DNA from: an uncultured Acidobacteriaceae bacterium
GTDB lineage: Bacteria; Acidobacteriota; Terriglobia; Terriglobales; Acidobacteriaceae
Direction: 5' to 3'
Assembly: GCA_903828675.1 (NCBI GenBank)
Contig: CAIKND010000162.1
Span: forward strand, 1-64,000
DNA: 64,000 nucleotides
Made by a program: the position numbers and the translations under genes
Notes under the pieces: generated by a model
The model's database searches: none
What the model was told of the DNA's origin: nothing
The model's input: the letters and a program-made list of their open reading frames with translations, nothing else
Part shown: positions 1 to 64,000 of the stretch, in pieces
How positions within the stretch are numbered: position 1 is the first letter of the stretch
Layout: each line of letters opens with the position of its first letter

Positions 1-2
1 AC

Positions 3-290
3 ATCTTCGATCTGGTGGAACTGTTGCCTCGCCTCAACGTCACGGGCGACCCGGAGTTGAATCGATTCGCCGAGGAAGCCCGCCAGAAGCTCTGCACCTA
101 CACGGCGCACGATCTCAAGAAACATGAGTTGCTGCGTGTGGTCACGGCGACCGAGGCAGCGGGGATCGTCTCCCGGATGGATGAGGCGATTCGCAATCGT
201 GAGGCCGAGCAGGCCGAGACGAGGCTTGCAACGGTTGAGAACATCTTCGACCATATGTTGGCGTACATGGAGGCGCCCGCGGCGGCATGA
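3..290 (+). CDS. Hypothetical protein, C-terminal part (cut by window edge)
   Basis: The reading frame is open from the first bases and ends at TGA 288-290, so this is the 3' end of a gene that starts outside the window; the internal GTG at 15 is probably not the start. The visible ~95 residues are charged and probably helical, with no catalytic motif. The segment PRLNVTGDPEL reminds me of the C-terminus of DUF3150-type proteins, which sit beside AAA ATPase/VWA genes, and a VWA-like metallopeptidase gene lies 3 kb downstream. That assignment is a guess. Confidence 0.5.
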   Translation: MFDLVELLPRLNVTGDPELNRFAEEARQKLCTYTAHDLKKHELLRVVTATEAAGIVSRMDEAIRNREAEQAETRLATVENIFDHMLAYMEAPAAA

Positions 291-482
291 AACACGATGT
301 CGCCGCAATCATAAGCTGGCCGGACTGGCCAGTTTATGGTTGTAGTTCCGGCTGCCTTTGAATTCCGATTCTGCGATCATTGGGGGAGGAAAAACATCGA
401 ATACTAGGTGCAAGCGACCGAGGTATTTGGCGAAAATTGTTCAGGAGCCAATATTGGCGACGATTCGCCCGAATCGATTACC

Positions 483-1397
483 ATGTTCCAAATGAAATCA
501 GTGGTCTGGTTTACGGTGGCTGTATTGTGCACCTCTGCAATTCTGGGGGCACAGCAGACACCTGTCAGTCACGTCGTAAATGCTGACGGACCGACAATTG
601 TGGCCTTCTTTCCTAATGCGTCGAAGGCAGGTTCCGACAATGCGGACGCGAACGAGGCGCTGAGTGATTTTCAGTTTTATGCAGAGCGCGTTAAGGAACC
701 GCTAAATCAGCTGGGTATTCAATTCACTGAGCAATTTGGTGGCTCATTTCGCATTCGCTCAGGAAGCGAAACGAGACTGTTTACCCCGAAGGCTGAAACA
801 CCCGGCTATTACTTCACTGAACATCGCAAGCGGCCCCACATCGAGTATGGCGTCATGACCGATGTTGACCTTCTCGCCTTAGCAAAAGAGTATTTTGGTG
901 CTTCCCATTCGCCAGACACGTCGATTGCAACCGAGCCAGCTACATCTCTTCCAGGGGTATTCGGCTCTGTCGTCGCGGAAGTTAAAACGAAATCGCGCAT
1001 CACAGTCCTGTTGCCCAGTGAACTCTCTCAACCTGTTGCAGGAGCGAAATACGCAGTCGTTGAGAAAGCCTCAGAGGGCGAATACGCCATATCGCTGTAT
1101 TACGAGATGGGCATCGGGAATGCAGGTTTCGCTGCGCTCTTTGCGGCACAAGCTGACCCCAGCTACGAGCTTCAAGAACGGCCCAACGTTCGCAAAATTG
1201 AATTGTCTAAGGGATTTATCGGCTATTTCCGACCGGTTAGCTGCGGGGGATCTTGTGCACCATCGAACCTCTGGTGGAAAGAGGATCGTGTCTTGTATCA
1301 AATCCAGTTGAAGCTACCGTATACTGTCCCCGAAAATGATCAGCGAAAGGCATTAGTTGCAGCGGCCAATTCTGCTATTCTCGCGGGACCGCGCTAA
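483..1397 (+). CDS. Secreted hypothetical protein
   Basis: The protein is about 304 aa. I prefer the ATG at 483 (or 492) to an upstream GTG at 408 because it puts a classical signal peptide at the N-terminus: a short basic start, a hydrophobic run VVWFTVAVLCTSAIL and a probable cleavage site near LGAQQ. The mature part has no motif I recognise; near the C-terminus there is CGGSC, a possible disulfide pair. It is single-stranded between the fragment at 3-290 and the convergent gene at 1480-2091. Function unknown; export is inferred from the signal peptide. Confidence 0.6.
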   Translation: MFQMKSVVWFTVAVLCTSAILGAQQTPVSHVVNADGPTIVAFFPNASKAGSDNADANEALSDFQFYAERVKEPLNQLGIQFTEQFGGSFRIRSGSETRLFTPKAETPGYYFTEHRKRPHIEYGVMTDVDLLALAKEYFGASHSPDTSIATEPATSLPGVFGSVVAEVKTKSRITVLLPSELSQPVAGAKYAVVEKASEGEYAISLYYEMGIGNAGFAALFAAQADPSYELQERPNVRKIELSKGFIGYFRPVSCGGSCAPSNLWWKEDRVLYQIQLKLPYTVPENDQRKALVAAANSAILAGPR

Positions 1398-1479
1398 ACA
1401 CCGCCAACATCGAGCCGAAAAACAAGAATCCCTCGATTGGGGTAAGGTTGACTGGCCGCGCGCAAGAAGTGTGGGAAAT

Positions 1480-2091
1480 CTATCCGAGCAGTTCACCGTT
1501 TCCTGCATCTACCCACCGTGCGCCACATGCCTCGCAAAGCCAGGTAGCCTTCCGCGGTGGCACCGGAATCGACATGACGTAGAGCGCCAAAAGTGACCGT
1601 CCGCGCTCTGTCCCGCTGCCCAGCGTATTCTCATCCGATCCGCACTTTGGGCAGGTTGGCTGTACGTAGACCTCCTCCTCGCCATACGTGATTGTCTCTG
1701 GAGCCCTTTCTTCCAGAATTTCCCGTGCAGCCGCTTCGTCGCGCTCGTCGACCTGCAATCGCATACCGCCCACCAGATTGGAGTAGAACCAATCCATCCG
1801 CACGAGATTCTCATCTGCAATCCAGGCTGGAATATCCGCCGATTCAAGCAGCGAACGTCCTACGTATGCCTCCGCCAGATCCCGATAACGCCGCACCGTC
1901 ACCAAGCGACGAAACTCCCATTCCTCCGGCTCTTCCACCACCGGCGGCTCAAGCCCGCGCCGCGCAAATTCCGCACGCAACGCCACCTGTGCAACTTCCA
2001 GCAGACCATCGTACGAGCGAGCGAGTTCCATCAGTTCCGTCTCACTCATTTGCGCGTACTGCGCAGCCAGATTTTCGGGACTGGTTGTCAT
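1480..2091 (-). CDS. DUF2007-type protein with C-terminal zinc ribbon
   Basis: A 203-aa cytoplasmic protein. The middle (about 60-125: RYRDLAEAYVGRSLLESADIPAWIADE and following) has the DUF2007 pattern (putative signal-transducing protein), a ferredoxin-like fold seen in PII-like proteins. The C-terminus has two CxxC pairs (CPKCG near residue 145, CEACG near 187), a probable zinc ribbon, followed by WVDAGNG. The N-terminus is a helical hairpin (QYAQMSETELMEL, then ALRAEFARRGLEPP) common in acidobacterial proteins of this type. Ligand unknown. Convergent with the upstream secreted protein gene. Confidence 0.65.
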   Translation of the reverse strand: MTTSPENLAAQYAQMSETELMELARSYDGLLEVAQVALRAEFARRGLEPPVVEEPEEWEFRRLVTVRRYRDLAEAYVGRSLLESADIPAWIADENLVRMDWFYSNLVGGMRLQVDERDEAAAREILEERAPETITYGEEEVYVQPTCPKCGSDENTLGSGTERGRSLLALYVMSIPVPPRKATWLCEACGARWVDAGNGELLG

Positions 2092-2197
2092 GCACTGAAA
2101 TCCTAACAGGAATCGGGAGTGCGGTAGGTCCGAGTAGCTTACGACACGCCCAGCATCGGTTGACAGAAATGGCTAACGTGCAGACCGCCCCTGATCA

Positions 2198-3079
2198 TTA
2201 CTTGCACCATTCTTCACCATGCCGCATAAACAGATGACGGCATCCCCGAGGCAGATGAGCGGGAGCAGGCAACGGATCGCCGGGTTGCCACAATCCCAGG
2301 CGATGCAGTATTTCGGGCATTTCGGAATCAGCTACGGCCAGCGGATTACCATCCGAGTAGCCGGTGTGACCGCGATAGCGAAGGATTTGGCCATACTGCC
2401 CTGAATCCCCGGCTCGGTAGACCTCAATCCAGTAGGTGTAGGGCGCGTTCTCGGTAGGATTGTCGACGATCACGTCTCCTTGCAGCGGTCCGCTTTCGAC
2501 AAAACGTGTGTCCTGATTGTTATTTCTTCCTGTTCGATTCAGGAACACGCGAATGAAGCGATCAGTCCCCTTGTCATATCGATACAATGCAGTAGCGATT
2601 CCGCAGTTGCCGTTGGGGCCTTGCGCCCCGCACACCTTTACGAACAGCAGGGGATTGGACGTGTTCTGATTCGCGTAAACAACGTTGCCGGCGGAAAGAT
2701 GATAGGGCGTGTCGATCTCCGGCATATCACTACTGACCTGTTGATAGAAGTGCAGAGCGCAGTCCGGGCTGGCAGCTTTCACAAGGCAAAGGAATATCGG
2801 TCCGTGGTCCTCCAACTCTGTAGAGGGCTGACCGCCGTCCTGGATGACTACGAACGTCCATTGAGTTACGGTTCCAAAGGGTTCCGTCAGGTCGATATGA
2901 GAAACGACTTTTGATTTCGTGACGCCCTGATGCGACAACGCCGCAATGACCGACCGATCAACTTCCTCTCCTGGAATCGCCTTAGGTTTCTCCGCACCCA
3001 AGAAGTGCGGCGCAACAACGGCGGTCAAGAATGCGCAGCAAAGCGACAGTGCATTGAATCGGCAAGCCAACTGGTTCAT
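2198..3079 (-). CDS. Secreted hypothetical protein
   Basis: About 293 aa from the ATG at 3079; an in-frame start at 3151 is possible but would bury the signal peptide. From 3079 the protein begins MNQLACRFNALSLCCAFLTA, a good signal peptide with cleavage probably near GAEKP. The rest looks like a soluble beta-rich domain without a recognised catalytic motif. It is transcribed divergently from the metallopeptidase at 3204, so the 120 bp between them should hold both promoters. Function unknown. Confidence 0.55.
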   Translation of the reverse strand: MNQLACRFNALSLCCAFLTAVVAPHFLGAEKPKAIPGEEVDRSVIAALSHQGVTKSKVVSHIDLTEPFGTVTQWTFVVIQDGGQPSTELEDHGPIFLCLVKAASPDCALHFYQQVSSDMPEIDTPYHLSAGNVVYANQNTSNPLLFVKVCGAQGPNGNCGIATALYRYDKGTDRFIRVFLNRTGRNNNQDTRFVESGPLQGDVIVDNPTENAPYTYWIEVYRAGDSGQYGQILRYRGHTGYSDGNPLAVADSEMPEILHRLGLWQPGDPLPAPAHLPRGCRHLFMRHGEEWCK

Positions 3080-3203
3080 ATTGAGCGATTTTAGACCATG
3101 ACGCTGTAGGCTGCCGATGACCAGCCATCGGCCAAGGATGGCCAACCTCATACCAAGAAATCCATCTTCCGATGCCCCTCTACGTTTTCAGGAGTGCCAA
3201 CTT

Positions 3204-4421
3204 ATGCTTCAAATCACACACGAAACTCCAGCGGCCGAGCGCATCCGGAAGGCGCGCACGGCTCTTCTGCTCGATCATCCATTTTTCGGGTCGCTTCTGT
3301 TCCGGCTGAAGAACGAAGAAGATCGCGTGATTCCTACCATGGCGACCAACGGCGTTGTACTCCGCTACAACCCGGCGTTCGTCGATACGCTGAATGCGGC
3401 GACCCTGGCCGGGGTGCTGGCTCACGAGGTCATGCACCCCGCGCTCAAGCATCACACCCGGCGGGCCAAGCGCGACCCCAGGCGCTGGAACGAGGCCTGC
3501 GACTATGCGATCAACCCGCTGCTGCTCGATTCCGGTCTCAGTCTGCCGGACGATGTGCTCGTCGATCCACGCTTTCGCGGGATGAGCGCCGAGCAGATAT
3601 ACAACCTGCGCGAGGCCGAAGCGCAACCACAGTCCGATGGCCAAAGTGAATCGGAGCAGAATATAGGCTCCCAATCGAACGATTCGGCTGGCGACAAGAA
3701 TGACAGCGGCACACCGTCTGTTCCAGAGAGCCAAGGCGGCATCGGCCAGGTGATCGACGCACCGGAAACCGACGACGATATGGCAAGCAGCGAGGAACAA
3801 GAACGCGATTGGGAGATCGCCGTCAACCAGGCGGCGACCGTCGCCCAGCAGGCCGGCAAAGTCCCCACCGGCCTCAAGCGGACTCTTGAAGGCGCGGCGG
3901 AAGCCCAGGTCGATTGGCGGGAACTGTTGCGCCGTCTCTGGTCTGACACCATCCCGGCCGATTCCAGTTGGCTGCGCCCCAACCGCCGTCACATCTGGTC
4001 CGGTCTCTATCTGCCCGGCGTCGTGCGCGAAGGCACGGGCGAAATCGCGATTGCCGTCGATTGCTCGGGATCAGTCAATGCGCGGCAGTTGCGTCTCTTT
4101 GAGGCGGAGATCCGTTCAATCCTCGAAGGCCAGCGGCCGGAGCGGGTGCATGTTCTCTACTTCGACGCCGAAGTTCAGAAGGTCGATACCTACACGGTCG
4201 GCGAGATGCTTCACCTCGATCCAGTCGGTGGCGGCGGCACTGAGTTCGGTCCTTGCTTCGACTGGCTCAATGAGCACGGAGTCCGCCCCCAGACGATGGT
4301 CTTTCTGACCGATCTGTATGGGAGTTTCCCTGAGTCCGCCCCAGATTACCCCGTGATCTGGGCCTCGACCGGCGGCCGGCAGGCGCCCTTTGGCAGCGTT
4401 ATTCCTATGCACGCGGCGTAG
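3204..4421 (+). CDS. DUF2201 putative metallopeptidase with VWA-like C-terminal domain
   Basis: A 405-aa protein. The N-terminal domain carries HEVMH (residues 74-78), the HExxH zinc motif, followed by KHHTRR and RWNEACDYAIN, the DUF2201 metallopeptidase-like signature. A low-complexity acidic Ser/Gln linker (about 155-210) leads to a VWA-like domain whose metal-site motif DCSGS lies near residue 285, with FLTDLYG further on. The start at 3204 is preferred over 3117 because the extra 29 residues look non-coding. Such proteins usually pair with a MoxR-type AAA ATPase, whose gene is not in view. RNase H follows 43 bp later and may be co-transcribed. Confidence 0.8.
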   Translation: MLQITHETPAAERIRKARTALLLDHPFFGSLLFRLKNEEDRVIPTMATNGVVLRYNPAFVDTLNAATLAGVLAHEVMHPALKHHTRRAKRDPRRWNEACDYAINPLLLDSGLSLPDDVLVDPRFRGMSAEQIYNLREAEAQPQSDGQSESEQNIGSQSNDSAGDKNDSGTPSVPESQGGIGQVIDAPETDDDMASSEEQERDWEIAVNQAATVAQQAGKVPTGLKRTLEGAAEAQVDWRELLRRLWSDTIPADSSWLRPNRRHIWSGLYLPGVVREGTGEIAIAVDCSGSVNARQLRLFEAEIRSILEGQRPERVHVLYFDAEVQKVDTYTVGEMLHLDPVGGGGTEFGPCFDWLNEHGVRPQTMVFLTDLYGSFPESAPDYPVIWASTGGRQAPFGSVIPMHAA

Positions 4422-4464
4422 CCAATGCTCGGCTCATTGGAACTGCGCACTGCGGAGCAACCCC

Positions 4465-4923
4465 ATGAACAAGCAATTCTTCATCTTTACCGATGGTTCG
4501 GCCATCGGCAACCCAGGTCCTGCCGGTTGGGCAGCTATCGTGATCCACGGGACAAGGCGGCAGGAGATCGCTGGATCGGTTCCCTGGGGCACCGTCTCTG
4601 AAATGGAACTGCGCGCAGCGGTCGAAGCGTTACGCCTTACGCCATCCGGCGCCCGAATCGAGTTGCGCTCGGACTCGGAACTGTTGATCCACGGAATGCG
4701 CTTCCGCGTCTTCCGCTGGAGACGTTACGGATGGCGCAACAGCCGTGGCTTTGACCTGCAACACCAGGAACTGTGGCGCGAGCTGCTCCTGCTGAATGCG
4801 GATCGAACTATTCGTTGGCTATGGGTCAAAGGGCACAGCGGCCATCCAATCCAATCCCGTGCCGATGCGATTGCCTACCAAGCCGCCAGAGCAGTTGCCA
4901 CTCAGGAACGAATTGCTGCCTGA
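4465..4923 (+). CDS. rnhA: Ribonuclease HI
   Basis: A 152-aa protein with all four RNase HI acidic residues: Asp in FTDGSAIGNPGPAGW, Glu in SEMELRAAVEAL, Asp in LRSDSELLI and Asp in SRADAIAYQAA; WVKGHSGH supplies the usual catalytic-loop His. It cleaves the RNA strand of RNA-DNA hybrids. The basic segment RFRVFRWRRYGWRN matches the substrate-binding handle. It sits in an accessory block with a DUF2201 protein upstream and a Gp157-like protein downstream, so it is probably an extra copy carried by a mobile element rather than the housekeeping gene. Confidence 0.85.
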   Translation: MNKQFFIFTDGSAIGNPGPAGWAAIVIHGTRRQEIAGSVPWGTVSEMELRAAVEALRLTPSGARIELRSDSELLIHGMRFRVFRWRRYGWRNSRGFDLQHQELWRELLLLNADRTIRWLWVKGHSGHPIQSRADAIAYQAARAVATQERIAA

Positions 4924-4962
4924 TGCTGCTGGCAGACCACAACTCCAATGAGGAAAAGAACC

Positions 4963-5568
4963 ATGTCAAAGATTGCAGCAACAAATTCGCTTTTTGAGAT
5001 CGACTTGGAATTAGATGGCCTTCTCGATGAGATCGAGGAGCAGACCGCACAGGGCGGCGAACCATCCGGGGAGCTCGTTGCCCGCTTCCACCAATTCTGC
5101 TCGGCACACGACGAAAAGGTGGACAGGATAGGGCGCTTTCTGCGCCAGATGGAAGCGCGCGAACAGTTCTGCCGCAGCGAAGCTGCCCGGCTCAGTGACC
5201 GGGCCCGCACCGCGGCCGGCAAGGTAGAGCGAAGCAGAAACATGGTCCTCTACTACCTGATGAGCCGCGATCTCAAAGCGATCGAGGGGCGCGAGTTCAC
5301 CCTGCGCGCCCAGAAGAACAGCCAGGACTCGGTGCGGATCACCGATGAGGCTGCGCTACCAGTCGCCTTTCGCAAGATCGATGCCCGTGTTGGCGGTGTC
5401 CTCTGGGAAACGGTTCTTGCGATTCTTCCCGACGAGCTTGGCAAAATGCTCGAGAACACAGTGGAAGAATCAAGGCCGGACACGGATTCGATCAAGGCGG
5501 CCATCCTGCACGAGGAACAGGTTCCAGGGGCAGAGCTGCGGCGAGGATGGCACTTGAGAATCAAGTAG
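4963..5568 (+). CDS. Gp157-like phage/plasmid protein
   Basis: About 201 aa from ATG 4963, chosen over ATG 4948 because a purine-rich GAGGAAAAG lies upstream at ribosome-binding distance. The N-terminal half is a long acidic/basic coiled coil. The C-terminal half, with RSRNMVLYYLMSRDL, FTLRAQKNS and the end of a helix-strand unit, follows the siphovirus Gp157 family (PF05565) pattern: coiled coil, then 'k..s..i.d...lP..f'. Gp157 proteins occur next to recombination genes in phages; the biochemical role is uncertain. The next small gene overlaps its end. Confidence 0.6.
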   Translation: MSKIAATNSLFEIDLELDGLLDEIEEQTAQGGEPSGELVARFHQFCSAHDEKVDRIGRFLRQMEAREQFCRSEAARLSDRARTAAGKVERSRNMVLYYLMSRDLKAIEGREFTLRAQKNSQDSVRITDEAALPVAFRKIDARVGGVLWETVLAILPDELGKMLENTVEESRPDTDSIKAAILHEEQVPGAELRRGWHLRIK

Positions 5569-5819
5569 CGGTGACCCCAGCCTCTGAGAAATTCATGTTC
5601 TCAAGGACTGTGAGTAGCGAAGAGAAAACACCGGATAAGATTCGCGCGCTCATCAAGAAGACCTACGGGATCGATCCGGCCAAGACCCTGGACCAGATGC
5701 TCTACAAACGCGCCAGCAAGGGCACAATGTTCTACAAGACCGCCGAAGGCCGCTTCGGATTACTCGCGCTCAGGGCCACCACCGAGGAGGTACGGACGCC
5801 TACCACGGCGGTCGCATAG
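5547..5819 (+). CDS. Small hypothetical protein
   Basis: 90 aa from ATG 5547, overlapping the end of the Gp157-like gene by 22 nt; an internal ATG at 5595 (MFSRTVSSEEK) is the alternative. The core DKIRALIKKTYGIDP...LYKRASKGTMFYKTAEGRFGLLA suggests a small winged-helix or HARE-like fold, but I cannot assign it. A perfect terminator hairpin begins 15 bp after the stop, so this is the last gene of the 3204-5819 transcription unit. Confidence 0.55.
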   Translation: MALENQVAVTPASEKFMFSRTVSSEEKTPDKIRALIKKTYGIDPAKTLDQMLYKRASKGTMFYKTAEGRFGLLALRATTEEVRTPTTAVA

Positions 5820-5834
5820 CCGACAAACGAGACA

Positions 5835-5867
5835 GCAAAAGGGGCCTGGTTCTCAGGCCCCTTTTGC
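5835..5867. terminator. Bidirectional intrinsic terminator
   Basis: A perfect 13-bp stem (GCAAAAGGGGCCT, 5835-5847, with its complement at 5855-5867) closes a 7-nt loop. A-rich and T-rich arms flank the GC core on both sides, so it can terminate transcription in both directions: the 5547-5819 gene on the plus strand and the small minus-strand gene, whose last codons lie inside the hairpin. Confidence 0.85.
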
Positions 5868-6101
5868 TTTGGCTGCTTTCTTATTGGCCCAGGTGGCCTG
5901 GAACTTCTTCCGGCGTGCCGCGCTCCACTTGGGGCGCGCAACACCATCGGCTCGATCCACCGCGGCCGGCCGCGTTCCACTCATCTTCCGCAGCTTCGAG
6001 ATCAGCCCCTGCCGTTCCTTGATCTCGGCCTTGATGGCCAGAATGGCTTCTTGAATGACATCTCTCAGAACCCAACCCCCAGACGCGTAGTCATGATACA
6101 C
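5853..6101 (-). CDS. Small basic hypothetical protein
   Basis: Up to 82 aa; the true start is unclear because the first in-frame start at 6101 is GTG. The core is a short coiled coil (IKAEIKERQGLISKLRKMSG) followed by a Lys/Arg/Ala-rich tail (PKWSAARRKKFQATWANKKAAKAK), a layout typical of small DNA-binding proteins of the H-NS or histone-like tail type. The reading frame runs into the terminator hairpin. Function unknown. Confidence 0.4.
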   Translation of the reverse strand: MYHDYASGGWVLRDVIQEAILAIKAEIKERQGLISKLRKMSGTRPAAVDRADGVARPKWSAARRKKFQATWANKKAAKAKGA

Positions 6102-6266
6102 GACGAGAAAAGGCAGGAGGCAGACTTCGACTACTCAAACACGCCTTGCCCAAACCCACTGCAGCAGGTTTCAACCAAGAATTCAGCTTGATTGTCGATG
6201 GTCTTTCACCGCACCTCCAGATTTCCATTCCGCTGATCGAAGAGGCTCAGCGGCTCGGTACTCCTC

Positions 6267-9239
6267 TCAACACTTTGCCATTAAATCATCGATATTCCGG
6301 GCAGTGACGAATTGAGCAGGGTTTTCTCCTGTGGCCAGCGCCTTGAAGTGCGCCTTACCGCATTCGATCTTGGCACTTTCCTTATCACGCAGATCGTCGG
6401 TGAAGAGGCTGCTCTTTGTCTCGACAACGAAATACAGCCGCTCCACTCCGCCCTTCTCTACCAGCACTGCCCAGTCCGGATTGTAGGTTCCGAGCGGCGT
6501 CGGAACATTAAACCAGCCGGGGAGCTTGGCATAGACCTTCACAGCTTCATTCTTTTCCAATTGCTCAGCAAACGTGCGCTCGACGCCGGCCGAGTCGTAT
6601 ACCACCTGTTCGTACACAGACTTGTCCGAGTTCAGCATATTCTTGAGGTACCCGGTCAGTTCCTCCAGTTCGAAGAGTTCCTGAGCGTAGTAATCCTCGT
6701 CACCGATGCGTTGATAGCGGATGCCGTCCACAAGGGCGAGGCGCTTGGTGCGGTTGATCGACTCGTCCGCCAGCTCAATGAACTGTTGGGGATTCCGTTT
6801 GAAATCATCAAGGCGGTTACTGGCCGTCAAAATCCGCGCAAGACTGCGCCGAGTGAGTTGGGTCTTGTCCTGAAGGTCGGTCAGCAGATCGGGCAGTTCG
6901 ATGTCCATTTCCTCAATGATGATCGGCGCTGCCACCCGGGTCTCTTCGGACAGTACACCTCCGCGCCCGATTGCGAGGTCGGCTATTCGAATCTGTACGC
7001 GGGTCTTGGTTATCTGCGAACTCTTCCGAATTGCCTCAGCGCAGTCCCTCAGCAGCTTATCGTTGTCGAACTGCACACGGTATGTAGTCTTGTGTTTAAT
7101 CCGATCCCATAGGGCTTTGAACTCTTCGCTTTGGAGAACCGCCTGCCTGGCCTTCACCGGCCTCCGCTCATCGGCGTTCTTGATGTTGAGCCTTCCAGCA
7201 AGCTTCCGGAGCACCTCCTTGATCTGTGGGAGCTGCGCCTGGAACTGCTCTGGCAATTGAAGCGTCCCGTCCTTGAGCGCCTGCCGGAGAGTGTCCTGCA
7301 CTTTGCCTTTCACATCGACATGCCCAGCCTCTTTGAGGTGCGCCCAGATTGCTTCAGACTTCTCGACTCCCAACGCTGTTGTCTGGCCGGCCTCGTCCGT
7401 TACGGGGAGCGAGGCGAACTGGTGCTTCTCCACGATGCCAAAGCGGATGCCGGTATCGGCCTCGATTTCCCTTTGAAGGTTCTCGGCGAATTGCTCATAG
7501 CCCTCATTGGCCACGACCGTGAGTGTGTTCACCTCGAACCCACGAATTCGTTCACCCGTGATCGAGTTCACGCACAGGCGCAGCCCGCGCCCTATCGTCT
7601 GCCGACGGAGTAATTCAGAGCCCATGTCGCGCATCGCGCAAATCTGGAAGACGTTCGGATTGTCCCAGCCCTCGCGTAGTGCGGAGTGCGAGAAGATGAA
7701 CTTCAGCTTTGTGTCGAAGCTCAGCAGCTTTTCCTTGTCCTTCATGATGAGGTTGTAGGCTCGCTCTGCGTTTTCGCGGCTGCCCTGATTGCTCTCGGAT
7801 GTGTCTGTCCACCCGCCCTTCTTGTCGATCGAGAAGTACCCCTCGTGAACCTCGACGGCGTCAGATGCCAGGTCTACCTCCTTGAAGAGGGTGTTGTACT
7901 TTGGCAGGGCAGCGGCCTTCCGGTACTCCTCCTCGAACATCAGGGCGTATTTGCCTTTCTCCTGCACGCCATCAGCGTTGTACTTGCGGTAGAACTCGAC
8001 CGCATCGATGAAGAATAAGCTCAGCACCTTGATACCTTGCGGGCGAAGCCGAAGCTCTTTGTCCAGGTGCTCCACAATCGTGCGTCGAATCATTTGCCGC
8101 TTTATCGCGTCGTTATCCACGTCCCCAATTGACTGACCCGGTCGGAGAAGGTTCTCCTGGTTGCTCAGCTCCAAATACTGATCCTCGGCTGCACAGCCGA
8201 TGGCCTGGACCAAACAGTTCGCGTACACGGCACGGCCTGTAATCTGCTCCAGATCATCTCCGGGGCGCACGATCACCGGTTCGCGCTTCACACCAAACAT
8301 CTGCGGCATGTCAAGCTCAACTTTGGCGCTAAACTGGCCCCGCTTGTTGCTGGTCGAGATCAGCTTGACGTAGGCTTTGTTGTGGCCGCCTTCCACTTCG
8401 AGGGAGGCCACTTCGATCTGCTTTACCAGCTTGCGCTCGTAGGCATCCACCGCGTCCAGCCTGTAGAGCATGTGGTGTTTGTCGGCGTGGGTGGCGGAGT
8501 AGCGCAAGGTGCAGAGCGGATTCATCTCTCCGAGTGCGCGCTTGCCCTGCCCCTCAAGGCCACCGTCCACGCTTTGCGGTTCGTCCACAATCAGGATCGG
8601 CCGCGTGGCCCGGATCAGATCGATGGGCTTCTCGCCGCCGGTTTTCTCCGTGTCCTTGTAGAGGTTGTTCACGTCCTTCTTGTTGATGGCGCCGACCGTT
8701 ACAACCATGATCTGAATCTGAGGGCTGGTGGCGAAGTTGCGCACCTGGCCGAGCTTGCTGGAGTCGTAAAGGAAATACTCAAAGGGCGTGTTGGCGTAGA
8801 GGGAACGGAAGTGGTCCTCGGTGATCTGGAGCGTCTTATACACGCCCTCTTTGATGGCGACCGACGGTACCACGATCACAAACTTGGTGAAGCCGTAGCG
8901 GCGATTCAGCTCGAAGATGGTCCGCAGGTACACGTAGGTCTTGCCCGTGCCGGTCTCCATCTCCACCGTGAAGTCGCCAGAGGCCAACGAAGCAGAGGGT
9001 CGCAGCCCGTTGCGCAATTGAATGTCGCCGAGGTTCGCCAGAATCTCATCGTCCAGCAAGTGCAGGCGGTTGCCAATGCCCAAGTCGTTCTCGCGAAAAG
9101 CGAAGGCGTATTGGGCCGCCGTCGCATCGCGCGTGACCGTGAACTCAGTCCGGCAGGTCTCCTGGCCGCGAAACAGGTCGCACACCGACTCGATGGCCGT
9201 GTGCTGGTAGTCCAAGTTGGGTTCAAAGTGCAGCTTCAT
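6267..9239 (-). CDS. Type III restriction endonuclease subunit (Res)
   Basis: A 990-aa restriction and translocation subunit. It has a superfamily 2 helicase core with Walker A ETGTGKTYV (near residue 93), Walker B VDEPQ (near 214) and a helicase C-terminal half (LREGWDNPN, then RRQTIGRGLRL). The C-terminal nuclease shows PD...ETK (NPDWAVLVEKG then VVETKSS, about 920-940), the PD-(D/E)XK site. It acts with the Mod subunit encoded two genes upstream and cleaves unmodified DNA. Its ATG overlaps the RhuM gene stop (ATGA). Length and motifs are intact; it is the last gene of a five-gene operon. Confidence 0.93.
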   Translation of the reverse strand: MKLHFEPNLDYQHTAIESVCDLFRGQETCRTEFTVTRDATAAQYAFAFRENDLGIGNRLHLLDDEILANLGDIQLRNGLRPSASLASGDFTVEMETGTGKTYVYLRTIFELNRRYGFTKFVIVVPSVAIKEGVYKTLQITEDHFRSLYANTPFEYFLYDSSKLGQVRNFATSPQIQIMVVTVGAINKKDVNNLYKDTEKTGGEKPIDLIRATRPILIVDEPQSVDGGLEGQGKRALGEMNPLCTLRYSATHADKHHMLYRLDAVDAYERKLVKQIEVASLEVEGGHNKAYVKLISTSNKRGQFSAKVELDMPQMFGVKREPVIVRPGDDLEQITGRAVYANCLVQAIGCAAEDQYLELSNQENLLRPGQSIGDVDNDAIKRQMIRRTIVEHLDKELRLRPQGIKVLSLFFIDAVEFYRKYNADGVQEKGKYALMFEEEYRKAAALPKYNTLFKEVDLASDAVEVHEGYFSIDKKGGWTDTSESNQGSRENAERAYNLIMKDKEKLLSFDTKLKFIFSHSALREGWDNPNVFQICAMRDMGSELLRRQTIGRGLRLCVNSITGERIRGFEVNTLTVVANEGYEQFAENLQREIEADTGIRFGIVEKHQFASLPVTDEAGQTTALGVEKSEAIWAHLKEAGHVDVKGKVQDTLRQALKDGTLQLPEQFQAQLPQIKEVLRKLAGRLNIKNADERRPVKARQAVLQSEEFKALWDRIKHKTTYRVQFDNDKLLRDCAEAIRKSSQITKTRVQIRIADLAIGRGGVLSEETRVAAPIIIEEMDIELPDLLTDLQDKTQLTRRSLARILTASNRLDDFKRNPQQFIELADESINRTKRLALVDGIRYQRIGDEDYYAQELFELEELTGYLKNMLNSDKSVYEQVVYDSAGVERTFAEQLEKNEAVKVYAKLPGWFNVPTPLGTYNPDWAVLVEKGGVERLYFVVETKSSLFTDDLRDKESAKIECGKAHFKALATGENPAQFVTARNIDDLMAKC

Positions 9240-10219
9240 TCTTTGCCTTCGCGTGGGGGTGGGAGTTGTTTCGCCATCAGGTCAAAGTCCGATTCCAGCA
9301 TCCGATCTTCCTGCCGGTGAAACTCTTCGTACTGTTCTTCAGCATGAGCCTTGGCAAGTTTGGCTGAGACCTTGCCAGCATCCTGCAAAATCTCGCGGTC
9401 ATTCAAAGTCAGAAAGCCTTCCAGCTTGGTGATCCAGTCTCGCATCGTCATCGGCATCCGACGTTCTGCCTGAGATTCGGCGAAGATAAGATACTGCTCC
9501 ACCAGATTGTTCAGTGCTCTCAATTCCTCGGCGTTGAGGTAGTTTTTGGCGATGGCCACATCCGATTTACGGACGCGCGCACCATCCCAACTCGTCAGCC
9601 CCATGTGCGGTTGGCTGCTGTCGGCACGCGACAGGATCACCTCGGCCGCGGTCTGGCCGTGAATGGCGTAATGAACCTTGTTCTGTACCGTGGCATAGAA
9701 CTGCTGGGTCAGCGGATCGTCCTTGCTGTAGTCCACGCTAGTCGCGTAAATGTCAGTGATCTTTTGGTAAAACCGCCGCTCGCTGGTCCGGATGTCCTGG
9801 ATGCGCCGGGTCAGTTCATCGAAGTAGTCGTTTCCCCGGACCGGATCTTTCAGGCGTTGGTCGTCCAGTACGAACCCCTTGATAATGAATTCCTTGAGTT
9901 TGTCATTGGCCCACTGGCGAAAGCGCACCCCCACCTGGCTGCGCACCCTGAAGCCCAGCGCCAGCACCATATCGAGGTTGTAGTGGTCCACGTCGTACTC
10001 TTTGCCGTCTGCGGCAGTTGTTCGGAATTTCCGAACAACTGCATCGGCCTCTAATTCTCCATCCTCGAAGATGTGTTTGATGTGCTCGCTGATCGTGCCT
10101 TTGGCCTTCCCAAAAAGCCCTGTGAGCTGCTTCTGGTTGAGCCACAGGGTCTTGTCCTCCAGCCGGACGTCCAGCTTGGTCTGCCCGTCCTCGCTCTGGT
10201 AAATCAAAAACTGGTCCAT
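9236..10219 (-). CDS. RhuM family protein
   Basis: A 327-aa protein starting MDQFLIYQSEDGQTKLDVRLEDKTLW in part, with the RhuM signature (Q.QLT.LFGKAKGTISEHIKHIFEDGEL, then VVRKFRTTAADGKEYDVDHYNLDMVLALGFRV). The C-terminal half (AKNYLNAEELRALNNLVEQYL) resembles Fic/Doc-linked RhuM proteins. RhuM was named in Salmonella pathogenicity island 3; its biochemistry is unsettled. Insertion between the modification and restriction genes of type III systems is common and suggests an accessory or guard role. It starts 10 bp after the Mod stop and overlaps res by 4 nt. Confidence 0.8.
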   Translation of the reverse strand: MDQFLIYQSEDGQTKLDVRLEDKTLWLNQKQLTGLFGKAKGTISEHIKHIFEDGELEADAVVRKFRTTAADGKEYDVDHYNLDMVLALGFRVRSQVGVRFRQWANDKLKEFIIKGFVLDDQRLKDPVRGNDYFDELTRRIQDIRTSERRFYQKITDIYATSVDYSKDDPLTQQFYATVQNKVHYAIHGQTAAEVILSRADSSQPHMGLTSWDGARVRKSDVAIAKNYLNAEELRALNNLVEQYLIFAESQAERRMPMTMRDWITKLEGFLTLNDREILQDAGKVSAKLAKAHAEEQYEEFHRQEDRMLESDFDLMAKQLPPPREGKE

Positions 10220-10229
10220 CTCACTCTCC

Positions 10230-12275
10230 CTACAGGCTGCGCACGTTCTCTAGCCCGTGTTGCTGGAGAATGGCGGTGAGGTTGGTCTTGGCCACGTCGT
10301 CGGCAAAGGCACCGTCCCGGAAGACAACGGTCGTCTCACCGGCAGGAGCCAACTCTTTGTGCCAGGCGGCAATGCCCAGCGCCAGTGGCTCCACTTCGGC
10401 GCTGGCGATCTTCTCGGCAAGACAGACCAGCAGTGTGCCCGCGCCAATGTTGTGGACGGCCTTGCCGGCAATGGTTTTCTGCTCGATGGGAATGGTGAGA
10501 TCGAGGCCCAGCTTGAGCAGCAATTCGAACAAGATGTCCTGCTCGGTGCGGTCGGTCTTCAGGTGCTCGATGGAGTCGTGCAGCGTCGTGGGAAGGTCGT
10601 CACGGTTCGGCTCCCAGGCGCGAATGTTGCTGGAGGCCAGCTTGAAGACGCGGAAGCCGAGATCGCCCGCAAACATCGGGCTTTCGTCATGAATCTTCTT
10701 CCCCGCGCGGCGCAGACGTTCTTTGGTCACTTCAGCGATATGGCGCGGCTTACCGATTTCGTCACAGAAGTCGGCAGTGGCTTTCTGATCGCTGTTGCTA
10801 GGGTCGAGGGGCTCTGGAAGTTGCACCATGATAAAGCGACGATTGCCACTATCTTCGGCGTTGAGCTGCATAACAGCGTGTGCTGTGGTGCCGCTTCCCG
10901 AGAAGAAGTCTAGAATGACTCCGTCATTAGTGCTGTTTGACCATTTGATCAACTGCTTGATTAGGCGGATCGGCTTTTTGCCATTGGCAAACGTAATATC
11001 ACCCTCTTTTGCGACATTGCCCATATCCTGATGGAAACCCTTCCATAAATCCCCTCGAATGACGGTCCTTCCAAATCTGGGCTTATAGTCGTCTGACATT
11101 CGATAATTTAGAGACAGTGGCATCAACGCTCGAAGAGTTCCGTTAGCCAAAGTTGTTAGATAATACGTTCTATGGTCGGCCTCGAAGGCTTCCCATCTGC
11201 CAACTTGAACGGAGCGTCCTGCGGCAGAAACCGGAGGCCTATCAACGCTCGCGATTTTCTTCAGATTGGCTTCAACAAAAGACTTAGCAGCCTCGGAGAC
11301 AATAAGAAGCTTGTCAATGTTGTTGATGCTGAAAGTTTCGCGATCCATGAATCCATGCTGGCGTATCTCGGCTTCTATTCTGGCATCAGCAAGCAACTTC
11401 TCAGCTAGAGTTCCTAAAGTCCCGTCATCGTTGAGCCAAATCGAATAGTGAGTATCGTAGTATAAGATCCCATCGCGTAAAGGTGTGTGTGGTGTCTTAT
11501 CGAACTCCTGCGACTTTCTGTAGACATGAACGAATTCAACGTTTTTCACGATAGTCCCTTGCTGGGCATTAACGGTCTTTGGTCCTGATGTGGTGGACAT
11601 CTCAACAGCAATAGTGTCGATGAAGTTTTCTTCCCCGAAAACTTCGTCAAGGATGTATTTCACGTTGGCCGATTCGCTGTCGTCAATAGATACAAAGACA
11701 ACCCCATTGTCCCTCAAAAGATTTCGTGCCAACTTAAGCCGTGGGAACATCATGTTCAACCAGTCGGTGTGGAAGCGCCCCGAGGCTTCTGTGTTGGAAC
11801 TGATCTTGCGGCCCTCGCCATCGGTCTGGCCGGTGAGTTCGAGATAGTTCTTGATGTTGTCGCGAAAATCGTCCGGGTAAACGAAGTCCTTGCCCGTGTT
11901 GTACGGCGGGTCGATATAGATGAGCTTGACCTTGCCGGAGTACGACTTCTGGAGCAGCTTCAAGACTTCGAGGTTGTCGCCCTCGATCATCAGGTTCTTG
12001 GTCGTATCCCAGTCCACGCTCTCTTCCGGGCATGGGCGCAGTGTTCCGGTGGACGGCGTGAGCGCAAGTTGGCGGGCACGGCGCTTGCCGTGCCAGTTGA
12101 GGCCATACTTCTCCTCCCGCTCCTCGACCACTCCGCCCAGGAGCTGCTTCAATACCTCGAAGTCCACCTTCTCCTCGATGAATGCCTCGGGAAAGATCGT
12201 CTTCAACTGCTCGACATTTTCAGCGACCACATCCGGCGACCTGGTCTCAGCATCTTCAGCGGTGAGTTTCTTCAT
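10230..12275 (-). CDS. Type III DNA methyltransferase subunit (Mod)
   Basis: A 681-aa N6-adenine methyltransferase of the beta class: the catalytic DPPYNTGKDF lies near residue 119 and the AdoMet-binding FFSGSGTTAHAV near 456. The long middle segment is the target recognition region. It modifies one strand of an asymmetric site and gives specificity to Res. Starts 14 bp after the DUF4391 gene. The frame is complete, so the modification half of the system should be functional. The recognition sequence cannot be read from the protein. Confidence 0.93.
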   Translation of the reverse strand: MKKLTAEDAETRSPDVVAENVEQLKTIFPEAFIEEKVDFEVLKQLLGGVVEEREEKYGLNWHGKRRARQLALTPSTGTLRPCPEESVDWDTTKNLMIEGDNLEVLKLLQKSYSGKVKLIYIDPPYNTGKDFVYPDDFRDNIKNYLELTGQTDGEGRKISSNTEASGRFHTDWLNMMFPRLKLARNLLRDNGVVFVSIDDSESANVKYILDEVFGEENFIDTIAVEMSTTSGPKTVNAQQGTIVKNVEFVHVYRKSQEFDKTPHTPLRDGILYYDTHYSIWLNDDGTLGTLAEKLLADARIEAEIRQHGFMDRETFSINNIDKLLIVSEAAKSFVEANLKKIASVDRPPVSAAGRSVQVGRWEAFEADHRTYYLTTLANGTLRALMPLSLNYRMSDDYKPRFGRTVIRGDLWKGFHQDMGNVAKEGDITFANGKKPIRLIKQLIKWSNSTNDGVILDFFSGSGTTAHAVMQLNAEDSGNRRFIMVQLPEPLDPSNSDQKATADFCDEIGKPRHIAEVTKERLRRAGKKIHDESPMFAGDLGFRVFKLASSNIRAWEPNRDDLPTTLHDSIEHLKTDRTEQDILFELLLKLGLDLTIPIEQKTIAGKAVHNIGAGTLLVCLAEKIASAEVEPLALGIAAWHKELAPAGETTVVFRDGAFADDVAKTNLTAILQQHGLENVRSL

Positions 12276-12289
12276 CTTCTGTTTCCTTC

Positions 12290-13045
12290 TTACAATTCCG
12301 TCTGTATCGCGGCCAGTTCGACCTGAAGCCGTTTGATCTCAAGATTCAGCTCGACGCGGCGGTTGATCTGCTTCTCTTTGGCTGCTTTGGCCCGGAGCAT
12401 ATCGAGGTCTCGTTGAAGCCTAGTATGCCGGTCGAGACCCTCACGCAAGGCAGATGCGTGTTCGGTAGAGTCCGGCTTGGCAAACGCCCCGGTGATTCTG
12501 GATGCTTCAAGCGCGGAGAACTGGGCCAATATCCCATCATAGAGGGTGAAGATGTTCTGGGACGGCAGGCGGCTGACGGCGATACTGGCCAGGAACGCAT
12601 CCTCCTGATTAGATGGGGCATCCAGGCTGAGCGCAACCAGCCGCACGTCCTCAATGACCACCTTGCCTGCCTCGCCCTGCGACCAGCGTTTGTGAGCCAG
12701 AGACAGGCTGACGGCCCCGTCTTGCCCGGTGGCCAGTACCAGGGGGTAGGGGATGGCCCGGTGAATCAGCTCGATGATGCGCGCCGGCTTGGCCGCGGGG
12801 CGGAGTTCGACCGTAAGGACCGCGATCTCCAGATATTCGCGTACCGGGTCCTGAAAGGCCGGTACGCCGATATTGGTTGGCTTGAGCGCAGCAACCCAGA
12901 CGATCTCCTCGATGCCGTCCTGAATCTGGCGCTTGTCGGCGGCGGTTGGCGCACCGTGTTCCAAGAGGAGCTTCTTGGGCACTCGCTGCTCAACGAGGGC
13001 GCTGAGGGGAATCCCAAGTGCGTCGATCACGGATGCGAAACTCAT
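12290..13045 (-). CDS. DUF4391 domain protein
   Basis: 251 aa. The N-terminal VIDALGIPLSALVEQRVPKKLLLEHG and the following QIQDGIEEIVWVAALKPTNIGVPAF are the DUF4391 pattern, and the C-terminus is a basic coiled coil (LQRDLDMLRAKAAKEKQINRRVELNLEIK). DUF4391 proteins are typically sandwiched between a SNF2-like helicase and a type III Mod gene, exactly as here, but have no established activity. The gene overlaps the helicase stop by 4 nt (ATGA), pointing to coupled translation and a fixed stoichiometry with the helicase. Confidence 0.8.
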   Translation of the reverse strand: MSFASVIDALGIPLSALVEQRVPKKLLLEHGAPTAADKRQIQDGIEEIVWVAALKPTNIGVPAFQDPVREYLEIAVLTVELRPAAKPARIIELIHRAIPYPLVLATGQDGAVSLSLAHKRWSQGEAGKVVIEDVRLVALSLDAPSNQEDAFLASIAVSRLPSQNIFTLYDGILAQFSALEASRITGAFAKPDSTEHASALREGLDRHTRLQRDLDMLRAKAAKEKQINRRVELNLEIKRLQVELAAIQTEL

Positions 13046-16000
13046 GCGCCGGCCGCCTCCGGGATTATGGGATTTTCCGGGAGTACCACAAGGAAGGCGA
13101 CGACCTCGAAGTCGTTGATCCCCTGGAACTCGCCCTTCATGGCATGGGTGCCGCCGGGGGTGAAGAGGCTGGCGATGGCCCGCTCCTCCTTCTTGCCGAC
13201 GACCGAAGCGACTGCAGTGGCGAGCAGATCCTGGGCCGCGTTCATGTCCTTGCCGTTCTTGGTCGCCTTGTCAAAACGATCGCAGGCTCCGGCGTCGGGC
13301 AGGTCGCGCCCAATCGAGAGCCGCTTTAGGCGGTCGAGCCCCTGCTTGACCTGGGTGAACGGCAGCATCACTGTGCCATCGTCCCCGACGTGGACCACAT
13401 AGTGCGGCGCCAAGGGGTAACCCGGCTCTATAGTCTTGAGCGCCGATTCTCCCACCGCACGCAGGCAGAAGATAACGCCGGGCGAGATCACTGCCTCGCC
13501 GACTGTTTGCGTGGTTGTGACGGCAAAGGTGCCGAGAGGCAGGCCCTCTAGCTTGTTAGGGTGCTCCTTCAAAAAGCCCGCGAGATCGATGCGGAAATCG
13601 TTCAGGGTGAGGTCGGCAATGGAGACGCCGCTGCTGAGGTCCTCCAGGTCGATGACGGCCTCCTGGAGCTTGAGCAGTTGATTGCGGCGGTATTCCAGGT
13701 CGTTCATCTGGTCGCCGGACTGGTACTCAATGATGTTCTCCTCCCCTGTGGCGGAGATGTCGAGCAACACCATTTTGCCGCTCACGCGCTGTTCCAGGTT
13801 GATGTACTCCTCCAGCTCCAGGTTGGGCCAGAAGTTGATGAGCTGGATGCGCTCGTTGGAAGAGCCAAGACGGTCGATGCGGCCGAACCGTTGAATGATC
13901 CGGACGGGATTCCAGTGGATGTCGTAGTTGACGACCGTGTCGCAGTCCTGGAGGTTCTGGCCCTCGCTCACGCAGTCCGTGGCGATCAGAAGGTCGATTT
14001 CGCCGTCTCCTGCGAGGTCTTCGGGACGTTCCTTCGAGCGGGGGGAGAATGCCGTGATGATGCTGACAAAATCCTTGCGCAGGTTGGGAAGTGTCGTCTG
14101 GTTCTGGCCGGTGCCGGTGACAAGGGCCGCGTGTATGCCGAATTCCTTCTGCGCCCACCCGGCAAGCTCCCTGTAAAGGTACTGGGCGGTGTCGGCGAAG
14201 GCGGTGAAGACGAGCAGCTTGCGGTTGCCGGGATTGAGTGGCGCACGGCATTTCTGCTCAATGACCTCCCGGAGGGCCTTGAGTTTGGCGTCCCGCGTCG
14301 CGCTCACCTGCTTTGCCGCCGAGAGCAGGGTAGCCAGCCGGTTGCGGTCTTCAATGAGATCCTGCCGCCAGCGGACACGGTCCACGTCCTGGAGCAGTAC
14401 CTTTACCTTGCGCCCGACTAGAAGACTCTCGAAAGCAGGGTCTTCGGCGTCTACGTCTGCAATGTCAATCTCTTCGAGGGTCTCCGCCTGAGCTTCGATT
14501 CTTGCCAGTGTGGCCTCCACGTCTGCGAGCTGCCGCTGGACGGTGAGAAAGAAAGAGGTGACCGAGCTTTCCATTCGCTTGAGGACGTTCACGCGCAGCA
14601 AATGAACCAGGCTCTCCTCACGGTCCACCTGCCGGAAGAAACTCTCCCCGCCGCGAATCCTCGTGCTGTACTTGGCGTCATATGCAGCCTGCTTGTGCGG
14701 CAGCACATAGCGAAGCGGCGCGTAGGCCGCGAGTGTCAGGCGGCGAATCTCGTTGTTGATCTCCCTGATCGAACGAAACTCCCCGGAGAGGTCCACTTCG
14801 CGCTTGATATTGATAGGTTTCAACCGCTCCGGAAAGCGGCCGGTCTCCTTGGTGCCATAGTATTTCTCGATGTGCTTGCGGGAGCGGGCGATGGTCAGCA
14901 GGTCCAGCAACCTGAAGTAATCGAACCCGAGCATTTCAAGCAGATGCGCCGGGCGGCGCTCCCGATCTTCCAGAGTCATCCAGCGATTGAATTGGAGTTG
15001 CGCCTGCCGAACCGTTGCCTCGATGCTCGGAATCCCGTGCTCGTTGAGCGCCGTGTCGTTCGCCTCGGTCACAAATGCGATCTGGTTCTTGAGATCAGCC
15101 AGCCGATTGTTGACCGGCGTGGCCGACAGCATGAGGACGCGGGTCTTCACCCCCGCTTTGATGATGCGGTGCATCAAGCGGTCGTATCGGGTCTCGCGGG
15201 AGTTGTGGGTCGCCTTGTTGCGGAAGTTGTGGGATTCGTCGATGACAACCAGGTCATAGTTGCCCCAATTCACATGGGCGAGATCGATGTCGCCCGAAGT
15301 ACCGCCGTCTCGGGACAGGTCGGTATGGTTCAGTACGTCGTAGTTGAAGCGGTCGGAGGCCAGGAAGTTGCGGCGATCATTCGCCTTGTAGAGCGTCCAG
15401 TTGTCGCGGAGGCGCTTCGGTACCAGCACTAGCACGCGGTCATTGCGCAGTTCGTAATACTTGATGATGGCTAGGGCCTCGAAAGTCTTGCCGAGCCCCA
15501 CAGAGTCGGCAATGATGCAGCCGCCAAGGCGTTCGAGCTTGTCGATGGCTCCAATGACACCATCGCGCTGAAACCTGTACAGCTTCTTCCAGACCGTTGT
15601 GTTCCGAATGCCCGTGGCGGACTTAACGATTCGCTCCTCGTCGAGTTCGTCTCCCAGATCCTTAAAGACCTGGAACAGCGTCAGGTAGTAGACCAGCGAC
15701 GGCGCCTTCGAGTCGGCCAGTTCCTGAAGAAGTGAGAGAAAGGCGGCCTTCTGCTGATCTGAGGCCGGCAAGGTACTCCAAAGGCTGGTGAACCAGGAAC
15801 CCAGGACGGCGGATTCCTCCGGCTTCTCCGAACACTGGATTAGGCCGAATTGATTACCCGGAGTGATCCCCAGCCCCTCGGTTGTGAAGGCGCAGTTTCC
15901 CGTGATGACACACAGTTTCTCCGACGCAGGGACCCCACCGATCAGGATGGATTGCGGCAACCGGCCAGGTGCTATGCGCAACTCGGCCTTCCTCCTAAAC

Positions 16001-16269
16001 CAGGCGCCACACTCACGGGCCAGCCAGCGGATCTGGAGGCGATTCCGGAATGCGCGGTCGGCATTTGACCCGGTCAGCCCAAGCTCCTCTCTTTCGGCAT
16101 TCGGAAGCACGATGCGGCAGGCGTCGAGCTTGTCCAGCGAGTCGCGCAGTTCCGCGTAGGCGAATAAGGAGAATTCGGAAGAGGCTAGGTCGAGGGAGGA
16201 CGGGGGAAGCAATGACCGGCGCAATTCGTCGATCACACGGTCCGCCCCTGTGTTCTTAACCAGTTTCAT
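13042..16269 (-). CDS. SNF2-type helicase of the R-M operon
   Basis: 1,075 aa. Residues 1-220 have a phospholipase-D-like/unknown N-terminal region; the ATPase core follows with Walker A DSVGLGKTFEA (about 253), DESHNFRN (about 343) and the arginine-finger motif QRFGRIDRLGS (about 792). This is a double-stranded DNA translocase of the Swi2/Snf2 class. It is the first intact gene of the R-M operon; its ATG overlaps the TGA of an upstream truncated gene, so it probably depended on a promoter now lost or replaced. Known of the family: such helicases accompany type III-like systems with DUF4391. Confidence 0.88.
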   Translation of the reverse strand: MKLVKNTGADRVIDELRRSLLPPSSLDLASSEFSLFAYAELRDSLDKLDACRIVLPNAEREELGLTGSNADRAFRNRLQIRWLARECGAWFRRKAELRIAPGRLPQSILIGGVPASEKLCVITGNCAFTTEGLGITPGNQFGLIQCSEKPEESAVLGSWFTSLWSTLPASDQQKAAFLSLLQELADSKAPSLVYYLTLFQVFKDLGDELDEERIVKSATGIRNTTVWKKLYRFQRDGVIGAIDKLERLGGCIIADSVGLGKTFEALAIIKYYELRNDRVLVLVPKRLRDNWTLYKANDRRNFLASDRFNYDVLNHTDLSRDGGTSGDIDLAHVNWGNYDLVVIDESHNFRNKATHNSRETRYDRLMHRIIKAGVKTRVLMLSATPVNNRLADLKNQIAFVTEANDTALNEHGIPSIEATVRQAQLQFNRWMTLEDRERRPAHLLEMLGFDYFRLLDLLTIARSRKHIEKYYGTKETGRFPERLKPINIKREVDLSGEFRSIREINNEIRRLTLAAYAPLRYVLPHKQAAYDAKYSTRIRGGESFFRQVDREESLVHLLRVNVLKRMESSVTSFFLTVQRQLADVEATLARIEAQAETLEEIDIADVDAEDPAFESLLVGRKVKVLLQDVDRVRWRQDLIEDRNRLATLLSAAKQVSATRDAKLKALREVIEQKCRAPLNPGNRKLLVFTAFADTAQYLYRELAGWAQKEFGIHAALVTGTGQNQTTLPNLRKDFVSIITAFSPRSKERPEDLAGDGEIDLLIATDCVSEGQNLQDCDTVVNYDIHWNPVRIIQRFGRIDRLGSSNERIQLINFWPNLELEEYINLEQRVSGKMVLLDISATGEENIIEYQSGDQMNDLEYRRNQLLKLQEAVIDLEDLSSGVSIADLTLNDFRIDLAGFLKEHPNKLEGLPLGTFAVTTTQTVGEAVISPGVIFCLRAVGESALKTIEPGYPLAPHYVVHVGDDGTVMLPFTQVKQGLDRLKRLSIGRDLPDAGACDRFDKATKNGKDMNAAQDLLATAVASVVGKKEERAIASLFTPGGTHAMKGEFQGINDFEVVAFLVVLPENPIIPEAAGA

Positions 16270-16525
16270 TGCTCACCAAATCCTGATCCAAGGACTACAC
16301 GGAAGTATAGACCGTTCAGTTTCTTAGGGCTTCCTACGGCGAGTTTGTAGGTCTGCATGGCCTGGTCTGCGCCGGGGAGGTACAGTTCAAGCGTGCGGCC
16401 ATCGAATATGGTCTCGGGTATGGCCGAGTTTGCGGCGATACGGCAGGAGCGCGAGCGGGAGCCGCGCTCGATCTGGCGGTCATTCTTCCGGATCTTTAGC
16501 CGATTCTGGCCTCGATATTGAATCT
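16266..16525 (-). pseudogene. 3' stump of a gene upstream of the helicase
   Basis: On the minus strand an open frame runs from the edge of the IS1-like element to a TGA overlapping the helicase ATG (ATGA). About 85 codons remain, including RIAANSAIPETIFDGRTLEL and LAVGSPKKLNGLYFRVVLG, with normal codon usage and no start. The overlap with the helicase shows it was the preceding gene of the same operon. The 5' part is missing: beyond the element (and the IS66 next to it) I do not see its continuation, so the insertion was accompanied or followed by a deletion. Product unknown. Confidence 0.6.
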
Positions 16526-16547
16526 GTTGGCGGTGGGTCAGTTTGAA
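16526..16547 (+). repeat. Left terminal inverted repeat of IS1-like element
   Basis: 22 nt beginning GTTGGCGGTGGGTCAG. The reverse complement supplies the last codons and stop (TCA AAC TGA) of the transposase gene. One mismatch to the right repeat, at the sixth base (C here, T there). Confidence 0.8.
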
Positions 16548-17374
16548 TTTATGAGGCTGACAAGTTCTTCAACGCTCCAAACGTGATCGGATAATCCGGC
16601 CTCCATGGCCGGGGTTACGCGCAAGGTCTGATGAACCCGGCAGAAGTTGTAGAATATGAAGTACAGCGCCACTGCATGACCGTGGTTATCGATCTTCTTT
16701 GAGAAGGCATTTGTCGGCTGGGTGAACCGCCGCATCGACATTCTCACTGTCAGATTTTGGCGTTCAACAAAGGGCTTGCTAACGTGTGCGGGGTCCGGAA
16801 CGCTACTCACAGTCTTTATGTCGCAGCCGATGCAGGTTGCCGGGCTGTAGCGGTGCTCAGGTTCGTTTGAAGCTCCGTAGACCCTGTGGAGTTGAGTGTA
16901 GTCTGCATCGCCGCCAAAAGCCTTTTCTACGGCCTTGAGGTGCGGTTTGTGGGCATCTGTTGTAATCTGAGGGTGACCGATGATGCGCTCTGAGCAGTCC
17001 AGCATGAAATCGTTCGCCCATCCGGTATCGCGCCCTCCCACAAGGTATGAAACGCACAGCTTGGTATCGGCGTCGATGGCCGTCCAGGTCCACACGTCGC
17101 CCCAACCCTGCTCTTTTTGCCCGACCTTCGCATTCTTCGCTTTCGCGCCAACAAAACTCCAAATCTCATCGCACTGGAGGCGGCGAACGCGCAGGCCGCG
17201 CACATTCCTGTGATGGTAAGAAGCGCATGCGCAGCCCATATCCCTGAGCAAATTGGCACCGGTGTTCTTTGCCACGCCCGTCAAACGGACCGTGCCACGA
17301 ATGTTCATGCCTTCACAAAGGCACTTCACAACCTGAACCTGTCGGGATGTGTCTAGCCTGTTCATATTGACCAT
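16538..17374 (-). CDS. IS1-family-like transposase
   Basis: 278 aa from ATG 17374 (MVNMNRLDTSRQ); longer in-frame extensions upstream cross the promoter of the divergent gene and are not coding. The N-terminus is a helix-turn-helix reader (QVQVVKCLCEGMNIRGTVR), followed by the DDE region: RLQCDEIWSFVGAK (first Asp), FMLDCSERIIG / TTDAHKPHL (second Asp) and KPFVERQNLTVR (Glu). The order is that of single-frame IS1-family enzymes. Unlike classical IS1 there is no frameshifted InsA/InsB arrangement. It ends in Ser-Asn-stop encoded by the terminal repeat. Confidence 0.85.
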   Translation of the reverse strand: MVNMNRLDTSRQVQVVKCLCEGMNIRGTVRLTGVAKNTGANLLRDMGCACASYHHRNVRGLRVRRLQCDEIWSFVGAKAKNAKVGQKEQGWGDVWTWTAIDADTKLCVSYLVGGRDTGWANDFMLDCSERIIGHPQITTDAHKPHLKAVEKAFGGDADYTQLHRVYGASNEPEHRYSPATCIGCDIKTVSSVPDPAHVSKPFVERQNLTVRMSMRRFTQPTNAFSKKIDNHGHAVALYFIFYNFCRVHQTLRVTPAMEAGLSDHVWSVEELVSLINSN

Positions 17375-17387
17375 TATGCTTGACCAA

Positions 17388-17416
17388 TTGACATTTGTAG
17401 AACTAATTCGTATTGT
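17388..17416 (+). promoter_or_regulatory. Sigma-70-type promoter of the passenger operon
   Basis: TTGACA (17388-17393), 17-bp spacer, TATTGT (17411-17416), reading toward the 222-aa gene at 17496. A perfect -35 with correct spacing. Confidence 0.6.
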
Positions 17417-17479
17417 AGGCGTTAGCTGATGCCATTTCTGGTTTTTCACCCTACAATGATGTTGAAGAACCAGAAATGG
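17412..17479. promoter_or_regulatory. Operator-like inverted repeats
   Basis: Two nested inverted repeats lie between the promoter and the first gene: ATTGTAGG (17412-17419) with CCTACAAT (17450-17457), and CCATTTCTGGTT (17432-17443) with AACCAGAAATGG (17468-17479), both perfect. The first overlaps the -10 box. They are good candidates for autoregulation by the Xre domain of the downstream gene. A simple transcript hairpin is the alternative. Confidence 0.5.
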
Positions 17480-17495
17480 ATAAAGGAGCGGCAGA

Positions 17496-18164
17496 ATGGC
17501 AGAGCTGAAGCGGGTCTTGACAGAACCGTGGGATGTTAACCGTCGTTTGGCGCAACTCGGTCTCACATCGGAAGTCTTGACTAAGGCAGTTGAGAGCGCA
17601 CAGGCTGCATGGTCCGCCTGCACTGAGAATGATCCTCCAAACTTTCCCGGCATTGCGAGTTGGGCTGCGGCCGTCCGCAGCTTGCGGGAAGATTTGGGCT
17701 TGCAGCAATGGACGCGCGTGAACGACACCGGCCAGCCGCTCATCGTCAACGCCGATGAAACAGTCGCGTTGACATGCACAAGTGCTGATGAGAATACAGG
17801 AAGAGAGGGAGTCTTCGATCCGAAGACGAACTCTACGAAGGGACCAAGGACAAAGGAAAAGGTCGAATGCAACGCTTGGCTTTTCCCAGAGCTTGCTGAA
17901 GATGAAAGGGTTAGAAATGATGCAGCCCGGAGGCGAAGAATCAATACCTGGCTGCTGTTAATTCACCGGGATGTTGTGCTTGGACAGGTCCGCAGTGAAT
18001 TGTCACGCCCCGTAGGTTTGGACCCTGAAGGCCATATTGATGGCTGGTCCGAGCGCATCATCCTGCCCCCCTTTGATTTTGAACCAAACTGTGAAGCATT
18101 ACCGGATGATGGGAGCGGCTCCGATGGCGGGGACATCGACATTGAAATCAAGCGGCGTGCATGA
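17496..18164 (+). CDS. Hypothetical partner of Xre-ImmA/IrrE protein
   Basis: 222 aa, cytoplasmic, no recognised motif. The N-terminal half is helical (LAQLGLTSEVLTKAVESAQAAW, then FPGIASWAAAVRSLRED); the centre begins QPLIVNADETVALTCTSADE and carries NAWLFPELAEDERV; the C-terminus is very acidic (DDGSGSDGGDIDIEI). It is the first gene after the promoter and operator, and its stop overlaps the GTG of the regulator-protease gene by 8 nt. In such operons the partner may be a toxin or the substrate of the protease. Function inferred from position only. Confidence 0.6.
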   Translation: MAELKRVLTEPWDVNRRLAQLGLTSEVLTKAVESAQAAWSACTENDPPNFPGIASWAAAVRSLREDLGLQQWTRVNDTGQPLIVNADETVALTCTSADENTGREGVFDPKTNSTKGPRTKEKVECNAWLFPELAEDERVRNDAARRRRINTWLLLIHRDVVLGQVRSELSRPVGLDPEGHIDGWSERIILPPFDFEPNCEALPDDGSGSDGGDIDIEIKRRA

Positions 18165-19269
18165 GGAAACTTGCTCCAATTTCAATCCCACTCGTCTGAC
18201 GCTGGCAAGAAAACGGCGCGGGTATTCCAAAACTGAGCTTGCCGAGAAGTTGAACCTGACGCTCCGTACAATATCGATGTACGAGACAGGGGAGAACCCT
18301 CCAAGCCTTGAAGCTTTTGTGAAGATCCAGTCTGTCCTAAACTTCCCGGCTGAGTTCTTCGAAGGCGACAATCTGGATGAGCCGGAAGTGTTGGCGGTCA
18401 GTTTCCGTTCCCTGTCGCGAATGAGTGCGAAGTTGCGCGACATGGCGATCAGCCAAGGTGCGCTGGCTATTCATTTCTCGAAATGGCTAGAGAGCATCTT
18501 TGACCTGCCCGTTAGCGATTTACCGGATCTCAGCGCGGAAACACAGCCCGAAATCGCAGCCGAGTTTCTGCGGGAGGCATGGGGAATCGGACAGCAGCCG
18601 ATAAAGAACATGATTCACCTACTAGAATCCAAGGGTGTTCGCGTCTTCTCTATCGCTGTCGAGTCACGTTCGGTAGATGCATTCTCAACCTGGAAGGGGA
18701 ACACTTCGTTCGTATTCCTGAACAGCTACAAATCTGCGGAACGCAGCCGATTCGATGCAGCCCATGAACTCTGCCACTTGGTCATGCACAAACACGGTGG
18801 ACCGAAAGGTCGAGATGCGGAAATTGAAGCAAACAGATTCGCCTCCGCGTTCTTGATGCCCCGCAGTGGAGTGCTTGCGCATCTTCCGAAGTTCACCACA
18901 CTAGCGGAGATTCGCAGACTTAAGAGAATTTGGGTCACGTCGATGACCGCGATGTGCCATCGTCTTCACGAGGTGGAAGGACTGAGCGATTGGCAGTACA
19001 AGAGCTTGATTGTCGAAATGTCAAAACGCGGCTACAGGACCTATGAGCCAGACGGGGCGCCAAGGGAAACTTCGCTTGTGCTTCCGAAGTTGTTGACGAG
19101 TCTCTATCAAGAAGACAAACTAACACGCACCCGTATTGCTGAGAAACTTGCAATCCCGGCTTCTGACCTAGAAGATCTGCTCTTCTCCCTTGTAATGACG
19201 AGTGTCAGTGGTGGTCGGACGGTGGGGAATAGGCGCGGGAATCCTGCACTGCTGACCAGAGTGAAGTAG
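18157..19269 (+). CDS. Xre regulator fused to ImmA/IrrE metalloprotease
   Basis: About 370 aa from GTG 18157, which overlaps the previous stop; a start far upstream would overlap that gene extensively in another frame. Residues ~10-65 are an Xre HTH (RLTLARKRRGYSKTELAEKL, then LTLRTISMYETGENPPS). The ImmA/IrrE zinc protease domain follows, with HELCHLVMH (HExxH) and the downstream acidic segment EIEANRFASAFLMP. Such proteins act as repressors with a protease that cuts a regulator or antitoxin. The C-terminal 90 residues look like another winged helix. Confidence 0.85.
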   Translation: MHEETCSNFNPTRLTLARKRRGYSKTELAEKLNLTLRTISMYETGENPPSLEAFVKIQSVLNFPAEFFEGDNLDEPEVLAVSFRSLSRMSAKLRDMAISQGALAIHFSKWLESIFDLPVSDLPDLSAETQPEIAAEFLREAWGIGQQPIKNMIHLLESKGVRVFSIAVESRSVDAFSTWKGNTSFVFLNSYKSAERSRFDAAHELCHLVMHKHGGPKGRDAEIEANRFASAFLMPRSGVLAHLPKFTTLAEIRRLKRIWVTSMTAMCHRLHEVEGLSDWQYKSLIVEMSKRGYRTYEPDGAPRETSLVLPKLLTSLYQEDKLTRTRIAEKLAIPASDLEDLLFSLVMTSVSGGRTVGNRRGNPALLTRVK

Positions 19270-19273
19270 GATT

Positions 19274-19519
19274 TCAACGTTTCCAGCGGGCTGCGGCCGC
19301 CTTCTTCGCAATAGCTTGACGCTGCTCGCTGGTAAGTTTCTTAGCTCTAGCCTTTCCACCCTTTGCTCCGCCAAGCCTACCCAGAGCAACGGCTGCCGGA
19401 TTCTTCCCAGCGTCCGGGTCTTCAAGTGGAGTTCCGTCCATGTGCTCGCCAATTGCTTGCTCTACAACCCGGAAGGCGTTTACTGCGAAATCTCGGTCTG
19501 TGCTTGAGCGGGTAGGCAT
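19274..19519 (-). CDS. Small basic Ala/Lys-rich protein
   Basis: 81 aa from ATG 19519 (MPTRSSTDRDFAVNAFRVVEQAIGE in part); a start at 19549 would overlap the divergent gene. The second half GRLGGAKGGKARAKKLTSEQ then RQAIAKKAAAARWKR is a widespread small-protein motif, probably nucleic-acid binding. It converges on the Xre-ImmA gene with 4 bp between stops. Passenger gene of the IS1-like element. Confidence 0.65.
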   Translation of the reverse strand: MPTRSSTDRDFAVNAFRVVEQAIGEHMDGTPLEDPDAGKNPAAVALGRLGGAKGGKARAKKLTSEQRQAIAKKAAAARWKR

Positions 19520-19533
19520 ATACTGATTTTGCC

Positions 19534-19788
19534 ATGAATCAAGACCCACAGCGAGCGAGACAGGAACCGCAGCGAGCGAGAATCAAGAGAATCGTTGAAG
19601 AGGAATTCCCGCGTCACATCGTCATTTTCGACGAAGACTCGAACAGGGATATACGCTTCCGCATAGAAGACAGCGCCGGCACAATTCGATCTAAGGCCTT
19701 TCCCCACCTCCACCCGTCGGAGATTGAAGATATGAGCGACGAGGGACTCCGGTCATTCCTGCGAAACCTCTGCGGGTTTTCAAACTGA
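19534..19788 (+). CDS. Small hypothetical protein
   Basis: 84 aa, mixed charged (MNQDPQRARQEPQRARIKRI, then a compact core EEFPRHIVIFDEDSNRDIRF). It is divergent from the small basic gene, with only 14 bp between the starts, and ends in Ser-Asn-stop encoded by the right terminal repeat of the IS1-like element, mirroring the transposase at the other end. Function unknown. Confidence 0.5.
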   Translation: MNQDPQRARQEPQRARIKRIVEEEFPRHIVIFDEDSNRDIRFRIEDSAGTIRSKAFPHLHPSEIEDMSDEGLRSFLRNLCGFSN

Positions 19789-19800
19789 CCCACCACCAAC
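19779..19800 (-). repeat. Right terminal inverted repeat of IS1-like element
   Basis: 22 nt, inverted relative to 16526-16547 with one mismatch. It contains the stop codon of the 84-aa gene. Confidence 0.8.
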
Positions 19801-19806
19801 CTGTCG

Positions 19807-19814
19807 GCTAGCCC
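19807..19814 (+). repeat. 8-bp target duplication, left (GCTAGCCC)
   Basis: GCTAGCCC immediately precedes the IS66 left end and recurs exactly at 22450-22457 after the right end. Confidence 0.9.
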
Positions 19815-19873
19815 GTAAGCGTCCTGAGTTCCCCTCTGGCGATTGATGTGCCGCTTGGCTGAAGATCGGCATC

Positions 19874-20266
19874 ATGGTTGATGCAGAGGAAGTGGGCCGT
19901 CGCGTTCGCAGATTTCGGACGGTATCGGAGAAGCGGCGCATAGCGGAGCTGACGTTGGAGCCGGGTGCGAGTGTGGCGCTGGTGGCTCGTGCGCACGATG
20001 TGAACGCGAACCAGGTGTTCAAGTGGCGTCGCGCACTGAAGCGGGGCGAGCTGAACGAGCCGGCGGCGGCACCGGCGGCGCTGCTTCCAGTCATGTTGTC
20101 GGCTGCCTGTGAAGCGGCCAGCGATACACGCGAGGTTGGCGCGAAGGAACAGCCGACACCGGGCGGTGCGATTCATATCGAGTTTCCCGGCAGAGTCATG
20201 ATCAGCGTGGAGAGCGGAGCCGATGCGGTGCTGTTGCGATCGATCCTCGAGAGTTTGCGCAAGTGA
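19874..20266 (+). CDS. tnpA: IS66 accessory protein TnpA
   Basis: 130 aa with an N-terminal helix-turn-helix (ELTLEPGASVALVARAHDV, NQVFKWRRAL), the transposase-8-like reader of IS66 elements. The C-terminus is the usual VMISVESGADAVLLRSIL beta-hairpin and helix. Its stop overlaps tnpB (GTGA). Confidence 0.9.
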   Translation: MVDAEEVGRRVRRFRTVSEKRRIAELTLEPGASVALVARAHDVNANQVFKWRRALKRGELNEPAAAPAALLPVMLSAACEAASDTREVGAKEQPTPGGAIHIEFPGRVMISVESGADAVLLRSILESLRK

Positions 20267-20610
20267 TCGAACTTCGCACTGGAACGAGGATCTGGATCGC
20301 CGCCGGCGTGACCGACATGCGTCGTGGTTTCGACGGCCTGAGCGCGCAGGTGCAGACGGTGCTCGAACAGCAACCGTTCTCCGGACATGTCTTCGTTTTT
20401 CGCGGGCGTAGAGGCGACATCGTCAAGCTTTTGTGGTGGGACGGAGACGGCCTGTGCCTGTTTGCCAAGCGTCTTGAGCGCGGGCGATTCATCTGGCCGC
20501 AGGCTACGGAAGGAACTGTTTGTCTGTCGCGTGCGCAGCTCTCGATGTTACTCGAAGGCATCGATTGGCGCCGGCCGCTGCGGACCTGGACACCAGAGAT
20601 CGCGGTGTGA
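20263..20610 (+). CDS. tnpB: IS66 Orf2-like protein TnpB
   Basis: 115 aa from GTG 20263, overlapping tnpA by 4 nt. It has the strong IS66 Orf2 signature: TRIWIAAGVTDMRRGFDGL, VFVFRGRRGDIVKLLWWDG and RFIWP. Needed for IS66 transposition; mechanism not established. Confidence 0.93.
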   Translation: MIELRTGTRIWIAAGVTDMRRGFDGLSAQVQTVLEQQPFSGHVFVFRGRRGDIVKLLWWDGDGLCLFAKRLERGRFIWPQATEGTVCLSRAQLSMLLEGIDWRRPLRTWTPEIAV

Positions 20611-20686
20611 GTAACAAGTGTGATTCCCCTTTATTCATGCGGGTTGTGTGCATGTTTTCCACGCATCTTCATGGCATACTTTGTGC

Positions 20687-22360
20687 ATGGATTCCGCTTC
20701 GTTTCCGGATCTTGACGGGCTCGATCGCAAGGCGCTGAAGGCACTGATCGTTAAGCATCAAGAGCAACTTCTATCTCTTGCCGCTTCTCATGAGAACGAG
20801 CTTCGATCGCTCGAGGCCGAGCTCGCCGCCAGGGATGCGGAGATCGAACAACAACGCCAGGCGCTTTCAGACGAGATCGAGGAACTGCGGCGCTCCAGCA
20901 GCGAGCAGATCGAGCATCTGAAGCTGGTCATCGAGACGCTGCGGCGCAGGGTGTTCGGCGTCAAGAGCGAGAAGATCGTCATTCAGCTTGAGCAGCTCGA
21001 ACTTCATCTGGAAGAGCTGGAGTCTTCGCAGGCAGAGAGTGAAGCTGCAGTAGAGCGAGTAATACCGGCTGCGGAACCCAAGACGAGATCCCGGCGCAAG
21101 CCGCTGCCGGCGCATCTCCCACGCGAGGTTGTCACTCATGCTTTTCATGGTGACTCGTGCCCCGATTGCGGCGGCCAGTTGCGCCAGTTCGGCGAAGATG
21201 TCTCCGAGCAGCTGGAGTACATCCCCGATAGCTTCAAGGTGATTCGCCACGTGCGGCCGAAGTTCGCCTGCAGCGGTTGTGAGCGCGTGGTTGAAGCGCC
21301 CGCGCCATCCCGTCCGATCGAGCGTGGCCTTGCCGGACCGGGGCTGCTGGCCCATGTGCTGGTTTCGAAGTTCGCCGATCACCTGCCGCTCTATCGCCAG
21401 TCGGAGATCTACGCTCGCCAGGGAGTTGAGATCGAACGTTCCACGCTGGCGGGCTGGGTAGGTGGAGCAAGTGAGTTACTCGCTCCGTTGATCGATGCGA
21501 TTCAGAGGCATGTGCTCGCTGGAGCCAAGCTGCACGCCGACGATACGCCGATGCCGGTGCTTGCGCCTGGCAGTGGCAAGACCAAGACTGGACGTCTCTG
21601 GACTTATGTCCGTGACGACAGGCCCGCGGGGAAAGATACCGCGCCGGCCGTCTGGTTCACGTACTCGGAGGATCGCAAGGGCGAGCATCCACGGCAGCAT
21701 CTGAAAAACTTCAAGGGCGGCCTGCAAGCGGACGCCTACGCAGGTTTCCACCATCTGTACGGCGATGGCGCCATTTATGAAGTCGCCTGCTGGGCTCATG
21801 CACGCCGCAAGTTTCATGAAATCCATGTCATCCACGCATCGCCAACAACAACCGAGGCTCTGGCCAGGATCGGTGCTCTCTACGCGATCGAAGATGAGGT
21901 GCGCGGCAAGCCCGCCGATCTGAGGCTGAGTGTCCGGCAGGCGCGAGCAAGGCCATTGCTTGAAGACTTGCGCAAATGGATGGAGAAGGCACTTCATTCG
22001 CTGTCAGCGAAGAGCGAAACCGCGGCTGCGATTCGATACGCGCTCTCGCGCTGGCGTGCCCTCACGCGATACACCGAAGATGGACTGTTGGAGATCGACA
22101 ACAGCGCGGCCGAACGGTCGCTGCGCGCCGTGGCGCTTGGACGCAAAAACTACTTGTTTGCGGGTTCCGACTGCGGTGGAGAACGGGCCGCCGCCATGTA
22201 CAGCCTGATTGGATCGGCCAAGCTGAACGGCCTCGATCCGGAGTTCTACCTGCGCACTGTCTTGTCCCAGATCGCAGACCATCCCATCAGCCGCATCGAG
22301 GAACTCCTGCCATGGAACCTTGCCCCGACTTTACAGACTCAATCCTGCCAGGCCGCTTAG
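20687..22360 (+). CDS. tnpC: IS66 transposase TnpC
   Basis: 557 aa from ATG 20687 (MDSASFPDLDGLDRKALKAL). N-terminal coiled coil (about 20-110), a zinc-binding region with CPDCGG and CSGCER, then the DDE domain: KLHADDTPMPVL (first Asp), QADAYAGFH (second Asp) and ALTRYTEDGLLEIDNSAAER (Glu nearby), ending with the IS66 C-terminal domain. The frame is intact, so the element may still be active. Confidence 0.93.
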   Translation: MDSASFPDLDGLDRKALKALIVKHQEQLLSLAASHENELRSLEAELAARDAEIEQQRQALSDEIEELRRSSSEQIEHLKLVIETLRRRVFGVKSEKIVIQLEQLELHLEELESSQAESEAAVERVIPAAEPKTRSRRKPLPAHLPREVVTHAFHGDSCPDCGGQLRQFGEDVSEQLEYIPDSFKVIRHVRPKFACSGCERVVEAPAPSRPIERGLAGPGLLAHVLVSKFADHLPLYRQSEIYARQGVEIERSTLAGWVGGASELLAPLIDAIQRHVLAGAKLHADDTPMPVLAPGSGKTKTGRLWTYVRDDRPAGKDTAPAVWFTYSEDRKGEHPRQHLKNFKGGLQADAYAGFHHLYGDGAIYEVACWAHARRKFHEIHVIHASPTTTEALARIGALYAIEDEVRGKPADLRLSVRQARARPLLEDLRKWMEKALHSLSAKSETAAAIRYALSRWRALTRYTEDGLLEIDNSAAERSLRAVALGRKNYLFAGSDCGGERAAAMYSLIGSAKLNGLDPEFYLRTVLSQIADHPISRIEELLPWNLAPTLQTQSCQAA

Positions 22361-22449
22361 ACACACTCATCAGGTGCCCACCAAAAAGGTAGTGGGCACT
22401 TCGAGGATCATTCCTCACATAGGTCAAGAGGGGAGCTCGGGACGCTTAC

Positions 22450-22457
22450 GCTAGCCC
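22450..22457 (+). repeat. 8-bp target duplication, right (GCTAGCCC)
   Basis: Exact copy of 19807-19814, adjoining the right end of the IS66 element. Confidence 0.9.
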
Positions 22458-22526
22458 GCCGCGAACAGGGTTCAGTGGCGAGAATGTCCACATTTCCACT
22501 CTATGCGAGCCCGTGTGTGGAAACCC

Positions 22527-22552
22527 GGGTGCGATCTCTGGATTTCGCACCC
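22527..22552. terminator. Hairpin downstream of small minus-strand gene
   Basis: GGGTGCGA (22527-22534) and TCGCACCC (22545-22552) form a perfect 8-bp stem with a 10-nt loop, 5 bp past the stop of the minus-strand gene at 22557. There is no strong T-run, so termination is only likely. Confidence 0.4.
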
Positions 22553-22556
22553 TTCA

Positions 22557-22796
22557 TCAGGTGTGCAGCAGTTCTGCATACTGCTCTGGAGTGAGACTCA
22601 GGAAGACCCCTCCTCGTCCCATTTCGAGAGCCCGATCCAGCATCTGTTTACTTTCTAGGTTCCCCAGCCCGCCGCCGCGCGCCACAAGCTCGATGACCTT
22701 CTCCGCGGACTTGAAATGCAGCTTCCTGGGCAGGGGCATCTTCAAGTCCTGCTCCAGGAACTGGCAGTGCCAGCCGTAGCGAAACTGAAACGACAT
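22557..22796 (-). CDS. Small protein, paralogue of 51188-51394
   Basis: 79 aa from ATG 22796 (MSFQFRYGWHCQFLEQDLK). The C-terminal half ESKQMLDRALEMGRGGVFL then SLTPEQYAELL matches the protein at 51188-51394 in spacing and residues (MLDxA..xGRGG..L.LTxEQ). It lies downstream of the DUF6527 gene on the same strand, after a 133-bp gap. Function unknown; a small helical protein without membrane segment. Confidence 0.6.
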   Translation of the reverse strand: MSFQFRYGWHCQFLEQDLKMPLPRKLHFKSAEKVIELVARGGGLGNLESKQMLDRALEMGRGGVFLSLTPEQYAELLHT

Positions 22797-22928
22797 GTAC
22801 ACACGTTGCCGGGGATACTGGCTCGTCATGCATTCGCTATAGGCGAATACAAGGCGAAGACGATCCACAGGCCGGCCAGAAGCCCCGTTCCTGGTAGTGT
22901 CCTATTCAAGCGGTCGGCAACGCTTCAA

Positions 22929-23321
22929 TCACCACTTCCATTCCCGAATGCGCCGCCAGAATCGCCGTGCTCTCGTCTCCTCATCTCTTTTCTTCGCCGA
23001 ATGCAGGTCGTGAAGTCGCGCGTGCTTGATTCGTTTCTCGGACCACCGTTCGGCCCAGTAAATCCTGTCGCGCCATATCCAATAGTGGGATTTGCAGTCA
23101 AAGCTCCAGTTCCCGATCGAGGGGTCGAGAGAGACTGACTCGCCGTCGAAAGTGAGTGTCCAGTCGGTGGGACTGAGCGGGGTCACCACCTCCGTTCCGC
23201 AACCGCAGCAACATTTGTGGGTCACGGTCGCATAGGGGATGGAGACGTAGATCGTGTCGTCCTCGAGTTGGTCGGGGATGAATTCTACGAACTCATGCTT
23301 CAGAAGGCGCTCCGGCTTCAT
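22929..23321 (-). CDS. DUF6527 family protein (ubiquitin-like operon type)
   Basis: 130 aa. Seen: an acidic N-terminal segment, a KCCCGCGTEV cluster near residue 36, WTLTFDGESVSLDPSIGNW, then CKSHYWIWRDRIYWAERW and a basic tail. This Cys-rich plus C.SHY.I pattern is that of DUF6527, a family encoded next to ThiF/E1-like genes in bacterial ubiquitin-like (Bub-type) operons, where it is thought to act on the conjugates. Its start overlaps the ThiF stop by 4 nt, so the pair was translated together. The family function is from general knowledge, not from this sequence. Confidence 0.75.
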   Translation of the reverse strand: MKPERLLKHEFVEFIPDQLEDDTIYVSIPYATVTHKCCCGCGTEVVTPLSPTDWTLTFDGESVSLDPSIGNWSFDCKSHYWIWRDRIYWAERWSEKRIKHARLHDLHSAKKRDEETRARRFWRRIREWKW

Positions 23322-24202
23322 GCGTGGTCCTCATTGAGAAGCTGGTTGCCGTCTATGGTGTAAGTCGTGAAATGCTCACGGTCGAGATCACGATAGAAGC
23401 CGAACAGCTTCTTCCACTTGATGACCGCGAGCGCCGCGTTGAACGCGTTGAGATCTGCGATTTGGATGTTCCGGGAATATTCGTCGTTGCCGTCGCCGTC
23501 AGAGAACGGGATTCGATGCTTCTCCTTCACATGCTCACGGCTCTGGACGGTGCTCGTCGTGACTCGCAGAATGCCACCCAGTGCATCGTCGGTGAGCTCT
23601 ACTCCCATCCCCACGTCGATGAAAGGCGTGCCCCACTCTTCCAGCTTCCCCACGATTAGTTTCTTGGCTTCGCCCTTGTCCATGCACAAGAAGACGAACT
23701 CCATCTCCATCAGCTGCGCGACATTCGAAGCGTCGAGATGATGAGCGTGAGGAACGATGCCGCGGCGCATCTTCGAGTAGATTTTCTCGAAATAGTCGAC
23801 CTTGTAGGGCAACGCCCGCAATTCATCGGCCGAGGGAGCGCCGGGCGATCGGAAGGCGTTATGCTGCAGGAACCGGTCTCCGTCGAAGAGGTGGATCTCT
23901 TTGACCGGCGTCTTGGCAGTGAGGTCGAGGACATACGAGCCCGTTCCGCCGACACCGACGATGCTCAGTTTCTTCAACTCCAGTTTCCTCGTCACTGCCG
24001 TTATCTCCGCCCTGCTTGACGCTGTGTCGAGGTAGTGGAATACCGAGTCCTCGTCCTCCGCTCCGATAACGGGAAAGGTTTGGGCAGTGGCGTTGGGATC
24101 GATGACTCTCGCCGGACCGGAGATGATCGCGGCGTAGGTCGTCATCTTCTCGTAATGGTCCTTGTACCCGTCTGGCGGCTTGCTGGAGAACGAATGATGC
24201 AC
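23318..24202 (-). pseudogene. ThiF/E1-like adenylyltransferase, 5'-truncated
   Basis: 294 codons from GTG 24202. The E1-like fold is clear: LSIVGVGGTGSYVLDL (nucleotide loop), HLFDGDRFLQHNAFRSPG, then FVFLCMDKGEAKKLIVGKL and PFIDVGMGVE. The sequence before it, HHSFSSKPPDGY and KMTTYAAIISGPARVIDP, looks like the end of the N-terminal domain found in full-length proteins of this type. In-frame codons upstream (T-H-L-D-H-D-L-T) continue that domain until a TAG about 24 nt above the GTG. So about 90-100 N-terminal residues are missing. The ATPase domain is intact; whether the remnant is active is open. Confidence 0.65.
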
Positions 24203-24275
24203 GGTCAGGTCGTGGTCGAGGTGCGTCTACGAGCCAGCACGGTTCGGTGAGGGAATGCAGCCCGGCACTGTCTAA

Positions 24276-24455
24276 TCAGACTGGAACCAGCGTAGGCTCC
24301 GAAAGGAGCGCCGCGATGAGGACCGTCAGTGGGCCGAGCTCCAGGCGAAGCGTGAGGCAGAGAGCAAGACCTGGGTGGACGACTCGCAACGGTCCTGGAC
24401 CGCCTTAATCAATGCCATCGCAGGGAGTGGAGCACCGGCAGCAGCTATGCACTGA
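24276..24455 (+). pseudogene. 3' fragment of an unidentified gene
   Basis: An open plus-strand frame of about 59 codons without a good start, ending TGA 24453-24455. The translation is protein-like: an acidic/basic helix (LRKERRDEDRQWAELQAKRE), then WVDDSQRSWTALINAIAGSG. It faces the truncated ThiF gene and converges with the nuclease-helicase gene at 24445 (11-bp overlap of the ends). It looks like the tail of a gene whose front was lost at the same rearrangement that truncated ThiF. Confidence 0.3.
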
Positions 24456-27400
24456 CTAGCTTACAGAACAGATTGATAAGCATCATTTCTTCGATTGAGC
24501 CAGCGGCGGCGCTCCCGATGCGCGGATCACCAACAACGATTGCCAGGCATTTCGCGCGAGATAATGCTACGTTGACCCGATTACGGTCCAGGATGAATGC
24601 AAGTCCCCGCGATCCATATTCGCCGTAGCTGGAACAGAGCGACAGGATGCACACGGGAGCCTGTTGTCCTTGGAACTTGTCCACGCTGCCAACACGCGCG
24701 CCGACAGGAAGCGCGGTTTGGAGAGCGCGGACTTGTGCATTGTAAGGGGCGATGAAGAGAAAGTCCTCCAAAGCGAGTGGCTTTGTGACGCCGTCCGATG
24801 CGGTATACGGTCGGCCCAGCAACTCGTGGTAAACAGTTCTCACCCGTTCGACCTCTTCATCACTTCGTTGGATGTCTCCATCGTGTTCGACACCGATGAA
24901 AACAATGCCGCTCTCCTTAGTGACGATTCCATGCGCATTGGGCGTAAGGTCGATCTTCTGTTGTGCGCAATCAGGGTGCGAAGCAAGGCGACCCTCATAG
25001 ATACTCTCCGAGATGAAACGGCAAACGGATGGATGCATCCGGCGTGACTCGCCGAGAAAGAGACCATACTCCGAGGGCACGACTGCGTGGAAGACCGGCA
25101 GGTCAGGCACGCTGGCCCGCAAGTCCTTGAGTGCGTACTGGAGCGACGAGAGCCCGGCATCGCCGGGATGAGTGCCCTGGATCGGTTGTTCGAGCTGCAT
25201 CTGATCGCCAAGAAGAACGATGTTCTTCGCGCATCGAGCCATGGCTACGGCATTAGCCAATGACACCTGACCCGCTTCATCAATGAAGAGGAAGTCGAGC
25301 ACGCCCTCCCATTCCGGCAAGGCGAAAAGCCACGCCGTTCCGCCTATGACGCCATTCGCGTATGCCGGACGCGCCTCTTTATTGTTCTCGACGTAACGAA
25401 GCGCTGGGTTATCCGCGAACAGCGGCCCTTCTTTCTCGCCGCCCGCCTTGACTCCCTGGAGGAGGCCGCCCGCTTCCCTGGCGGCTTTACCGCACTCAAT
25501 GAGCAAGTTGACCACGGCCTTATGACTGTTGGATGCGATGCCGATCCTCTTACCCGCAGATAAGAGCGCACAGATGACGCGCGCCGCGGTATAGGTCTTC
25601 CCGGTTCCCGGAGGCCCCTGAATCACCAGACATCCACCTAACATTGAGTTTGCGACGCGAACAGCGGCATCAATTGTGGCTTCGCCTGCACCTTGCAATA
25701 CCGACGCGGGCGCCGTTCGCCCAAGAAGAGCCGCAACGGGCGAGTGAAGGGTTCCCGCCAGGTGCTTCATGGCGACTTCGGTAAGGGCAGTTTGAATTGC
25801 GGCTGCTTGTACGTACTCGTACGGAATGAGTGATCCTTGACGAGGGAAGGAACCGCCAAACTTCTCTTTCAATCCCTTGTTGCCGATCTTGAGCTGAAGC
25901 GTGCCCTCGGACGTATCAAGCGCGGCCAGGGTGAATTTTCCTTCAAGGTCATACGTGAACATGACAGAGGTCTTTCCATCGGCAGTGAGTTTAAATTCCT
26001 GTGACGGATCGAAGCGGTATGCTTGCACTTGCGATAGCTTCTCCGATGTCGGGAAGCCAACGGCCCGGACACCTTGAATGCAACCCGAATCGTCGCGAAG
26101 CTCTTCTGCTGTTGCCACAGCGCGGTCGAACATCCGCCACCACATTGGCTTTTCTTCCCTGCGGTGGAAGTCGAGCAGGTCAGCAAGAGCCAGGGAGAAC
26201 TCATCGCCCCGTTCCCGAAGCGTCTCTATGGTTGCAAGTCTCGCGATAACCTCCGGAGACAGCACTTTCGGCGGCGTTGGAGCGGACGTCGCAGCAGCCG
26301 CGGCGAGGGCGAGAGAGTGTGTGACGTTGATGTCGTTTTCTTCCGCAACCGTTCTTAGCCATTGCAACAATTCCGCCGTAGATCTGCAATCATCCTCGTT
26401 GTAATCACGGATGCATTTGAGGATTGTGCTGTCCGACCAACCGCGCGGCTGCCCGCTCTCCAACCAGTGTGCATACTGAACAATGGAATCAACAGCGGTG
26501 GCGACTTCGGTAGAACGCGCTGGCCTATAGAGATGCTCCACCGATTTGATCGAATAGCTGTCCTCACCGATACGTAGACCGTGACGGACGGTCTGATAGA
26601 GATCGACAAACACCTTATTCCTGAGAAGGGTATCCACTTCATCCTGACGGGTGTCATGGCGAGTGCTCAGTCGCCTTACCGCGCTCACTTCGTATGCGGC
26701 GTAATGGTAGATGTGCATATCTGGGTTCGATCTCCAACGCTCAAAGACCCAGTCGATAAATCCCTCGAATGCGCGCTTTTCCTCGGTCCGGTCATGTGCC
26801 CACCAATCCTTGAACTCTAGTGCACCCGTCTGTTCATTCACGAAACAGACCCCGAAGAGATACTCGAGACCTCCTGGGAACAGAGGATAGCCTTCGATAT
26901 CGAAGAACACATCGGCAAAATGATCGGGGGGCAATGCGGCAAGTCCAACGGATTCGCCATTCGGGCCTACCTGGGGCAGAACCTCGTATCGCGCAGATGC
27001 ATCCGGTCGCTGCAACCGATCAGTGCGCGTTTGACATTGGAGGCGAGCCTGGGCGACAAGCTTTTCAAACGAGTCAGCGGCAAGTTTTGGGACCGATGCT
27101 CCAGAGGCCGTACCGAGGGCCGCCATCGTTGCAATGCCGGCTTCCTTGAGCTTCTTGATCTGACCGACGGTGATTCCGGCAACTCTCACGAGGTGATCTG
27201 AGTCGTCGAAGAATTTCTCCGCATATGACGTCCAGCGGCCATGATCGGCCATGGGGAGCGGTTCGGGGCGATGTGCAACGTTCCCCGTGAAGTTCTCCTG
27301 CATAGAAAGGAAGTTTGCCCTGACGCGCCGGTAGTAGTGAATGAAGTCCTCTACTCGGAATTCAACTCGGTTTTTGCTTCCGAGGATGATCCCAAACTTC

Positions 27401-27876
27401 TCCGGAATCTGCTCCCCGGTCATGGCGGCCAACATCTCCGAATAGCAGCAGAGCTGAATGGCGTAATGCGGCTTCGGTGAGCGGGCAAGCTTTGTATCCC
27501 ACACCTGATATCGTCCCGCCTCATCGAGGATGAGGAAGTCGGCAAAGCCAGTGAACTCCCGATCTTCCAATGCCGCCTGATAAATGATGGGAGCGTGCGC
27601 TTGAATCGCAGCGATTGTCTCCAAATGGCCAGCAGTGGCATCGTCTTTTGCAATCTCCACCAGGCTGGTGACAGACGACTTGAATTCTTTCAGCACGGCG
27701 TGTTCGTGCTGGTCTCCGGTCCGCGCGATCAGCTTCTGATCCTCGGTCTCTTGGTCGGGCGTCACCGCGTCGCGGTTCTCCAAGTAATACCGGTCCATCC
27801 ACGATGCGAACGGCGATTGAGCATAGCGAACGAGATCGCTGGGAGAGTAAATTATCTGGTTTCCATGTCTTTTCAT
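24445..27876 (-). CDS. RecB-like nuclease fused to superfamily 1 helicase (TM0106-like)
   Basis: 1,143 aa. N-terminal PD-(D/E)XK-type nuclease region: SPSDLVRYAQSPFASWMDRY, FTGFADFLILDEAG, VWDTKLAR and QLCCYSEML, the RecB-family layout. The middle has an RNase H-like region (FFDIEGYPLFPGGLEYLFG, then YNEDDCRST). The C-terminal helicase has QGPPGTGKTYTAARV (Walker A), DFLFIDEAGQVSLANAVAM (Walker B) and the usual LSRAKC end of motif VI. This is the TM0106-family architecture. The activity is presumably processing of DNA or RNA-DNA in repair or defence. It is divergent from the retron region. Confidence 0.85.
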   Translation of the reverse strand: MKRHGNQIIYSPSDLVRYAQSPFASWMDRYYLENRDAVTPDQETEDQKLIARTGDQHEHAVLKEFKSSVTSLVEIAKDDATAGHLETIAAIQAHAPIIYQAALEDREFTGFADFLILDEAGRYQVWDTKLARSPKPHYAIQLCCYSEMLAAMTGEQIPEKFGIILGSKNRVEFRVEDFIHYYRRVRANFLSMQENFTGNVAHRPEPLPMADHGRWTSYAEKFFDDSDHLVRVAGITVGQIKKLKEAGIATMAALGTASGASVPKLAADSFEKLVAQARLQCQTRTDRLQRPDASARYEVLPQVGPNGESVGLAALPPDHFADVFFDIEGYPLFPGGLEYLFGVCFVNEQTGALEFKDWWAHDRTEEKRAFEGFIDWVFERWRSNPDMHIYHYAAYEVSAVRRLSTRHDTRQDEVDTLLRNKVFVDLYQTVRHGLRIGEDSYSIKSVEHLYRPARSTEVATAVDSIVQYAHWLESGQPRGWSDSTILKCIRDYNEDDCRSTAELLQWLRTVAEENDINVTHSLALAAAAATSAPTPPKVLSPEVIARLATIETLRERGDEFSLALADLLDFHRREEKPMWWRMFDRAVATAEELRDDSGCIQGVRAVGFPTSEKLSQVQAYRFDPSQEFKLTADGKTSVMFTYDLEGKFTLAALDTSEGTLQLKIGNKGLKEKFGGSFPRQGSLIPYEYVQAAAIQTALTEVAMKHLAGTLHSPVAALLGRTAPASVLQGAGEATIDAAVRVANSMLGGCLVIQGPPGTGKTYTAARVICALLSAGKRIGIASNSHKAVVNLLIECGKAAREAGGLLQGVKAGGEKEGPLFADNPALRYVENNKEARPAYANGVIGGTAWLFALPEWEGVLDFLFIDEAGQVSLANAVAMARCAKNIVLLGDQMQLEQPIQGTHPGDAGLSSLQYALKDLRASVPDLPVFHAVVPSEYGLFLGESRRMHPSVCRFISESIYEGRLASHPDCAQQKIDLTPNAHGIVTKESGIVFIGVEHDGDIQRSDEEVERVRTVYHELLGRPYTASDGVTKPLALEDFLFIAPYNAQVRALQTALPVGARVGSVDKFQGQQAPVCILSLCSSYGEYGSRGLAFILDRNRVNVALSRAKCLAIVVGDPRIGSAAAGSIEEMMLINLFCKLVSA

Positions 27877-28301
27877 TATTTGGACGGTCTTCCGCAGAAA
27901 TTACGCTGAGAGTATAGACCCTTCATTGAAGAGACACCATGGGCCAGCTCCGATTCATAACCATTCTGGATTCACAGCTCGCACGGCTCGAATGTGCCGG
28001 AAAGAGCAACGGTCACCGGTTACACCGACATCGTCCCGATCACATCAATCCGCGCGGCGGCGCCTAGCGAGACGACCACCCGGAAAACATTCAGGCTGTC
28101 CACTGGTGGTGTAACGGGGAAAAGGGATCGAGCAGAGGTTGATTTCTGGCCGTGCGCTATATTTCTCTCGCTCCATGGCCGGATCGATCCTGAAACCCGC
28201 AAAAGTGATCCACATCAAGCTGGAATAAAGGAGTTGCCTGCGGCGGGTTTCAGGACGGATTCCCCATCTCAGGATCAAAACATGGACATTCAGGCCTATT
28301 T
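27877..28301. other. Intergenic region, no supported gene
   Basis: About 425 bp between the nuclease-helicase and the retron region. A 105-codon open frame (27994-28311) lacks a ribosome-binding site and has unconvincing composition. It must contain the promoter of the minus-strand nuclease-helicase gene near 27880-27950. Nothing else recognisable. Confidence 0.5.
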
Positions 28302-28320
28302 ATATAACTGACAGTTATAT
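28302..28320. promoter_or_regulatory. Palindromic operator candidate
   Basis: ATATAACTGACAGTTATAT is a perfect inverted repeat (8-bp arms ATATAACT/AGTTATAT around GAC). It is A+T-rich against a GC-rich background and lies upstream of the retron-like operon, which encodes its own Xre protein. A site for that regulator is the simplest reading. Confidence 0.5.
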
Positions 28321-28339
28321 TTTCGCTTGCATTTTACCC

Positions 28340-28369
28340 CCGACCTGAGGTAATGTCATTTCAGGTCGG
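28340..28369. repeat. Inverted repeat upstream of retron-like operon
   Basis: CCGACCTGA (28340-28348) and TCAGGTCGG (28361-28369), perfect 9-bp arms with a 12-nt loop. It could be a second regulator site or a transcript hairpin; there is no T-run after it. Confidence 0.4.
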
Positions 28370-28496
28370 AGGCCGGTTTGGTCTCGGTCCTTGAAAAAGA
28401 GTGGAGCGAACTGCGGGGAATAACTTGCGAATCACTCAATATAGCCTCTGCCGGTGAACAGCAAAACCTGGGCGCGTGGTCTGTGCTTCAGGCTCT

Positions 28497-28664
28497 GTGT
28501 AGCCGTAGTCCTCAGTTAGGGACGTAGGCTCGTGTCGCTATTCGGCCCGAGCCACGCCGTCAAGTCATCGCGAGATGGATTGTCGCGCGTCGCGAAAGTC
28601 AGCCCAGATGTCATGTGCTGGCGCTTCGCGGGAGAGCCGGGGGTCGCCGTGAGGCGGCTACCAC
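28497..28664 (+). ncRNA. Candidate retron msr-msd RNA
   Basis: The segment directly before the first protein gene of the retron-like operon is closed by complementary ends: GTGTAGCCG (28497-28505) with CGGCTAC/AC (28655-28664, one bulged C), continued by CCTCA (28510-28514) with TGAGG (28650-28654). Such a1/a2 pairing frames retron non-coding RNAs. Inside are hairpins: GGCTCG/CGAGCC (28527-28553) and CATC-GCGA-GATG (28567-28578, a GNRA loop). No protein frame is plausible here. The branching G and template end cannot be fixed by eye. Confidence 0.45.
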
Positions 28665-28688
28665 GACTCCACTCAAAGAGGAGGCTAA

Positions 28689-28940
28689 ATGAGCCAAGTA
28701 CGACGTAGGCAACGCCAGGCAGTCGGCTTGCTGGATCAGGCAGTGCGACGTTTCAAGAGCATCGCAAAGTCCAGAAGCTCGTATCAACCCAACACCGACA
28801 CGTCGGTGGCAACGTTTGAGCGGTATCTGAAGCGGCTGGAAGAGCTCGCAGATGTTCCAGGGTCAGAAAGGCAGTTTTTGTCCCTGCATCAGAAGGTCTA
28901 CATCCGGCTTCTAAAGGAAACCCTTAAGCTGCGCGACTAA
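28689..28940 (+). CDS. Small basic helical protein of the retron-like operon
   Basis: 83 aa with a strong ribosome-binding site (AAAGAGGAGG, 28675-28684). Arg-rich N-terminus (SQVRRRQRQAVGLL), then helices (TFERYLKRLEELADVPG, FLSLHQKVYIRLLKETL). No known motif. It lies between the candidate ncRNA and the Xre gene. An RNA-binding or effector role is conceivable but not shown by the sequence. Confidence 0.65.
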   Translation: MSQVRRRQRQAVGLLDQAVRRFKSIAKSRSSYQPNTDTSVATFERYLKRLEELADVPGSERQFLSLHQKVYIRLLKETLKLRD

Positions 28941-28971
28941 CGTGTCGGTGATTCTCATTTTGAGGTGTTGT

Positions 28972-29283
28972 GTGACCCTAGGAAACGCAATCAAGCTGAT
29001 CCGTACTGCCAAGGGAGTAAAGCAGATCACGCTGGCAAAGCAGTTGGAGGTTTCTCCGAACTACATTTCGCTCGTCGAGAAGGATCGTCGAGAGCCAAGT
29101 GTGAGTTTTTTGCGGAAGCTCGCGGGAAAACTCGGCGTGCCAGTGGGTTTGTTTTTTCTGTGGCAAGACACGGAGAACCCGATTCTCAGGGCTCAAAACA
29201 TGACCGAACTAAGAGATTTGCTGACACGGATCCAAGCAATGTATTTAAGGAGCTTCGAATCAACGGATGAAAACGCCGCCTAA
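28972..29283 (+). CDS. Xre-type regulator
   Basis: 103 aa from GTG 28972 with GAGG upstream; a GTG at 28942 would add an unlikely Cys/Ile-rich start. The HTH is textbook: LGNAIKLIRTAKGVKQITLA, then KQLEVSPNYISLVEKDRREP. It overlaps the reverse transcriptase start by 17 nt. HTH proteins define one class of retrons (type VI), so it may be the retron effector or antitoxin as well as a repressor; the palindrome at 28302-28320 is a possible site. Confidence 0.85.
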   Translation: MTLGNAIKLIRTAKGVKQITLAKQLEVSPNYISLVEKDRREPSVSFLRKLAGKLGVPVGLFFLWQDTENPILRAQNMTELRDLLTRIQAMYLRSFESTDENAA

Positions 29284-30172
29284 TCCGAAGAGGTTTTCCA
29301 TATCAAGTCCGGAAGAGCTCGCAGCGCTCCTTTCGACGAAAGTCGCGCACATCGAGTGGGTGATTTCGCACCTCGGGAGCCTCTACCATCGGAAGGATCG
29401 CCCGAAACCTAACGGGACGAAGCGGACTCTATGGATACCGCACGGCGCGTTGAGGCCGCTACAAGACCAGATTCAAAAGGAAATCCTGGGCAGGTCGAAC
29501 TTCACAGATTGTGCGCATGGAGGAGTTCCGAAAAGGTCGATCATTACGAATGCTAAGCATCATGTGGGGAAACGAATTCTCTCAACAATGGATATCAAGA
29601 ACTGCTTTCCAAGTATCAGTCCTGAGAGAGTGCGAAGAGTGTTTGAAGAGCTAGGCTTTAGCGGCCAGGCACTTTCAATCCTGACAATGCTGACCACGTG
29701 GGAGTTCCAGCTTCCTCAAGGGCCGCCAACTAGTCCAGCGATTGCCAACCTCGCCTTGGCGAACCTAGACCGGCGCCAACTTGGCGTTGCAAAGCAGCAT
29801 GGTTTCACCTACACGCGTTTTGTGGACGATCTCTCGGCTTCGGGGGGCGGCCGGTTAAGAAAGGTGAGGAATTTGCAGGAGCGGATCGTCGAGACTGAGG
29901 GATTCTCGATCAAGCCTCTCAAGGATGGTCAAAAGAAACTGATGTACCGCGAGCACGATCGGCAGGAGACGACGGGGCTCGTAGTGAATCGGAAAATCAA
30001 TCTTCCGCGCGAGAAACGCAAAGGCATCATCGGCGACACAAAGGCCGCGCTTCGTGGAAAAGGTGAAGTAAACGATTCTGAGAAGGGAAAGATTCTCTGG
30101 CTAGCATCTGTAAATCCCGATGCTGGAGCCGCCGTTGTCAAGGCGGTGAGACAGCAAAGGAGACAGCCATGA
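29267..30172 (+). CDS. Retron-type reverse transcriptase
   Basis: 301 aa. It shows the retron-specific motifs: NAKHH (NAxxH, residues ~95-99) before the first catalytic Asp in STMDIKNCFPSI, the catalytic YTRFVDDLSAS (FVDD, about 185) and TTGLVVN (a VTG-like motif, about 235); QGPPTSPAIANLAL is the RT block before the active site. It copies part of its own ncRNA into msDNA. The ATG overlaps the Xre gene by 17 nt and the stop overlaps the exonuclease ATG by 4 nt. Confidence 0.92.
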   Translation: MKTPPNPKRFSISSPEELAALLSTKVAHIEWVISHLGSLYHRKDRPKPNGTKRTLWIPHGALRPLQDQIQKEILGRSNFTDCAHGGVPKRSIITNAKHHVGKRILSTMDIKNCFPSISPERVRRVFEELGFSGQALSILTMLTTWEFQLPQGPPTSPAIANLALANLDRRQLGVAKQHGFTYTRFVDDLSASGGGRLRKVRNLQERIVETEGFSIKPLKDGQKKLMYREHDRQETTGLVVNRKINLPREKRKGIIGDTKAALRGKGEVNDSEKGKILWLASVNPDAGAAVVKAVRQQRRQP

Positions 30173-30816
30173 AGAAGCTAGTTTTGGACATTGAGACGAT
30201 CCCTCTCACAGGTGAGGTCATCACCGAAGAAGAGGCCAAGAAAGCTGCGCTGGATGCGTTGACGGGCAGAATCATATGCATCGGCTTCATCATCATTGAT
30301 GACTTCAGGGCCCAATCCGCCGTTTCGATCGTTTCAGACGACGAAACAAAACTCCTGAGCGGTTTTTGGTCGATGCTGAGGCGCGAGAATATCAAGTCGT
30401 TCGTCGCCCACAACGGCCTGAGTTTCGATCTGCCGTATATTTGGAAACGCTCCGTTATCAACCGAGTTAAACCGTCCCTTGATCTCGACCTCCGCCGTTA
30501 TCGCAGCGATTTTGTTTATGACACTATGTGCGTATGGGGGAATTGGGAGCTACGTGGGAACGCCTCTCTAAACGCTCTTGCAGGCGGCCTGGGCTTGGGC
30601 GCAAAAAGCGGCAGCGGGGGCCAAGTGCTGCAATTATGGCGCGAAGCCCGATACAACGATATTGCCGAGTATTGCTTGCAGGACTGTTGGCTCACCTACC
30701 AGTGCTACGGCCGTATGAACTTTTCGCCGACAACCGACCAAACTGCAGTTGAAGCGGACATTCGCGTAGACGTCAGGTTGCATTCTATGGAAAAGAGCGA
30801 AGTCGTCGAGATCTAG
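30169..30816 (+). CDS. PolB-like DEDDy 3'-5' exonuclease
   Basis: 215 aa. ExoI motif LVLDIETIPL (Asp, Glu), ExoII HNGLSFDLPYIWKR (Asp), ExoIII YCLQDCWLTYQ (YxxxD), the set of DEDDy exonucleases related to the proofreading domain of family B DNA polymerases. The length fits a free-standing exonuclease. Its ATG overlaps the reverse transcriptase stop (ATGA), so it belongs to the retron-like operon. It could trim msDNA or attack DNA when the system is triggered; both are inference. Confidence 0.85.
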   Translation: MKKLVLDIETIPLTGEVITEEEAKKAALDALTGRIICIGFIIIDDFRAQSAVSIVSDDETKLLSGFWSMLRRENIKSFVAHNGLSFDLPYIWKRSVINRVKPSLDLDLRRYRSDFVYDTMCVWGNWELRGNASLNALAGGLGLGAKSGSGGQVLQLWREARYNDIAEYCLQDCWLTYQCYGRMNFSPTTDQTAVEADIRVDVRLHSMEKSEVVEI

Positions 30817-31032
30817 CCGAGTGCCAAATCGGTGGGGATCACGCCGACTCGCAAGATTCGTAACGGCATGTCGGCATTGCGACTGAAATCTCAAGACTTG
30901 CCGGCCGGTGAATGTCGCCACAACCGATACCTTTTTCGTGGCGCGTATTCCCGCTTGCGCTAATCGCGAAGAACCGTCAGTAGTTGAGTGCCTATGGTGT
31001 GCTTAAATACGGCAGCGACTCGCTATGTTCAC

Positions 31033-31251
31033 TCAACGACTCCACTCTTCGAGTGGCTCATGCCATACCGTTTGGAGGAAAGAGCCTTCGCGTTCAATCC
31101 ATTGAAAGGCAGCGTACCCGGCAAGCGTGAGCACGGCCAGCAAGAGACTGCCGCAGACAACATTCGCGGCTGTTTCTCTGATCGATATCCGGGGCCAACT
31201 CAGCCAAGCGCCGCAGTGTTCGCAGCGGTCACTCCGAATAGATGTTTGCAT
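31033..31251 (-). CDS. Small zinc-ribbon membrane protein
   Basis: About 72 aa from ATG 31251 (an alternative is 31308). DRCEHCGAWLSW has one CxxC; ISIRETAANVVCGSLLLAVL and following TLAGYAAF is one membrane helix, and the C-terminus is outside or periplasmic. The start overlaps the 3' end of the DNA-binding protein gene by 23 nt. Function unknown. Confidence 0.5.
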   Translation of the reverse strand: MQTSIRSDRCEHCGAWLSWPRISIRETAANVVCGSLLLAVLTLAGYAAFQWIEREGSFLQTVWHEPLEEWSR

Positions 31252-31999
31252 CTTCTGCGGAGTCCATATCCCCGCCGAAGCTGAGGCGAAATCTTTCCTG
31301 CGTCTCATCGTCTTCCTCCTCGGATTCTGCCCCATCCTGCATTGCGATGAAAGCAGCCCGCTCACGCTTGTCCCTGCGAACAGTCAACAGCTGCGTCCCA
31401 ATGGTGTGCTTGGGGACGAAGCAGTAGTTGTAGAACGCCTCAAACAGCGCAACGCTGGGGATTCTCTTCTGTGCAATGAGTTCATTGAGATGGCGCGTGT
31501 AGAGCGCCCGGAAAGCCTCTGGCGTAATGACGTAGCTCGCCCGCTTGCCAGACGTCCGAACCGTGGCTTCTAGCCAGCCTTTATCGATCCAGGACTGGAT
31601 CTCCGTCTTGCGCACGTGCAGAATCTTTGCAAGCGAGTTGATGGACATTAAGTCGCAGCGGATCTCACGGATCTTCAGATCATTCCGTTCGAGCGCGCAG
31701 CGAACAGCTTTGACGCTCCGTCCCAGCATCTTTGCCGTTTCCGCGACCGTATGCGTAGCAAGGTGCTCGCGGAGCGTGTCGATCTCGTCATCGGTCCAGC
31801 GCCGGTGCTCGTCGCGAATCTTCAAGCCCGTCTGCATCACAAACCGCCAGCAGGATTCTCTCGAACGCCCGCTGTGCCGTTGCAAGCGGCGAACGAGTTG
31901 ATCGAGTTTCTCGCCGGAAAATGCGCGGGCTTGAGCGGCGATCGCTCTGGCCTCCTCACTCCACGCAGTGACGGCGTCTTGATTCAGCGCAGCAGCCAT
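31229..31999 (-). CDS. DNA-binding protein with Myb-like and MerR-like HTH
   Basis: 256 aa from ATG 31999 (MAAALNQDAVTAWSEEARA); the upstream frame to 32095 looks non-coding. Residues ~60-105 are a SANT/Myb-like helical unit (RRWTDDEIDTLREHLATHTV, ETAKMLGRSVKAVRCALE). Residues ~115-175 resemble a MerR/excisionase winged helix (SINSLAKILHVRKTEIQSWI, GWLEATV, YVITPEAFRAL). The C-terminus is acidic. Probably a regulator found in acidobacterial genomic islands; target unknown. Confidence 0.7.
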   Translation of the reverse strand: MAAALNQDAVTAWSEEARAIAAQARAFSGEKLDQLVRRLQRHSGRSRESCWRFVMQTGLKIRDEHRRWTDDEIDTLREHLATHTVAETAKMLGRSVKAVRCALERNDLKIREIRCDLMSINSLAKILHVRKTEIQSWIDKGWLEATVRTSGKRASYVITPEAFRALYTRHLNELIAQKRIPSVALFEAFYNYCFVPKHTIGTQLLTVRRDKRERAAFIAMQDGAESEEEDDETQERFRLSFGGDMDSAEDANIYSE

Positions 32000-32407
32000 T
32001 AGGCACCTCAGGGAACGGAGATGCAAAAAGAGCCTTCTACATATAAAGCCTCCTGGAACTGAAAAATCGAACACGCATGCACGAGTTTTTAACAAATTTG
32101 GCGTGCAATGGTCCTATAATGCGCATACTGTCCACGCATCCCCTTGGTCTGCGTGGGCTGCTCGCATTCAGTCGGTATTGGAGGCTTCCCCTATTTAAGA
32201 CTTGAGCCTGCTGCGCGAGTGTGGTCACTGCACAAAGATCAACAAACATGCACGCCCCGTTCGACCTCTGGGGTGCTTTGTAGGAATTGCTTTAGGAGAT
32301 ACGAAGGCGAGCTCGGTTGCTGGCTGCGTCTGAGCTTCGATCTGTGACTCATCCGGCATCCGCTCCATCCGTATCTGGTTCAGGATGACGGAAATCCCTG
32401 CTGAAAG
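32000..32407. other. Intergenic region with promoter candidate
   Basis: About 400 bp without a supported gene between the divergent DNA-binding and sigma-like genes. CCTATAAT (TATAAT at 32115-32120) reads toward the sigma-like gene; its -35 is weak (ACAAAT at 17-bp spacing). The 5' untranslated region of nearly 290 nt would be long. Confidence 0.3.
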
Positions 32408-32977
32408 ATGGTCGAGATGCGATCACCCTCTCCCTCCGATCTTTGCTGGAACCTGAAGTTCACGCCCGAGCAGGAATGGATTGAACCTGTCCTGCATATT
32501 GCGGTTGGAAATATCTGGGAACGCGCGCATCATGTTGCGCGCTCTCAGCTGGACGATGAGACGTTGGCGCCGGAAATCATAGAGGTCGCAGTTGAAAGAA
32601 CCATTCGCAGCCTTCAGGCAGGGGTAGACCGTGGCCCGGAGGAGGTGGCGCTTTTGCTCGAACGCTCGTTTCTGCAAGAGGTTAAACGCCGGCGGAAAGC
32701 GAACAACCGCCTGATCTTCGTTGGGTCGAGCCAGGAACTCCCCTCCGCTTGCACTCAGAATCCACATGCGCTGGTTGATTCAGCGATCGATTTGGAGATA
32801 ATCTTGCACGACATACCGCCGGAAGTTCGTATCGCCCTTTTGCTCCGATACAGCCGATCTCGATGGAGTGAAGTTGCCGCGGCTCTGGGAACCACGGAGG
32901 CAGCAGTTCGTCTACGGTGCAAGAGGGCGCTCGACAGAATCCACAGAAAACTGGAGGGTGAAAATCATGAAACTTGA
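32408..32977 (+). CDS. Sigma-70 region 4-like protein
   Basis: 189 aa (alternative start 32417). The N-terminal two thirds are helical without a clear region 2 core; the C-terminal part DIPPEVRIALLLRYSRSRWS and EVAAALGTTEAAVRLRCKRA is a classic sigma region 4 HTH. Such ECF-like proteins are frequent in Acidobacteriota. The next gene encodes a probable anti-sigma-like zinc protein, which supports the sigma reading. Confidence 0.7.
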   Translation: MVEMRSPSPSDLCWNLKFTPEQEWIEPVLHIAVGNIWERAHHVARSQLDDETLAPEIIEVAVERTIRSLQAGVDRGPEEVALLLERSFLQEVKRRRKANNRLIFVGSSQELPSACTQNPHALVDSAIDLEIILHDIPPEVRIALLLRYSRSRWSEVAAALGTTEAAVRLRCKRALDRIHRKLEGENHET

Positions 32978-33012
32978 TTGTCGCAGTGCTGTGCGCAGTT
33001 GGAAAGGAAACC

Positions 33013-33276
33013 GTGACTGAGAAATCATTCGGCCCCATTGATGACGAGAACGACACGCTTCTGTTTGAGAAATTGCAGGAGCATGTTCTCGCTCACTACC
33101 CCAACCCGGAGCGCAAGGGATGTCCAGATCCAGCCGTCTTGAAGAGCTTGATCGACGATCCCGGCAATGTAACGCTAGACGCTCTCAACGATCTGCATAT
33201 TTTCAAGTGCGCGGAATGCACACGCCTGCTGATGGAACTGCGGCAGAAGAAGCAGCTGCACGAATCGTCCGAATAG
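33013..33276 (+). CDS. Small zinc-binding anti-sigma-like protein
   Basis: 87 aa from GTG 33013, preceded by GGAAAGGAAACC; a TTG at 32974 is the alternative. The motif GCPDPAVLKSL followed by LNDLHIFKCAECTRLLMEL (H...CxxC) is the short zinc-binding anti-sigma pattern of acidobacterial cassettes. No membrane helix is visible, so it would be a soluble partner of the sigma-like protein 35 bp upstream. Confidence 0.6.
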   Translation: MTEKSFGPIDDENDTLLFEKLQEHVLAHYPNPERKGCPDPAVLKSLIDDPGNVTLDALNDLHIFKCAECTRLLMELRQKKQLHESSE

Positions 33277-33701
33277 GTAGCGTTTCCATCGATTCAGGAT
33301 CGATCCTCCCCCCTGTACCTTTCGCGGTACCGCAATCCTTCCGACAAGTGCAGAATGACGCTACAGCCCCAATCCGTGACTGGTTTGGTGAATCTTTAAG
33401 CGCCCCATACAAATAGTGGCAAGACGATGCTCTTTTCGCGACAAGTCTGGCGAATTATTTTGTGAGGATGGCTTATCGATTCTGGTAAAGATTGAAGTTC
33501 ATTCATAAGACGATTGATCCCAAAGTTTACTCGATGGCCAGGAACCCGAACCGCGCTGGATAAGGATTGCAGTTCCGATCAATCGCACAAGCGACCTTCT
33601 CGCCCAATGACGCAGTGCTCTGGATGTGGAGGAACTCTACGAACTACGCACTCCACCGTCGTTAACATGAACATCATCAACTCCAGCAGCGCTGCGTCTC
33701 C
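33277..33701. other. Intergenic region, nothing firm
   Basis: 425 bp between the anti-sigma-like gene and the end of the minus-strand fic gene. A 33-codon plus-strand frame starting at 33607 has a CSGCGG pair, but there is no convincing ribosome-binding site. I see no terminator or repeat. Confidence 0.4.
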
Positions 33702-35381
33702 TCAATGAGGAATATCTGCCGTGCGTATCAGGACGGTTCCGTCCGGTTCGACACGGCCGGAGAGGTATTTGCTTCGCGCGATGGCTTCAATGGCCGGGCG
33801 ATTTTCGCGGAACACTTCGAGCTTGTTTATGTTGTCGCAGTGGAAATGGTCATCGAGCGCTTCTCTGCTGATAGCGCATCGTACCCGCTGCGCCCGGTCC
33901 TGACCCCAGAACACGATTCCGTCACGACTGGCATCATGCCGTTCTTCCGGTGCAGGGAAGATCAATTTCTTGTTTTCCCACGCTATCTGCCACGCCGCGA
34001 ATTCGCTCGGCCTAACCTGCAGACGCGCGAAATTTCCCTCATGCAGGCTGAGAAGGTCGGACTCGGCCATTTCCCTGAATTTCTCTTGCTTATCCGCTGC
34101 AATGTTGCTCTTCACCCACTCGGCGATATGCGCGCCTGCCTCTTTCCTATCCATGTGCCGCCGCACCACGTCCCCCACGAGCTGACGCAGCGCCTCCCGA
34201 TACAACTGTTTGAATGGATCGGGATCGCCGAGGGACTGCCTCACGGCCGCGTAACGCTCGGCCGACCGCTCATAGGCCCAGATATAGACATCCTTGAGCA
34301 AGTCAACCCCGTTCAACTCATAGATGCCCAGAATGGCGTCCGTGTAGGCCGAACGCGGAACATTGGTAAACGACAGCGGCGACAGGTTTGCCTTGATGAA
34401 AGGAATGTTCGCCGCCAGACGCGATACCCGTTTGTTCACATCGTCGAAGGGTTGAAGGTACGGCAGATGCACCATGGCGAAGAACGATTGCTCGAACGGG
34501 TCATGGATAGCATGCGCCGTTGCAAGTATCTGATTAAAGCATTCCTCGATCAACTGCGGGACTTCGAGAGGATGGAAGGCGGAGCTTTCAATGCCGACCG
34601 CAATGCTCCGCAAGCGTCCGGCCGCCGCTTCATCCGGCAGGAGGTTCTGCGCCAGAATTCCGTGAAGGTTCAGAACCGTATAGCGGTTGAAGTCGATCTC
34701 ATCCGCCGCGCTTACAAGAAACGCGATGGCGTCCTTGTGATTGAGAATCATCTGGGCTTCCAGCCTGTTCCCGCCCTGCGCCTCTTCGCCGAATTCAATC
34801 AGGCGACGGGTATCAAGCAACGTGTAGGTATTGCCTTCGAGCCGGCTTGAGTTCCAGGATAGGTCGATGAGCAGGCGGTTGAGAATCTGCTTCGCATAGG
34901 TTCCGGCCGCTTCGATCCCGGTCTTCGTCTTGCCCACTTCCGCCAGGTGTGCCCGCTCTTTCGGCGAGAGGTAGAAATTCGTGTTGGGTCGATAGCCGTC
35001 GAGAAACTGGCGGTTGTAGCCAACGGCTTTTCTTGCCCCGAACGGCTGCCGCAGATACGCGCGTATCTGCGCGCTTTCGGCGGAGAGAGGCGTCACTACC
35101 TCTTCGAGCTTTTCCTCGTCTGGCCCGGCTTGACGTGCAGCGGTTTCTTTCTGCTGTTCCACTATGATCGGAAGACGATATCGCGCCGCCGGCCCCTTGC
35201 CTTCTTGCACGAGCCGCCCACTCCCCACAAGGCCTTTCAGCCAACGTTGGAGGGTTCGCTGCGGGAAATCCTTCAGAGCCTCAGCAATTTCACCACTCCG
35301 TGCGCCGTTTGCACTTTGCCGCACGAAGTCCACGACCGCTGCCAGGTCTTCTGCTATGTCGCCCACGCGGCGATTTGCCAT
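33702..35381 (-). CDS. Fic family protein with N-terminal HTH and DUF1488-like tail
   Basis: 559 aa. N-terminal winged helix (QSANGARSGEIAEALKDFP, QRTLQRWLKGLVGSGRLVQE), then an inhibitory helix motif SSRLEGN (about 177) and the Fic core HLPYLQPFDDVNKRVSRL (about 313), the HPFxDGNGR motif in the HxPYLQPFDDVNKR variant. The C-terminal DGIVFWGQDRAQRVRCAIS resembles DUF1488. The usual product is AMP transfer to a protein; the N and the lack of GNGR may lower or change the activity. The HTH and the operator array upstream suggest self-regulation. Confidence 0.88.
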   Translation of the reverse strand: MANRRVGDIAEDLAAVVDFVRQSANGARSGEIAEALKDFPQRTLQRWLKGLVGSGRLVQEGKGPAARYRLPIIVEQQKETAARQAGPDEEKLEEVVTPLSAESAQIRAYLRQPFGARKAVGYNRQFLDGYRPNTNFYLSPKERAHLAEVGKTKTGIEAAGTYAKQILNRLLIDLSWNSSRLEGNTYTLLDTRRLIEFGEEAQGGNRLEAQMILNHKDAIAFLVSAADEIDFNRYTVLNLHGILAQNLLPDEAAAGRLRSIAVGIESSAFHPLEVPQLIEECFNQILATAHAIHDPFEQSFFAMVHLPYLQPFDDVNKRVSRLAANIPFIKANLSPLSFTNVPRSAYTDAILGIYELNGVDLLKDVYIWAYERSAERYAAVRQSLGDPDPFKQLYREALRQLVGDVVRRHMDRKEAGAHIAEWVKSNIAADKQEKFREMAESDLLSLHEGNFARLQVRPSEFAAWQIAWENKKLIFPAPEERHDASRDGIVFWGQDRAQRVRCAISREALDDHFHCDNINKLEVFRENRPAIEAIARSKYLSGRVEPDGTVLIRTADIPH

Positions 35382-35395
35382 TATCCGTCCCCCCT

Positions 35396-35521
35396 AATTG
35401 CGCGATTGCAGGTATTGCGCCAATTAAAGCATATAATCGCGCCAAGTGCAAGGAAATAACGCCATATAATGGAGAATCGCGCCATAAATGTGACGCGATT
35501 TGGGCGTATATGGCGCGATTT
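35396..35521. promoter_or_regulatory. Fic promoter with AATCGCGCCA operator array
   Basis: The upstream region holds at least six related boxes in both orientations: AATCGCGCCA at 35435-35444 and 35475-35484, its exact inverse TGGCGCGATT at 35511-35520, and variants at 35396-35407, 35414-35425 and 35492-35501. CGCCATATA (35460-35468) and TATATGGCG (35507-35515) add a 9-bp inverted repeat. A minus-strand promoter TTGCAC/17 bp/TTTAAT (35451 to 35423) has a box inside its spacer. This looks like an operator for the HTH of the Fic protein or an unseen regulator. Confidence 0.65.
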
Positions 35522-35589
35522 CCACACGCATCCAGCCATCACTGCCCGTCCGCCACTAACTCGTATTGCACAGAATTTTCAGGGAGCAA

Positions 35590-35766
35590 ATGGCGGACGC
35601 CAACCATTCTTCATCGACGAAGAAGACGACCGGGAAAAAGGCAAACAATCAGGCACAGCAGCAAGCCCCAGGCCAATCCAAGGGGAGCGTCACGCCTCTG
35701 ATGGAGACCGTACGCAACGACGTTCAGGAGAATACGAGCGGGCAGGGTTCATCCAGGCAACATTAA
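35590..35766 (+). CDS. Small low-complexity protein (tentative)
   Basis: 58 aa from ATG 35590 after GGGAG. Ser/Thr/Lys/Gln-rich (SSSTKKTTGKKANNQAQQQA), so probably disordered. It lies next to the Fic promoter. Coding is plausible from the ribosome-binding site but not proven. Confidence 0.35.
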   Translation: MADANHSSSTKKTTGKKANNQAQQQAPGQSKGSVTPLMETVRNDVQENTSGQGSSRQH

Positions 35767-36054
35767 GCGCACGAGTACTCCGGCACCGGGCGCGGGGGAA
35801 AGCGCAGAAGCGGCGATGCCTCGAAAGCCCCGCGCAGGGGACACGGCAAGCGCCAACACCTTAGGCGCCATACCATCGTTTTCTGACACGCAGCAGAAGT
35901 GGCCCAAGCCTGCCCTTTGCAGTAGTCGCTTTTTGCCTGCTCGGTCCATCCTCCCTTCTCCTGCGCCACAGGGCGAAGGTCGCAGATCGGCGAGAGGGTG
36001 AAAATTGACCACAGAAGTTCGTTGCTGTAGACTTATTGCCAACTTTCGGAGCCG
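35767..36054. other. Intergenic region before the chaperone operon
   Basis: About 290 bp; minus-strand frames here (up to 97 codons) have low-complexity Pro/Arg/Ala composition and are not supported. The promoter of the grpE-first operon must lie here or in the preceding 100 bp, but I do not see a strong -35/-10 pair. Confidence 0.4.
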
Positions 36055-36744
36055 GTGATCGTCGACGAGAACGCATGGCCGAGTTCAGGCGCGGCACAGA
36101 CCGCAGTCGAACAGTGCCCCAATCTCAGCGGGTCCAACGCGGCACAGCCGTCATCTCAAGTCCCAGAACGGGGCAGCCCAATAGAGCTAACCCAACACCT
36201 CGAACAGGGCACAACCATTGCGCTGGCAAGTGTCTCGGCTGACATTGACTTTTTGAGAGGCCAACTCGATGATCTTGCAGGCCTGGTAAGAGCCCGGCTC
36301 TCATATGACCAGACAAAGGAACAAGCATTTGACCGGCTTTACAGCGAGCTCGATGCACTTAAGAAAAACGCAGCTCTTGATAATATCAAGCCACTCCTGC
36401 TAGACCTGATCCTTCTTTACGACCGCATGGAACATGCGAGACAGCTGGCTGCTGACACGCAAGGAAATCTCTCGACCGAGGTCCTTCAATCCTTTATCCA
36501 AGAACTGTTAGAGGTGTTGTATAGACGCGAGGTCAGCCTGATCGAGGCCGGTCCCTCTTCCTTCGACTACAACCAACAAAAGGCGATTGGCGTGGTAGAC
36601 GTGACCGACCCGGCCGAGCACCAACGCATATATAAGGTCGTGCGTCGAGGATTCCGTCTGGGTCAGCGGACTCTCCGCCCCGAAGAGGTAATCGTTTGCC
36701 GCGTGCTAGCTCCGCCACCAAGTGCGAAGCCTGATAGGGACTAG
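36055..36744 (+). CDS. grpE: GrpE-like nucleotide exchange factor
   Basis: 229 aa from GTG 36055 with CGGAG just upstream. Disordered N-terminus, long coiled coil (DIDFLRGQLDDLAGLVRARL, LYSELDALKKNAALDNIKPL), GrpE core DLILLYDRMEHARQL and the C-terminal beta-wing ending IYKVVRRGFRLGQRTLRPEE. The GrpE fold and order are clear. It releases ADP from Hsp70. First gene of the operon; the next gene starts 40 bp after its stop. It is probably not the housekeeping grpE because two unusual hsp70 genes and no dnaJ follow. Confidence 0.85.
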   Translation: MIVDENAWPSSGAAQTAVEQCPNLSGSNAAQPSSQVPERGSPIELTQHLEQGTTIALASVSADIDFLRGQLDDLAGLVRARLSYDQTKEQAFDRLYSELDALKKNAALDNIKPLLLDLILLYDRMEHARQLAADTQGNLSTEVLQSFIQELLEVLYRREVSLIEAGPSSFDYNQQKAIGVVDVTDPAEHQRIYKVVRRGFRLGQRTLRPEEVIVCRVLAPPPSAKPDRD

Positions 36745-36784
36745 GGGTACAAAACATGATGGGGAAACGTGGGAGGATGTTCCT

Positions 36785-38329
36785 GTGATAGAAGAACAGA
36801 TCGTTGTTGGAATCGATTTGGGCACGACCTTCTCAGCCATTGCCTACATCGACCAATACGGTAAGCCTGAGGTGATAGCAAATCGCGAAGGCGATAGGAC
36901 GACGCCCTCCGTCATTTACTTCGACGGAGACAATCCGATTGTCGGTATCGAGGCAAGCCGGATGGCCGTGATTGAACCGAAGCGGACAGTAGAGTGCATT
37001 AAACGTGAGATGGGGAACCCGTCGTACCGGTTCAACATAAACGGCAAAGACTACTTCCCTGAAGATCTTTCGGCAATGATTTTGCGGAAGTTAAAGATTG
37101 ACGCTGAGGCTGTTCTGGGACGCAGTGTTGAAAAGGCCGTCATTAGTGTGCCCGCCTATTTTAAGGATTCCCAGCGGGAGGCGACAAAGCAGGCTGGAAA
37201 GATTGCTGGGCTCGACGTCATCCGCATACTCAATGAACCAACCGCAGCAGCGCTTGCCTATGGGCTTGACAAGGGGATTGGCAGTCAGATCGTTCTCGTC
37301 TACGACTTTGGTGGTGGCACCTTTGACGTAACGCTTATGAAGGTGGAGAACCGGGAGTTCACAATCCTAGCCACCGACGGCGACTCGAACCTTGGAGGAA
37401 GGGATATTGACGCACGCCTCGTAGACTGGTTTGCTGAAGAGGTCCTCCGCGAGCGTGGTGTCGACCTCCGCTTGGACCCTCGCACAAAGCAGGATCTTTG
37501 GGACAAGGCAGAGATAGCCAAGAAGGATCTTTCGTCTCGTGAGGGCGTATCGCCAGTATTGATGGTCGGCGACAAACCGTTACGCGTGGACCTCGACCGG
37601 GCGTCTTTCGAAGAGATGATTCAGGATCTGATTCGCAAGACCCGCGAGTGCATGGAGAGAGCCGTGAGTGCCGCCTCGCTGCCGTGGTCGGGCATTGATA
37701 CGATTCTTCTAGCCGGCGGGTCAAGCCGGATACCTGCGGTCCGGTCGATGATTGCTGCGGTGACTGGTAAGGATGCCGCTCGCGACATGAATCCGGATGA
37801 GTGTGTGGCGATGGGGGCGGCGATTCAAGGCGTTGTCTCCGTCACCGAGTCCGAAGGTCCCTCCGCAGCTCCGCCCCTCGTGGGGGGCGCGGATATCGTT
37901 GTAAGGGATGTGACATCCCACAGTCTCGGGGTTAAAGCTCTTTCAGCTGATCGGAAGAAATACGTCAATAGTATCCTGATCCCCCGCAACACCGTAATCC
38001 CTTGTGAACAAAAAAAGACCTTCGCTACCAATGAGGACAACCAGTCCCGCGTCGAAATCGAAATACTCCAGGGCGAGGACGAAGACCCGCGTTCGCCCGA
38101 GGTGCAACTGATTGGAAAGGCCGGACTCAAGAACCTCCCTCCGCATAAAGCCGGCGATCTCATCATCGAAGTATCACTCAAGTACGACGTCGATGGGGTC
38201 ATTGAGGTTGCCGCGAGCGAGCAGATGAGCGGTCAAACAGTTCGCGAGGCGGTCATGCAGAAGTCCGGGTTGCTCTCGGACGACATCGTCAAGGCGAAAC
38301 AGGCTGAGCTGCAAACAAAGGACCTTTGA
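36785..38329 (+). CDS. Hsp70 (DnaK-like) without C-terminal lid, copy 1
   Basis: 514 aa from GTG 36785, preceded by GGGAGGA; a more upstream start would overlap grpE. ATPase motifs: GIDLGTTFSAIAYIDQYG (phosphate 1), ISVPAYFKDSQREA, NEPTAAALAYGLD, VYDFGGGTFDVTLM (phosphate 2), LLAGGSSRIPAVR. The substrate-binding beta domain follows (FATNEDNQSRVEIEILQGED, VEVAASEQMSG region). It ends at ~residue 510 in a short helix, whereas DnaK is ~638 aa, so the helical lid is missing. It should bind but not clamp clients as DnaK does. Confidence 0.92.
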   Translation: MIEEQIVVGIDLGTTFSAIAYIDQYGKPEVIANREGDRTTPSVIYFDGDNPIVGIEASRMAVIEPKRTVECIKREMGNPSYRFNINGKDYFPEDLSAMILRKLKIDAEAVLGRSVEKAVISVPAYFKDSQREATKQAGKIAGLDVIRILNEPTAAALAYGLDKGIGSQIVLVYDFGGGTFDVTLMKVENREFTILATDGDSNLGGRDIDARLVDWFAEEVLRERGVDLRLDPRTKQDLWDKAEIAKKDLSSREGVSPVLMVGDKPLRVDLDRASFEEMIQDLIRKTRECMERAVSAASLPWSGIDTILLAGGSSRIPAVRSMIAAVTGKDAARDMNPDECVAMGAAIQGVVSVTESEGPSAAPPLVGGADIVVRDVTSHSLGVKALSADRKKYVNSILIPRNTVIPCEQKKTFATNEDNQSRVEIEILQGEDEDPRSPEVQLIGKAGLKNLPPHKAGDLIIEVSLKYDVDGVIEVAASEQMSGQTVREAVMQKSGLLSDDIVKAKQAELQTKDL

Positions 38330-38356
38330 GTGAGGCGTTTACACGGAGAAGGCTGA

Positions 38357-39883
38357 ATGAAATCTCGCGTTGTTGGTATAGACCTTGGAACTACTTTTTC
38401 CGCGATCGCAATCGTGAACGACCACGGGAAGCCGGAAATCATTTCGAACCGCGATGGCGAAGAGATTACCCCGTCGGTTGTTATGTTCGAAGGTAATTCA
38501 CCGATCGTCGGAAGCATCGCTAAACGCTGCGCCGTAGGTAACCCGCTCAGCGTCGCACAGTTCGTGAAGCGGCAGATGGGGGTCCCAACATGGAGCTTTC
38601 GCACCAGTGACGGGAGCAAGTACTCCGCAGAAGAAATCTCTGCGCTGATTCTGAAGAAACTAAAGGAAGATGCTGAGGTCCTTTTGGGCGAGAGTGTCAC
38701 GGATGCAGTCATTACCGTTCCTGCGTATTTTGACGACGCCCAGCGAAAAGCGACCCAAGATGCCGGGCGCATAGCGGGCCTGAATGTGTTGCGAATCATC
38801 AATGAACCCACTGCCGCTGCCCTAGCCTACGGCTTAAACAAGGCCAATACCCAGCAAACGATCCTCATTTACGACCTGGGCGGCGGAACTTTCGACGTCA
38901 CAATAATGAAGATCGGCGAGGGACGCATTGATGTCCTCGCCACAGGCGGTGACAAGAACTTAGGGGGATTCAACTGGGATAACGAGGTGATGACATATCT
39001 TAACGAAGAGTTCAAAAAGTCTGGTGGCCCCGATCTGACAGAAGATTCGACGCTCGAACAGGACCTACGAGACAAAGCAGAGATAGCCAAGAAGACTTTG
39101 TCTACGCGCGAGAGAACGTCGGTGTTCCTGTCTGGTGGTGGCAAGACCGCAACGATTGAGTTGACACTGGAGCATTTCCAAGAGATCACGATGCCTCTTA
39201 TCAAGCAAACCAGCAGGATCATGCAATTCGCTTTGGACGACTCAGGATTGTCATGGGACCAAATTGACAAGTGTCTCCTAGTTGGGGGATCAACCCGCAT
39301 GAAAGCCGTACCCGCAATTGTAGAGTCGATTTCGGGGAGGAAACCGTCTTGCGAGTTGCATCCCGATAAGGTCGTTGCCTTGGGCGCCGCCATTCAAGGT
39401 ACTCTGCTTCACTTGGCGGCAGGGAAGAGCAGCCTTGTCGAGACCGGGACTTTTCCGTTGGTCGTTATCCAGGACGTCAATTCTCATAGCATGGGTATCG
39501 TTGCTCATGATGAATTGAATCGACCGAATAACTCCATCGTCCTGCCAAAGGGCACTCCGTATGGCAAGAGGATCGAGGACGTGTTCTGTACTCTCCAGGA
39601 TCAACAACAATGCATACACGTTCAAGTGACAGAGGGGGAAGACGAAGAAGTCGCTCAAGTCAAGATTCTTGGCGAGAAGGAGATGGCAATTCCCCTTTAT
39701 CCCAAGGGTGCACCGATCCGGGTATCGTTTCTTTACACACCAGACGGCATTGTTCGAGTCGAAGCATTCGACATAACCGCTAACAAGCCCCTCGGCGAGA
39801 TTGAGATTCCGCGAGTCTCTAACAAGACACCGGCACAGGTCGCGGAAAGCATCAGGCGCCTTGCGCCTATAGCAGTTCAGTAG
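38357..39883 (+). CDS. Hsp70 (DnaK-like) without C-terminal lid, copy 2
   Basis: 508 aa. GIDLGTTFSAIAIVNDHG, ITVPAYFDDAQRKA, NEPTAAALAYGLNKA, IYDLGGGTFDVTIMKIG and LLVGGSTRMKAV are intact; a shortened beta substrate domain runs from QDVNSHSMGIVA to VEAFDITANKPLGEI. Like copy 1 it stops without a lid. The two copies clearly share ancestry but have diverged along their length, so they are probably an old pair with separate jobs. Starts 27 bp after copy 1; the next gene follows at 39926 after GAAAGGAGAGAG. Confidence 0.92.
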   Translation: MKSRVVGIDLGTTFSAIAIVNDHGKPEIISNRDGEEITPSVVMFEGNSPIVGSIAKRCAVGNPLSVAQFVKRQMGVPTWSFRTSDGSKYSAEEISALILKKLKEDAEVLLGESVTDAVITVPAYFDDAQRKATQDAGRIAGLNVLRIINEPTAAALAYGLNKANTQQTILIYDLGGGTFDVTIMKIGEGRIDVLATGGDKNLGGFNWDNEVMTYLNEEFKKSGGPDLTEDSTLEQDLRDKAEIAKKTLSTRERTSVFLSGGGKTATIELTLEHFQEITMPLIKQTSRIMQFALDDSGLSWDQIDKCLLVGGSTRMKAVPAIVESISGRKPSCELHPDKVVALGAAIQGTLLHLAAGKSSLVETGTFPLVVIQDVNSHSMGIVAHDELNRPNNSIVLPKGTPYGKRIEDVFCTLQDQQQCIHVQVTEGEDEEVAQVKILGEKEMAIPLYPKGAPIRVSFLYTPDGIVRVEAFDITANKPLGEIEIPRVSNKTPAQVAESIRRLAPIAVQ

Positions 39884-39925
39884 CCGAGCAGCTCGGCGAT
39901 AGCTGTCGAAAGGAGAGAGATCAAA

Positions 39926-41806
39926 ATGAAGCGTACCGTCGAAGAGGTGGGGAACCTGGTCAATTACGAACATCTCAACCAGATGCAAGTGCTAGCATTG
40001 CCAACTCTTAACAAGGAAGACATTCCATGGGCCAATGGAGACATTAAAGGCATCATCACATGCAAGAACTTTGAGAAGGCTAAGCGAAAACTTGAGCAGA
40101 CGATGGAGCGGTATGACCGTAAGGTCACTGATTACAAGAGCAAGTGTGATAGCCTCGAGGCCGACATAAACAGTCTGACCACAGAAATCGGCTACAACAC
40201 AGGCGAAATACCGAGGCCAGGCTTGGGGCGCATTACCGGCGATACTCTGGAAAGCACAAAGCCGACGTTCCTCGACAACGCTGAGGAACATAACAAGCAT
40301 GCGGCGAAGTATAACGCAATCCTTGACCTCGTTCGTAGGCTGCAGGACAAGAGAGCCGCCCTCATTGAAAAGCATAACGATGTTGTCGAGAAGCACAATG
40401 AAGCAATCGAGGAAGCTAGACAAAAGCGCGAAGAGCTATGGAATGAAGCGCTAACCGTAATTGATGACGATATTGTGGCGGTGCTCGACATGTGCACAAA
40501 GACTGCCGAGCGTTTGGCAAATTCTGCAAACTCGCTGGATTGGCTGGCGGCACTCGAGGTTGCCTTTATTGAGCTGAAGCTCTATCACATGCTTGAGGCG
40601 CACATCGACGGAAACAGTCAACGAAAAGAGTGCAAGGAGCGCTTCAACGAAGTGGGTGTGCTGTTCGCCAAACTGGCCGTCAGCGAACACGTTGCAAACC
40701 ATGTCTCAGATCTATTCCGCAGGAACATCTATCTGATCGCGAAAAACGCCGAGTTGTGCGGCCAAACATGCAATGTCCTTGCCGGGGTCGATCAGGGCGC
40801 TGTGGATGCGCAGGTGCGTTCTCTCGCCCAGGTTTTCGGCGAGACTTTCGATACCCAATTCGACTACGAAGGTACAGTAGACCCGTCAGCATTGGATGCA
40901 ATTATAAGCAAGATCAAGGGTTCAATTGCCGCAGTGAAGCGGAATATCGCAAAGGTAACGGAGCTTGCGGCATCAACGAAACCTCTGGCCGGCGCGGCGG
41001 TGGATGCCGACCAGGGTGCCAGAGCTCTTTTAGGGACGATGAAGTCCAACCTTGAGGGCATGAGCACTGAACTCTTGAGTCCGGGCCATTTTGCATGCGA
41101 GATGGTAAACGAAACTGTAATCGATGACTTTTATCACCGCGATCTGCGTCCGGGCGCAGTCACTCTGCGGCAGCAGATTATCACCGCTATCCAGGAGGAG
41201 CCACTCGACGCTCTATTGGCTGCAGATCAGGATCGCTACTCCATTGAGAAGGCCGAGACAGCTATCAAGCAGGCGAATCTTCAGCGTTTGCAGGCAGAGC
41301 GCGAGAAGGTCGACGGCCACGTGACGAAACTGACGAGCATGATCGCAGAGCTTGAATCTCACATCGGCAACGCAGAGAATGTGCCTCAGGCAAACGCGGA
41401 TGCGTTCCGGGCGGATTCCTCGACGAAGTACATCCTCGCCTGCATCCCTTTTATCGGCGTAATGTTCGCCTTCGGAATTCTCGGGAAGATCAAGAGCTTC
41501 GAGGCGGCTTTCAGGAGTACCAACAGCATTTACCGGGACCTTGCCACTGAAATACTCGCGAAAAACGCCAAGATGATGACCGTTTCACTCGTACTTGCTG
41601 GTGTCGTCGGCGTCGGAGGGATGATCGCTTTCTTCGCTTTGCATGTTGGTGCGGCTGCGGTCGTAAACGCGGGTGTTCCCGGCGTCGCCCTCGTGGCCTA
41701 TCTGGGTACGTGGGCATTGATGTCTCAGGCTGGTAAGCAACTTCAATCTTTTCTGGACTCGTCGGCGGAGTCTTCGGCAACCAGCAGCGCAGCCGTAGCA
41801 AGATAA
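39926..41806 (+). CDS. Coiled-coil protein with C-terminal membrane segments
   Basis: 626 aa of unknown family, good ribosome-binding site upstream. Long coiled coils at about 45-85 and 110-185 (KHNDVVEKHNEAIEEARQKR), a helical middle (about 190-440), another coil (AIKQANLQRLQAEREKVDGH), then hydrophobic segments: YILACIPFIGVMFAFGILG (about 495) and two or three near 550-605 (VSLVLAGVVGVGGMIAFFAL, LVAYLGTWALM). The topology suggests a membrane-anchored scaffold or sensor facing the cytoplasm. Its position between the Hsp70s and J-like genes makes it a likely client or partner. Confidence 0.75.
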   Translation: MKRTVEEVGNLVNYEHLNQMQVLALPTLNKEDIPWANGDIKGIITCKNFEKAKRKLEQTMERYDRKVTDYKSKCDSLEADINSLTTEIGYNTGEIPRPGLGRITGDTLESTKPTFLDNAEEHNKHAAKYNAILDLVRRLQDKRAALIEKHNDVVEKHNEAIEEARQKREELWNEALTVIDDDIVAVLDMCTKTAERLANSANSLDWLAALEVAFIELKLYHMLEAHIDGNSQRKECKERFNEVGVLFAKLAVSEHVANHVSDLFRRNIYLIAKNAELCGQTCNVLAGVDQGAVDAQVRSLAQVFGETFDTQFDYEGTVDPSALDAIISKIKGSIAAVKRNIAKVTELAASTKPLAGAAVDADQGARALLGTMKSNLEGMSTELLSPGHFACEMVNETVIDDFYHRDLRPGAVTLRQQIITAIQEEPLDALLAADQDRYSIEKAETAIKQANLQRLQAEREKVDGHVTKLTSMIAELESHIGNAENVPQANADAFRADSSTKYILACIPFIGVMFAFGILGKIKSFEAAFRSTNSIYRDLATEILAKNAKMMTVSLVLAGVVGVGGMIAFFALHVGAAAVVNAGVPGVALVAYLGTWALMSQAGKQLQSFLDSSAESSATSSAAVAR

Positions 41807-41812
41807 TGTGAC

Positions 41813-42409
41813 ATGCCTCTCGATTCGTACGAATACCACCTTCGGTCGTTGAAATTGCCTCGAACTGCCTCTGAGGAAGAGATCCGGGCTGCCCTCACGA
41901 ACGAAGTGCGATTATGGGCGCGGCGCACGAACGCTCCCACTTTGGAGGTCCGCCAGGAAGCAGAACGAAAGATGCAGGCACTCGAAACATCCGAGAGGGT
42001 GCTTTTGGGTGCCGAAGGCCGAATCATAAGAGCCCAGCGTAGCAATCAGCTCAACGCTGTAGCCGAGTCCGTTTCAATTGATTCGGACACGGTCGCGCGT
42101 GCGATTGAGCGTGTTGCCTCAGCGAAGGGGACGAAATCTCAGGAGCGACGCGGCACAGTGCTTTATCGCCGATCCTCTATTTTTTTCTCTGGAGTAGATT
42201 ACCTGATTGAGGAAGTCGTCCACAAGCCGTATGAGGCCTTTCGTAACCAGAAGCGCCTTTGCGCCACGCAAGGTGTTCTAGTGCTCTTTGAATGGCTCAG
42301 TGGGTCGGAGGACCAGAGACAGGGAAAGACGAAGAGCTATGTTCAAGGTCCATGGGCTGCAGAAGTAGTTGCGCTCGCCGCGCAATGTGGGAGTGAAATG
42401 AGGATTTAG
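41813..42409 (+). CDS. J-like protein lacking HPD, short
   Basis: 198 aa, 6 bp after the previous gene. The N-terminal ~65 residues have a J-domain-like helical layout (SYEYHLRSLKLPRTASEEEI, AALTNEVRLWARRTNAP, EVRQEAERKMQALETSERVL). The HPD tripeptide that activates Hsp70 is absent: the loop reads RRTNAPT. The remaining 130 residues are unassigned. The same N-terminal unit occurs in the next gene, so both descend from one J-like module. Confidence 0.65.
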   Translation: MPLDSYEYHLRSLKLPRTASEEEIRAALTNEVRLWARRTNAPTLEVRQEAERKMQALETSERVLLGAEGRIIRAQRSNQLNAVAESVSIDSDTVARAIERVASAKGTKSQERRGTVLYRRSSIFFSGVDYLIEEVVHKPYEAFRNQKRLCATQGVLVLFEWLSGSEDQRQGKTKSYVQGPWAAEVVALAAQCGSEMRI

Positions 42410-42415
42410 GCCGAC

Positions 42416-43399
42416 GTGCAATGTGAGCGCTGTAAACTCCGTATCGATCAGATGGGGCGTCACTGTCCTGGATGCGGAGCTTTGCTGAATAACTCCCCCA
42501 ACTCGGAGGAAGAGAGAGACTATTACGGTTTGTTTGATCTCTCTCCTCACATGTCGTACTCAGAGATACGTGCGAGGCTGGCGCAGGCTTCACGCCTCTG
42601 GGTACATCGGGCGAACAACGCTAACCTCGAAAAGAGGCAGGAAGCCGAACGTATGCTTCAGTACGTATCGGAAGCTGAGGTAGTGCTCCTGAAGTCCTCA
42701 GCACGATCAGCATATGATGCGAAGTGGCGCCAGGGGCAAGGCAGTTCGCAATGCTCAGCCAGAACACCGCCGCAGGGGTCTGCCGGACCTTCTGCGCGCC
42801 CGACCTTCACCTTTGAAGATGCCTCCGAGGCGAGGCCGCGACCGCCCGTTGTGACACCGTGGGATACGCCCTTTCCAGTGCCGGCCTCGGAATCGGGAGG
42901 CGAGACAAGACAGGAGTCCTCGGCTACATCTCGTGGGACTGTTCAGACAAATTGGCTTGGGTGGAGTGAGCTGCGGGGAACGGTAATTCATGTGGACCCG
43001 ATTTATACCGTAACATCTCCCATAAACTGGCCGCGGGTCATGCTCGCTCTCGTCCTATTTCCGGTAGCGGCTTTGGTTGCGGCATTTCTATTCGCATTCT
43101 GGATTGTATGCTCGATCATGTTTCCGCGTTTTTCCAAGTCGATGAATATCACTGACCTCATCCTGTTGCTTTTTCTCCGGGGAAGAGGTGGCTCAGGATC
43201 ACAGGCGCAAGTGCGCGACATCCGTATTCGTGATCTTGCCGGTAATGAGCACTTTGTTCGGATAATTGGACAGATAAAATCGGGAAGCGTAAATGTCGGA
43301 GATGATGTAACGCTTGCTGGCTTTTGTCGAAACGGCACTTTGAGAGCTCGTCGTGGAATCAATCACAGGACCCGATCGATCATCAAGGTTGGCATATGA
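42416..43399 (+). CDS. Zinc-ribbon, J-like, membrane protein lacking HPD
   Basis: 327 aa; the start codon at 42416 is GTG, 6 bp after the previous stop. A zinc ribbon (CERCKLRIDQMGRHCPGC, residues 3-20) precedes a J-like domain (YYGLFDLSPHMSYSEIRARL, RLWVHRANNANLEKRQEAE, then RSAYDAKW) in which HPD is replaced by HRA. After a Pro/Ser linker there is a membrane segment (VMLALVLFPVAALVAAFLF, FAFWIVCSIMF) and a C-terminal beta-rich domain (VRDIRIRDLAGNEHFVRIIG). Membrane attachment and the lost HPD point to a fixed adaptor rather than a cycling cochaperone. The stop overlaps the next ATG (ATGA). Confidence 0.7.
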   Translation: MQCERCKLRIDQMGRHCPGCGALLNNSPNSEEERDYYGLFDLSPHMSYSEIRARLAQASRLWVHRANNANLEKRQEAERMLQYVSEAEVVLLKSSARSAYDAKWRQGQGSSQCSARTPPQGSAGPSARPTFTFEDASEARPRPPVVTPWDTPFPVPASESGGETRQESSATSRGTVQTNWLGWSELRGTVIHVDPIYTVTSPINWPRVMLALVLFPVAALVAAFLFAFWIVCSIMFPRFSKSMNITDLILLLFLRGRGGSGSQAQVRDIRIRDLAGNEHFVRIIGQIKSGSVNVGDDVTLAGFCRNGTLRARRGINHRTRSIIKVGI

Positions 43400-46300
43400 G
43401 TCGTGACGCGAACATCCTAAACTCACTCTTCCGAGTGACGCGTGGCGAATTGGACAACGCCACGGCTCCCCTCCCTGATGCGGAGGGACTTATTCTGACT
43501 TTTGACTGGTGGACCGTTTCTCGTGTTTCCGCTTTTTGGCGTGACCGGCAGGAAGCTTTGCGTCTCTCCTTCGAGGACGCCTGCCTGGACCTCGTGACGG
43601 GGCTAGCCTACGTTGGAACTCCCTGGGCATACTGGATTTCCGGGACCTCGACAAGCACGTCGGTCCTATTCGGCGTACCCCGCAAGACCAGAACAGCCAT
43701 GGAGGCAGTTCGGGGCCTCTTGGGATCATCGTTCCCGGATATTCGACTCCGCATTGCTGAAGTTGCGGAACTGACGCCTAAGGTATCGTTTCAGAACGCG
43801 CTATTGCTGACGGGCATTCCAGCCGAAAAGACAGACCTAAAAAAAGGAATTGCGACTGAGCAGATTGAGAAGGTCTGCCGAGCGATGTATGGTTCTAAGT
43901 GGTCCTACATCGTTCGCGCGGAACCATTATCACGCGCTGAGGTTGTAGCCGCCGTTAACCAAATCACGGAGGAGATTCGTTCAGTCCAGCAGACCATCAT
44001 GCTGAAAGGAACGGTCGACGAGGAGAACCGAGTCGCCAAGCTTTACATCGAGGTTCTCGAGTCTCAGGCAAAGCGTTATGAATCTGCGAGAGGGGGAGGA
44101 TGCTGGAACGCCCAGGCGTTCGTCTTAACAGAGGGAGAGCCTTGGCTGGCTCGGGCCAAGGCGGCAGTCATGAACGCCTTCGCTGGTGAGCGCTCTTACC
44201 CCGTACCGTTCCGTGTGCTGTCATGCACCCATCGTAGTGATCGTTCGCCTGCCGCAAGTGAGGCGTTGACGAGCCGCGAGTTGTCGGTTCTTGTCCAGAT
44301 CCCCCGTGAGTCTTATCCCGGGTACGAGGTTGTCGATCCCGCGAGGTTTTCGCTCCACGCTCCCTCACCATCGAAATTGGGAGTTGCGCGCATTCCTCTC
44401 GGGGATATACTCGACCGAGGTCAGTCGACTGGCAATCGATTCGAGGTTCCGCTTGAGGACTTTGCAAAGCACGTCCTTATCAGTGGTGTCACTGGGAGCG
44501 GCAAGACTAACAGCGCCTTTCGGCTCCTTGAGTCGCTTTGGGTTAATGAGCGTGTCCCATTTCTGATTATTGAGTCTGCAAAATCTGAGTATCGAGACCT
44601 CCTTGGTATCCCTTCATTTAAGGATATGAAAGTTTATACTCTTGGGGATGAGACTATCGCCCCATTTCGCATCAACCCGTTTGAGGTTCCTGATGGGATT
44701 CTCGTCCAAACCCATATCGACTATGTGAAGGCACTCTTCTCAGCGAGTTTCGTGCTCTATCCCCCTATGCCATATGTGCTTGAGCAGAGCTTGCAGGAAG
44801 TCTTTGAGGACCGCGGTTGGGATCTGTCTGCCAACACAAATTATCGCGGGATTGATCCTTACAGGGCATTCCCGACGCTTACGGATCTTCACGCTAAGGT
44901 GAAGACCATCGTAAATCGCATGGGCTATGATCAGCGACTCACTATGGATGTCGTGGCCGGCCTTCAAGCTCGCATAAATCAGCTGAGAATCGGAGGTGGC
45001 AAGGGCCGAATGCTTGATTCACGGAGGTCATTACCACTAGATGAGTTGTTCGCGACGCCGTGCCTGTTAGAACTCAAGCAGATCGTGAGTGACGACGAGA
45101 AAGCGTTCATCATCGGTCTTATTATTATCAGATTGTTGGAGCATCTTGAGCGAAGCCGCACAACTCGACCATTGCATGGGCTACGTCATGTCACGTTCAT
45201 TGAGGAGGCCCACCGGCTGCTTCGTAACATTTCGGAGCACGCGACCGAAGACACGGCGAATCCGCGGGGCAAAGGCGTCGAGGTGTTTGCCAATATTCTT
45301 GCAGAGGTCCGTGCATTTGGAGAAGGGATCGTGATACTGGAGCAGATCCCCAGCAAACTCGCATCAGACGCGATCAAGAACACGAACTTAAAAGTCGTTC
45401 ACCGGATCGTCGCAAAGGATGAACGAGAATGCCTCGGTGCGTCCATGCGCTCGGAACCCCAACAAACCGCCTACTTTGGCGTCCTCAACGCAGGGGAGGC
45501 TGTCGTGTTTGCGGAAGGAATGGACACCCCAGCATTGATATCGGTTCCATTGGCCGCCGCCAAGGGGATTGGAAAGATCGGCGTCAGTGACGATTTCATC
45601 AGGAATGCTTGGGCCTCATCTGTCGATTCTAGCCTGTACCAGAGATCCTCTTGGTGCTTGAAATGCCCAGGCTTTCGTCAATCTTCCCGCTGTATGGCTG
45701 ACACTGCGATATGGCAAGGCCAAGCCAAGCCCGCATTCGAAGCTTTTCACTCAGCTTTAGCTCACAACCGTGCGTTCCTTAGGCAGGCTTACACTGACGT
45801 AGAGTTGGCCTGTAGCGGGGGCAGCGCCACCGTGGGGGCACCGAAGGGCGAATTGCTGTGTACTCTGAACGCGTTTCTGGAAAGTGCAATCGAGGTGCGG
45901 GGTAGCTTCGCCGGGTGGCAGTTTGCCTCCGTCGCGGAATTGTCGGAGTTGGCCGCCGCGACGACCAAGGCCCTCGCCGAGCAACGGGACGCCTCAAACG
46001 CCAAGGTAGCTGATCGCGGCGTCGCGAGAGTCGCAGCGCACTACGGGCGCGCTTACGAACGGCTCGGCAAAACCGAAAGCGGTCCATTCGCCGGTTGCCG
46101 AGTTTGTAGCCGACGTTGTGAGTTTCGCTACGAGGCATCCGGGGAGGATCGTAATATGACCGCAGCCGAGTATTTTCGAGACGACTTCGCGCAGGGAGCG
46201 GGTGATCCAAAGCGGTTGGGTCTGGTGGCGTGGGGTATGACAAGAGGGTACGTCTATTCTAAGGATGTGACGACGCGCCGACACATGGCCCTTTGCTTCG

Positions 46301-46419
46301 CATGTCAACAGGCTGCAGCATTGGGCCTATCCACCCATAATCAACATGCGCTAGTGGAAGATATCAGCGATCAGGTTCAGATTCTGGCGGAGGAAGAACA
46401 TGGCACGATCTCAGCCTGA
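43396..46419 (+). CDS. HerA/DUF87-type ATPase with C-terminal Cys clusters
   Basis: 1,007 aa from ATG 43396, overlapping the J-like gene stop by 4 nt. The N-terminal ~340 residues are an unassigned region; the ATPase has Walker A ISGVTGSGKTNSA (about 365) and Walker B VTFIEEAHRLL (about 600), with ILEQIPSKLASDAIKNTN (sensor-like) and VVHRIVAKDERECLGASM as in HerA/FtsK-type translocases. The C-terminus has three Cys clusters: CLKCPGFRQSSRC (about 754), CRVCSRRCEFR (about 901) and CFACQQ (about 967), probable zinc sites. It should form a hexameric DNA or protein pump. Confidence 0.85.
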   Translation: MSRDANILNSLFRVTRGELDNATAPLPDAEGLILTFDWWTVSRVSAFWRDRQEALRLSFEDACLDLVTGLAYVGTPWAYWISGTSTSTSVLFGVPRKTRTAMEAVRGLLGSSFPDIRLRIAEVAELTPKVSFQNALLLTGIPAEKTDLKKGIATEQIEKVCRAMYGSKWSYIVRAEPLSRAEVVAAVNQITEEIRSVQQTIMLKGTVDEENRVAKLYIEVLESQAKRYESARGGGCWNAQAFVLTEGEPWLARAKAAVMNAFAGERSYPVPFRVLSCTHRSDRSPAASEALTSRELSVLVQIPRESYPGYEVVDPARFSLHAPSPSKLGVARIPLGDILDRGQSTGNRFEVPLEDFAKHVLISGVTGSGKTNSAFRLLESLWVNERVPFLIIESAKSEYRDLLGIPSFKDMKVYTLGDETIAPFRINPFEVPDGILVQTHIDYVKALFSASFVLYPPMPYVLEQSLQEVFEDRGWDLSANTNYRGIDPYRAFPTLTDLHAKVKTIVNRMGYDQRLTMDVVAGLQARINQLRIGGGKGRMLDSRRSLPLDELFATPCLLELKQIVSDDEKAFIIGLIIIRLLEHLERSRTTRPLHGLRHVTFIEEAHRLLRNISEHATEDTANPRGKGVEVFANILAEVRAFGEGIVILEQIPSKLASDAIKNTNLKVVHRIVAKDERECLGASMRSEPQQTAYFGVLNAGEAVVFAEGMDTPALISVPLAAAKGIGKIGVSDDFIRNAWASSVDSSLYQRSSWCLKCPGFRQSSRCMADTAIWQGQAKPAFEAFHSALAHNRAFLRQAYTDVELACSGGSATVGAPKGELLCTLNAFLESAIEVRGSFAGWQFASVAELSELAAATTKALAEQRDASNAKVADRGVARVAAHYGRAYERLGKTESGPFAGCRVCSRRCEFRYEASGEDRNMTAAEYFRDDFAQGAGDPKRLGLVAWGMTRGYVYSKDVTTRRHMALCFACQQAAALGLSTHNQHALVEDISDQVQILAEEEHGTISA

Positions 46420-47227
46420 GGCTTCGGATCAAAACCGTGAATTGGGAGATGCGCAGCCACTTCGGAAGATGCTGTTGAATCCAGATCGAGTCCTCGAGAC
46501 GCGCGTCCGTGAGCGGATCGAGAGCGGCCAACGTTTTCATGATGCACTTGGCGCAGACCGGCTCGATCCGGATCGTGTGCTAGAACGGAGGCGTCGTGGC
46601 GAGGCCGACCGAATCGCGTCTCCGACCAGTGAAATCCGAGAAAAGACGGTGGAACACGCTGAGCAAGTACCCTCGAAGCGAAAAATTATTGAAGACCGTA
46701 CCGCCGATGAGATCATGGCAATAAAAGCTTCCCATCCTTCTGAAATGCGAGGGGATGCCGCAGCGCTTTGGGAGCCCGTCCATCGACGAAACTATTCAGA
46801 ATTCATCGATGGTGTTGCCAAGGGCAAGCTGCAACAGGGAGAGCATCTCGAATCCAGAAAAGTGTGGGCTGACCAGATAGCCCCAATCAGTGTGACATCG
46901 CCGGAGCAAAACGTCGAATCCGGCGAGTTTTGGCGTCACCATGACAACGGGCCAAGCTTCTATCGCAGAATGGGAGAATCTTATCCCGAATTGGATGAGC
47001 AATTGAAGAAGGGGAAGAGTGCAAAGGAATTGGCGAATGATCCAGCATTCAAGGAGGCGGCTGCCTTTTGGTACGGTGCCTCACCGCTGAAATTGGACCA
47101 CTACAAAGATAGCTACTTCTGCGACGAATCCGGACACCACCGGGTGGCGCTCGCTCACCGGTATCAACTCGATGGGATTCCGGCGCAGGTTCGCGAATGG
47201 AATGACAGGACGGAACAACATCTTTGA
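46400..47227 (+). CDS. ParB-like C-terminal domain protein
   Basis: 275 aa, ATG 46400 overlapping the ATPase gene by 20 nt. The N-terminal 100 residues are charged and disordered with two short repeats (NPDRVLETRVRERIESGQRF / DPDRVLERRRRGEADRI). The C-terminal SYFCDESGHHRVALAHRYQL and DGIPAQV resemble the ParB/Srx-like core (G-HR--A---G--IPA-V). ParB-like domains can be nucleases or CTPases, but the usual catalytic neighbours are not clear here. Last gene of the chaperone-ATPase operon. Confidence 0.55.
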   Translation: MARSQPEASDQNRELGDAQPLRKMLLNPDRVLETRVRERIESGQRFHDALGADRLDPDRVLERRRRGEADRIASPTSEIREKTVEHAEQVPSKRKIIEDRTADEIMAIKASHPSEMRGDAAALWEPVHRRNYSEFIDGVAKGKLQQGEHLESRKVWADQIAPISVTSPEQNVESGEFWRHHDNGPSFYRRMGESYPELDEQLKKGKSAKELANDPAFKEAAAFWYGASPLKLDHYKDSYFCDESGHHRVALAHRYQLDGIPAQVREWNDRTEQHL

Positions 47228-47580
47228 ATCACGACATATGCGACCTGTCCGTGCTCAATAGTACAAGGTGCTGGCAAGTCCCTTATGGTGCAGCACTCCC
47301 AGAACCGCCTGATGAAGACGGCCGCCACGCAAGCAGGTAAAGATGGCATGACGGTGGATTTTACGAATGGTCCGCGGTGGCCAATTGCCATGCCCGGGAT
47401 CAAGTTGGCGGATGACCCTGGTGCGCTCTATGAGATGACGTATGGGAGCGTTGTCGTGCTACCTGGGCAGTCGCATATATCGACGGCAGTAGGGCAGAGG
47501 TCGAGGGTTTGTTAAGGGTTCGATAAGCGTTCCGCAGGGTCTCCAGGGCTCCGAAATTGGCCATCCGTGCCTTCTGGTTT
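47228..47580. other. Gap before island boundary
   Basis: About 350 bp without a supported gene. At 47493-47510 GGCAGAGGTCGAGGGTTT resembles the tRNA-Asp fragment further on (GGCAGAGGTCGCGGGTTC) and may be a decayed older attachment site. Confidence 0.4.
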
Positions 47581-48080
47581 CTATGAGTTACCAACCACCG
47601 TGGATCTGTCACGGCAGAGGTCGCGGGTTCGAGCCCCGTCGTCCCCGCCATACAAAGCAAAGGACTTAAGCTTGTATGGCACCTCAAGTGACAATCCACA
47701 ATCCGATCCACAAAATCGTTGCACTAGACGACTTCCAAGTCCTACCGCGTCTAAGAAGGCGCCCTGTGCCGCTTGCTTTTCGTCGCGGTCATCCTGCGTG
47801 TAGAGGTTCATGGTCATGCGGATATCGCTATGCCGCAACATCCCCTGTACCGTCTTCGGATCGATCTTCCCCTTGTTCGCCAGCCAGGTGCTTAAGCTGT
47901 GCCGCATGTTGTGAAGGCCGAAGCGTTGCCCTTCGCAAGTAAGACTCCAGCGCTGACTGCCGCCGGTCGCAGATGGTCCTGCACGAAAATCGACAACGAA
48001 AGTGGCACCTTGCCGTCCCTGACCAGCGACGGAAAGGCTATCGCCGGACCGCATTAAATGCGGAGAGATGGAAGCGCGCT
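47581..48080 (-). pseudogene. Tyrosine integrase, C-terminal remnant
   Basis: On the minus strand about 160 codons remain. LHNMRHSLSTWLANKG holds the HxxR box and LRHSDIRMTMNLYTQ contains the box II/III His and nucleophilic Tyr of phage-type integrases. The first catalytic Arg, the core-binding domain and the start are missing; the frame is closed by TGA at about 48,080, only a few bp from the end of the peptidase gene. The C-terminal end reads through the tRNA fragment, as integrases next to their attachment site often do. It is dead. Confidence 0.8.
47606..47650 (+). tRNA. tRNA-Asp(GTC) 3' fragment, attachment-site duplication
   Basis: From the anticodon loop CTGTCAC (47606-47612; GTC at 47608-47610) the sequence continues with the 3' anticodon strand GGCAG, variable loop AGGTC, a perfect T arm (GCGGG TTCGAGC CCCGT), the acceptor strand CGTCCCC, discriminator G and encoded CCA (47648-47650). 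Upstream of the loop the sequence does not complete a tRNA: TGGAT cannot pair with GGCAG. So this is the half-copy left by integration at a tRNA-Asp gene, probably an attR site. Confidence 0.85.
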
Positions 48081-48086
48081 GGTCTT

Positions 48087-49151
48087 TTATGGCTCATCGG
48101 GGTAAATGGCGACTATCAGTTTGTCTCCTTCGACCAGGCGCGCCCGAAACATGCCGTGTGTGTTGAAGGTCCAGGCCAACTCGCCGTTGGAAGTCAGAGC
48201 AATGACTCCACCCTCACCGTGGAGCGCCACCAGTTCGGTGCCAATGACCTGATCGGCAGCCTGCTGCAAGGACAGACCCTTGAAGCGCACAAGGTTACAG
48301 ACCTCGCGGGCTACGCCGAGGCGAATGAAATACTCGCCGACGCCCGTGGCGGAGACCGCGCAGGAAGAGTTGGAGGCGTATGTGCCTGCGCCAATAATGG
48401 GTGAGTCGCCCACGCGGCCTGGGTGCTTGGCCTGCGAGCCACCGGTGGAGGTGCCGGCAGCCAAATTGCCGTGAAGATCGAGTGCCACCACACCCACGGT
48501 GCCAAACCGGTGTGCCTCTGGAGATCCTACAGCAGAAACGGTACCAGGCGCCGGAGACGGAGGGGGCGGCGCGCCGACGGGACGCGGAGGCACGGGACGG
48601 CCCTCCCGCTTGAGCTGCCGGACCAGCGCCTGCCATTGGCTTTCATTGAAGAAGAAAACAGGGTCCACCTGCTCCAGACCAACCTCTGCGGCAAAAGTGT
48701 CAGCTCCCTCGCCGACGAGCATCACGTGTGGCGATTTCTCCATCACTGCGCGCGCCAAGCTGATAGGGTGACGTGTACGGGTGACAGCGGCAACGGCGCC
48801 GGCTTGCTGATTCGAGCCGTCCATGATGGCAGCGTCGAACTCATTTTTGCCTTCGGCGTTGAAGACGGCGCCCCGGCCAGCATCGAAGAGTGTGGAGTCT
48901 TCAAGAATGCGAATCGCACTTTCGACCGCATCGAGCGATGAGCCTCCCTTGCTAAGCACCGCCGCACCGGCCTGGATAGCCTGAGTGAGCACCGCGCGAC
49001 AGGCAGCATCTGTCTTCGCGTCCATGGTGGCGCGCTGAATGTCACCAGCTCCACCGTGGAGTTCAATCGCCCAGTGCCGGGCCGGTTCCTGTGCGCCAAC
49101 AATGGATGCGAACGTCAGAATTCCCACTACTATTTGGCGTGTCTTGCTCAT
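48087..49151 (-). CDS. Isoaspartyl peptidase / L-asparaginase (Ntn hydrolase)
   Basis: 354 aa from ATG 49151 with a signal peptide (RQIVVGILTFASIVGAQEP). Type 2 asparaginase motifs: WAIELHGGAGDI, GGSSLDAVESAIRILED, and the autocleavage site with the nucleophilic Thr in RFGTVGVVALDLHGNLAAGT, then TSTGG, and the tail region GEGGVIAL. It hydrolyses beta-aspartyl dipeptides or asparagine and matures by self-cleavage before the Thr. The enzyme is exported to the periplasm. Confidence 0.9.
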   Translation of the reverse strand: MSKTRQIVVGILTFASIVGAQEPARHWAIELHGGAGDIQRATMDAKTDAACRAVLTQAIQAGAAVLSKGGSSLDAVESAIRILEDSTLFDAGRGAVFNAEGKNEFDAAIMDGSNQQAGAVAAVTRTRHPISLARAVMEKSPHVMLVGEGADTFAAEVGLEQVDPVFFFNESQWQALVRQLKREGRPVPPRPVGAPPPPSPAPGTVSAVGSPEAHRFGTVGVVALDLHGNLAAGTSTGGSQAKHPGRVGDSPIIGAGTYASNSSCAVSATGVGEYFIRLGVAREVCNLVRFKGLSLQQAADQVIGTELVALHGEGGVIALTSNGELAWTFNTHGMFRARLVEGDKLIVAIYPDEP

Positions 49152-49290
49152 GTGACTTCTTTCTGTCGGATTGAGCAGCAAATTTCCAGCATCTATGCCA
49201 GGAAAATCCGTCGTGACTCGGTCCTTGCGGGCCGCTGCAACAACCGGCTGGCGTATCAAACAACGACGTATGTGGGTGCGCCAGTTCTTT

Positions 49291-50052
49291 CTATGTCCGC
49301 CCATCCGCGGCAAGGGCATTCACAAGCACACGTACGCTCTCTTCGTGCACAGTAGAACGCATATATTCACGATCCGGCAGGCCGCCCATTGCAATCTCCT
49401 CCTTGCGGAACCGAACAGGGCTCGGAGACGCGGTGCTCAGACCGGCATGGAATTCGCTGGCCCCGGTAACCGCGGCCAGCTCCGCAATATTCTCGACGGA
49501 GACGCCTCCACCGGGCATGATGCCGATACGCCCTCGGGCACTCTCAACCATCCGAGCAATCGTTGAGATACCGCGCATGACATCTGGCTCACCCCCCGAG
49601 GTGAGAATGCGGGTTGCACCTGCCGCAATCACATCTTCTAGCGCCACTATCAGATCGGGCGTCATGTCTATCGCGCGATGAAAAGTTACAGGCAACGGCC
49701 CGGCGAGCTCTACCAGTTGTCGGGTTCTTGGCACGTCGATGCGAGCATCCTCATCGAGAAGTCCAAGCACCACGCCGTCCGCATTTAGATCACGCGCACG
49801 CTTGATCTCCTCACACATCACCTCGAACTCCAGCCCGGTGTAGCAAAAGTCGCCGCCACGCGGACGAATCATCACAAATAGGCCAATTGAAATGTGGTGG
49901 CGCGCCGCCGCTATCATTCCCGCACCCGGGGTAATTCCTCCCTCTACGAGATCGGCACAGAGTTCCACGCGCCGGGCACCTCCGTGCTCCGCGGCAATGG
50001 CTGCCTCTACAGAATCAATGCAAACTTCAAGCATCCTCTTGTCTCTATCCAT
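49291..50052 (-). CDS. cutC: Copper homeostasis protein CutC
   Basis: 253 aa from ATG 50052 (an ATG at 50034 with MLEVCIDS is the alternative). CutC TIM-barrel pattern: EVCIDSVEAAIAAEHGGARR, CADLVEGGITPG, MIRPRGGDFCYTGLEF, GVVLGLLDEDARID, VTFHRAIDM, RILTSGGEPD and MPGGGVS. Copper tolerance was inferred in E. coli; the biochemical activity is still unclear. Lies 139 bp upstream of the peptidase gene, same strand. Confidence 0.88.
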   Translation of the reverse strand: MDRDKRMLEVCIDSVEAAIAAEHGGARRVELCADLVEGGITPGAGMIAAARHHISIGLFVMIRPRGGDFCYTGLEFEVMCEEIKRARDLNADGVVLGLLDEDARIDVPRTRQLVELAGPLPVTFHRAIDMTPDLIVALEDVIAAGATRILTSGGEPDVMRGISTIARMVESARGRIGIMPGGGVSVENIAELAAVTGASEFHAGLSTASPSPVRFRKEEIAMGGLPDREYMRSTVHEESVRVLVNALAADGRT

Positions 50053-50105
50053 TACAGAATTCACACTCCCAATCGATGATGTGATCAGTTCAGAAACGCT
50101 TACCT

Positions 50106-50465
50106 TCAATTCCTACTCAGTTTTCGTGCACAAGTCGCTTTCCACATTACGAACGGACTCAGTCTCCCACATTGTAGCCTTGCTGGGCGAGGGAGTTCGA
50201 ACAGAACTGCTGTAATACGGCTATCGGGCACCGCATCCGGCAAGCGGAAATCGATCCAGGAACCAGCACTTTTGCACTGAACGGCTGCTCCGGTCTCCAG
50301 CACCCAGGCGCGCTTTGGCTGCTCCGCGATGCCCGTGAGATGCAGTTCCTTTCTCGTTGATGGATTGATCACGAAGGCATAGAGACGCAAACTTCCATCA
50401 GGCATCGTCTTTTGCATCAGCTTACCCCAGGCTGGTTCAGGATACCGCCAAAGTCGGCAACTCAA
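50106..50465 (-). pseudogene. Alpha-L-fucosidase-like (GH29) C-terminal remnant
   Basis: The frame PEPAWGKLMQKTMPDGSLRL then YAFVINPSTRKELHLTGI and DFRLPDAVPDSRITAVLFEL resembles the C-terminal beta-sandwich of GH29 fucosidases (W..v..k..g.lY..v.dwp...l.l.Gl). The catalytic barrel that should precede it is missing at 50,465, where the helicase fragment begins in the opposite direction. Confidence 0.5.
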
Positions 50466-51006
50466 TGATTTGGCGCGCGCAATCTTCCTGGCATGCGGCG
50501 GAGATCAGGACGCAGTCACACTTCCAGCGAATGTGGAGTGCGAAGGAGTCAATCCGGCCCTGCTGGAGGATTCGCCAGAGCGCCCCGGTGTCGTCGCCTG
50601 GCTAGCGGACCGGATGCGGGGGATTGAGCGATTTACACATCAAATGCCATCGATTGCTGTCTTTGTCGAAAGAGAAGATGAGGTTCAACCAATAGCCGAC
50701 GCACTTAACGATGCTATGGCTAACGGGAATACTCAGGTTGTCGCTTGTCCGAAAGGCCAGGTGATGGGGCAGCAAAACGAGGTTCGTGTCTTCGATGTGC
50801 AATATATTAAGGGTCTCGAATTTGAAGCTGTCTTCTTAGTAGGCGTCGATCGCCTAGCGAAGATTCATCCGGATCTTTATGACAAATATCTCTACATTGG
50901 GGCCACTCGAGCTGCAACGTATCTGGGATTCACGTGCCATGCGAAGCTTCCATGTGCTTTCTCCTCATTGCGCTCAAGCTTCGTCTCAGGTTGGCCATTG
51001 CCGTAA
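50455..51006 (+). pseudogene. UvrD-like helicase C-terminal remnant
   Basis: About 180 codons. GQQNEVRVFDVQYIKGLEFE and AVFLVGVDR, DKYLYIGATRAATYLGF correspond to motifs V and VI of superfamily 1 helicases (VKGLEFD..., YV..TRA...L). The ATP-binding half is absent and no start codon fits. It abuts the GH29 stump head to head, so both were cut by one rearrangement. Confidence 0.7.
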
Positions 51007-51187
51007 GCTCATGATCGGTGCGTGGGTGTTGAAGAGTTCCATACAGATGTCTTCTTGTCTGCTATTTAGAATTGTTGACTTCCATGCACAGGTGCGAGAT
51101 GTATCTTGATTTCATGACAGAGAGACCAAGCATGCCACGCAACTCAATACAGCAGGAATGAGTATCTCATTCAAAGGAGTTTCTGCC

Positions 51188-51394
51188 ATGCGTCCGAAAT
51201 GTACCCCGCACTGGCATGACGCTCATCCATTCCGCGAGCGGCTGCCAATTGCCTATCTGACTCCGGCTGTCCGGCGGAGCGGCGGACTTACAGATCAGGA
51301 ATGCCGGCTGATGCTGGACCAAGCCATCGTTACTGGTCGCGGTGGCGCGCTCCTGAGGCTGACGGCGGAGCAACACACGAACCTGAAAGACTGA
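51188..51394 (+). CDS. Small protein, paralogue of 22557-22796
   Basis: 68 aa from ATG 51188, with AAAGGAG 10 nt upstream. C-terminus LTDQECRLMLDQAIVTGRGG and ALLRLTAEQ matches the small protein near the ThiF remnant (ESKQMLDRALEMGRGGVFL, SLTPEQ). Both have a Trp-His near the N-terminus. Unknown function. Confidence 0.55.
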   Translation: MRPKCTPHWHDAHPFRERLPIAYLTPAVRRSGGLTDQECRLMLDQAIVTGRGGALLRLTAEQHTNLKD

Positions 51395-51582
51395 ATGTAA
51401 AGCGAGCACTGCCGCACGTCGCACTCCGCGAGCCAACAACGCTATCCAATGACGCAGCCCTTGGGCCGACCTGGGACATCCTAGCTTTCCAGGGCAGTCG
51501 CAAGAAGACCGCGTGGACCGCGCTACACTAACAGTTTCACTGGCACAGATTACCTGTCAGTCCATCGATCGGAGGGAACTTG

Positions 51583-54222
51583 ATGATCCGTATGAACCGT
51601 CGCCAATTCCTCACTAGCTCCACCGCTGTCGGCGGCTCGCTTCTTTTAGCGCAGACTGCAGCCGCCGATGAAAAAGGGGCCACCCGCAATTCGATCGATC
51701 CAGTGCCTCAACCGGATACGTCTACGCACATGCTTCCGGACCTCGCGCCTGCCCGTTGGGTCTGGTATCCATCGGGCCGTACGCTGCCCAATACCTTCAT
51801 CCTTTTCCGTCGCCCGCTGCACCTGGCAGCCAAGCCCCGTCGCGCCACAGGATGGATTTGTGCTGACAGCCGCTATCGGTTCGAGGTTAACGGCCAGCGG
51901 GTCCAATGGGGACCGGCGCCTTGCGATCCGCGTTGGGCAGAAGCCGATCCCTTGGATTTAACTGAATCCCTGGAGCCTGGGGAGAACATTCTGGGCGCCA
52001 CCGTATTGTTCTATGGCACAGGCGATGGAACATGGCCTTTGGGCAAGCCGGGGTTTCTTTTCTGGCTTGAGATTGAACATGCAGACGGCCGATTGGAGAA
52101 AGTTGTTTCCGACTCTTCCTGGCAGACACTGCTATGCCGCGCTTGGCCGCCGGGTCATGCCAAACGCTGGTACCTACGCGCCTTGCAAGAAGAGTTCGAT
52201 GCCCGGCTCTATCCACACAACTGGACGCGTCCCGGCTTCGAGACCGATGCGCATTGGTTGTCGGCCATGCCGCTGAAAGGCTCACCCAATCATCCAGCCC
52301 TTTTTACAGATTCACCTGAATACATGCTGCAGATGACTGCCGAACCAGCCGATAACTGGCTTCGGCCGCGCGGCATCCCGCTGCTGAACGAGTCCCATGT
52401 GCCCATTGTTAAGCTGGCCGAGTCCCACTGGCTGGATTGGACTGCCACTCCCCGGGACTATTTCGACGTTCGTGTCCCGAATGCCTTCCAGGCGCTCCGT
52501 GGGAATGTGGCTGTCGAGACTGCTCCCGGCCAATGGCGTGTGGAGTTCAACGACAGCCGCGCCGCTGCGCTGACATTTGAACTTGCCGAACAGGTTGTCG
52601 GCTGGCCTGGATTTACGATTGAGGCGCCCGCCGGAACGGAGGTCGAACTGCTGGTCCATGAGGCACATACCCTCGGCGGCCCGCCGCTGCTGAACACTCA
52701 TTTCGATTCGTGGACCCGGTTCATTTGCCGCGAGGGCAAGAATGAATTCGAGACCTTCGACTTCGAGAGCCTACGCTGGATGCAGCTGCACATTCACAAT
52801 GCAAGGGGTGCGGCGCACATCGGCAATCTGCACGTTCGCCGGCGTGTCTTCCCGTGGCCAAATCCGGCAAGGATCCGAACCAGCGAGCCGGGCCTGCAGC
52901 GACTCTTTGATGCCTCGATCAACACGCTCGACAACTGCGCCCAAGAGACTCTGGTGGACGGAATGGCCCGCGAGCGCCAGCAATATAGCGGGGATGGCGG
53001 GCACCAGATGCACGCAGTGCATCTGGCCCATGGCGAGTACCGCCTGGTGGCTCGCTATCTGACCACATGGAGCCAGGGCCTGACAAAGGACGGCTATTTT
53101 CTCGACTGCTGGCCTGCCAATGACAGGTTGGCCCGCCTTGTTGAACGTGAGATGGACCTCACCGGTTGGGGGCCGATCCTGGACCATGGGGTGGGGTTCA
53201 TCTTCGATTGCCGCCATCATTATTTCTATACAGGTGACCTGGAGCCGTTGAAAGAGCCGTATCCGCGCCTGCTCAGTTTTGCGCGGTATCTCCAGGACCG
53301 AATCGGCGGCGACGGCTTGTTGCCGGTCGAAAACCTGGGTATCCCTTCAGTCTGGATAGACCATCACGCGTATGAGCAGCAGCGTCACAAGCAGTGCGCC
53401 TTTAACCTTTATGCCGCAGCGGCGATGAGCCATGCGCTTGCGCCCATCTGCAGGGCCTTTGCCCATGCCGGCCAGGCTGAGGCATTGGAGCAATTCGGCC
53501 GCCAACTGGTCGCAGCAACAGTCCGCCGATTCTGGAGCACAGAGCGAAAGCTCTTTATCAACAACCTGCCATGGCTTGACCAGGAAATAGGCCCGCGTAC
53601 GTGTGACCGCTCCCTGGCGACAGCCTTTCTCTTCGATCAATGCCCCGGCAATCAAACCGCTGCGGCAGTAGATTCGCTGGTGAAATGTCCGCCGGAGATG
53701 GGTTTTTCCTATCCCGCCAATCAATGTTGGCGCATGTGGGCCCTGGCTAAGGGCGGACGCGCGGATGTCATCCTGACTGACCTGCGACAGCGATGGGCGA
53801 CTATGGACTCGGTAAGGGAGAACAATACCTTGCAAGAAGACTGGCATGCCCGGCCCGACTCGGACGATCAATGGAGCCATTGCGCCGTGGCCCCGCTCTA
53901 TATTGCTTACCAGGGGCTGATGGGCTTGATGCCACTGGAACCAGGATTCAAACGCTACGAACTGCGTCCCCAACTCGGCGACCTCGAAGACCTCGACCTG
54001 ACCGCGTTCACCGTGCTTGGCCCGGTGAGTATGCGCTCGCGTGGAAAGCCGACTGTGCGCGAGTTGGTCCTAGAATTGCCATCGAGCGGCAAGGGTGAAC
54101 TGGTGTTGCCGGAGACAGAATCGCCCGGGTTGCCGGAGCTCGCCGCGCCGGTGCCGGCTGGACATCGCCGCTATCAGTTGCCCTCAGGAGGTACGCTCAC
54201 AATCCATCTGCAGCATGGATAG
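51583..54222 (+). CDS. GH78-like alpha-L-rhamnosidase, Tat-exported
   Basis: 879 aa from ATG 51583 after GGAGGG (a TTG precedes it, another ATG is at 51592). The Tat signal NRRQFLTSSTAVGGSLLLAQ begins at residue 4. N-terminal beta domains lead to an (alpha/alpha)6 barrel: LFDASINTLDNCAQETLVDG, MARERQQYSGDGGHQMHAVH, then WGPILDHGVGF and GFSYPANQCWRMW, and the C-terminal beta-sandwich (YELRPQLGDLEDLDLTAFTV). The Asp/Glu in DGMARERQQYSGD are the usual GH78 catalytic neighbourhood. It removes terminal rhamnose from plant or bacterial polysaccharide. Confidence 0.8.
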   Translation: MIRMNRRQFLTSSTAVGGSLLLAQTAAADEKGATRNSIDPVPQPDTSTHMLPDLAPARWVWYPSGRTLPNTFILFRRPLHLAAKPRRATGWICADSRYRFEVNGQRVQWGPAPCDPRWAEADPLDLTESLEPGENILGATVLFYGTGDGTWPLGKPGFLFWLEIEHADGRLEKVVSDSSWQTLLCRAWPPGHAKRWYLRALQEEFDARLYPHNWTRPGFETDAHWLSAMPLKGSPNHPALFTDSPEYMLQMTAEPADNWLRPRGIPLLNESHVPIVKLAESHWLDWTATPRDYFDVRVPNAFQALRGNVAVETAPGQWRVEFNDSRAAALTFELAEQVVGWPGFTIEAPAGTEVELLVHEAHTLGGPPLLNTHFDSWTRFICREGKNEFETFDFESLRWMQLHIHNARGAAHIGNLHVRRRVFPWPNPARIRTSEPGLQRLFDASINTLDNCAQETLVDGMARERQQYSGDGGHQMHAVHLAHGEYRLVARYLTTWSQGLTKDGYFLDCWPANDRLARLVEREMDLTGWGPILDHGVGFIFDCRHHYFYTGDLEPLKEPYPRLLSFARYLQDRIGGDGLLPVENLGIPSVWIDHHAYEQQRHKQCAFNLYAAAAMSHALAPICRAFAHAGQAEALEQFGRQLVAATVRRFWSTERKLFINNLPWLDQEIGPRTCDRSLATAFLFDQCPGNQTAAAVDSLVKCPPEMGFSYPANQCWRMWALAKGGRADVILTDLRQRWATMDSVRENNTLQEDWHARPDSDDQWSHCAVAPLYIAYQGLMGLMPLEPGFKRYELRPQLGDLEDLDLTAFTVLGPVSMRSRGKPTVRELVLELPSSGKGELVLPETESPGLPELAAPVPAGHRRYQLPSGGTLTIHLQHG

Positions 54223-54284
54223 CAGAAACATGGCCAGTGAGTCTGTCGATAACTCTTGGTGTGCCGGTGCTGACCTTGCCGGCC

Positions 54285-54389
54285 CTAAATCAGCGCACTG
54301 CGCAGCAGGCTGTAGGCATCGTTGATCGCAGCCATCTGTTCTTCTGCAAACTTGCGCACTTCATTTGTCATGTCTTCGAGGGCGGTCAT
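54285..54389 (-). pseudogene. J-domain C-terminal remnant
   Basis: The minus-strand frame ends VRKFAEEQMAAINDAYSLLR, the last helix of a J domain (A-e-m--In-AY--L). The HPD region is not upstream. It lies between the GH78 gene and the DUF2339 pseudogene and is probably a leftover. Confidence 0.35.
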
Positions 54390-54554
54390 GCCGACTCTCA
54401 GATGTGAAGGTCCAGAATAGTGCTCCAGATGACAGCCAAACCACGACCCACGTACACACACGCCGATCCAGCGCGCGTTTGGATGGCAACGGCGAAGTCG
54501 GGTTGTGCCCAATCACGCTTCGAGGGGTGTACACGGATCTTAGAGATTCACTGC

Positions 54555-56176
54555 TCAAAGGAACTTGCGGATCACCGTACCGAAGCGGGTATAGAGGAAC
54601 GAGACGGCCAATAGCGCCAACCCCAACACGATAAGTGTCGTGTACCGATCCGATGGCGAGAGTTTCCAGACGTCCATTAACAGGATCTTGGCCACGCTAA
54701 CCAGTAGCAACCCCAGCCCTGCAAGTCAGTAACTTCGTTCACACACCAATAGTGCAAAGAGCGCAGGCTGTCGCATCTGCTGGGAATATCCAAGCGTATC
54801 CGGCAGATTGACGGCCAGGAAACGTCCAAACGCGAACACGACGAGGAGGAATCCTTGCCAGCGCAGGAAGCCCTTGCGGCTGGATCGACCGATTTCAAAT
54901 AGGGCCAACCCCAGCCCAACCCACGGCGTAGTGAGTGCAACGACGGAGGAGATGTCGGCGGTCACACAGGCGAGGAGCAGGGTGGCAGCCCATGAGTATG
55001 CGGGGCCAAATAGCTGGGTGAATCCACCAGCACAGTCTTGCGGCGCATTCCTGCATAAAGCAGAACAACCGAGACCATGAGCGGTGCCCGGTGATCCCAA
55101 CAGCCTTGCGTACTGAGATCCCAGACAAAGATCCCTGGTACAGCGGCTTTGGCCAGAAAGTCAGCTTGCAGGGCGAAGGTCTGCGCTTTGACCCAGTCCG
55201 CCGCAATCCCCAGCGCCAGCACCAGCGTTAGCCAGCCGACTACGACCCAGGACGCGGGCAGAGATACCCACAGGGCCGACGCTGCTGCAGCGACGCCAAG
55301 CCAACTCGTTGCGGGCAGCGCAAACGTCTGCCACGATGCCAGGTCGGGATCAGGCGAGGCGCACGCGCCGAGTCGAGGCAGGACGCGAGGATAAAGTTCG
55401 GACCGAATCCAATACGCCATTGCAGCGATAGCCAGCACCAAAGCTTCTGCGGGGTGGTGGTTCGCGATGACATGGTGGAAGGCCAATACGACGGCCGAAA
55501 TCAGAACCAGGCCATCCGCCTCAAGCGTCAGGAGGAATGAACTGAGCCAGTGCGAGGCAAGGCTCAGAAGCAGGGCAATTGTCAGCCAACCCACCGGAAC
55601 CCAGGTATCGGGAAACGCCACCCAAAGAGCCGTTGCAGCAGCAGCTACACCGAGGCAGCTTGTTACGGCCATTGCGAACGCTTGCCAGGAACCGAAGTCG
55701 ATATCGGATGAAGCACCGGAAACATGGCGCGGCAAGACGCGAGGGTAAACCTCGGCGCGGACCCAATAGGCCATAGCAGCTAGGGCTAGCACCGCAGTCT
55801 CCACAAGGTGATGCCTGGGGTCACGGTAATCGAGCCTGAATAAGAAAAGGGGCAAAACTTGATGGAGGACCAGCACGGTCGCCGAAGCCAGCGTGAGGAA
55901 GTCCGCTTCAATCGCCAGGATCGGAAATCCGAACCGGTGAACCGCGTACCCCAGCAGAAGAACCAGCGCCAGCCAGCCTACCGGAACCGACAGATAGGAC
56001 ACCGCAACCCAGATCGCCGTCCCAGCGGCTGCCACTCCCAGCCAACTGGTAAGGCGCAGGACGAAAGCTTCACCGTCGTCTGCTGCGATCTGCGGCCAGC
56101 GGCGCGGATATGTGCGCCTCGCCCGCAGTCGACCTGATACCGTCAATTGGAGCTTCCGCGAATGCCAACTCAGCAA
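54555..56176 (-). pseudogene. DUF2339 membrane protein, decayed
   Basis: The minus-strand frame from 56176 holds three copies of a ~136-aa unit (SWLGVAAAATALWVAFPDTW, VPVGWLTIALLL, then LTLEAD) with many membrane helices, typical of DUF2339. It breaks near 55,030: the second frame (LFGPAYSWAATLLLACVTAD) carries on to an in-frame TGA (54726-54728), after which the same frame continues LAGLGLLLVSVAKILLMDVW to RKFL and a stop at 54555. One frameshift and one nonsense codon. The N-terminal half of the family is also missing. Confidence 0.75.
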
Positions 56177-56268
56177 CCTTCAGAACCTGGGCCGGCGCAT
56201 AAGAGGCGCACTTTGGGCCGCCTTCCCCTTCAAATCCGCCTCTTCAAGGCCGCAGGACGGATCGGCCG

Positions 56269-56448
56269 ATGCGTCCTGATCCAGCAGCACTCTGGATTTC
56301 GCTACCGCGAGACACCATCTCCGATCTTCTTCACAAGGAGTTACTCGGTGGCCGCAACGGCACGCCAATGCCCTCCAACCAATCAACGATAGATGTTCTC
56401 GGCATGGTAGACGAGGTTCTGTCGGCTTGGAACGAATCCTCTAATTAA
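56269..56448 (+). CDS. Possible small protein (59 aa)
   Basis: ATG 56269 to TAA 56448: RPDPAALWISLPRDTISDLL, HKELLGGRNGTPMPSNQ, IDVLGMVDEVLSAWNESSN. The composition is protein-like and a perfect terminator follows 5 bp after the stop. No clear ribosome-binding site; it may be the tail of a longer lost gene. Confidence 0.3.
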   Translation: MRPDPAALWISLPRDTISDLLHKELLGGRNGTPMPSNQSTIDVLGMVDEVLSAWNESSN

Positions 56449-56452
56449 ACGG

Positions 56453-56481
56453 GAGTACCCCCGGCTCTGCCGGGGGTACTC
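56453..56481. terminator. Bidirectional intrinsic terminator
   Basis: GAGTACCCCCGGC (56453-56465) and its complement (56469-56481) form a perfect 13-bp stem with a TCT loop. It ends 4 bp from the alpha-galactosidase stop and follows the small plus-strand frame, so it can serve both strands; T-runs are short. Confidence 0.75.
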
Positions 56482-56485
56482 TCAC

Positions 56486-58192
56486 TTAATTGAGCCGATG
56501 CAACCGAAGCACAATCACGCCATGTGCTGACACTGGTTCAGAAAACACCTTTGAAGTTGTTCCGCGGTCCGCGTGAGCCCAAAGATCGCGCACCGTATAT
56601 TCTTTGCCCATATTCAACCTATCCCACGACACCACGGAACGCATCTCCTGGTCGCTGTGGTTGAATATCGCTATCGCGGCGTCCCCAGAGCTCAGTGGCT
56701 TCTGCCAAATCTCAACGCTCCCGATGCTACTGACGCGCTTCCCTCCGGCGCCCAGCGAATCCTGATCGACTGCGATGACTTCGCTGTTCTGAAAGATTGC
56801 CGCAATCTCCGGGCTCATGTTCCGGATGTCATTTCCGGCGATTAGCGGCGCAGCGATCATTGCCCAGAGACTGAAATGGGTCTTGTACTCATCCGTCGAC
56901 ATGCCCCCATTGCCAACTTCGAGCATGTCGGGATCATTCCAGTGCCCGGGGCCGGCGAAGTTAGCTAGATCCGATTGAGCGAAGCCGATCTTCTCCATGG
57001 AAGCATACTGGTCACTGATGTCGTCGGTCGTGCGCCACAGGCTTGCACCCACTTGACTTCCCCATTGAACGACGCCGGCACGCCCGTATTGGCAAAGTGC
57101 GTAGACGATTGGACGGCCCGCTTGCTTGAGTGCCTCGCCCATTTGCTGATAGACCACTTGCATATCTTCGTCTTTCCAAATTCGCGAAGCACTGCACCAG
57201 TCATATTTCAAGTAGTCCATACCCCAGGCAGCAAATGTCCTAGCGTCCTGTTCTTCGTGGCCATAGCTGCCTTCGAAGCCGCCGCAGGTGCGAGGGCCAG
57301 GCGACGAGTAGATTCCGATCAGTAGGCCCATTGAGTGGACGTAGTCGGCAAGGGCTTTCATATCCGGGAATTGCGGATTAGGAGAAAGTGCTCCTTTGGC
57401 ATCACGCGAGCCCTGCCAGCCATCGTCGATGATCACATATTTATATCCCGCGTCCTTCATTCCGCTGCGGACCATCGCATCAGCGATTCCACGAACCGTC
57501 GCGTCGTCGATTTTGGTTTGAAACTTGTTCCAGCTGTTCCAACCCATTGGCGGCGTGCTTGCGACTCCGACCGACGGGATGGACCGCAACGGGCGAAGCG
57601 CAAAGTGAGGCAGTGCGGCATAATCCACTGAAGCTGCGCGATAGGATGGTGTGGGCGTTCCGCGTCTCGCTACGACTGTTTGAATCTGAAATGGCGGAGG
57701 CGCCGCGCCAGTGGAGCCAGCAGCACCCGGTCGCGGCGGTCCGCCTGGTGGAGGTCCCCCTGGGCCTTCAGCGCCGGGTCCCATTCCGGTCGGCGGAGCT
57801 GGCATTGCTGGTTTGAGTTCAAGAGCATTGCCGACGATCTTTCCCCTCACTTCGCGCTTCTGAATGTCGCCAAAGGATTCCAACTCTACAACGAATTGGA
57901 AGGTGTCGCCGCTGACTCGACCATCGACGATGGGAGAATCTCCGAACGGCAAGCTCTGAGTCCCGGTGATCTTTCCGTCTTTCACGCTGAGCTTGTAGGT
58001 GATCTCCAACTCTCCCATTGGAGTGGTCATCTTTGCTACCCAGGTTCCGGAGATGTCGTGCATGGCGGATCCTGCGTTTGCCTGAACGTCTGTCCGTACA
58101 TCCTGCTCCTGACTCAGGACCGGCCTTGAAGCTAACTGCGTAATTCCCGCCACGGAGTATGCGAGTACAACCCATGTCAATCCGCGATTCAT
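56486..58192 (-). CDS. GH27 alpha-galactosidase with N-terminal extra domain
   Basis: 568 aa with a signal peptide (RGLTWVVLAYSVAGITQLAS). Residues ~40-150 form a small beta domain (ISGTWVAKMTTPMGELEITY), then a Pro/Gly linker and the GH27 barrel: STPPMGWNSWNKF, VIIDDGWQGS, MDYLKYDWCSASR (nucleophile Asp), WRTTDDISDQY (acid/base Asp), NDPDMLEVGNGGM. It releases terminal alpha-galactose in the periplasm or outside. The N-terminal domain is not part of standard GH27 enzymes but occurs in acidobacterial secreted proteins. Confidence 0.9.
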   Translation of the reverse strand: MNRGLTWVVLAYSVAGITQLASRPVLSQEQDVRTDVQANAGSAMHDISGTWVAKMTTPMGELEITYKLSVKDGKITGTQSLPFGDSPIVDGRVSGDTFQFVVELESFGDIQKREVRGKIVGNALELKPAMPAPPTGMGPGAEGPGGPPPGGPPRPGAAGSTGAAPPPFQIQTVVARRGTPTPSYRAASVDYAALPHFALRPLRSIPSVGVASTPPMGWNSWNKFQTKIDDATVRGIADAMVRSGMKDAGYKYVIIDDGWQGSRDAKGALSPNPQFPDMKALADYVHSMGLLIGIYSSPGPRTCGGFEGSYGHEEQDARTFAAWGMDYLKYDWCSASRIWKDEDMQVVYQQMGEALKQAGRPIVYALCQYGRAGVVQWGSQVGASLWRTTDDISDQYASMEKIGFAQSDLANFAGPGHWNDPDMLEVGNGGMSTDEYKTHFSLWAMIAAPLIAGNDIRNMSPEIAAIFQNSEVIAVDQDSLGAGGKRVSSIGSVEIWQKPLSSGDAAIAIFNHSDQEMRSVVSWDRLNMGKEYTVRDLWAHADRGTTSKVFSEPVSAHGVIVLRLHRLN

Positions 58193-58313
58193 TTGAATCC
58201 TCCTTAAGCAGCATGATTCCGGTCACAGCTTTAAACGAAGTGACATACAAACAAGAGCCGCGCACGAATACTCCTCCAATGGCACGATCTCCGCATTCTG
58301 GCAAGCCTGGTAG

Positions 58314-59521
58314 CTACTCATGACGTAGAGCCTCGATCGGATCGAGTCGCGCGGCCTTGTGTGCAGGAAAGAACCCGAACACCACGCCGACCATCCCCGA
58401 AAAGACGAAAGCAATGAAGGCAATCATCGGACTAGGAGCGAAGGAGAAATTCATTAGAGCACACCCGAGATAGGACGCGGCAAACCCAAGAGTGATGCCG
58501 ATGATGCCCCCGAGGGATGCGAGAACGATCGCCTCGACAAGGAACTGGATCATCACATCGTCGTCAAAGGCACCGATTGCGAGGCGAATACCGATCTCCC
58601 GCGTTCGTTCGGTGACAGATACCAGCATGATGTTCATGATGCCGATGCCGCCTACGAGCAGGCTTATCGCGGCAATCGCGCCGAGCAGTGCGGTCAGGAT
58701 CTGCATTGTCGAAGTCAAGGTGGTGAGGAACTCCTGCGAGTTCATCACCGTGAAGTCGTCTTCCTGGCCGGTCTGGATGCCACGGCGCTGGTGCATCAGA
58801 GTCACGACTTCGTTCTGAACGAGTCTGGTATCGGACCCATCGCGAACCCCAATCTGGATGGTGGAGACCTTGTGATCGCCGGAAATCCTGCGTTGGTAGG
58901 TATGCAGCGGCACCAGAACAAGGTCATCCTGATCCATGCCCATCCCGCCCTGGCCTTTGGATGCGAGCAACCCGATGACCTGACACGAGATGGCCTGCAG
59001 TCGGATATTGGCGCCGACCGGGTCCTGGTCGGCAAAGAGCTGCTTGCGAACCTTGACGCCGATAATGCAGACGGCCCCACCGGTGCGGATCTCCGCGTCG
59101 GTAAACTCGCGGCCAGATTGAACAGCCCAATTGCGAACATCGAAGTAGGCGTTGTTGACGCCATAGACGGTTGTCGACCAGTTGGCGTTGCCGTAGATGG
59201 CCTGCATGGATTTCGAGGCTGTTGGCGCCACAGAGCGCACGCCGGTGGCTTCTGTGCTGAGCGCCTCGACGTCAGACTCTTCGAAGAGCTTTGCCTGTTC
59301 GCGCAATCCGCTCGTCGGCCCGCTCAGCTGGCCTGGCATCAGGGTAAGGACGTTCTCCCCCAAGGTGTTAATCTGCGCGGCCACGCTTGCAGTAGCTCCG
59401 TTGCCAATTGTGACCATCGCGATGACCGCGGCAACACCGATGATCACACCCAGCACGGTCAGTACCGAACGCATGACATTACGGCGAATGGCTGAGAGTG
59501 CGAGCAGGATTGCGTTCCAGA

Positions 59522-59525
<4 letters not shown>
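58314..59525 (-). CDS. ABC transporter permease (MacB-like, FtsX fold)
   Basis: 403 aa. N-terminal membrane helix (SVLTVLGVIIGVAAVIAMVT), large periplasmic MacB_PCD domain, and three C-terminal helices (LTALLGAIAAISLLVGGIGI, MNIMLVSVTERTREIGIRLA). This is the membrane half of an export ABC transporter; unlike E. coli MacB the ATPase is a separate gene, as in YknXYZ. Its ATG overlaps the ATPase stop. Confidence 0.9.
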
Positions 59526-60309
<784 letters not shown>

Positions 60310-60313
<4 letters not shown>

Positions 60314-61578
60314 TTGCCTTCCTTCAATGCTTCGACAATCAGGGGCATGCCCGGCGTAACTTGGCCGGAACGAATCTCGGTGAGCTTGCCATCTGTGGCT
60401 CCAACCGCTACCGGGATCGGCGAAGGCCTTCCCTCCCGCGCGACCCAGACGCGTGGGTTGTTCAGGGCAGCGGAGGATTCCGCGTTCGCATTCTGGTTCG
60501 AGTTGGGCGGTGCTGGTAAAAACGATGTGGAGTTGTTGTCCGTGCCGTTCGTGGAGGGTAGGAATCGAAGCGCATGATTCGAAACCAGCAGCGCATGAGG
60601 GATGGACTGGACAGTGATGGTGGCTGTCGCGGTCATGCCGGGGCGAAGCAGCAGTTCGTCATTGTCGACTGCGATCTCTGCAAGGTAGGTGACCACGTTG
60701 TTGGTGGTGGTCGAACTGTATCGAATGATCGTGATGGTGCCCGGAAATTGCCTCCCGGGATAAGCATCCACGGTGAAAAGTACATCTTGACCAATCTTGA
60801 CTTTACCCACATCGGCCTCATCGATGTTGACCTGCAGGATCATCTTGCGGAGATCCTCGGCGATTTCAAACAATGTGGCGACTGAAAAAGACGCCGCGAT
60901 GGTTTGGCCGGGCTCGACACTCCGCGATAGCACAATGCCATCTACAGGTGACTTGATGACGGCGAAGTTGACATTTGCCACGTCGATCTTGAGATTGGCC
61001 TCGGCCTGGGTTACCGCGGCCTCGGCTGTCGTGACAGCGACGACTGCCCTGTCGTAGGCGGCCTTGGCGGTATCGACATCGTGCTGGGAGACGATCTGCA
61101 GCTTCGAGCGCTGGCGAGTGTCGAGCATTCGCTTGTACTCCGCTTCGGTCTCCGTCACGGTGACTTTCGCGTCGTTCACCTTGGCATGCGCGCTCTGCAG
61201 CGAAGCCTTATCCTGCAGCACCTGGGCGTCGAGTTTTTCCGTATTAATCCTCGCCAGCACCTGTCCAGTCTTCACGCGGTCGTTGTAGTTGACAAGGACC
61301 GAGTCTGTGATTCCAGATACTTGGCTGCCTACGTCGACAGTGTGGGTCGGCTTCAACTGGCCGGTGGCTATGACCGTGACCGTCAGGTCCCCGATCCGTG
61401 CCTCTTCAGTGCGGAAATGCTGTGTGGTCTTTGCTGCGGCGTTCCTCTGCCGGACGCCCAATATCCCCGCTGCGCCAACGAGCAGGATCACGGGCACGAT
61501 CCAGTAGGCGCGCCTCCTCCATTTGCCCATTTCAGGAGCGATTCCGAGAGTCTGATGCAGATCGATATCCTTGGTCAT
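60310..61578 (-). CDS. Efflux periplasmic adaptor (MacA/HlyD-like)
   Basis: 422 aa from ATG 61578 after AAAGGA. One N-terminal membrane helix (AYWIVPVILLVGAAGILGV), then the lipoyl/barrel-sandwich half (VTVIATGQLKPTHTVDVGSQ), an alpha-hairpin with coiled coil, the second half motif VANVNFAVIKSPVDGIVL, and the beta-barrel/membrane-proximal domain. It connects the permease to the TolC-like protein encoded upstream. Confidence 0.92.
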
Positions 61579-61621
61579 GAATTCAGTCCTTTCGCCTTTT
61601 GCACTTTGAGCCACTGCCCGG

Positions 61622-63037
61622 TCATTTCCACCCGCCGCCCAGCGCCTTGTAGAGCTGAATCAGGTCGGTATCCACTGTCGCGTCGGTTTGCACCAGATTG
61701 TTCTCGACGGTGAGCAATGTGCGTTCGGATTCAAGCACTGTGAGAAAATCCTTCAGCCCGGAAGCGTACAACTCGCGCGAAATTTCGGAGGCTTGCCCGG
61801 CTGACTGGGCCGCGGATGCAAGCGATTTTCGCTTTATTTGGTCCTGACCCAATGCCAGGAGCGAGTTCTCAACGTCTTTGACTGCGCCAAGCAGCGTGCT
61901 GTCGTAAGAGATCTCGTACTGGTCCAGCAGCGCGTTTTGCAGATTGACCTGTGCCCTGAGGCTTCGCCGGTTCAGAATCGTTTGACTGATGGAACCGGCA
62001 ACCGTGGAAGCAAGAGACGCCGGCGTGAGTATATTGAGAATGTTCTGCGCGCTGAAGAGGAACGTCCCCGAGAGCGTAAAGGCCGGGTACAGGTTCACCT
62101 TCGCAACACCGACGCGGAACGATTGAGCCACAACCTGGCGCTCGGCGCTTCTTACGTCAGGACGTCGGCGAACAAGGTCTCCCGGGATGCCTACTGCCAC
62201 CTCGGCTGGGATGACGGGAATAGGCTTCACCTCGGAGAGTTCCGAATCGAGCGAGCCGGGCCTTTGGGCGAGGAGAATGGCGAGAGCGCTTTTCGTCTGC
62301 TGCAGGTTGATTTCAAGCGTCGGGATCGTTGCCTCAGTGGACTGAACGGTTTCGAGGGCCTGCGCAACATCGAGGTCCGAACTCAGCCCGCTCTCCCGCT
62401 TGGCCAGCGTCATTTCATACGTCTCGCGATACTTCGCTAGGTTTGACTGCGTGACAGCAATCTGCGACTGATACGAGCGCAGATTCACATAGTCGAGTGC
62501 CACTTCGGCGGTCAGGCTGACCATCGTGTTACGCAGATTCTCCCGTGCGGATTGGATGTCGGCATCATAGGCAGCGACCGTCTTGCGCAATCGGCCAAAG
62601 AAGTCGGGCTCCCAACTGGCGTCGATCTCGGCGTTATTGCTGTGAGAAGCCTGTCCTCCTGAGCGTGAACTGGCTCGACTTCCTGATGCGGTTCCGGTGA
62701 CGCTGACGCTTGGCAGGAGGGAACCGCTGGCGGAGAGACGATTGGCGCGCGCCTGCTCAATGCTCGAGAGCGCTGTGCGGAGGTCGAGATTCGACTTCAA
62801 CGCGCGCTCCTCGAGTGAAGTGAGAACGGGATCGTTGAAGAAAGTCCACCAATGTGCGAGCGCGGCCTCGTCCGCCGGCCGGGCTACTTCGCCTCCTGCC
62901 GGAACGGTCTTCCAGTTCTGCTCCGCGGCCAGTTGCGACTGAATAGACTGGCTGTCGGCCACCATGGCAACGGAGGCAATCCCCAGAATCGCGCCAAGAA
63001 TAATAGCTGTTGGACGGTGGTTGGTTCGCTGCAGCAT
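61622..63037 (-). CDS. TolC-like outer membrane efflux protein
   Basis: 471 aa from ATG 63037 with a signal peptide (AIILGAILGIASVAMVADSQ). The two OEP repeats are visible: NLDLRTALSSIEQARANRLS / AEVALDYVNLRSYQSQIAVT and the C-terminal counterpart (RLPDVRS-type EVAVGIPGDLVRRRPDVRSA; ELYASGLKDFLTVLESERTL). It is the outer membrane channel of the operon. Confidence 0.92.
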   Translation of the reverse strand: MLQRTNHRPTAIILGAILGIASVAMVADSQSIQSQLAAEQNWKTVPAGGEVARPADEAALAHWWTFFNDPVLTSLEERALKSNLDLRTALSSIEQARANRLSASGSLLPSVSVTGTASGSRASSRSGGQASHSNNAEIDASWEPDFFGRLRKTVAAYDADIQSARENLRNTMVSLTAEVALDYVNLRSYQSQIAVTQSNLAKYRETYEMTLAKRESGLSSDLDVAQALETVQSTEATIPTLEINLQQTKSALAILLAQRPGSLDSELSEVKPIPVIPAEVAVGIPGDLVRRRPDVRSAERQVVAQSFRVGVAKVNLYPAFTLSGTFLFSAQNILNILTPASLASTVAGSISQTILNRRSLRAQVNLQNALLDQYEISYDSTLLGAVKDVENSLLALGQDQIKRKSLASAAQSAGQASEISRELYASGLKDFLTVLESERTLLTVENNLVQTDATVDTDLIQLYKALGGGWK

Positions 63038-63236
63038 CGGCTTGCCTTTCAGAGTCGGCTCCCAGTTTTCTATCGGCTTCGTAACTTGATTGGACAGCAG
63101 ATACCGCTGCGCGAACCTCAAGATTTGCAAAAACAGGTGAGCCACGAAGCACAACAGCCACTGAATCTCAAGAATTGTTAAGGTTCTGGCGCCAGCCGAT
63201 CAGCGCTTGCAGAAGTGTGGTAAAAGAGGATGCAGT

Positions 63237-63938
63237 ATGGTGAATGAGAACCACAGAGCGAGCAATATTCTGATCATTGATGATGACGTGCGCCTGTGCC
63301 GGCTGATCGCCGAATACTTCGCCGGGTCAGACTACGCGATCCAGGCAGTTCACAACGGTGCAACGGGCCTGGATCGCGCGATCGATGAGAGTTTTGACCT
63401 CATTCTTCTCGACATTATGCTTCCCGGACTGGATGGATTCGAAGTGCTTACGCAACTGCGCCGCCGATCCTCTGTGCCACTGATTATGCTGACGGCGCGC
63501 GGCGCACGTGAAGACTGCGTGCAAGGCCTCAATACAGGCGCAGACGATTATCTAGCCAAGCCGTTTGGTCCTGAAGAGCTGGCTGCGCGCATTGCGGCGG
63601 TGCTGCGCAGGACAAGAAACACACAGACCGCGAAGGTCGAGACAATCTCCGTCGGGCGGCTGCGGCTGAGCGCGGCATCGCGCTGCGTTTGGATTGGAGA
63701 AGAGCCGATCGAGATTACGTCGACCGAATTCGACATCCTTGATGCTCTCGCCCGGGCTGGAGGCAAGGTCGTCACGCGCGACCAGATGTGTGGAATCCTC
63801 TACCGGCGGCAGGCCACGCCGTTCGAACGATCCCTTGAGGTGCATATCAGCCATTTGCGGCGGAAGACCGAGGAGGCTGGTGTTACGATCCGCTCGATCC
63901 GCGGCGTCGGATATGTTCTGGCGGGAGATGAGTCATGA
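63237..63938 (+). CDS. OmpR-family response regulator
   Basis: 233 aa from ATG 63237 (AGAGGA upstream). Receiver domain with NILIIDDDVRLC (acidic pair), phosphorylatable Asp in LILLDIMLPGLDGFE, Thr in LIMLTARG and Lys in YLAKPFGPEE; winged-helix DNA-binding domain (EITSTEFDILDALARAGGKV, ERSLEVHISHLRRKTE, IRSIRGVGYVL). Divergent from the efflux operon, which it probably regulates with the kinase encoded next. Confidence 0.93.
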   Translation: MVNENHRASNILIIDDDVRLCRLIAEYFAGSDYAIQAVHNGATGLDRAIDESFDLILLDIMLPGLDGFEVLTQLRRRSSVPLIMLTARGAREDCVQGLNTGADDYLAKPFGPEELAARIAAVLRRTRNTQTAKVETISVGRLRLSAASRCVWIGEEPIEITSTEFDILDALARAGGKVVTRDQMCGILYRRQATPFERSLEVHISHLRRKTEEAGVTIRSIRGVGYVLAGDES

Positions 63939-64000
63939 AATCAATATCACTCAAAGTCACCATTTGGTCGGTTGCCGCGCTGGTGATTTCTCTGGCCGTA
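63935..64000 (+). CDS. Sensor histidine kinase, N-terminal start (cut by window edge)
   Basis: ATG 63935 overlaps the regulator stop (ATGA) and opens SISLKVTIWSVAALVISLA, a first membrane helix typical of sensor kinases. Only 22 codons are visible. The call rests on position and the helix. Confidence 0.65.
   Translation, partial: MKSISLKVTIWSVAALVISLAV

Follow-up and report, generated by a model that had tools for sequence, protein, structure and literature searches.

A pair of J-like proteins devoid of the HPD motif, encoded in one operon with two lidless Hsp70s and a HerA-type ATPase

J domains normally switch on Hsp70 chaperones, and a tripeptide, HPD, is their trigger. In a 64,000-nucleotide stretch of DNA from an uncultured Acidobacteriaceae bacterium (contig CAIKND010000162.1, positions 1 to 64,000; hereafter "the window"), an eight-gene operon encodes two adjacent proteins, J1 and J2, that profile comparisons show to be descended from J domains and that both lack HPD. 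The HPD-less J feature is real and recurs in other bacteria. The reading that we favour, with slightly less than even confidence, is that of a dedicated Hsp70 machine combined with a HerA ATPase, in which J1 and J2 would dock on the Hsp70s, or pair up to organise them, without triggering hydrolysis, while HerA would act on an effector in conflict.

The operon occupies positions 36055-47227 of the plus strand, as do all genes named in this paragraph, and is tightly packed: neighbouring genes share 23, 4 and 20 bases in three cases and are separated by 6 to 42 bases in the other four. It begins with a divergent GrpE (36055-36744; Pfam GrpE, E 1.1e-14), the second GrpE of the genome, followed by Hsp70-A (36722-38329; 535 aa; Pfam HSP70, E 2.6e-142) and Hsp70-B (38357-39883; 508 aa; Pfam HSP70, E 3e-131), both without the C-terminal lid and with an altered linker, as seen in alignments. 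Since the same genome encodes elsewhere one stronger GrpE and two further Hsp70s, these three genes constitute an additional set. The fourth gene (39926-41806) encodes a coiled-coil-like protein of 626 aa with hydrophobic segments at residues 502-520 and 553-571; its matches to coiled-coil families are weak and all below Pfam cut-offs, PADLOC matches to LmuB (E 6e-4 and worse) were judged to be chance, and no match was found among plasmids. J1 (41813-42409; 198 aa) consists of an N-terminal HPD-less J-like domain and a C-terminal part of no assigned family, while J2 (42416-43399; 327 aa, GTG start) combines a CxxC...CxxC motif at residues 3-20, a putative zinc ribbon, with an HPD-less J-like domain, a single hydrophobic stretch at residues 208-226 as putative membrane anchor, and a C-terminal stretch like that found in proteins whose genes precede HerA homologues in actinobacterial plasmids. 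The HerA/FtsK-superfamily ATPase (DUF87; 43396-46419) scores 26.6 bits with the Pfam DUF87 model (cut-off 23.2), matches NF033849 at 1.4e-32, which is under that model's cut-off, and has a Walker A motif at residues 364-371; its start is placed at ATG 43396, the longest open reading frame beginning at TTG 43324. The last gene (46400-47227; 275 aa) has no family match: Pfam, PHROGs and PDB sequences returned no convincing hit, and PADLOC and NCBIfam none at all; a ParB-type fold, suggested by a motif, found no support in library searches. It is a candidate cargo or effector by virtue of its position.

Several further genes lie around the operon. A Type III restriction-methylation pair enclosing a PDC-S05-type (RhuM-like) gene, an SNF2/HKD-type helicase and an RmrA-like gene (PADLOC) is found at 6267-19269, and at 22929-24202 a DUF6527 gene overlaps a DUF6791/ThiF (E1-like) gene with weak PADLOC E1-E2 matches. 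At 29267-30816, a reverse transcriptase (best PADLOC model RT_XIII, 4e-67) overlaps the next gene, which encodes a PolB-type 3'-5' exonuclease (Pfam 2.7e-18), together a possible RT-exonuclease defence pair. The operon itself is flanked on the opposite strand by a gene for a Fic protein with a C-terminal DUF1488 domain just upstream (33702-35381) and by a tyrosine recombinase (integrase) fragment directly downstream (47581-48054; Pfam 1.1e-9). No tRNA was found in a search of the window.

The initial annotation had recognised a J-like pair at 41813-43399 from the letters alone; both open reading frames are present as described, and their J ancestry is borne out by profile searches. The two proteins are related to each other (BLASTP, 49% over 51 aa, E 5e-10), and the helical pattern that they were said to share is a composite of QEAERKMQALETSERVLL in J1 and QEAERMLQYVSEAEVVLL in J2. 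The stretch RSAYDAKW, reported for the second protein, is indeed present in J2 only, J1 being devoid of such a helix IV stretch. When J1, J2 and their relatives from the loci L026, L073 and L074 described below were combined into an HPD-less profile of five rows, it matched 39 PDB sequences at E<=0.01, and all 39 are J-domain chains, with a best E of 2.8e-12 and E. coli DnaJ (5nro_B) at 1.6e-6. Conversely, a profile built from 39 J domains that do have HPD ranked J2 first (E 4.9e-11; 41.7 bits) and J1 second (7.7e-7; 26.6 bits) among the 539 open frames of the window; because these domains had been chosen via a profile containing J1, J2 and the L026 sequence (L026, L032, L055 and L007 having been removed beforehand), the E-values are flattering, and the search of the PDB with the HPD-less profile is the cleaner test of ancestry. 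Shuffled sequences reached at best 9.9 bits for J2 (4926 of 5000 scored) and 10.2 bits for J1 (4890 of 5000 scored). With the Pfam DnaJ model, the L026 relative passes the cut-off at 35.2 bits, J2 attains 17.8 bits (E 0.0036; gathering cut-off 27.8) and is thus not a member, and J1 is not among the matches at E<=1. A PADLOC match of J1 to NsnC (E 0.006) was judged to be chance.

Comparison of AlphaFold models with J domains, which the initial annotation had suggested, gave a mixed outcome. The J2 domain, modelled from a two-row alignment, has a pLDDT of 86.6 and helices at residues 5-13, 22-39 and 45-82 (the other four models: pLDDT 68.5 to 81.3), while the structure model of J1 (pLDDT 42) is uninformative. 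J-domain chains take up the Foldseek ranks 1-29 for the J2 domain, all at E 0.1 or worse, and in VIA-align the best J domain (Z 7.4) is closely followed by an unrelated helical chain (Z 7.0). The absence of any Foldseek match at E<=0.001 and the narrow distance between these Z-scores could be taken to favour a chance helical resemblance to J domains; however, the exclusively J-domain matches of the HPD-less profile speak strongly against it, as do the far lower scores of the shuffles, and we consider such a coincidence hardly credible. Fold scores by themselves fail to tell a J domain apart from another helical chain, and J ancestry is decided by sequence.

Neither J1 nor J2 has HPD, as had been noted initially, and the only HPD within the eight operon proteins lies in a stretch ELHPDK of Hsp70-B. 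The conserved Trp is kept in all five HPD-less members and is followed by ARR in J1, VHR in J2, TRK in L026, SKA in L073 and TKK in L074, compared with W-HPD in canonical relatives, the placement of gaps within this loop of the five-member alignment being uncertain. Helix II of the HPD-less members differs from canonical J domains as well; more than the tripeptide has therefore been altered. The weak scores and the missing helix IV residues of J1 could also be read as decay of J domains that no longer have a function. This appears very improbable to us given that the genes are open and tightly spaced and that the five relatives, which come from three phyla, agree without exception at Tyr, Leu, Trp, Glu and Arg positions.

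As to whether the HPD position is always lost in homologues, an alignment of the kind proposed in the initial annotation gives an answer that depends on distance: HPD is absent in the near family (L026, L073, L074) and present in distant relatives. Matches of the whole J2 in four other genomes of the phylum (L003-L006) are ordinary HPD J domains, and among the distinct J matches in the examined loci—the best loci and further places of mostly odd length among the matches listed, which is no survey, so that HPD-less members number at least those counted—80 of 87 have HPD. The other seven comprise the five profile rows, one J1 fragment and a planctomycete sequence (L007).

Searches for the family elsewhere returned three clear loci besides the window. 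The first, on a plasmid of Rhodococcus pseudokoreensis (L026), was discovered via an Hsp70 search and not via its J domain; it encodes a lidless Hsp70, an HPD-less J protein that contains TPR and has a hydrophobic end, a GrpE, an EccCa-like FtsK ATPase (NCBIfam 3.1e-25, under that model's cut-off) and small genes. Two of its genes were taken by eye for a WXG100 protein and a toxin; library searches gave no support, with WXG100 unconfirmed in three libraries. The second (L073), a 9-kb contig from the window's phylum, encodes an Hsp70, an Hsp70-vWA fusion, an HPD-less J protein and GAP1-N2 (Pfam E 5.9e-37), and no GrpE match was found in the contig; its J protein has an HPD-less first J-like domain, a zinc-ribbon-like part and, by eye, FNIII-like parts. 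The third, on a plasmid of the cyanobacterium Gloeothece (L074), encodes an HPD-less J protein with hydrophobic segments, and no Hsp70 relative was found in its 20 kb. Accordingly, an Hsp70 gene adjoins the J gene or shares its operon in three of the four clear HPD-less loci (the window, L026 and L073; not L074), and GrpE stands beside both in the window and in L026. The planctomycete locus L007, the single weak match of whole J2 in genome contigs, is HPD-less, scores 15.4 bits with the family profile and lacks an Hsp70 relative; it was left out as a family locus, and counting it would bring the Hsp70 link to three of five. No matches were obtained with whole J2 in plasmids or viral contigs, nor with a three-row J profile in viral contigs, and the J2 domain alone matched plasmids only at E 0.02 to 0.9.

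The Hsp70s linked to these J genes are themselves unusual. All five (Hsp70-A and Hsp70-B, the Hsp70 of L026 and the pair of L073) are separated from ten canonical DnaKs by a branch with support of 100/99, in a tree built from trimmed rows, with partial sequences or near-copies among the DnaKs and long branches for L073a, L073b and L079. The interdomain linker LLDVTP is present in 10/10 canonical DnaKs and in none of the five linked Hsp70s, all of which, by alignment, lack the canonical DnaK lid, L073b carrying vWA in its place. The best plasmid match of Hsp70-B is the L026 Hsp70 (47.5%); Hsp70 matches occurred in 173 plasmid records, and of the three neighbourhoods examined (L026, L027 and L028), the latter two contain canonical DnaKs. 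A search with Hsp70-B at E<=1e-140 gave no match in 296 other genomes, a limit that hides moderately distant members such as the L073 Hsp70s and that Hsp70-A reaches only with 7e-147.

Active-site motifs are kept in Hsp70-A and Hsp70-B. One could thus imagine that the J-like domains have retained the ability to stimulate their own Hsp70s via a rebuilt contact, in which other residues are matched by the changed Hsp70 linker, and it is true that loss of HPD accompanies a changed linker in 5/5 linked Hsp70s versus 0/10 canonical ones. We regard this as distinctly unlikely, however. Passages of a published study describe R167 of DnaK as the interaction partner of the HPD aspartate and R167H as a suppressor of DnaJ D35N (PMC7289447); the arginine kept in the window and L026 Hsp70s appears by motif to be the equivalent of R167 (Tyr and Gln are found in L073). 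With this arginine kept in the window and its published partner gone, the known trigger would not be expected to work as in DnaJ/DnaK. Furthermore, an Arg or Lys is situated three residues past the Trp in J1, J2, L026 and L074.

A serious alternative, albeit on balance an unlikely one, holds that the J-like domains are Hsp70-independent scaffolds, whose fold would have been retained in order to pair J1 with J2 and to position the zinc ribbon, the membrane segment and the HerA partner. Trypanosome Pam16/Pam18 and many J-like proteins of plants have been proposed to act in this way (PMC11349236, in part); such a role would agree with the simultaneous change of HPD and much of helix II, and with L074, where an Hsp70 relative is missing from the 20 kb. 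What weighs against it is that three of the four clear loci have Hsp70s adjacent to the J gene or in its operon, and that these Hsp70s fall to one side of a branch with good support. Helix II is described in PMC7289447, again in the passages concerned, as providing the main electrostatic contacts with Hsp70, but the same passages describe contact residues as varying from pair to pair, so that a changed helix II alone does not exclude binding. That J1 and J2 hold Hsp70 is plausible because of gene linkage and the parallel change of the Hsp70 linker.

On the HerA side, homologues are patchy: they were found in 5/296 other genomes of the phylum at 1e-10, in 1/297 others of the order, in 2/199 genomes of the phylum of L007 at 1e-20, in 43 plasmid records (neighbourhoods examined for 6) and in two phage records, and 14 HerA loci besides the window were compared. 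J2 occupies the slot before HerA in which four actinobacterial plasmids (L014-L017) encode a protein that, judged by eye, is hydrophobic at its C-terminal end and, in the case of L014-L016, also bears zinc-ribbon motifs. The J2 C-terminus matches the protein of L015 by BLASTP (68% over 22 residues, E 3e-5), and the actinobacterial HerA-upstream proteins more generally by hhalign, modestly (E 1e-4, probability 56%). We infer that J2 may be a HerA partner protein with an inserted J domain. No J1 or J2 match was found in the 14 other HerA loci and no HerA match at 1e-3 in L026, L073 and L074, several of the loci being short in both comparisons; among the loci compared, the pairing of J and HerA is seen in the window alone, which counts against a general J-HerA system. 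Hsp70-like genes occur upstream of HerA in two of the 14 other loci, adjacent in L020 and at about 3 kb in L018, and are distant (23-26% identity). In the Hsp70-like protein of L020 (7247-8956), encoded directly upstream of HerA, one part resembles a zinc ribbon and another L7/L12, each scoring under its Pfam cut-off. Two loci from the phylum of L007 (L036, L037) have dynamin-like GTPase genes near their HerA homologues. The genes after HerA vary, with a WHH nuclease-like gene in L037 (1.5e-16), a third gene with weak metallopeptidase matches in L018, and no convincing match in the remaining scanned loci.

Besides GrpE and the two lidless Hsp70s, the machine that we tentatively propose would comprise the coiled-coil membrane protein, the pair of HPD-less J-like proteins, a pumping ATPase of the HerA type and the product of the last gene. 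The J1/J2 pair might dock on, or pair up to organise, the Hsp70s of the operon, leaving ATP hydrolysis untriggered; J2 might fix the assembly to the membrane next to the HerA ring; and HerA might move or release the effector, against phages or competitors. The genes upstream of the operon (a type III restriction pair, SNF2 helicase, RmrA-like, E1-like/ThiF and helicase-nuclease genes, a reverse transcriptase and Fic) form a defence island, which favours a conflict role, though it is no proof of one. In favour of the machine, we count the J ancestry and the modelled fold, the absence of HPD in 5/5 members, the Hsp70 link in three of four clear loci, the Hsp70 branch and linker, tight gene packing, the HerA slot, the Hsp70-like genes before HerA in L020 and L018, nearby defence genes, and the Rhodococcus Hsp70, J and GrpE beside an EccC-like ATPase. 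Counted against it are the changed helix II, L074 without an Hsp70 relative in its 20 kb, a J-HerA pairing seen in the window alone among the loci compared, Hsp70-like genes in no more than two of the 14 other HerA loci, the modest J2 C-terminal match, a cargo role assigned by position, a tree with long branches and near-copies, and weak fold scores. A bolder proposal, which we consider possible though doubtful, is a separate bacterial lineage of Hsp70 machines in conflict systems that dispenses with the HPD trigger. In this view, J domains lacking HPD would have co-evolved with lidless Hsp70s, whose interdomain linker was rewritten, to form a nucleotide-gated clamp or scaffold; this would be coupled to various engines (of HerA type in the window, of EccC type in Rhodococcus, and GAP1 systems in the case of L073) in order to hold or hand over an effector. 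An HPD-less family that keeps a dedicated Hsp70 is a natural test of J-domain roles besides triggering hydrolysis, and provides a route to asking how conflict systems combine chaperones and pump ATPases.

In the literature searched, mostly without subscription papers, neither HPD-less J domains in bacterial conflict systems nor their coupling to HerA were recognised among the matches listed. Phage sensing by bNACHT25 is mediated by DnaJ (PMC12169576). J-like proteins with degenerate HPD are known from trypanosomes and plants, as stated in sections of PMC11349236. The mitochondrial Pam16/Pam18 proteins, which in the same sections are membrane-linked, have a J-fold, pair with each other and act beside Hsp70 or independently, resemble J1 and J2, by description, in being J-like with degenerate HPD (PMC11349236); unlike them, J1 and J2 differ at all three HPD residues, and the motif is missing from both partners. 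Type VII secretion EccC/EssC operons share with the Rhodococcus locus an EccCa-like ATPase, whereas the ATPase of the window is HerA-type; FtsK-like ATPases have long been described as toxin-export motors (PMC3482391, in part).

Extended Type III-A CoCoNuTs comprise, according to the main text of PMC11090510, Hsp70-like parts and EssC-like/WXG100 cassettes as well as EccE3-HerA ATPases, whose role is left there between mobilisation and secretion; the term "DnaJ" is absent from that main text. A homologue of the window HerA (32%) adjoins a DUF2357 gene in a Photobacterium plasmid (L019) and fits these EccE3-HerA ATPases; the likeness is that of L019, whereas none of the eight window operon proteins has a Pfam match to McrB (the McrB-type GTPase) or DUF2357. 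Also close are the GAP1-N2 conflict systems, whose HSP70 theme has been published as combining HSP70 and GrpE with another HSP70, a truncated one, and with a DnaJ component (Kaur et al. 2020, PMC7159879); the terms "HPD", "J domain" and "J-domain" are absent from the main text of that paper. The window operon differs from them in that its eight proteins have no GAP1 or GTPase Pfam match and include a HerA ATPase instead, but it shares HSP70, GrpE and a J-type component, and L073, with two Hsp70s and GAP1-N2, fits these systems, with a first J-like domain that is HPD-less.
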